Origin: a virus
Reading direction: 5' to 3' (one strand)
IMG/VR virus record: IMGVR_UViG_3300032046_002556
Span: 1-20,854 of that record
Length of the DNA: 20,854 nucleotides
Shown: positions 1-20,854 of the stretch, piece by piece
How the letters are laid out: each line of letters opens with the position of its first letter
Numbering within the stretch: the first letter of the stretch is position 1
Notes under the pieces: generated by a model
Told to the model about the DNA's origin: nothing
Database searches by the model: none
The model's input: only the letters and a program-made list of their open reading frames with translations
Program-made: the position numbers and the translations under genes

Positions 1-351
1 ATTTAGGTCATAACCTATACCATTTAGATAAACCATAATGGGGACATAAGGCGCTTCGGCAATGCCTCCATCACCACCTCCACCACCACCTGTAGTGGTT
101 TCTGACGGTATCATTCCTGCCGCTTCATATTCCGATTTTGGCGTCATCCCTCCAACCCATTCTGGGTGAGCTACATAAGGTTTGGGTCCATAGGTTGTAC
201 CGGGAATATCATAACCTGCTTTTTCGTAGGTATATGGTGTTGCGCCGCCTGCCAACGCTTCTGAAATACCAAATTCAGGCATCTTTAGTTTTCTACCCCA
301 ATATTCTACCCCTCTTCCTGTTGCTCCTCTAAGTTTGCTCCAGAATCCCAT
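1..351 (-). CDS. Partial virion-region protein with Gly-rich linker (3' end off window)
   Basis: The reading frame starts at 351 with ATG, preceded by a strong AAGGAG site, and stays open for 117 codons to the left edge, so the C-terminus is missing. The protein starts MGFWSKLRGATGRGVEYWG, which is basic and aromatic. A Pro/Tyr/Gly-rich stretch follows, then a poly-Gly run (GGGGGGDGG, about residues 89-97) that looks like a flexible linker between domains. It is the last gene seen of the tail module, 18 bases after the 41-residue basic protein. I do not recognise the family. Position suggests a minor virion or tail-associated protein, which is inference only. Confidence 0.7.
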   Translation of the reverse strand, partial: MGFWSKLRGATGRGVEYWGRKLKMPEFGISEALAGGATPYTYEKAGYDIPGTTYGPKPYVAHPEWVGGMTPKSEYEAAGMIPSETTTGGGGGGDGGIAEAPYVPIMVYLNGIGYDLN

Positions 352-369
352 TTTAATCTCCTTTCTTAA

Positions 370-495
370 TTATCTTTTTCTTTTTTGTGTTTTCTTAATT
401 ATTTTACTTCCGTATTTAGCGGCCCACTTTTTGGCTAAACGAGGAAGTTTTGCGAACATATATTTTCTTTGCTTAATTGAACGGAAAGGCATCAT
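370..495 (-). CDS. Small basic phage protein (FRS-x-KQRKYMFAK type), 41 aa
   Basis: An ORF of 41 codons starts ATGATG at 495, overlapping the stop of the preceding 58-residue gene; the second ATG at 492 is an equally good start. The N-terminus MPFRSIKQRKYMFAKLPRLA followed by KKWAAKYGS matches, from memory, a very common type of tiny phage protein of the form FRS-x-xQRR-aromatic, usually near structural genes and of unknown role. The C-terminus is a run of Lys/Arg (KKTQKRKR). The protein is too basic and short for an enzyme; binding to nucleic acid or to a virion protein is plausible but unproven. Confidence 0.65.
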   Translation of the reverse strand: MMPFRSIKQRKYMFAKLPRLAKKWAAKYGSKIIKKTQKRKR

Positions 496-668
496 TTCCT
501 CAACTTTCTCAAGGTTTTAGCCAAATTTGCCTGTCTTTTTGTCCTTGTTGATACTTTACTCTTTTTGCCAAGAACTTTTGAAGCATATTTTACCACGCTC
601 ATACCTGCCTTCTTGGCTTTTTTAGTGAAAGCGCCGGGTCGTTTAATCGCCTTAGAAATCCATTTCAT
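492..668 (-). CDS. Small Lys/Arg-rich protein (KRPGAFTKKAKKAG type), 58 aa
   Basis: The ORF starts with ATG at 668, three bases beyond the stop of the C1q-domain gene, with AGAGG seven bases upstream. It ends in TGA at 492-494, overlapping the next start. The sequence MKWISKAIKRPGAFTKKAKK, AGMSVVKYASKVLGKK and a basic tail ending KTLRKLRK is about one third Lys/Arg with no acidic residues. Small proteins with a KRPGA...KKAKxAGMS core recur in phage structural regions; their function is not established. Coupling to the 41-residue protein suggests the two are made together late in infection. Confidence 0.65.
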   Translation of the reverse strand: MKWISKAIKRPGAFTKKAKKAGMSVVKYASKVLGKKSKVSTRTKRQANLAKTLRKLRK

Positions 669-670
669 AT

Positions 671-1369
671 CTATACCTCTTTTATCAAAGTTACTGTCAT
701 AAATGTTTTTTCCGCACCACCTGCGATATCTGTTGTTGTTGCCCCAGTATGATAGTAAAAAAGTTCAAGATAATCATCTTTATCAAGATATTCATCTTTA
801 TTGCAACTAACACTTATTGAACTTCCCTCTACAGCGTTAGGTAAAGTAGCACGAACACGTATAGCATTATTTTTATAAATATTACATCTGTAAAGTTTAT
901 TGACTTCTATGGCGTTATAACCTACTTGTGCGTTAATAGAATAATATCCACTTACTGGTGCAACGAATTTATTTGAAGCGAAATTTGCCCCAACATCGTA
1001 AGTTTCAGCATTTAATGCTACTTTTGTATATGCTCCTGATACTGTCGTTTCCAAAGTTGATGATAAATATGCACTCGCACCAACAAAAGCCGTTAAGGCG
1101 GAATAGTGTTCATCCACAAAGTTCATTGTAACTGGTGCGGCGGCGGCGTGAACGACATTCACTCCATTTAATAATGTCATTGAAGTTATGGCAGTTCCTG
1201 TAATAGTACATTTAAAATCTGCTGCTTTAAGAATATCACCACCATCAATGGTGATAATTTGTTGACCTGTGGGCGAACCGAAAGTAGCAGCCGCCAAAGT
1301 GCAGGAAGTCGCACTTGCCGCCATCTCACTTGCTAAAGCTCCTGTCTTTCTGGTTTGTAAAGTGTACAT
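671..1369 (-). CDS. Tail fibre or decoration protein with C-terminal C1q/TNF-like domain
   Basis: A 232-residue protein. Residues 1-90 are a Ser/Ala/Thr/Gly-rich beta domain (IITIDGGDILKAADF, then TSMTLLNGVNVVHAAAAPV) of the kind seen at the base of phage fibres. Residues about 93-230 fit a C1q/TNF-type jelly roll: FVGASAYLS, ETYDVGANFASNKFVAPVSG, GYYSINAQVGY, YRCNIYKN, then a final strand TFMTVTLIK. C1q-like domains trimerise, and in phages they often form the exposed tip of fibres or head decorations. It lies directly after the tail hub gene, with AAAGGA six bases before its ATG, so a receptor-binding or surface role is likely. The domain call is by eye. Confidence 0.72.
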   Translation of the reverse strand: MYTLQTRKTGALASEMAASATSCTLAAATFGSPTGQQIITIDGGDILKAADFKCTITGTAITSMTLLNGVNVVHAAAAPVTMNFVDEHYSALTAFVGASAYLSSTLETTVSGAYTKVALNAETYDVGANFASNKFVAPVSGYYSINAQVGYNAIEVNKLYRCNIYKNNAIRVRATLPNAVEGSSISVSCNKDEYLDKDDYLELFYYHTGATTTDIAGGAEKTFMTVTLIKEV

Positions 1370-1393
1370 ATTTGTCCTTTCTATTCTTGCTCA

Positions 1394-3043
1394 TTAAACT
1401 TCCATAATATTTCCCGGCAAGAAATATGGTATTAAACTATTTATTCTAAATTGTTGTCCTGAATTATTGTTTGTAAATCTAACTGAAACTTTTTTACCTG
1501 CTTCATAGTTACAATCAATTCTGAAACAATTATTTTGCATTAAAGAAGCAAATGTCTGTTCGGGTGTAGATTCATTTCCTATCACAAATGAACCGATAGG
1601 AAGCGCACCTATACCCGAAGTTTTACTTGATGATGAACCAAGTTGTACTGAACCGGTAACCGATAATACCTCATCAACAAATACTTCATAAGTTAATGTT
1701 CCATAAAGTAATGCATAAAACACATCAATAAAAGCATATCTTTTAATAAGTCCGGGCATTCCGCAGTCAAATGATTTTGTTTCAAACTCTGCCGATATTG
1801 GTGTATCGTCATCGTCTGTTCCTGTATTTAATTCATAGACATAAGAAGCGCCGGAATTACTTGAACCGCCAAGCCATCTATGAGTCCCGTCTGTTTCTAC
1901 GAAATCCAAGAACCAACCAATGTTTAATCCTTCAAATGGTGGACTCCAAGCATTTAGTCGTGAATCCCAAACATTTATCCTGTCGTTATAAGTTCCTGTT
2001 CTATAAGAAAACCAAAGTCGGTCTTTGAAGAATCCCATCGCTACCTTAGATTTACCTGCCGTAGCCACACCGTCTATTTCGGATTTAATTCTGCCTGATA
2101 AAGTTGATAAGCGAATATTCTGGTATTGTGCTTGCTCGCCCAAAGAATAAATATTGTCATAGTCGTAGAATTTAACATCATTGCCCACTTGAATTACCGA
2201 CTTTGGCGCAGGACTTCCCTTACTATCAACAATCACTTGCACGGTGTGGGGTAATACCCCAGTATCAAGAATTGCGCTTGGTACTATTTTCCAAATATTC
2301 TTATCAGTCCAAACATATAAACTTTCTGCCCCCGCGGTTGATGAGTAAACTTTTAATTTTTTAATTACTGTTCCTGCTCCCGGGTCAAGCACAAGATACC
2401 CGGCATTCTTTTTGGGAGTTGAGGTTAAGTCGGTGTTAAAAGTCCCGAAGTTAGATATGCTAAAAGTTGCTGTCGTTGCATCATAGTTCCACGGATTAGA
2501 AAAATAAACTCTGTCTTTGTATGTGGAATTAGTCATATACAACCGTCCGTTAAAGGCCACTACTTGATTGCCCACATTACCATTTGAGGTTTGCTCGGTT
2601 ATTACTGAACCATCATAGTATGCTAATTTATTGGTCCCATTACAGCCATATAAACGACTTCCATCATTCACGGCTGGGTCTCCTGCTGTCTGGCAGAAAT
2701 CCCAATCTAAATCACTGGTAAAAGTTAATCCTGAAAGCGTATTCCAATCATCGCCATTCTTTTTTTTCCACAAAGTCCCGCAAGCCACTATAAGTTCATT
2801 AACAGTGGAAGTTCTAAACTGTACGCCAAACTTGGGCGCTTTGCCAGCGACTATCTCTCCACCAAACTTTACTGAACCCGGTCTTTTTGTAAAAGAACCA
2901 TTATCATCTAACCAAACATTCTTTCCATAAGGTATTTCTCGGTCTTTAATTAATGTTTTTGAAGCCGGATATGAATTATAACCAAGAGAAAAATCTTGAA
3001 TAGGATAAGGTTTTAATTCGGAACTTTTCTCATAAATTTTCAT
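1394..3043 (-). CDS. Tail hub/nozzle protein, T7 gp12-like beta-propeller type
   Basis: A 549-residue protein, almost all short beta strands with repeated Gly/Asp/Trp turns. The N-terminus has the pattern I associate with podovirus tail-tube/nozzle proteins: FSLGYNSYPASKTLI, then REIPYGKNVWLDDNGSFTKR and PG (residues about 18-56), i.e. a list of positions that end in 'NV...GS..KRPG'. The middle repeats motifs such as GTNKLAYYDGS, FNGRLYMTNS and FKDRLWFSYR that look like propeller blades. Length is in the range of T7 gp12 and P22 gp10-type proteins. It overlaps the adaptor gene by four bases (ATGA), so the two are translationally coupled, as expected for proteins made in fixed ratio. Confidence 0.75.
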   Translation of the reverse strand: MKIYEKSSELKPYPIQDFSLGYNSYPASKTLIKDREIPYGKNVWLDDNGSFTKRPGSVKFGGEIVAGKAPKFGVQFRTSTVNELIVACGTLWKKKNGDDWNTLSGLTFTSDLDWDFCQTAGDPAVNDGSRLYGCNGTNKLAYYDGSVITEQTSNGNVGNQVVAFNGRLYMTNSTYKDRVYFSNPWNYDATTATFSISNFGTFNTDLTSTPKKNAGYLVLDPGAGTVIKKLKVYSSTAGAESLYVWTDKNIWKIVPSAILDTGVLPHTVQVIVDSKGSPAPKSVIQVGNDVKFYDYDNIYSLGEQAQYQNIRLSTLSGRIKSEIDGVATAGKSKVAMGFFKDRLWFSYRTGTYNDRINVWDSRLNAWSPPFEGLNIGWFLDFVETDGTHRWLGGSSNSGASYVYELNTGTDDDDTPISAEFETKSFDCGMPGLIKRYAFIDVFYALLYGTLTYEVFVDEVLSVTGSVQLGSSSSKTSGIGALPIGSFVIGNESTPEQTFASLMQNNCFRIDCNYEAGKKVSVRFTNNNSGQQFRINSLIPYFLPGNIMEV

Positions 3044-3666
3044 AAAGTGTTAAATCCTTGATCTGCGTTAGAAATTCTTGTTAATCGTTGTGGATTGGCT
3101 TTTTTATCTTTGTTAATGAGCATTTGAAGTCGTTGATTGCCTAAATCGTTAAACCTATCGTGATTGCCGTAGTTTCTTTCAGTAAGCCAAAATCTTGCGG
3201 CAGTTAAGTATTTGATTACGATTAGATCAGGAATAGGGTCAACTTGGTTATCAGTGGTTAGTGTAGCCGGAATAGCATAATAAATTATTGTTAGTGCGGT
3301 GGAATTGGCATTTGTGTTTATCTGCCACAAATCAGTTGAAGTATTATAGTCAATATAATAAACATATTTACCACCGGAGTAGGTATTAAATAGTTCTTTA
3401 TTTATCGGAACGAATATGTTGTCGTCAGCGTCTCTAATATCTCTTGGCTTATGGGTAACATTAAAATCATCATTCAAATCAACTGAACCGGTAGCTGAAG
3501 TAGTGGGAGTATCAATTCTTTCTAACCACGAAAAGGGATAAGCATTTGCAATATCAAATTGTCTAACTTCGTTTATCGCATTATCACGAACCGTATTGGC
3601 AGTAGCACCATCAGTTTTTCCAAGTACATTTGCGACAGCATTCTTTTCTTGTAAATAACTAAGCAT
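3040..3666 (-). CDS. Head-tail adaptor (T7 gp11 / P22 gp4-like)
   Basis: A 208-residue protein whose layout fits podovirus adaptor/tubular proteins: a helical start with many Asn/Ala, PFSWLERIDTP at residues 44-54, a small beta domain (GSVDLNDDF...YVYYIDYN...LTIIYYAIPATL), then PIPDLIVIKYLTAARFWLTE and a final long helix. This protein family sits under the portal ring and connects it to the nozzle, which is the next gene. The start ATG at 3666 has a strong GGTGGAGG six bases upstream, and the 17-bp repeat ends 14 bases upstream. It is the first tail gene after the glycosylation operon. Family assigned from pattern, not alignment. Confidence 0.72.
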   Translation of the reverse strand: MLSYLQEKNAVANVLGKTDGATANTVRDNAINEVRQFDIANAYPFSWLERIDTPTTSATGSVDLNDDFNVTHKPRDIRDADDNIFVPINKELFNTYSGGKYVYYIDYNTSTDLWQINTNANSTALTIIYYAIPATLTTDNQVDPIPDLIVIKYLTAARFWLTERNYGNHDRFNDLGNQRLQMLINKDKKANPQRLTRISNADQGFNTL

Positions 3667-3680
3667 TATCGTCCTCCACC

Positions 3681-3697
3681 TATAAAAGACGATATTT
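3681..3697 (-). promoter_or_regulatory. 17-bp repeat, copy 1 (candidate late promoter)
   Basis: Read on the minus strand this is AAATATCGTCTTTTATA. It overlaps the stop codon of the glycosyltransferase gene upstream and lies 14 bases before the adaptor start. The same 17 bases occur at 13027-13043 and 15331-15347. The AT-rich end TTTTATA resembles a -10-type element. Promoter function is inference; an RNA-processing or translation site is also possible. Confidence 0.55.
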
Positions 3698-4478
3698 AGC
3701 TATTAGGATTTTTGCGATAAGTTTTGATTATATTCCCCTTTGATAAAGTATCCCCGAAAGAACTACCTTTACCCCATCTTTTTTCAAACACCTTTTTTCG
3801 TTGTTTCATATTGTCATCTTTGTTAATTTTACCTAATTCTCTCCATCCACCGTGAGCAAAATGATAATATATCGGAAGTGTACACGCTAACGAAACATAC
3901 CCTAATTTAGTCATTTGGTGATGTAAATCATCGTCATCAAATCCATAACCCTCCTTTCCAAATACGCCTTCGTCGTAAAATCTAATCTTCCTTAATAATT
4001 CACCTCTAAATAATCCGTATTGCGTCCACGCTTGAGGAAACCAATCACTTATCTGATACTCAGTTCCCATAGACAAATCGGCTTCCATAATATCAAACTC
4101 TCCATTGTGTCCTAATTTATCTAAGAGTTCCATACTATTTTGCCCGACACAATAAGCGTCTGGGTATATATCTAATATCTTTTGGTATTCTTTTATAGTC
4201 CCTTTGACATACAAAATATCCGAGTCCAACAAAAAGATATAATCGGCATCTATTTTATCTATTCCTACATTTCTTCCAACCGATGAACCCATATTTTTAG
4301 GTAAACTAATAAAGTGAAACTTTAGATCTTTAATGTTTCCGAAGTATTCTTTTGACCCATCAGTGCTTCCATTATCTACAAGCCAAACTTCATCTATTGG
4401 TTCTTTTAATAACCTTCTAATAGAATCTTTAGCAACATCTAATTCGTTCCAATTAATTGACAAACTCACAATTTTCAT
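3696..4478 (-). CDS. GT2-family (GT-A fold) glycosyltransferase
   Basis: A 260-residue protein of typical GT2 length. The N-terminal strand MKIVSLSINWNE is followed by VWLVDNGSTDGS (32-43), the usual nucleotide-binding turn, NMGSSVGRNVGI (62-73), and LLDSD (83-87), the DxD metal/nucleotide-sugar motif. The region around residues 180-190 (EGYGFDDDDL) matches the acidic acceptor-side motif of GT2 enzymes. It would transfer a sugar from an NDP-sugar made by the neighbouring genes. It is the last gene of the glycosylation operon, overlapping the epimerase gene by four bases; the donor and acceptor cannot be read from sequence. Confidence 0.88.
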   Translation of the reverse strand: MKIVSLSINWNELDVAKDSIRRLLKEPIDEVWLVDNGSTDGSKEYFGNIKDLKFHFISLPKNMGSSVGRNVGIDKIDADYIFLLDSDILYVKGTIKEYQKILDIYPDAYCVGQNSMELLDKLGHNGEFDIMEADLSMGTEYQISDWFPQAWTQYGLFRGELLRKIRFYDEGVFGKEGYGFDDDDLHHQMTKLGYVSLACTLPIYYHFAHGGWRELGKINKDDNMKQRKKVFEKRWGKGSSFGDTLSKGNIIKTYRKNPNS

Positions 4479-5329
4479 AACAACCCATTCTTTCTTAAAT
4501 CCTTAATTATCTTTTTAGTCGCACCTCTTTTATATAATTCTCCTTTACCGCGTTCGCTTTTTTCTCTTAAGGTAATAAAATCTTTACCAAGCGCGATACA
4601 TTCTTCCTGTAATCCGCCAGAATCAGATATACAACCCTTTGCACGGCTCAATAGACCGACAAAATCTCTATAAAGCATCGGTTTGTGTGTTTTAAAGTGT
4701 TTTTTTAGTTCTTGGCCGATCTTGTTAGGATGCGCGAATATAAATAGCTTGTCTTGGTCCATCTTTTTAATTGTTTTAATAATCTCCGGCATTCTTTCAA
4801 AGCTCTCGTTTCTATGAACCGTTACGATGTAAAAGTCTTCTTCGGTGCAGTTTGGTATAAATTCAAATAAAGTATCAATAGATGTTTGTCCGACATACTT
4901 TCCGCCACAATTTAATACCGCTTCCGGCGTTGAACAATATTTATAACTCGCTACTATATCAATCGCTTGACGATAAAACTCTTCTGGGAAAGGTTGAGTT
5001 AAATCAAATGTTCTAAGTCCGGCTTCTATATGTATGATGGGTATATTTGCTTCAAAACCATACACAGAAGCTCTGAAAGCTGTCCGGGTGTCTCCTTGTA
5101 CTATAATAGCCAGCCATTCATCTTTGGTTGATTTGATAAAGCGTTCTAATTCATTTTCCTCAACAAGATCGTCCCACTTAATAAGTCTTTGGTGTAAATC
5201 CCGCGATTGATTAACTTGTAGAAATTCAAACCCTTCATACTTAGTAAAAGGATATAGTTTAATCTCATCTGGTCGGGTTGCAAAGACGACTAAGATTTTA
5301 GATTGAATTTTAGACCGCATTTTCGGCAT
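4475..5329 (-). CDS. UDP-GlcNAc 2-epimerase-like protein, short form
   Basis: A 284-residue protein with the WecB/epimerase-2 motif series: ATRPDEIKLYPF near the N-terminus (canonical GTRPExIK), QGDT (79-82), IHIEAGLRT (99-107), PFPEEFYRQ (113-121; the usual Asn before Arg is Tyr), VTVHRNES (169-176), AHPN (199-202) and SDSGGLQEE (235-243). The expected reaction is UDP-GlcNAc to UDP-ManNAc, or the hydrolysing variant. The family is normally about 370 residues, so this is roughly 90 shorter; the segment where TGQH normally lies reads NQSRDLHQR. The start at 5329 has AGGGAG eight bases upstream and lies inside the end of the zinc-ribbon gene (40-base overlap). Confidence 0.8.
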   Translation of the reverse strand: MPKMRSKIQSKILVVFATRPDEIKLYPFTKYEGFEFLQVNQSRDLHQRLIKWDDLVEENELERFIKSTKDEWLAIIVQGDTRTAFRASVYGFEANIPIIHIEAGLRTFDLTQPFPEEFYRQAIDIVASYKYCSTPEAVLNCGGKYVGQTSIDTLFEFIPNCTEEDFYIVTVHRNESFERMPEIIKTIKKMDQDKLFIFAHPNKIGQELKKHFKTHKPMLYRDFVGLLSRAKGCISDSGGLQEECIALGKDFITLREKSERGKGELYKRGATKKIIKDLRKNGLL

Positions 5330-5502
5330 AAATGTAACTCCCTATGATTACCCTTCGCTTCATAATGCAAGTGCCACGCTTTTCTAATAAACTTTCCACA
5401 ACCAAAACAAGTGAAGGCACGATACTCTGTCTTTATAAGTTCAATTGGTGTGTATTCTACTGGAAATTTATCTAATTCGCGTACTATTTCTTGGTTATTC
5501 AT
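5290..5502 (-). CDS. Small zinc-ribbon protein in glycosylation operon
   Basis: A 70-residue protein with two CxxC knuckles: C32-FG-C35 and C59-RK-C62, separated by a basic, His-rich segment (KAWHLHYEAKGNHRELHL). This spacing suggests one zinc ion and a ribbon fold. The His residues recall HNH nucleases, but the catalytic His-Asn-His order is not present, so a nuclease call is not supported. It overlaps the SDR gene by eight bases and the epimerase gene by 40 bases, so it is embedded in the operon and cotranslated. Role unknown; a nucleic-acid or protein contact is a guess. Confidence 0.65.
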   Translation of the reverse strand: MNNQEIVRELDKFPVEYTPIELIKTEYRAFTCFGCGKFIRKAWHLHYEAKGNHRELHLCRKCGLKFNLKS

Positions 5503-6130
5503 TAATATTCCTCACATTCAGATATTTTTTCCAAGGTTGACCTTTATCTATTCGTCTTAGTGTTCTATAACCTCTTTTACGAATAATAATGTTGTCGCCT
5601 GACTGATATTTACCATTAAGAATTTCTTTTACAACTTTCGCAACTTGTTTAGTTGTTAAACGAGTTTTTATATCCTCATTAGGAAAATCTTTCTCACGCA
5701 TTTTGGTATTAACTCTTCCCGGACTGATACAATAAGCATTATATCCTTCCATCGCCAAACTTTGGACCAAACTAATAACTCCCGCTTTTGATGCGCAATA
5801 ACCCGAATGATTGGCTTTACCAAACTTACCAGCCACCGACCCAATAAATATTATTGTTTTTATATTAAATTCGGTGGCTATTTTAGCAATATTATAACTA
5901 CCTATTAAATTGGTCTCTATTTCATCAATCCATCTATTTGCGTCTGAATCTTTTATCATTTGGAGGTTGGATACACCAGCACAATTTATGACTACTTTTG
6001 GTTGATATTTTTGCACAGTTTCAATAACATTAATTAAGTTTCTAACATCGCACTCTTCTTTATCTATTAAATGGCAGGGTAAAAATTTGTTAATTCCTGT
6101 TGCTATATCACCACCACCAAATATAATCAT
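5495..6130 (-). CDS. Short-chain dehydrogenase/reductase (SDR)
   Basis: A 211-residue Rossmann protein. The N-terminal FGGGDIATGI is a shortened form of the SDR dinucleotide loop; NCAG (49-52) follows, then N74, S98, and YCASK (Y111, K115), giving the classical Asn-Ser-Tyr-Lys catalytic set, and SPGRVNT (136-142). All catalytic residues are present, so it is probably an active NAD(P)-dependent oxidoreductase acting on a nucleotide sugar or similar small molecule. At 211 residues it is about 30-40 shorter than classical SDRs. It overlaps the cupin-nucleotidyltransferase gene by four bases (ATGA) and the zinc-ribbon gene by eight, placing it in the sugar-nucleotide pathway. Confidence 0.85.
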   Translation of the reverse strand: MIIFGGGDIATGINKFLPCHLIDKEECDVRNLINVIETVQKYQPKVVINCAGVSNLQMIKDSDANRWIDEIETNLIGSYNIAKIATEFNIKTIIFIGSVAGKFGKANHSGYCASKAGVISLVQSLAMEGYNAYCISPGRVNTKMREKDFPNEDIKTRLTTKQVAKVVKEILNGKYQSGDNIIIRKRGYRTLRRIDKGQPWKKYLNVRNINE

Positions 6131-7146
6131 TGGTTTATCTCTCCTTTGCTAACTTTATCTTGAAATTCTTTTAACTCATCCGGTGTACCCAGTATTTGCT
6201 GTTTTTTTACATCAACCTCATAAGTATTTACTTTTAGCCCAGATGCTATAATCTCGTTAAAAACAGGAGTATTATAGAATTCACCGCTCACCCTAATATT
6301 TTTATCAATCATCTTATGAGCATTATCAAAATAGTATTTGGCTTGACGATAGAAATAAACTCCGCTAACTGCTAAATCAGAGATTACTTTTTTCTCGGCT
6401 ACTTCGGTTACTAAACCATCTTTTAACTTAACGTAACTGTGATGAGGATTATTAGAATTAAAAACAGTTACAGAACAATCCTTTGACTTATTCATAAAAT
6501 CATCTATATCAAAATTCAATATAAGTTGATCGCAATTGACTATTAAAAGTGGATCTTCTCTGCCAATTAAATGTTCTACTTCTAACATTGTTGAAACCGC
6601 TCCTTGTGTTTCGTGATCAAGCGGGACTATTTTAGCATTGACATTTAAATTGATATTATTACGAGAAATTAAAATCGTGTGATGATCAGCACTTGGAGAA
6701 AAGTTTTCTATCACTCGGTTGATCATTGGTTTGCCACATATAGAAATTAAAGGTTTAGGAATTAAATATCCGGCATCAATAAATCTTTGGCCTTTTCCGG
6801 CCATTGGAATAACTAAGTTGATAGGAAAACCTAAATATTTGTCTTTATGCGATTTATCTTTGATGGTTAAACAATATCCTTTTTCTAAACACTCATAATC
6901 AGTTGACATATATGGATAAATAATAGTAATATCACCGTCTTGGTATACTCTATCTCCTAAACGATGTTTTCCACCAGCAAATACTACATATTCAGTAGTA
7001 TTTCTATGATAGTGTCTATCTTCCTTATCGCCCTTATTATTCCACCTTAAACCCACCTCGTAATCTGTATGTTTAAGTGATGGTTCAAAATTTCCCAAGA
7101 ACCAACCTTTTTTAAATTGTGATATATTTTTTATTGACATAGACAA
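6127..7146 (-). CDS. Cupin-nucleotidyltransferase fusion (NDP-sugar synthesis)
   Basis: A 339-residue two-domain protein. Residues about 20-100 look like a cupin beta barrel with H45, H47 and E52 as probable metal ligands (RHYHRNTTEYVVF) and the turn GDITIIYP. Residues 110-330 are a sugar-1-phosphate nucleotidyltransferase: VIPMAGKGQRFIDAG (112-126), IPKPLI (129-134), QGAV (181-184) and NCDQ (204-207, the metal Asp). Such enzymes make NDP-sugar and pyrophosphate from NTP and sugar-1-phosphate. The cupin may be an isomerase/epimerase or a binding domain. A TTG start at 7146 has GGAGG six bases upstream; ATG at 7140 is the alternative, with a 12-base gap. Both lie within the end of the FkbM gene. 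Confidence 0.8.
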   Translation of the reverse strand: MSMSIKNISQFKKGWFLGNFEPSLKHTDYEVGLRWNNKGDKEDRHYHRNTTEYVVFAGGKHRLGDRVYQDGDITIIYPYMSTDYECLEKGYCLTIKDKSHKDKYLGFPINLVIPMAGKGQRFIDAGYLIPKPLISICGKPMINRVIENFSPSADHHTILISRNNINLNVNAKIVPLDHETQGAVSTMLEVEHLIGREDPLLIVNCDQLILNFDIDDFMNKSKDCSVTVFNSNNPHHSYVKLKDGLVTEVAEKKVISDLAVSGVYFYRQAKYYFDNAHKMIDKNIRVSGEFYNTPVFNEIIASGLKVNTYEVDVKKQQILGTPDELKEFQDKVSKGEINQ

Positions 7147-7768
7147 TATCTGCCTCCAATGGCCAAGGTTGATCGTAGTGAACTTCTTGAAAATTATTCT
7201 TTTTCATAAATTCTTTTAATTGTCTATAATTAGTTGGTGTATATTTTTTATTAGGATAGTATAACGAACCAGTGGCTACTTCTGTCGCAACTATCTTAAT
7301 ATCTTTTAATAATTCACCGAATCCTTTAAATGTTTGAAGTTCTGACCCCTGAACATCTACCCAAGCTAAATCAATCGTTTTTATATTATTTTCTTTTGCC
7401 CAAGTATCTATTCTTTTAGCCGGCGCTACTGTCTTTTCCAAGCCATTAAATAAATCAACACCAACTACTCTTTCTGTTGGCTCAAATATTGACGATGCAC
7501 CTTTATTATCGGTTTGTTTAACATTATAAAATGAAGTTTCGCCATTATAATCTAAAGCAGCAAAATTAAATAGTTTAACATATTTAGGTTTAATTTTTAC
7601 GCACTCTTTGTATGACTCATTGTTAGCTTCAATCGCATATATTTGAGCTTTAGGATAAACGGAATGGAATTCAATAGATTGTTCTAAATCTCGCGTGCCG
7701 ATATCCACGATTGTTTTAATATCCAATTTATATGGTTTAATCGAGTGGATACAAGATTCGATGAGCAT
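7112..7768 (-). CDS. FkbM-family SAM-dependent methyltransferase
   Basis: A 218-residue class I methyltransferase of the FkbM type. Motif I is VDIGTRD (21-27), the acidic end of strand 2 is IEAN (46-49), and the family hallmark DVQGSEL (138-144, often DVEG in relatives) is present, followed by KGFGELLKDIKIVATEV. FkbM enzymes commonly O-methylate sugars of surface polysaccharides or glycans, which fits the neighbouring sugar-nucleotide and glycosyltransferase genes. The ATG at 7768 lies four bases downstream of AGAGG and within the end of the upstream GT2 gene (32-base overlap). It overlaps the cupin-nucleotidyltransferase gene by 35 bases. Confidence 0.85.
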   Translation of the reverse strand: MLIESCIHSIKPYKLDIKTIVDIGTRDLEQSIEFHSVYPKAQIYAIEANNESYKECVKIKPKYVKLFNFAALDYNGETSFYNVKQTDNKGASSIFEPTERVVGVDLFNGLEKTVAPAKRIDTWAKENNIKTIDLAWVDVQGSELQTFKGFGELLKDIKIVATEVATGSLYYPNKKYTPTNYRQLKEFMKKNNFQEVHYDQPWPLEADIVYVNKKYITI

Positions 7769-8303
7769 ATTTCCTCTTTATGTATTCTTTATTTTTCTCT
7801 GATAATTGTTTTGGTTTTGACCAATGTATTATCTTTCCGGGAAGACATTCAATTTTATATCCTGCGTCTTCTATCTGAAATCCTAAATCTATGTCTTGAT
7901 AACCTGGATCTTCATAAAATTCATCCATAAATCCTATCTTTTTAATCGCTTCTTTTGAAACACATAATGCTGAAGGATAATCTGGGTTCTTTGTAGAGTC
8001 AGTCAGGTATTGTCCATTTTTAGCTCCCCAGTGTTCAAACTTATCGCTAAATTCCCCATATTTGAAACTACCTACTTCTGCCAACTTATCTGCCCAACCT
8101 TTTGTCACTTGGTGATCGTCGTGTAACAAAATTAAATAATCGCCTTTGGCTTTTCTAATACCCTTGTTTATCTTTGTGTTGTATCCCTTATCGCCTTCTA
8201 TAATTATCAGTTCATAATCTTTAGTATGTTTTTTGATTGAATAGATTAAGCCATCTAAATTCTTATTTCTATTACGGATTGGAATAATTATTGATATTCT
8301 CAT
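7737..8303 (-). CDS. Short GT2-type glycosyltransferase
   Basis: A 188-residue GT-A-fold protein, at the small end for GT2. MRISIIIPIRNRNKNL is the standard N-terminal strand and turn, ELIIIEGD replaces the usual VDDGS, NKGIRKAKGDYLILLHDDH (46-64) gives the helix leading into the DxD-like HDDH, and EDPGYQDIDLGFQIEDAGY is the acceptor-side acidic motif. It lacks any C-terminal extension. There is no good ribosome site; the ATG overlaps the upstream stop (ATGA), so translation probably depends on coupling to the methyltransferase before it. Substrates unknown. Confidence 0.82.
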   Translation of the reverse strand: MRISIIIPIRNRNKNLDGLIYSIKKHTKDYELIIIEGDKGYNTKINKGIRKAKGDYLILLHDDHQVTKGWADKLAEVGSFKYGEFSDKFEHWGAKNGQYLTDSTKNPDYPSALCVSKEAIKKIGFMDEFYEDPGYQDIDLGFQIEDAGYKIECLPGKIIHWSKPKQLSEKNKEYIKRKYAHRILYPLD

Positions 8304-8836
8304 ATTTTTACAACTGCGATAGTATCAACTGTTTTATAAATTTTAAGATTTTGGTCTTTAATGGCATTGGCAACTCCTAAAAAATTAGAATCGTGAAATA
8401 AACAATATTCTTTGACTTTAGGCAACCAGTTCAAAATATCTAATTTAACAGCATCATAGTGATGGTTAGCATCAATAAATAATAAGGATATTTTGTCTAT
8501 TTGCTTTATTATATTTTCATCATCACTCGAACACATAATTAAACTAATATTAGGAAATGGTAATATATTTGCCTCAGTGATTGTTTTATCTGGAGCAAGT
8601 TTTTCTTCTCCTTGATATTTAAAAGATTCAAATTTATCTATCCCAATGATTTTATTTTTAAGACCCTTGAATTGACAAAATTCTGCCATCATTGATGTTG
8701 TCCTACCTTCCCAAATACCTATCTCAACTATTGGATATGAAGTTTTCAACTGATCAATTAATTCTAAAATAATCCGGTGTTCATTCGGAGTCGTATATCC
8801 AGGATTTATCCATTTTTGGATTAATTTTTCAATCAT
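8300..8836 (-). CDS. Class I methyltransferase, Methyltransf_24-like
   Basis: A 178-residue protein. EIGIWEGRTT (38-47) is motif I, IGIDKFE (64-70) is the acidic strand, and FIDANHHYDAVKLDILNW (120-137) followed by CLFHDS (145-150) is the 'ID..H.Y...D...W......HD' pattern typical of Methyltransf_24 proteins. These are found in polysaccharide and glycan clusters, where many are presumed sugar or peptide O-methyltransferases. AGGGAGG lies four bases before the ATG. It overlaps the previous methyltransferase by eight bases and the next GT2 gene by four, so it belongs to the same coupled operon. Confidence 0.82.
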   Translation of the reverse strand: MIEKLIQKWINPGYTTPNEHRIILELIDQLKTSYPIVEIGIWEGRTTSMMAEFCQFKGLKNKIIGIDKFESFKYQGEEKLAPDKTITEANILPFPNISLIMCSSDDENIIKQIDKISLLFIDANHHYDAVKLDILNWLPKVKEYCLFHDSNFLGVANAIKDQNLKIYKTVDTIAVVKI

Positions 8837-9488
8837 TTTTCCTCCCTACGATATAATGACTATAATTTCCTATATTCCCTAAATCTTCAATCTCAAATCC
8901 GGCATCAGATAATAATGTTACCAAGTCGAATTGTGTATAATGATAAGTATGTTCATCTTTCCATTTGCCCTTATAATCCGGTATGTCTTTCCAACTCTTC
9001 AAATCGTTCCACAACCCCTTTTTACCAACGTTCATTGATGTTGTTTCACCGTGTCTTTCTTTCATTACAGTTGAGCAAAAGAAGTGTCCACCATCGTTTA
9101 ACATTTCATAAACTCTCTTAATGGCCGGTAGGGGATTGGAGTTAAGGTGTTCGATTGTTTCAGTCATTATTATCAAATCAAATTTATCTTGTAGCTTTTC
9201 TCCTTCAATATTTAATAAAATAAATTTAATATCATTATCTTTTAGCATTTTAATAGAAGTATATTTATCAGTCATATCAGATGCTGTAATATTATCGCCT
9301 CGCTTTTTAAGCATTAAAGCCAATATTCCATAAGCGCAACCAATATCTAAACTCTTTTTGCTTTTAGGAAGTAAATTAAAGACATCCTCATAATATTGTT
9401 TAAATCCGCTAACATAGTGTTCAAATTGAGGATTCTGTTTGTACTTTGAATTTTCTATCAATACACGTTCAATCATCATTCTTTCCAT
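8829..9488 (-). CDS. Class I SAM-dependent methyltransferase (Methyltransf_11/23-like)
   Basis: A 219-residue protein with a clear SAM pocket: SLDIGCAYGILALML (46-60, motif I), ITASDM (67-72, acidic strand), and IIMTETIEHLNSNPLPA (106-122), the 'ETIEHL' post-motif typical of Methyltransf_23 enzymes; GGHFFCST follows. The start ATG at 9488 has TAGGAG six bases upstream; it overlaps the GT4 gene by 20 bases. It is the first of three methyltransferases in the operon, which differ in family and so probably act on different positions or acceptors. Sugar methylation is inferred from context, not from specific residues. Confidence 0.83.
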   Translation of the reverse strand: MERMMIERVLIENSKYKQNPQFEHYVSGFKQYYEDVFNLLPKSKKSLDIGCAYGILALMLKKRGDNITASDMTDKYTSIKMLKDNDIKFILLNIEGEKLQDKFDLIIMTETIEHLNSNPLPAIKRVYEMLNDGGHFFCSTVMKERHGETTSMNVGKKGLWNDLKSWKDIPDYKGKWKDEHTYHYTQFDLVTLLSDAGFEIEDLGNIGNYSHYIVGRKND

Positions 9489-10533
9489 TGAATACTCCTA
9501 TCCATTGTTTAGCCAATTTTTGGTAGTTAAATATGTCTTTTACACCTTTTTGCATTACTTTTCTAAATTGTTCTTGTCCTTTCGTGTCTTTTAGAATTTG
9601 TATTAGGGCGTCTGCCCAATTATTTAATATTTCCTCACTATTCTGACCATTAGAAATCTTTATTCCATATTTGACCGTCTCATTTAGCGCCGCTTTTGGT
9701 ATAACTACTGGTATAGCTCCGCCTATTTGTGCTTTCATGGCTGTAATACAACTAATTTCATTAAATCCAATACAGGGATATGCCCATATACCAGCGCCCA
9801 GCATTTCTTTGGCCACTTCTTTGTGAGATATACGACCTAAGTGAGTAATACTTTCCTGATCCATCAAGTGTTCTATTTGTTTTTTGAATTCCTGAAAATC
9901 TTTTAGGGGAAGCAACTTTTCAATTGTTTGCCAACCATAGAAAATACGAAGTTTTGCTTGAGGAACTGCAAGTTTTATCTTTGGCCATAGTGTAAGTAAT
10001 TGTACTAATCCTCTATTGTAGAGTGAGCCATAAACCATTGTGTAAGGATCGCGGATTACTTTCTGATTAAAAAGTGAATAGTCAACCGCATTTCTTGTTT
10101 CAATAATTTTATCTCTAAATTCCGGCGCACAACATTGGAGATAATAATCTTGATGCCATTTAGAAAGTGCGAATATTCCATCAAAAGCCACCAAGTAAGG
10201 TATTACTTCCAATGGATTGATGGTGTCGTGTAGCCATAGGTATTTTCTGGCTTTTACTTTATCTAAATGGTGTTTTAGAAGTAATTGGGGGCTACGACAG
10301 ATAATTAGGATATCTGTCTCTTTAACATCAAAATCATCATAGTTTTTGTAAGTCACATTATTATAAGTTCCTTCATCTTCTAAACAACGACTCCAAACCG
10401 TAACTTTATAAGTTTTAGCGAGTTCTTTGGCCATCCCGATAAACATTTCTTCCGATCCACCAATACCAGACTCTATTGACTTAGGTGACCATTGTTCGTG
10501 ACTTGGACCGACATAAATATCGCAGCTTTTCAT
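9469..10533 (-). CDS. GT4-like (GT-B fold) glycosyltransferase
   Basis: A 354-residue GT-B protein. The N-terminal domain has SIESGIGGSEEMFIGMAKEL (19-38), the Gly-rich acceptor loop common in GT4 enzymes, and LWLHDTINP (99-107). The C-terminal domain begins near residue 167 with VYGSLYNRGLVQLLTLWPKI (167-186), has LRIFYGW, THLGRISHKEVAKEM (230-244), and the donor-binding region around E259 (FNEISCITAMKAQIGGAIPV). The SLYNRGL-LL-WP pattern occurs in a group of bacterial and viral GT4 proteins. It overlaps the upstream GT gene by four bases with GGAG seven bases before the ATG. Likely a retaining transferase; donor unknown. Confidence 0.83.
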   Translation of the reverse strand: MKSCDIYVGPSHEQWSPKSIESGIGGSEEMFIGMAKELAKTYKVTVWSRCLEDEGTYNNVTYKNYDDFDVKETDILIICRSPQLLLKHHLDKVKARKYLWLHDTINPLEVIPYLVAFDGIFALSKWHQDYYLQCCAPEFRDKIIETRNAVDYSLFNQKVIRDPYTMVYGSLYNRGLVQLLTLWPKIKLAVPQAKLRIFYGWQTIEKLLPLKDFQEFKKQIEHLMDQESITHLGRISHKEVAKEMLGAGIWAYPCIGFNEISCITAMKAQIGGAIPVVIPKAALNETVKYGIKISNGQNSEEILNNWADALIQILKDTKGQEQFRKVMQKGVKDIFNYQKLAKQWIGVFNGKNDD

Positions 10534-11219
10534 ATAAATTCTCCGTCTATCTTATCTCTTTTAACTATCTTATGAGTCATCTGATACCGACTATTTGCCA
10601 CCGGACTAACTAACTGTTCAATATAGCAATGCTTAGCTATCTTTTTACTTACTTTTATTTCAAATCCTGCTTTGCGGACTTGTAAATAGAAGTAAGTATC
10701 TTCACCGGCTGAAAGTTTATCTCCGCCTACTTGTTCTTGTGAGGCGAAAAGACCAATTCTGCCCTGATTATCTCGTCTGATTCTATGTTGTGTACAAATA
10801 AACCAAGGTTGACTAATCTTTTCAAATACCTCTCGTTTGACTAAAACCGCTCCAATTCCTGCCCAAGCAACACTTTTATCTTTGTCGGTAACTACCGTTC
10901 CATAAGATTTGTTAATTCCTAACGATTTCATCGGATAGTCCATCACCGCAACATCGGTTTTCAGCTTTATCAGTTCTTTTAATCCACCTTTAGGCAAAAT
11001 TATATCCTCATCCAATAAAAGAATATGCGTCCAATCTTTTAATTTAAGAGCTGTTTCAATTAAGAAGTTTCTACATAAAGGAAGCGCCATATCGTGGGTT
11101 CTGATAATGATAGGGATTTGATTGTTATTACTAAGTTCCTTATCTAAAGCATCTTGAACTTCAGTTAGTATAATTCCTCTGGTTGGCATTACTGTGCAGA
11201 TCTTTACATTACTTGACAT
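10530..11219 (-). CDS. GT-A-fold glycosyltransferase, first gene of glycosylation operon
   Basis: A 229-residue protein. ICTVMPTRG (7-15) is the opening strand, THILLLDEDI (64-73) holds the DxD motif (D70, D72), and GAVLVKREVFE and SAGEDTYFYLQVRKAGFEI supply the acceptor-side acidic pair; the second half includes an extended insertion rich in Gln and Arg. The pattern fits GT2/GT-A-like transferases, though it is more divergent than the other two. AGAAGGGA lies about six bases before the ATG. It follows the 174-base capsid-operon intergenic region and heads an eleven-gene run with no gaps. Confidence 0.75.
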   Translation of the reverse strand: MSSNVKICTVMPTRGIILTEVQDALDKELSNNNQIPIIIRTHDMALPLCRNFLIETALKLKDWTHILLLDEDIILPKGGLKELIKLKTDVAVMDYPMKSLGINKSYGTVVTDKDKSVAWAGIGAVLVKREVFEKISQPWFICTQHRIRRDNQGRIGLFASQEQVGGDKLSAGEDTYFYLQVRKAGFEIKVSKKIAKHCYIEQLVSPVANSRYQMTHKIVKRDKIDGEFI

Positions 11220-11275
11220 AATTTTATCCCTTCTATATTGTTACCATATTTACAATTCTTACAACTTATTTTCAT
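11204..11275 (-). CDS. Possible 23-residue CxxC leader peptide of the glycosylation operon
   Basis: ATG at 11275 is preceded by AGGAG four bases upstream and opens 23 codons ending in TAA at 11204-11206, overlapping the glycosyltransferase start by 16 bases. The peptide contains SCKNCKYGNN and a further Cys (GIKLC), which recalls the first half of small CxxC zinc proteins of phages. It could be a real miniprotein, a translational leader that delivers ribosomes to the glycosyltransferase start, or the remnant of a larger Cys-rich gene. The good ribosome site is the main support. Confidence 0.4.
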   Translation of the reverse strand: MKISCKNCKYGNNIEGIKLCQVM

Positions 11276-11292
11276 ATAACTCCTACAATTAA

Positions 11293-11340
11293 AGCCCGTG
11301 GAGTCCGGATAGGAACCACGAGCTTGAATTATTCCGGACT
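11293..11340 (-). promoter_or_regulatory. Interleaved double stem: RNA pseudoknot or two-state switch
   Basis: On the minus strand the order is AGTCCGGA (11340-11333), loop, AAGCTCGTGG (11325-11316), loop, TCCGGACT (11309-11302), CCACGGGCTT (11301-11292). The first and third segments pair perfectly over eight bases; the second and fourth pair over ten with one U-G wobble. Because the stems interleave they form either an H-type pseudoknot or two mutually exclusive hairpins. There is no spacer between the two 3' strands, so a full pseudoknot would be strained. The second hairpin is followed by a weak U-run (CUUUAAUU), so terminator or attenuator function is possible. Confidence 0.6.
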
Positions 11341-11344
11341 TTTT

Positions 11345-11392
11345 GTGTAATCGCTCCAGCCCCCCAAGAAGAGGAGCTGTTTGCCATTACAC
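11345..11392 (-). terminator. Hairpin at 3' end of capsid mRNA
   Basis: One base after the capsid stop codon, GTGTAAT pairs perfectly with ATTACAC across 48 bases. Inside, CAGCTCC pairs with GGGGCTG through one U-G wobble that would be an A-C mismatch on the other strand, so the fold suits RNA copied from the minus-strand genes. There is no U-tract after it (AAAA follows), so it is more likely an mRNA-stabilising 3' barrier than an intrinsic terminator by itself. Confidence 0.5.
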
Positions 11393-11393
11393 A

Positions 11394-12269
11394 TTATGCT
11401 GTGGTGTATTTCATCAAAACATAGTGATCGGAGCGAGCAATGGTTAAACCATAAATCTCATAACCAACCAGTTTTGTTCCAATATAATCAACCGAGTATT
11501 CTGTCTTTGTCGTAACGTCTTTCTGAAGTGCGATAGCGAAAGCGTCTTTGTGAAACAACATTCCATACGCCGACAATGCGGTCGGAGTAGCCACATTGTT
11601 ACTCATCAACACCTTAGCGCCGAATAGTTGTCCAACCTCACCCGTTGCAATAGCAGTTGGGGTTTTCCCACCCGCGTCATAACGAATAAAATCGGTAATA
11701 TTAAGCAAGTCCTCGTAACCATACGGGTCAACAACCAAATAACGATCTTCTCTTGGAACATTCTTCTGATTCAATATACGACTGGCAGTTATAATATCAG
11801 CTTCCATAACACTGCCTGCTGTATGTGTTCCAACTGAGAACGCATTAGTTGCACCAGTAAGAGCAAGTATATCTGTATCTACTGCATCAGCCAAAGCATA
11901 ACCGATTTTTCCAGTAAAGTTGGCGAATAAATCGTATTTACTTTGAACCGAAACAATATCTTCAATTAACTTAGCAACATACTTATATTTTGTGATGTTG
12001 ATAGTAACCTGAGTATCGGTTGCTGAATCATATGAAATTGCCGAACCGGCTGTTTTATCTCTGGCTGATTCATTGCCAAGTTTAGGCATATTGACAGTAT
12101 CGCCATAAGCCAAACCTTCTGGGCTAACGTGCATAATTTTATCAACCATAACAAGTGCTTTTTGACGAGCTTTGAGTATTTCCTTACTCCACAGTTCCGG
12201 AATAAATACTGCGGCAGTAGTTACATCAACCGAATTACCAGTAGATGTCTTCTGGTCTAAAAGAGCCAT
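11394..12269 (-). CDS. Major capsid protein (HK97 fold, podovirus type)
   Basis: A 291-residue protein that fits phage major capsid proteins: an N-arm (residues 1-20), VFIPELWSKEILKARQKALV (22-41, the common N-terminal helix after 'F.PE.WS'), YGDTVNMPKLG (55-65), TKYKYVAKLIEDIVSVQSKY (93-112), GYALADAVDTDILAL (122-136, spine helix), ASRILNQKNVPREDRYLVVD and a C-terminal beta region with the acidic/aromatic end. It directly follows the scaffold gene with a nine-base gap and AAGAGG before the ATG. It would form the procapsid shell with the scaffold and portal. Length is a little short for T7-like shells but normal for small HK97-fold capsids. Confidence 0.85.
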   Translation of the reverse strand: MALLDQKTSTGNSVDVTTAAVFIPELWSKEILKARQKALVMVDKIMHVSPEGLAYGDTVNMPKLGNESARDKTAGSAISYDSATDTQVTINITKYKYVAKLIEDIVSVQSKYDLFANFTGKIGYALADAVDTDILALTGATNAFSVGTHTAGSVMEADIITASRILNQKNVPREDRYLVVDPYGYEDLLNITDFIRYDAGGKTPTAIATGEVGQLFGAKVLMSNNVATPTALSAYGMLFHKDAFAIALQKDVTTKTEYSVDYIGTKLVGYEIYGLTIARSDHYVLMKYTTA

Positions 12270-12278
12270 TTTAACCTC

Positions 12279-12959
12279 TTATTTTGAATAACTATCTAAT
12301 ATTTTGTTCCAATTAGCAGCTTTTTCTTCATCTGATAAAGAACTGATATCAATCTTTTCTTCACCAGTGGAGACCTTGCCACCAGATGGAGTTGTAACAC
12401 CTAACCGACCGGACCGAGAAGCAAGTAATTCTTTTTTTACTTTATTTTCATTAACCTCAATTTGAGCTTTAATCTCGTCAGCCGCATCACTAATCCTCAT
12501 ATTGTTAGCTTGGGCGTAAGAAAACACCGTTCTGGAAAGTTTGTCATTACCTTCAAGGTCAGGATGCTTTTCAAGAGTTACTAAAATATCTTTTTGCATC
12601 TCCTTGTTGGCTTCCGACTTATCTTTCTCATATTGTTGAATTTGTTGTTTTCTAAGTACGCTGTCTGCGATCTGATCTGCGGTTAAATACTCACCTTGAG
12701 GTTCGTCCATAGGGGTTACAGGTTCGGGAGCATTAAATTTCTCCCAATAGTCCGCTTTCTGTTCAGCATCCTTGAGCCGTTTTGACAACTCGTGAATACG
12801 CTGTTCAGCGCGGGGTTTCTTCACTTCTTCCACTGGCTGATCTGACACGTCAGCGGGCGCTGTTTCAGTTTCCGAAGGTGTTTCCGTTTCGGGTGCCGAT
12901 TCCGGGGTAGTTTCTTCTACCGGTGTCTCCTCAGAGACGGTGGCTTCTTCTTTTTCCAT
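12279..12959 (-). CDS. Capsid scaffolding protein
   Basis: A 226-residue, very acidic protein. Residues 1-48 are a Glu/Thr/Pro/Ser-rich low-complexity tail, residues 52-75 are a charged helix likely to form a coiled coil (RIHELSKRLKDAEQKADYWE), and the rest is helical with a Lys/Ser/Gly C-terminus (SGRLGVTTPSGGKVSTGEEK), followed by a short helix (SSLSDEEKAANWNKILDSYS) that may bind coat protein. Acidic N-terminus, helical body, small C-terminal basic/helix module and location just upstream of the capsid gene are the standard features of podovirus scaffolds. AAAGG lies five bases before the ATG. Confidence 0.83.
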   Translation of the reverse strand: MEKEEATVSEETPVEETTPESAPETETPSETETAPADVSDQPVEEVKKPRAEQRIHELSKRLKDAEQKADYWEKFNAPEPVTPMDEPQGEYLTADQIADSVLRKQQIQQYEKDKSEANKEMQKDILVTLEKHPDLEGNDKLSRTVFSYAQANNMRISDAADEIKAQIEVNENKVKKELLASRSGRLGVTTPSGGKVSTGEEKIDISSLSDEEKAANWNKILDSYSK

Positions 12960-12961
12960 TT

Positions 12962-13024
12962 ATACCTTTCTTCGAGTTTATACTCTTCGACGAGTTTGAG
13001 AGAGGGTAATTATTCCTACTCTCA
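12962..13024 (-). repeat. Scaffold mRNA leader: 18-base tandem repeat and hairpin
   Basis: The untranslated leader holds two adjacent 18-base units (12962-12979 and 12980-12997) matching at 14 of 18 positions; the gene-proximal unit carries the AAAGG ribosome site. Upstream, TGAGAG and CTCTCA (13019-13024 and 12997-13002) can form a small hairpin. This could be a translational control element or a past duplication; no function is shown. Confidence 0.4.
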
Positions 13025-13026
13025 CT

Positions 13027-13043
13027 TATAAAAGACGATATTT
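13027..13043 (-). promoter_or_regulatory. 17-bp repeat, copy 2 (candidate late promoter)
   Basis: Minus-strand AAATATCGTCTTTTATA, identical to the other two copies, overlapping the TAA stop of the 89-residue gene and 67 bases before the scaffold start. It would serve the scaffold-capsid pair, the most heavily expressed genes of a phage. Confidence 0.55.
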
Positions 13044-13311
13044 ATTCTTGTGGGCCGAATTTACCTTTAATTTTGCTATTTATATTATATGAACCAAAAG
13101 GTCTTTTGGTTCTACGGTCAATGCCAATAGTTCCACCTATTTGGCGTGGTCTTTTCCCAATACTTCCACCAATAGAAGCTGATACATTCTGGTCTTTATA
13201 AGTACCAATTCTTACTGGGGTACTCAAAGCCGCTTTTTTAATTCTCTGTGCCTGTTGTAATGTCATTTTAGGCATTGCTTTTACTTTGTTGTAAATGTCT
13301 CTAAATCCCAT
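13042..13311 (-). CDS. Small basic protein with IGG(S/T)IG repeats, 89 aa
   Basis: An 89-residue basic protein. The N-terminus (MGFRDIYNKVKAMPKMTLQQ) is helical; the C-terminal half contains two short units, IGGSIGKRPRQ and IGGTIGIDRRTKRPFG, that read as alternating beta strands and basic turns, then SYNINSKIKGKFG. I do not recognise a family. Its place between portal and scaffold suggests a minor head protein or an assembly factor, and the basic repeats could contact DNA or a capsid partner; this is inference. It starts ten bases after the 112-residue gene ends. Confidence 0.6.
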   Translation of the reverse strand: MGFRDIYNKVKAMPKMTLQQAQRIKKAALSTPVRIGTYKDQNVSASIGGSIGKRPRQIGGTIGIDRRTKRPFGSYNINSKIKGKFGPQE

Positions 13312-13321
13312 TTCGTCTCCT

Positions 13322-13660
13322 TTACTTTATATTTTTAATTTGTCGCCACTTTTCTTCTAACTCTTCTAACCTACCAGCTAATAATTCTACTTCCCAGACA
13401 AACTTCATTCGTTCGTTGGCTCTTGTTAGACGGTCGTCTCGTATTTCTTTTTTAAGTCCCGGCCATACCGCCAACATACCCGTCTCTTCAACAGCTTTCT
13501 TTGTTTGTTCTGATAGATGTTTCCAACCTTTAGTGCTTATAAGTTCATTGTATTGGCGGCATTCCTTGAGTTTGGTCGCCAGCACCTTGCGGGATAGGGC
13601 CTGCTGGTCCGGTTGGTTGTCCTGATACGTTTCCAGATATCTGGTTATTTTGTCCGGCAT
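13322..13660 (-). CDS. Helical protein overprinted on the portal C-terminus, 112 aa
   Basis: A 112-residue, charged, mostly helical protein (LTRANERMKFVWEVELLAGR, LEELEEKWRQIKNIK at the end suggest a coiled coil). Its ATG at 13660 has AAGGA seven bases upstream, so the start is well supported, yet the last 116 bases of the portal gene lie in another frame over its first 38 codons. The next in-frame Met is at residue 62, so a short form cannot easily replace it. Family unknown; the position suggests a head-assembly factor or a portal-associated protein. Confidence 0.65.
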   Translation of the reverse strand: MPDKITRYLETYQDNQPDQQALSRKVLATKLKECRQYNELISTKGWKHLSEQTKKAVEETGMLAVWPGLKKEIRDDRLTRANERMKFVWEVELLAGRLEELEEKWRQIKNIK

Positions 13661-15329
13661 TTTGTTGTCCTTGTTGGTTATTATTTACAAAAAACTTTTC
13701 TGTGTCTTTTTCGCCCGATCTATTTATTAACTCTTTGACAAATTCTTCTTCATTTAAAAATCCAACTCGGGCTGTTCCGGTAGCCGTCGGTATGGTGTGT
13801 TGAAAATATGGCTGAACGATTTGAAATAAGTTAAGAAACTTTGTGAATTCTGCTTGTTGGTCGGTTTGTAGTGTTGAATCGGATTCTGGTATGACATCAT
13901 ATTCTCCAGCAATATCTGATGCTCCCACTTTAGCGAATTGCTCTCCTTGTGGCCCAACAATTCTAATAACCTTCTCTTTAGTAATAAATTGCTGATATAA
14001 TTGATAAACTAATTCCCCAAGTCGCTTAAGTCCTGTTTCTTCCAATATCTTAACTTTGTGAGCAAATCTGGCGTTAGCTTGAGCGGTCTTGATTTCCACT
14101 TCGGCTGCTGTTTGGCCGGGAGTTTGGAGTCCTTGAACATAATCAGTAACACCTAAAGCTCTTTGGATGGTCTCAGTCGCCAATGTTTGTTCTTGAACTG
14201 CCGTACCGGTAACATTTGGCATATTCATAATATTAGCGTCATCTATATCGGTAATATGAATAATTCCATTATCTATAAATTGGAGTTCGTCATCATCAAC
14301 AGCATTCTTGGCTTTCCACATCGGAAAGAGAATACGACTAACATTAGTAATTCTTTGGTTTTGAATTGTATTTAAAGCGTGGAGTTGTTTCTCTACCGGT
14401 TCTATCTCGCCTTTGCCATAAAACTCTTGTGAAACAATACTATCAACTAATTTAATAAAAGGTTTCTTTCCGTGCCAGTAGGGATTATCACCATTATAAA
14501 GTACCTCCGACTCATCACCAACAATGGTAAGGTGGTCATCTTCCCACATTTCCCATATTTTACATTTATCTATCGTTTTATCGTCTTCGGTTTGAATAGA
14601 CATACCAGTAGCCGAGCGCCGTTGATCGTTGTATTGGTCTTCGGAATTTGTTTTATTACTTCTTAATCTTTTAAGAGCTGAAACATTATAAAGAGCTTTA
14701 CCTAATTCTTTAGCGGAAGCGTTTTCTGCTTCAAGCTCATCTATGTTGGCAATATATTGATAACCAACCCAAGAACAAGAATCAATATCATCACCGGCCG
14801 GGTCAAAAAAGAAATCATAGATATTAACATTCTTAGTTCTCGGATCGTCATAGTCAATTACTGGTATCTCTTGAGTCATATAAGTACTGTCTTCGTCTAC
14901 CATTGGTTCACCATTCTCGTCTAAAACATAGGATTTGACCATTCTTGGCGGTTTGGTAAGCCAATCCATCTTGATAATTCCCGTACCATAGACGAGTGCA
15001 TCTTTAATCCAAGCTATTACTTTAGAATAAGCACCACTCTTATCAAACCAATATCTGAAAAGGTCAGACATTATCTTGGCCTGAATGTCATCGGAGTTTT
15101 CCCTTGGTTTATATGAGATAACTGGTGTTTTGGCCATTAAACGAGTAACAATTGTTTCAATAAAAGACCAAAGAATTGGATTAAATACTTTTGATTGAAC
15201 ATTAGGATCAAACTTCTTTAATTTAGAATGATAAATAAAATCAAAGTCATTAAACTTATCAAACTTCGTTCGTTGATTTTCTAATGCTGTTTTAAAACGA
15301 GATTGTACTGTTGCTAATTTATCCATCAT
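13545..15329 (-). CDS. Portal protein (podovirus type)
   Basis: A 594-residue protein with the sequence of a podovirus-type portal: an N-terminal helical wing, DALVYGTGIIKMDW (110-123), NVNIYDFFFDPAGDD (167-181), YWHGKKPFIKLVDSIV (284-299), YGKGEIEPVEKQLHALNTIQ (304-323), and a long helical crown region further on. Portals form a dodecameric ring at one vertex through which DNA is packaged. The last 47 residues are Gln/Asn/Gly/Pro low complexity and share 116 bases with the next gene. No ribosome site precedes the ATGATG at 15329/15326; the 17-bp repeat ends one base before it. Confidence 0.86.
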   Translation of the reverse strand: MMDKLATVQSRFKTALENQRTKFDKFNDFDFIYHSKLKKFDPNVQSKVFNPILWSFIETIVTRLMAKTPVISYKPRENSDDIQAKIMSDLFRYWFDKSGAYSKVIAWIKDALVYGTGIIKMDWLTKPPRMVKSYVLDENGEPMVDEDSTYMTQEIPVIDYDDPRTKNVNIYDFFFDPAGDDIDSCSWVGYQYIANIDELEAENASAKELGKALYNVSALKRLRSNKTNSEDQYNDQRRSATGMSIQTEDDKTIDKCKIWEMWEDDHLTIVGDESEVLYNGDNPYWHGKKPFIKLVDSIVSQEFYGKGEIEPVEKQLHALNTIQNQRITNVSRILFPMWKAKNAVDDDELQFIDNGIIHITDIDDANIMNMPNVTGTAVQEQTLATETIQRALGVTDYVQGLQTPGQTAAEVEIKTAQANARFAHKVKILEETGLKRLGELVYQLYQQFITKEKVIRIVGPQGEQFAKVGASDIAGEYDVIPESDSTLQTDQQAEFTKFLNLFQIVQPYFQHTIPTATGTARVGFLNEEEFVKELINRSGEKDTEKFFVNNNQQGQQNAGQNNQISGNVSGQPTGPAGPIPQGAGDQTQGMPPIQ

Positions 15330-15330
15330 C

Positions 15331-15347
15331 TATAAAAGACGATATTT
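15331..15347 (-). promoter_or_regulatory. 17-bp repeat, copy 3 (candidate late promoter)
   Basis: Minus-strand AAATATCGTCTTTTATA, three bases after the stop of the sigma-like gene and one base before the portal ATG. If TTTTATA is a -10 element, the transcript would begin at or within the start codon, so the portal mRNA made here would be leaderless or nearly so. Confidence 0.52.
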
Positions 15348-15350
15348 TAT

Positions 15351-15701
15351 TTAGAGTTTATCCATTTCAGCAAAAAAAACGCATTCGTTTAATAAATCAC
15401 GAGGAATTTCAGACCAAATGCTTGGTTTTATCTGTATTTTTTGCTTTCTTTGTAAATCATAGAGACAATTTATAAACATTTTGTTGATATATTTCATAAA
15501 TCGGTAATCAAAATAGATAATATCGTCTGGTATGCGTGCTTTCCATAACTTATAAGATAGTTCTTGGAACAAATCGTCATAATCATAACCTTTTATCAAA
15601 TTTAAGTTGTTTTTACAGTGGAATTCTATCTGACGTCTCATTAAATAGAACAAATCATCAAATGTCAGCTCAGATATTTTGATGTTTGGTTTGTAAAGCA
15701 T
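15351..15701 (-). CDS. Sigma-factor region-2-like protein, 116 aa
   Basis: A small helical protein whose middle resembles sigma-70 region 2: YDYDDLFQELSYKLWKA (40-56) corresponds to the 'DLxQEgxlgLxkA' helix that binds the RNA polymerase clamp, and FDYRFMKYINKMFINCLYDL (64-83) followed by QRKQK corresponds to the 'F.fstYa..wir..i....r' -10 recognition helix. There is no room for region 4, so it would recognise only a -10-like element, as T4 gp55 does. It sits between the terminase and portal genes, with AGGAAAGG before the ATG. Alternative: an unrelated helical packaging factor. Confidence 0.5.
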   Translation of the reverse strand: MLYKPNIKISELTFDDLFYLMRRQIEFHCKNNLNLIKGYDYDDLFQELSYKLWKARIPDDIIYFDYRFMKYINKMFINCLYDLQRKQKIQIKPSIWSEIPRDLLNECVFFAEMDKL

Positions 15702-15709
15702 TGCCTTTC

Positions 15710-16399
15710 CTATTCAAGCATATCTATATCAAACTTCTTCCTTATTGGTCTTCTACCAAATCCAGTTACCGGATCGCCTCCTGTATAACCTATAATTTTT
15801 TGATGTTTAATTATTGTCGGTACACATATTTGCTGTAATTGCCAAGCGATGGCAGCACTAAATATAAGATCATCGTGCGCTCCTACTTCCGCCTGCGCTT
15901 TCCAACTTGATGAGGTCTGAACTACTATAAAAGAAAACAACTCGTTAATTGTTTCCTCGTCATAAATCTTGATAAGTTGTTTATCTATCGCTTCTTTAAG
16001 GTCTGATAGCATCTTTGGTCTGGTTGATGTATTCGTGTCCCAGCCATATCTTACTGCTTCAGGCGCATCCACTCGTCCCGATACCGGCATCTTAAATAGC
16101 TCAAACTTATTAAGCCGGTTAAGTGTCGCAAGTCGTTCCATCTCAAAAAGCCCTCCGTTTTGCCTTTCCATTGCTACAACCGGTTTGATGTGAGTAGTGT
16201 CATATATCTTTTCTAATACCGGTAAGAGTTGGTTAGTCATCTCAGTAGCAAGGACTTTAGAATGATAGGCAAGCGGAATGTCTAATTTTGTTTTAGATAG
16301 AAATTGAGCGGCGCAATAGTCAATACCGCCAGCCGCAGGATCAACGCCTACTACAATAAACTCGTCAGGTTCTATTTTGCGAAATTGACGAAAGCTCAT
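15710..16399 (-). CDS. Large terminase, nuclease domain as a separate protein
   Basis: A 229-residue protein that is the C-terminal half of a large terminase. VVGVDPAAGGIDYCAAQ (16-32) supplies the first catalytic Asp (D20), AMERQ (76-80) supplies E78, and GAHDDLIFSAAIAW (173-186) supplies the last Asp pair (D176/D177) of the RNase H-like headful nuclease. The 15 residues before the first motif (MSFRQFRKIEPDEFI) read as the end of the interdomain linker. All metal ligands are intact, so it is probably active with the ATPase made from 17384-18190. It overlaps the methyltransferase-like gene by four bases. Confidence 0.87.
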   Translation of the reverse strand: MSFRQFRKIEPDEFIVVGVDPAAGGIDYCAAQFLSKTKLDIPLAYHSKVLATEMTNQLLPVLEKIYDTTHIKPVVAMERQNGGLFEMERLATLNRLNKFELFKMPVSGRVDAPEAVRYGWDTNTSTRPKMLSDLKEAIDKQLIKIYDEETINELFSFIVVQTSSSWKAQAEVGAHDDLIFSAAIAWQLQQICVPTIIKHQKIIGYTGGDPVTGFGRRPIRKKFDIDMLE

Positions 16400-16959
16400 A
16401 ATGGTAACCTCTCTTTTGGTTCAAGTTCTACAAAAGTTAATTGTTTCCCAATATTAAATCCCCAAGTGAACCAAGCTGTCGCAAACCAACTACCGCTACC
16501 TTTACCACTCGGCGTTTCAAAGTTAATTCTTTTATCAAATAAAATTACTTCTAAACCATATTCTCTAAATAGTTTTTGTCTTTTCTTCCCTTCAAATGTT
16601 GTGAGTGGTAATAAGAAAGCAAAAGGAACATTAAACGAATATGCTCTCTCTAAAAATTCTTGTTTGAGAGAAAATGGTGGATTGGTAATTATACAATCAA
16701 ATTCTGGCAACTTATCAAATAAAAAATTGTATCCAAACAAAATATCTGTTGGATATACATCAAATCCCAATCTTTTTAATCCGTTAGATAGATTTCCTTT
16801 ACCAGCAGCGCATTCCCATATTTTCCAATTTTTGTTAAGATATGGAATCAATGGTTTTAGTGCTATTGGCGGAGTTTGAAAATCATCAACACTTCCTTGT
16901 CTTAATGGTGGTTTGTTATATTCCATAGGTGGAGGCAATATTGCTGTGCACTCCACCAC
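16396..16959 (-). CDS. DNA adenine-methyltransferase-like protein inside terminase locus
   Basis: A 187-residue protein with DFQTPPIALKPLIPYL (26-41), WECAAGKGNLSNGL (48-61, SAM motif I) and FDCIITNPPFS (87-97, the NPPF amino-methyltransferase motif). It resembles phage N6-adenine methyltransferase-like proteins; no target-recognition domain is evident, so target DNA is unknown. Its frame starts with GTG at 16959 without a ribosome site; GTG at 16956, TTG at about 16938 or ATG at 16926 are alternatives. It ends four bases inside the terminase nuclease gene, so the two are coupled. With the next two genes it forms the insert that separates the terminase domains. Confidence 0.78.
   Translation of the reverse strand: MVECTAILPPPMEYNKPPLRQGSVDDFQTPPIALKPLIPYLNKNWKIWECAAGKGNLSNGLKRLGFDVYPTDILFGYNFLFDKLPEFDCIITNPPFSLKQEFLERAYSFNVPFAFLLPLTTFEGKKRQKLFREYGLEVILFDKRINFETPSGKGSGSWFATAWFTWGFNIGKQLTFVELEPKERLPL
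16928..16957 (-). promoter_or_regulatory. Hairpin over the methyltransferase translation start
   Basis: GGTGGAG pairs with CTCCACC over seven bases around a 16-base loop that contains the palindrome GCAATATTGC. The hairpin covers the GTG start region and the only purine-rich stretch that could act as a ribosome site for a downstream start, so it could restrict translation of the methyltransferase-like protein. Confidence 0.4.
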
Positions 16960-16966
16960 CTATAAA

Positions 16967-17206
16967 TTACTTTTTAATTACATATTCTGGATAATTTTCT
17001 TTTAATTTTTCTATCATTTTACTTATATTATGTGTCTTTTTTATAGGTAAATTAAACCCTCTTTTCCGTAATTGGCAAACCTTACTTGATATTGATTTTT
17101 CTGGTCTATTAAGACATTTTGCTATTTCGTGTGTACTCATCTTAGTCCAATTTTCTATAATTGTTCCATATTCTTCAAATGTATATGGATCATATCTGCC
17201 TTTCAT
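16967..17206 (-). CDS. Small helix-turn-helix DNA-binding protein, 79 aa
   Basis: A 79-residue protein. Residues about 8-50 (TFEEYGTIIENWTKMSTHE, IAKCLNRPEKSISSKVCQL) match the 'W..ee...i...w..ms..eIA..L.Rs...V..K...L' helix-turn-helix seen alone in phages and attached to homing endonucleases. No nuclease domain is present. It has the best ribosome site in the insert, AAGGAGG four bases before ATG. It lies between the 55-residue gene and the methyltransferase-like gene, inside the split terminase, so it could regulate this cassette or be the DNA-binding remnant of a mobile element. Function inferred from fold only. Confidence 0.7.
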   Translation of the reverse strand: MKGRYDPYTFEEYGTIIENWTKMSTHEIAKCLNRPEKSISSKVCQLRKRGFNLPIKKTHNISKMIEKLKENYPEYVIKK

Positions 17207-17223
17207 TCTTCCTCCTTAATAAA

Positions 17224-17391
17224 TTAAATCTTATCCAAAAATTTGACTATGTCCTTTGCCATATTTCCTTCTACATCTCTATCAATTATCCTTTTTGAAA
17301 AGCAATCTTTTCCCTTCCACTCAATAACATCATACCAACTGACTTTAAGATTTTCCTTTAGATATGATTTAAGCCTTTCTATTTTATCCAT
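17224..17391 (-). CDS. Unknown 55-residue protein coupled to terminase ATPase
   Basis: ATG at 17391 overlaps the terminase ATPase stop by eight bases and opens 55 codons ending in TAA at 17224. MDKIERLKSYLKENLKVSWY is a charged amphipathic start; DVIEWKGKDCFSKRIIDRDV and EGNMAKDIVKFLDKI follow. I do not recognise a family. Composition and codon pattern look like its neighbours, and no ribosome site is seen, so it probably depends on translational coupling. It is the first gene of the three-gene insert between the terminase domains. Confidence 0.55.
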   Translation of the reverse strand: MDKIERLKSYLKENLKVSWYDVIEWKGKDCFSKRIIDRDVEGNMAKDIVKFLDKI

Positions 17392-18190
17392 ATATCACCC
17401 CTTCTTTTATTGGTTTTTGTATGCCCTTTAAGAATACTTGAAGTGCAAGACCCGAGAAGAACATATCACCAGAGGTCAAAAATGCCGTCTCTGGCGTGTC
17501 GCAATACTCTTGTTGATATAATCTGCCTAATTCTTTCTTTTTAGTATCTAAAAACTCTTCTGTATAACCCCAAGATGGATTATAAAAATGCGTCTTAAAT
17601 GGTCGCTCACCTCTTACTGCTTCGTCCCAAAAGCTCTTAAAAAAGTTAAAGCCGTTAGCCGTTGTTTCAATAAATATCTTGCCATTAGGAATAACGGCTT
17701 GCATCACACCCGACAACATCTTCTCTGGGTCAGGATAGAAAGAAAATTCGCTTAAATGAAGTCCGGATATAGTATCACCTCTCCCGAAACTCCTGCTCTC
17801 TGCCGTTCCAATGTAAAAGGTGGAATTGTTACTCTCATTAGCCAGTTCATTCTTTGAGTTATACTTTAGCGGTATTTTAATCTTATTAGTCGCTTCAAAA
17901 GATGAGATGTAAAACTTTACTCTATCAAGTAACCGTTGTGTAGCTTCGGTTTCGTGCGATACCACAACGCATCTCTGGTTGTCTTTGAAGATAAAGTCGC
18001 AAGTTAGAACGGCGAGGATAAGAGAAGAAAATCCCAACTGGCGCGCTTTTAAGATAATGTCCCGTCCGGTTGAAGTTTCTAATAAGTCAATTTGCGCTTT
18101 ATTTAAAACAAAAGGAACTATCTCGCCTTTCTTATTGGAAATCATAAACTCTTTTTCAATAGGTTTTTGGTATTTAATCAACGAGTTCAT
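17384..18190 (-). CDS. Large terminase, ATPase domain as a separate protein
   Basis: A 268-residue protein that ends where the ATPase domain of a large terminase ends. LKARQLGFSSLILA (47-60) is the divergent Walker A region, SGLHLSEFSFY (142-152) is Walker B, and IFIETTANGFN (172-182) is the coupling motif. YQQEYCDTPETAFLTSGDMF (225-244) is the usual 'E....P..AF..sG..F' segment just before the linker, and the protein stops 24 residues later. The nuclease domain is in a separate gene about 990 bases downstream. Together the halves total 497 residues, the normal size of a whole terminase. It overlaps the small terminase gene by 17 bases. Confidence 0.86.
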   Translation of the reverse strand: MNSLIKYQKPIEKEFMISNKKGEIVPFVLNKAQIDLLETSTGRDIILKARQLGFSSLILAVLTCDFIFKDNQRCVVVSHETEATQRLLDRVKFYISSFEATNKIKIPLKYNSKNELANESNNSTFYIGTAESRSFGRGDTISGLHLSEFSFYPDPEKMLSGVMQAVIPNGKIFIETTANGFNFFKSFWDEAVRGERPFKTHFYNPSWGYTEEFLDTKKKELGRLYQQEYCDTPETAFLTSGDMFFSGLALQVFLKGIQKPIKEGVIYG

Positions 18191-18605
18191 ATTCTTTTCT
18201 CTTTTCTAATATAAGTTGGTTAATTTGAACGGCTATATTATTCTCTTTTGGAAATCTATTTTTAATCTTTAATAGTATCTCGTTGGCTTTTAATCTATTA
18301 GTCCAGTCCGGCACATCAATAAAGTCATCAGTATCAACTCCGGCGTCTTTATCTGTCACTCTGGCTGATACTACTTTATTTGCTTTAGTGCCGTCTATTA
18401 AGTTAGACACAAGTTGACGATCGGTAGCGCCAAGTCGTTCGCACCAAGCTTGAATTGAGGCGTCTATCGCAAGTTTTCGCAGGTTTTCACTACCAACAGA
18501 ATGAGCCGAATTTTCGTCTTTACAATCATAAACCGCCATTGCCGCTTGTGTAGCATTTCCTAACTTAATATATAATTTAAAGAATTTTGCCTGTTTGATC
18601 GTCAT
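18174..18605 (-). CDS. Small terminase subunit
   Basis: A 143-residue protein with the Terminase_2-like start: TIKQAKFFKLYIKLGNATQA (2-21) followed by AMAVYD is the usual 'KQ..F...Y...GNAt.AA...Y' helix-turn-helix that recognises the packaging site. A second helical part (DWTNRLKANEILLKIKNRFP) matches the end of these proteins, which assemble in rings on viral DNA and activate the large subunit. It directly precedes the ATPase gene, with a 17-base overlap, and overlaps the preceding Cys-rich gene by four bases (ATGA). Confidence 0.8.
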   Translation of the reverse strand: MTIKQAKFFKLYIKLGNATQAAMAVYDCKDENSAHSVGSENLRKLAIDASIQAWCERLGATDRQLVSNLIDGTKANKVVSARVTDKDAGVDTDDFIDVPDWTNRLKANEILLKIKNRFPKENNIAVQINQLILEKRKEYELVD

Positions 18606-18766
18606 TTCTTAAAATCCAAATTATGTTTAATTTCTTTTGCTATTTCTAATATCTCTTTTTCGGTTAAGAAATAATCTTCTTTTTTAGCAGGGCAACCTTT
18701 TTCTTTAAATTCACACCAAGATAATCCAGCACCACAATAAGGACATTCATATAATTTATCTTTCAT
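18602..18766 (-). CDS. 54-residue zinc-binding miniprotein
   Basis: ATG at 18766 opens 54 codons ending in TGA, which overlaps the small-terminase ATG. Four Cys lie at 8, 11, 18 and 25 (YECPYCGAGLSWCEFKEKGC), enough for one zinc site, followed by an acidic/basic amphipathic helix (FLTEKEILEIAKEIKH). No family recognised. It is translationally coupled on both sides. Confidence 0.6.
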   Translation of the reverse strand: MKDKLYECPYCGAGLSWCEFKEKGCPAKKEDYFLTEKEILEIAKEIKHNLDFKK

Positions 18767-18953
18767 AATACTCTTTCTTTAATCCTTTCTCCTTTATTGT
18801 ATTATTTTTATTCTCATTATCCTTAAAGAAACAATCAAAGTGGTAAAACTTATTCTCAACAGCACTATAATTAAAACTGCCAATTCCCTTACTTGTTTTG
18901 ACAATATTACCGCACACGGGACAAATCTTGTTCTCTTTTGCTTCGTGTTTCAT
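18756..18953 (-). CDS. 65-residue C2HC zinc-finger-like protein
   Basis: A small protein with C11-PV-C14 and H38-x2-C41 (YHFDCFF), a likely C2HC zinc site, then a Lys/Asn/Glu-rich tail. AAGGA lies eight bases before the ATG. It starts 47 bases inside the preceding gene and ends 11 bases inside the following one, so the three Cys-rich genes are chained. Function unknown. Confidence 0.62.
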   Translation of the reverse strand: MKHEAKENKICPVCGNIVKTSKGIGSFNYSAVENKFYHFDCFFKDNENKNNTIKEKGLKKEYYER

Positions 18954-19164
18954 TTATTAATTCCTTACTAACCAAACATCTTGGACAAAATTTGAATAGT
19001 TTATTATTTTCTTTACCAATATGTAAATTTGTATGGCAGAAAAGATGTGTTTCGTATTTATAAACTTCACCATTATGAGCACTACGATCCCATACTTTTT
19101 CAACTTGTCCTAAATCCTCCCAACCTTTTGGACACCCTAACCAAGTTTTATCTGGGAAACTCAT
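18907..19164 (-). CDS. Cys-rich small protein, 85 aa
   Basis: An 85-residue protein beginning MSFPDKTWLGCPKGWEDLGQ, with Cys at 11, 43, 60 and 63 (FCPRCL) that could bind zinc. The frame extends seven codons upstream to 19185, but GAGGAAG six bases before the ATG at 19164 makes this the better start. Aromatic residues early and a basic, polar C-terminus (SKREQDLSRVR) are the other features. It overlaps its neighbours by 17 and 47 bases. No family recognised. Confidence 0.6.
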   Translation of the reverse strand: MSFPDKTWLGCPKGWEDLGQVEKVWDRSAHNGEVYKYETHLFCHTNLHIGKENNKLFKFCPRCLVSKELINETRSKREQDLSRVR

Positions 19165-19351
19165 TTTTGACTTCCTCTCCCTCATTTATTATCTCGCAAT
19201 TATCTGTCTTAGTTTGTAATATCGCCCTGCTACAATCAAGACAAGGTGGTCTCTGTCCCGAATAAGTCAATCCACCCTCTCTTATTAACCACAAATAATC
19301 ACTATGGTGTATACAATTATCGCAAGTTTTCTCTTTTTCGCTTTTCTTCAT
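19148..19351 (-). CDS. Cys-rich small protein, 67 aa
   Basis: A 67-residue protein with C10-DN-C13 and C37-LD-C40 plus C52, likely binding one zinc. The pattern 'TCDNCIHHSDY...RPPCLDCSRA' resembles small phage zinc proteins of unknown role. It starts 35 bases inside the preceding basic gene and ends inside the next Cys-rich gene, as part of a run of overlapping miniproteins before the terminase genes. Confidence 0.6.
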   Translation of the reverse strand: MKKSEKEKTCDNCIHHSDYLWLIREGGLTYSGQRPPCLDCSRAILQTKTDNCEIINEGEEVKNEFPR

Positions 19352-19433
19352 TTAAATAATCTTTCTTTAATCTCTGATACTCTTTTCTATCCTTGCTCTG
19401 TTTTCTTAAACGTTTGGCTACTTTAGCTCGCAT
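19317..19433 (-). CDS. 38-residue basic phage protein
   Basis: ATG at 19433, with GTGGAG six bases upstream, opens 38 codons of strongly basic sequence: MRAKVAKRLRKQSKDRKEYQ then RLKKDYLNEEKRKREN. The MRxKxAKRLRK...YxxLKKxY pattern is familiar from tiny phage proteins, though no function is established. It overlaps the next gene by 35 bases, so two start regions are packed together. Confidence 0.6.
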   Translation of the reverse strand: MRAKVAKRLRKQSKDRKEYQRLKKDYLNEEKRKRENLR

Positions 19434-19484
19434 TATTTACTCCACAAACTTTTTATCCACGCCACAATTTTTTCAATTCTTTCT

Positions 19485-20123
19485 TCATTTAAAATCTCTG
19501 TATTTAATTTTTGTTATTATTCTTTCGCCTTTTCTTGTGAATAATTCTGTTTTTGGTTTTAGTACAATACCTTCAGCATTAAATTCGCCCCAAACTGATT
19601 TGAAACCATTTTTTGTCATTTCAACAGCTTCGGTTAAAGTTCCTTCACCAATAATAGGTACAATTTCTATATTGAAAAATTTTGCAATATCTTCTAAATT
19701 TTCTCTTTCCAACCAATAATTAGTTATCAACACATCAAATAAAACAAAACTAACCCCGTCTTTAATATAATCATTCCCCGCTTTTTGAATTTTATTTCCA
19801 TATCCTTCGCCATAAAGACAGACACTACCTTCAGTTCCAAACATTTTTAATAATTTCTGTCTATTTTGAGTGCCTTCAAATAATTCTTGAAGTTTGTATA
19901 AGAGAAATACTGGAATTTGAGCATTATCAGTTTTTCCACCAAAAATAACTTTATCTCCGTTCCACACTACTCTAATATTTGTTCCGTCTACCTTTTCAGT
20001 AAATACCCATTGGTTATTTTTGAGATAATCAAATTCAGGCATAGAATATTCTGTTTCAATAATTTTTCCTCTATTAGTCATATCTCTTTTAAAGATGGTT
20101 TGAATTTTATGATATTTTTTCAT
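19485..20123 (-). CDS. RNA ligase, Rnl2 family
   Basis: A 212-residue nucleotidyltransferase of the Rnl2 type. FTEKVDGTNIRVVW (41-54) is motif I, with K44 the AMP-accepting Lys; FGGKTDN is nearby; LYGEGYG (103-109) is motif III; SFVLFDVLI (125-133) is motif IIIa; AEGIVLKPK (183-191) is motif IV; ITKIKY (203-208) is motif V. All catalytic motifs are present, but it lacks the C-terminal domain of T4 Rnl2 (334 residues). It would seal RNA nicks. ATG at 20123 has AAGGAG seven bases upstream; an in-frame TTG at 20129 is too close to that site. Confidence 0.83.
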   Translation of the reverse strand: MKKYHKIQTIFKRDMTNRGKIIETEYSMPEFDYLKNNQWVFTEKVDGTNIRVVWNGDKVIFGGKTDNAQIPVFLLYKLQELFEGTQNRQKLLKMFGTEGSVCLYGEGYGNKIQKAGNDYIKDGVSFVLFDVLITNYWLERENLEDIAKFFNIEIVPIIGEGTLTEAVEMTKNGFKSVWGEFNAEGIVLKPKTELFTRKGERIITKIKYRDFK

Positions 20124-20136
20124 TTCCAAACTCCTT

Positions 20137-20854
20137 TTATTTTAATTTACCTATTATTCCAAAAGCCGCCTTGATATGTCCCCAAAAATTAAGCTCATTA
20201 GCACTTTCACATTTTTTGTCGCACTCTTCCTTCGTCAATAATCCTTGCGTCGCACTTGAAACAGCATCCAAAACCGCTTTCTTTACTATCGCTTCGTGAG
20301 ATACCTTTGAGATATACTGGCTCATATTAGGTAGCGGGTCTTTAATATTATTCCAGTCGCCGTGTAGGAACTCAAACATCTTTTCGTTCTGGTCTGGTAT
20401 TGCCGTAATAACACATTTTCTTTCTGGACCCGCAAAGTATGATGTTGGCTTATAAACAAGGACATCTTTGTCGCCTTTCTTGTAGTCCTTTTCCAACGCT
20501 TCGGGACTTGGGATTGGCGTGATGGCATAAACACCTGCCTTACCGTCCTGTCTAATTAAAATTGACTTTGTTAAATCGGTAATCACTTTAACCTCACTTT
20601 CTTTGGCTTTAAATAGCCGATAACTTTCTATTGGATATTTAATATTCTTGCCCAACGGGTCATATTGAGAGCCGTCAGGAAAGATAACAAAAAAGTGTTG
20701 TTCTGGTGGCGGAGTTGATGCCTTATCGTAATATAATGTTTCTGCGATTGTTGGGTAGTCTGGCTGGGTTGTTGAAATACCATTATATTCAAGACCTAAA
20801 AGTTCTGCTATTTTAAATGGATTTTGAAGATAACCTGCTGCGTTAATACGACCA
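20137..20854 (-). CDS. Partial protein, possible C39-like peptidase domain (5' end off window)
   Basis: The frame is open from the right edge to TAA at 20137 (238 residues seen); a TTG at 20655 is inside it and is not needed as a start. Early residues contain PFKIAELLGLEYNGIS, QHFFVIFPDGSQYDPLG and KYPIESYRLFK. The order His then Asp-Pro after 'QHF.V....G...DPLG' recalls the end of papain-like C39-type peptidase domains in phage lysins, but the Cys half lies outside the window. The C-terminal part has an acidic helix bundle and a closing helix (HIKAAFGIIGKLK). Endolysin or virion peptidase are options; the call is weak. Confidence 0.35.
   Translation of the reverse strand, partial: GRINAAGYLQNPFKIAELLGLEYNGISTTQPDYPTIAETLYYDKASTPPPEQHFFVIFPDGSQYDPLGKNIKYPIESYRLFKAKESEVKVITDLTKSILIRQDGKAGVYAITPIPSPEALEKDYKKGDKDVLVYKPTSYFAGPERKCVITAIPDQNEKMFEFLHGDWNNIKDPLPNMSQYISKVSHEAIVKKAVLDAVSSATQGLLTKEECDKKCESANELNFWGHIKAAFGIIGKLK

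Follow-up and report, generated by a model that had tools for sequence, protein, structure and literature searches.

The repeated element and its genomic setting

The window (the whole record of 20,854 bases) carries on its minus strand the genes for a portal, a probable scaffold protein, the major capsid protein and a head-tail adaptor, together with a glycosylation operon and a small gene whose product resembles region 2 of sigma factors (Table 1). The scaffold protein has no family match. On the same strand, which is the coding strand, the 17-mer AAATATCGTCTTTTATA occurs in three exact copies, and behind these lie the portal, scaffold/capsid and adaptor/tail blocks of virion genes. Copy 1 starts 3 nt past a stop codon and ends 1 nt ahead of the portal ATG, and the portal has no Shine-Dalgarno sequence there. 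Copies 2 and 3 overlap the TAA of the 89-aa gene (13042-13044) and of the last glycosylation gene (3696-3698), and the adaptor leader behind copy 3 contains GGTGGAGG.

Table 1. Features at and around the three element copies, in order of transcription
Feature	Position	Strand	Remarks
Sigma region-2-like protein	15351..15701	-	116 aa; lacks region 4; late sigma candidate
Element copy 1 (AAATATCGTCTTTTATA)	15331..15347	-	between sigma-like gene and portal
Portal	13545..15329	-	SU10/P22 type; opens block behind copy 1
89-aa gene	13042..13311	-	no function assigned; closes portal block
Element copy 2 (AAATATCGTCTTTTATA)	13027..13043	-	67 nt ahead of scaffold
Scaffold-leader hairpin	12997..13024	-	at inferred 5' end of scaffold mRNA leader
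Second scaffold-leader hairpin	12982..12995	-	GYCGAA loop
Probable scaffold protein	12279..12959	-	opens block behind copy 2; assigned from location and composition
Major capsid protein	11394..12269	-	
Strong hairpin	11344..11393	-	directly 3' of capsid gene, without U-run
Glycosylation operon	3696..11219	-	glycosyltransferase, methyltransferase and nucleotidyltransferase genes; without element copy in window phage
Element copy 3 (AAATATCGTCTTTTATA)	3681..3697	-	14 nt ahead of adaptor gene
12-bp hairpin	3667..3694	-	element paired with adaptor Shine-Dalgarno; read-through RNA only
Head-tail adaptor	3040..3666	-	SU10 type; opens block behind copy 3

An exact count in the record confirmed the three identical minus-strand sequences that an earlier note on this DNA had described, as well as their siting at gene junctions with two copies over the upstream TAA. 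All three copies are intergenic, in a contig with a non-coding share of just about 4%. The same note had called a chance origin negligible, and this judgment was upheld by simulation: in 200 order-3 Markov sequences no 17-mer was present more than twice, and three matches to AAATATCGTCTTTTATA were reached in only 1 of 100 dinucleotide shuffles when up to three mismatches were allowed. Searching the whole record with the same tolerance returned the three known copies and no stray ones in coding frames or elsewhere, and no other sequence of at least 16 bases recurs in the window.

Counterparts in related phages

The window phage (G000) was compared with three relatives from IMG/VR (contigs G001, G002 and G003; capsid 65-75% identical). 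The group is known from only these four, possibly incomplete, contigs. The exact 17-mer is absent from the three relatives, whose elements differ in full sequence and have diverged flanks at matched boundaries. G002 has CCGTCTTTCTC twice, ahead of the portal and of the scaffold, and G001 has one single site, ahead of the adaptor. G003 has TAGCATCTTTAG six times (one copy with a mismatch), preceding the adaptor, a 233-aa gene, the portal, the scaffold, the glycosylation operon and the gene that follows it. Module order differs in G003, yet every module retains its own element. The absence of a copy from the glycosylation operon, as first described, therefore holds for the window phage but not for G003, where the operon has one. 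Because the element stands ahead of each virion block and the relatives' versions lie at matching places, its sequence context makes it very probably a switch for late genes, and this comparison gives good support to the initial proposal of a late promoter at module heads.

Beyond this group, a search of 2.9 million viral contigs for the exact 17-mer gave 16 single matches, roughly the number that chance could produce; none is repeated in its stretch, and no sigma-like homolog was detectable in any of the 16 stretches. Direct searches of the viral contigs and of 50,697 phage records with the sigma-like protein reached only the relatives already found via capsid or portal. An adaptor-alignment scan recovered only already-known relatives, and no capsid relatives were found in genome contigs. 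Only distant similarity, in capsid or portal, connects the group to the cultured cyanophages A-4L and TR020 and to the metagenomic CHP58, none of which has a sigma-like gene. A small gene between terminase and portal in MW202803, annotated as "DNA-directed RNA polymerase", looked like a match and proved unrelated.

Conserved core and predicted start sites

The heptamer CRTCTTT is invariant in all 12 sites of the four phages. No bases upstream of it are conserved across these sites, which bears out the claim that the element has no -35-like partner, and no conserved column set lies near -35 in the three sites of the window phage or the six of G003. Its TTTTATA end had been taken for a -10 box, and this did not hold: at the position of the window's TATA the relatives have CTCT, CTCA, AGCA, TGTA or CTTG, and the conserved core is CRTCTTT, a short word of seven bases that was defined post hoc. 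By enrichment in the 90 nt that precede starts, CRTCTTT ranks second of 3,904 comparable degenerate heptamers, a rank obtained for a word picked after the sites had been seen and with the top ranks shared with Shine-Dalgarno-like words.

The distance from TCTTT to the AUG separates two kinds of site. At 5-6 nt there is no Shine-Dalgarno sequence (3 of 3 sites), and at 18 nt or more there is one in all eight (7 of 7 tabulated sites and the 9662 site). This rule fits transcription starts just past the element and, because of the distance to the leaderless start codons, RTCTTT rather than TATA would occupy roughly positions -12 to -7 relative to a near-leaderless start, i.e., the -10 position. 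In the mechanism that we propose, CRTCTTT would be the essential promoter core and transcription would start some 6-7 nt past RTCTTT. Some structural genes would then be expressed from near-leaderless mRNAs, namely the portal in the window phage and G002 and the adaptor in G003.

RNA structures at the block boundaries

The scaffold-capsid mRNA would instead begin with a stable structured leader. Hairpins with compensatory pairs begin directly behind the element in 3 of 3 scaffold leaders, and in the GYCGAA-loop hairpin three of four pairs are changed on both sides among three phages. Behind the capsid gene, G002 and G003 have intrinsic terminators where the window phage has its hairpin without a U-run, and such terminators mean that the blocks need promoters of their own. 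No Rfam family matched the window. The adaptor hairpin (z -3.3) suggests that late RNA would leave the ribosome site free and that read-through RNA would hide it, as happens with the two kinds of RNA of T4 gene e (PMC3014915). Hiding of the ribosome site by read-through RNA was also tested as a general rule and is clear only at the adaptor of the window phage.

A small sigma-like protein beside the element

Every contig covering the region (3 of 3) encodes a sigma-region-2-like protein of 116-130 aa, and in each its gene adjoins an element copy. These proteins end after region 2 and have no region 4. Pfam Sigma70_r2 matches the G003 homolog at E=0.0045, with a best score of 17.2 bits against a curated cut-off of 24 and all Pfam matches below cut-off; a PHROG sigma factor family matches at E=0.0096. 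Profile searches gave no PDB match and Foldseek with the predicted model none below E=1.4. On structural re-alignment of this model, which was built from 3 sequences, the best 19 chains are all sigma factors (Z 8.1-5.6, with the first unrelated chain at 5.1), on a scale where Z near 8 can also arise for helical bundles. The C-terminus is poorly predicted (pLDDT <50 for residues 109-116 of the 116-aa protein), and no sequence relationship to T4 gp55 was found in these searches. As modeled, this candidate sigma probably consists of a region-2-like domain only. The earlier suggestion of a region-2-only sigma beside the element thus has support from profile matches, from the fold comparison and from the conserved gene order. 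The links between this protein and the element are adjacency and shared occurrence only, and the most likely reader is this tiny putative phage sigma factor, the product of the gene next to copy 1. In that role it would join host core RNA polymerase and would need no -35 element.

Interpretation and alternatives

We consider it rather probable that the repeat is a late promoter with a -10-type element only, read by a phage sigma with host core polymerase; initiation at the element, its lateness and its readout by the sigma-like protein are what we infer. We give an even chance to the fuller proposal that, in these uncultivated short-tailed phages, a region-2-only sigma that ranks with the smallest known recognizes CRTCTTT as a -10-only box without TATA and with fast-diverging flanks ahead of virion genes with near-leaderless mRNAs. 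If true, this would add to T4 another and simpler example of late transcription by region 2 alone, with no TATA box and in a small genome. It would also offer a minimal system for what region 2 recognizes without region 4, and late promoters of this uncultivated group could be found by sequence alone.

In T4, late transcription by gp55, which has a clamp-binding C-terminal epitope, also involves gp33 and the sliding clamp, and the promoter is an 8-bp TATA box. T4 late promoters have a short -10 element about one turn from the start and no -35, and gp55, a small sigma factor of the phage, is related chiefly to sigma-70 region 2 (PMC2988020). The window group is similar in its -10-only element and its candidate small region-2-type sigma, and differs in having CRTCTTT instead of TATA and in its predicted near-leaderless starts. 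Short phage-specific elements close to the start are also found in late promoters of the AR9/phiKZ type (PMC5312081). Their readers are multisubunit phage polymerases, and the genes annotated here include no such enzyme.

Unlikely, though the least so of the alternatives, is that host polymerase and a host sigma use the element with the help of a phage activator or antiterminator, the sigma-like protein having another role. ECF sigmas possess region 4 and depend on an AAC motif at -35, and this -35 requirement of ECF promoters is at odds with the unconserved -35 region described above, as is region 4 with the proteins that lack it. CGTCTT at the inferred -10 position does resemble ECF -10 elements, where it is typical, e.g., for Streptomyces sigma-E (PMC6767563). 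Matches resembling sigma-70 promoters occur in the window at chance number (69 versus 70 expected). It is likewise unlikely that the copies are promoters for a single-subunit RNA polymerase like that of T7, whose gene would lie in a part of the genome beyond the record. Exact 17-bp identity ahead of structural genes, a length and TATA end matching the T7 promoter (-17 to -1), a purine-rich start (GG/AG/GA) after TATA in the window phage only, divergence between relatives of the kind that such promoters show from phage to phage, and head genes of podovirus type would all fit. However, no PF00940 match and thus no such polymerase gene was found in 94.7 kb from the four phages, whose contigs may be incomplete (T7 control E=1e-110), or in the genomes of the distant relatives A-4L and CHP58, and the terminal TATA is missing in the relatives, where CRTCTTT alone is conserved.

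An element acting at the RNA level, as a processing site or as translation control through pairing with the Shine-Dalgarno sequence, seems quite improbable. UCUUU could pair with purine-rich Shine-Dalgarno sequences, and the adaptor hairpin does so strongly, but three sites have no such partner, only one site shows the hairpin clearly, and pairing of this kind needs less than exact 17-bp identity. Least probable is a boundary sequence retained for module exchange by recombination. The element does cap modules whose order differs in G003, but its full sequence is not common to the relatives, as recombination between them would require, and it always lies on the coding strand in a fixed relation to starts.

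Element copies at module heads

The 17-mer AAATATCGTCTTTTATA, which the earlier note had put forward as a candidate late promoter, does occur in three exact minus-strand copies, and a search of the window allowing up to three mismatches gave no match beyond them. It is the sole repeated sequence of at least 16 bases in the window, and the claim that the copies exceed chance was upheld, with a 17-mer present three times in none of 200 order-3 Markov sequences; the count covers the 20,854-base record, which is probably a fragment of a genome. All three copies are intergenic, as proposed, save for a two-base overlap with an upstream stop codon, and about 4% of the window is non-coding. All clear genes of the region lie on the minus strand, in the order terminase small subunit, terminase large subunit (split), 116-aa sigma-like protein, copy, portal, 112-aa gene, 89-aa gene, copy, scaffold, major capsid protein, glycosylation operon (about 7.5 kb), copy, adaptor, 549-aa gene, and further genes, the scaffold and tail (549-aa gene) being assigned purely by position.

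Searching viral contigs with capsid and portal yielded three relatives: G001 (27.8 kb), G002 (10 kb), and G003 (36 kb). The capsid proteins are 65-75% identical. AAATATCGTCTTTTATA is absent from all three at up to three mismatches, and each has its own element at the matching junctions, as read by inspection. The G002 element, CCGTCTTTCTC, has its sole exact copies in that contig ahead of portal and scaffold, and TTTCGTCTTTCTTG lies ahead of the adaptor in G001, whose contig stops within the capsid gene. G003 carries TAGCATCTTTAG five times and TAGCATCTTTTG once, ahead of the adaptor, a 233-aa gene, the portal, the scaffold, the glycosylation operon, and the gene following it. TAGCATCTTTAG is the commonest 12-mer on the G003 coding strand; at least four copies of any 12-mer appeared in just 1 of 200 Markov sequences used as a control.

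Positions of the elements and of neighboring genes and leaders
Feature	Source	Position	Strand
Element ahead of adaptor	window	3681-3697	-
Element ahead of scaffold	window	13027-13043	-
Element ahead of portal	window	15331-15347	-
Sigma-like gene	window	15351-15701	-
Scaffold-leader hairpins	window	12982-13024	-
Scaffold-leader hairpins	L026 (relative)	3405-3473	
Scaffold-leader hairpins	L027 (relative)	17421-17501	
Glycosylation-operon leader	window	11220-11310	
Glycosylation-operon leader	G003	15592-15680	
Glycosylation operon	window	3696-11219	
Terminase large subunit	window	15710-18190	-
Its ATPase part	window	17384-18190	
Its nuclease-like part	window	15710-16399	
RNA ligase-like gene	window	19485-20129	-
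Adaptor start	L024 (G001)	19690-19712	
451-aa gene	L024 (G001)	3835-5190	+

Core and inferred start

Aligned on TCTTT, all 12 sites in the four phages share CGTCTTT or CATCTTT (CRTCTTT). The four bases 3' of this core are TATA in the window phage and CTCT, CTCA, AGCA, AGGG, AGTA, TGTA, or CTTG elsewhere, a variation at odds with the earlier view of the TATA end as a -10 box. The lack of a -35-like partner, as noted earlier, is borne out, since no columns upstream of CRTCTTT are conserved in either set of sites compared, six in G003 and three in the window. Within 90 nt ahead of minus-strand starts (four phages pooled), where 11 of its 26 occurrences fall, CRTCTTT ranks second in enrichment of 3,904 comparable degenerate heptamers, alongside Shine-Dalgarno-like words, in a test run only after the core had been seen.

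TCTTT lies 5 or 6 nt from ATG at the portals of the window phage and G002 and at the G003 adaptor, and none of these three has a Shine-Dalgarno sequence. At every remaining site whose start is clear, the distance is at least 18 nt and a Shine-Dalgarno sequence is present (seven sites plus G003 site 9662, where the real start comes after AGGAG); the G001 site, with no clear start codon, was excluded. Most simply, transcription would begin within a few bases 3' of TCTTT, so that ribosome sites occur only where the leader has room. If numbering begins at the A of the leaderless ATG, RTCTTT spans -12 to -7 in G002 and G003; in the window phage it spans -11 to -6. We infer this to be the -10 region contacted by sigma region 2. 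The G001 adaptor apparently starts at ATA (AAGGAG-ATAAA-ATA) or at an upstream TTG beside the element; an AUA start or a sequence error is possible.

Leader structures

The scaffold leader folds into hairpins right after the element in all three phages with that leader, followed 3' by ATAAACTCGRAAAGG or a close variant; no Rfam family matched. A GYCGAA loop caps one hairpin in each of the three phages, with three of four stem pairs changed on both sides and 100% of cells paired against 17-50% in sliding controls. The minimum-energy fold of the whole window leader prefers other pairing, so there this hairpin rests on comparison rather than on the fold. A 5'-terminal hairpin on mRNA for abundant virion proteins is a known stabilizing arrangement, and one here would again set the transcript start just past the element.

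After the capsid gene, G002 and G003 have intrinsic terminators and the window has a strong hairpin that lacks a U-run. In both the window and G003, the glycosylation-operon leader carries a hairpin whose end is GGGCTTTAATTGT/AGAGCTTTAATTGT; an element copy is present there in G003 only. At the window adaptor, read-through RNA from that operon is predicted to form a 12-bp hairpin pairing the element with the Shine-Dalgarno region (-13.1 kcal/mol, z -3.3), which RNA begun at the element cannot form; equivalents at other sites are weak or absent. This hairpin may be a timing device, and T4 gene e works in the same way (PMC3014915).

The sigma-like protein and alternative readings

The 116-aa protein has homologs at 35-38% identity, and all share GLDxDDIFQELSIELW, which resembles sigma region 2. 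Two of these three proteins match Pfam Sigma70_r2 (best E=0.0045, under the curated cut-off), and there is a match to a PHROG sigma-factor profile at E=0.0096. The AlphaFold model (pLDDT 76) has a best Foldseek match of only E=1.4; on structural re-alignment, sigma factors fill all of the top 19 places (Z 8.1 to 5.6, first unrelated chain 5.1), although Z-values of that size alone are no proof for a helical bundle. On the combined evidence, the region-2-only sigma suggested earlier is likely. Among 50,697 phage records, no member of this family was found.

The gene downstream of the sigma-like gene is the portal in the window phage and G002 and the adaptor in G003, where the portal lies further on. 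In both orders the element starts every block, and one copy always directly follows the sigma-like gene. That the modules moved and the element kept to their heads speaks against a relic of shared ancestry at one place, and is consistent with a promoter. That it marks a recombination boundary has only a very slight probability, and a role as an RNA element is improbable. A host sigma with an activator seems unlikely, as sigma-70-like sites occur at chance number, and we likewise give little credence to a single-subunit polymerase encoded outside the fragments, for which 94.7 kb from the four phages gave no match, with T7 as a positive control.

Most likely, the sigma-like protein would join the host core polymerase, read CRTCTTT as a -10-only promoter and open it, and the virion blocks would then be transcribed separately. 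The T4 late system similarly has a short -10-type element, no -35, and a region-2-type phage sigma (PMC2988020), but its box is TATA and not CRTCTTT. The -10 element of ECF sigmas, sigma-E for example, is similar to CGTCTT (PMC6767563), although those sigmas possess region 4 and a -35. On both these differences, we consider the element probably a phage late promoter served by a sigma of its own, rather than a T4-type one, with start, lateness, and recognition all presumed.

Neighboring genes

The terminase large subunit, a single 725-aa frame in G003, is apparently split in the window, where a 55-aa gene, a 79-aa HTH-like gene, and a DNA methyltransferase lie between its parts. The glycosylation operon, between capsid and tail genes, encodes glycosyltransferases, an FkbM-type methyltransferase, an epimerase, and a nucleotidyltransferase, and parts of it are present in all three relatives at up to 80% identity. 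The window also encodes an RNA ligase-like product (PF09414, E=1e-20), and G001 a 451-aa protein, on the strand opposite to the virion genes, that matches phrog_850, a PHROG family with the name RNA-binding protein (E=5e-40).
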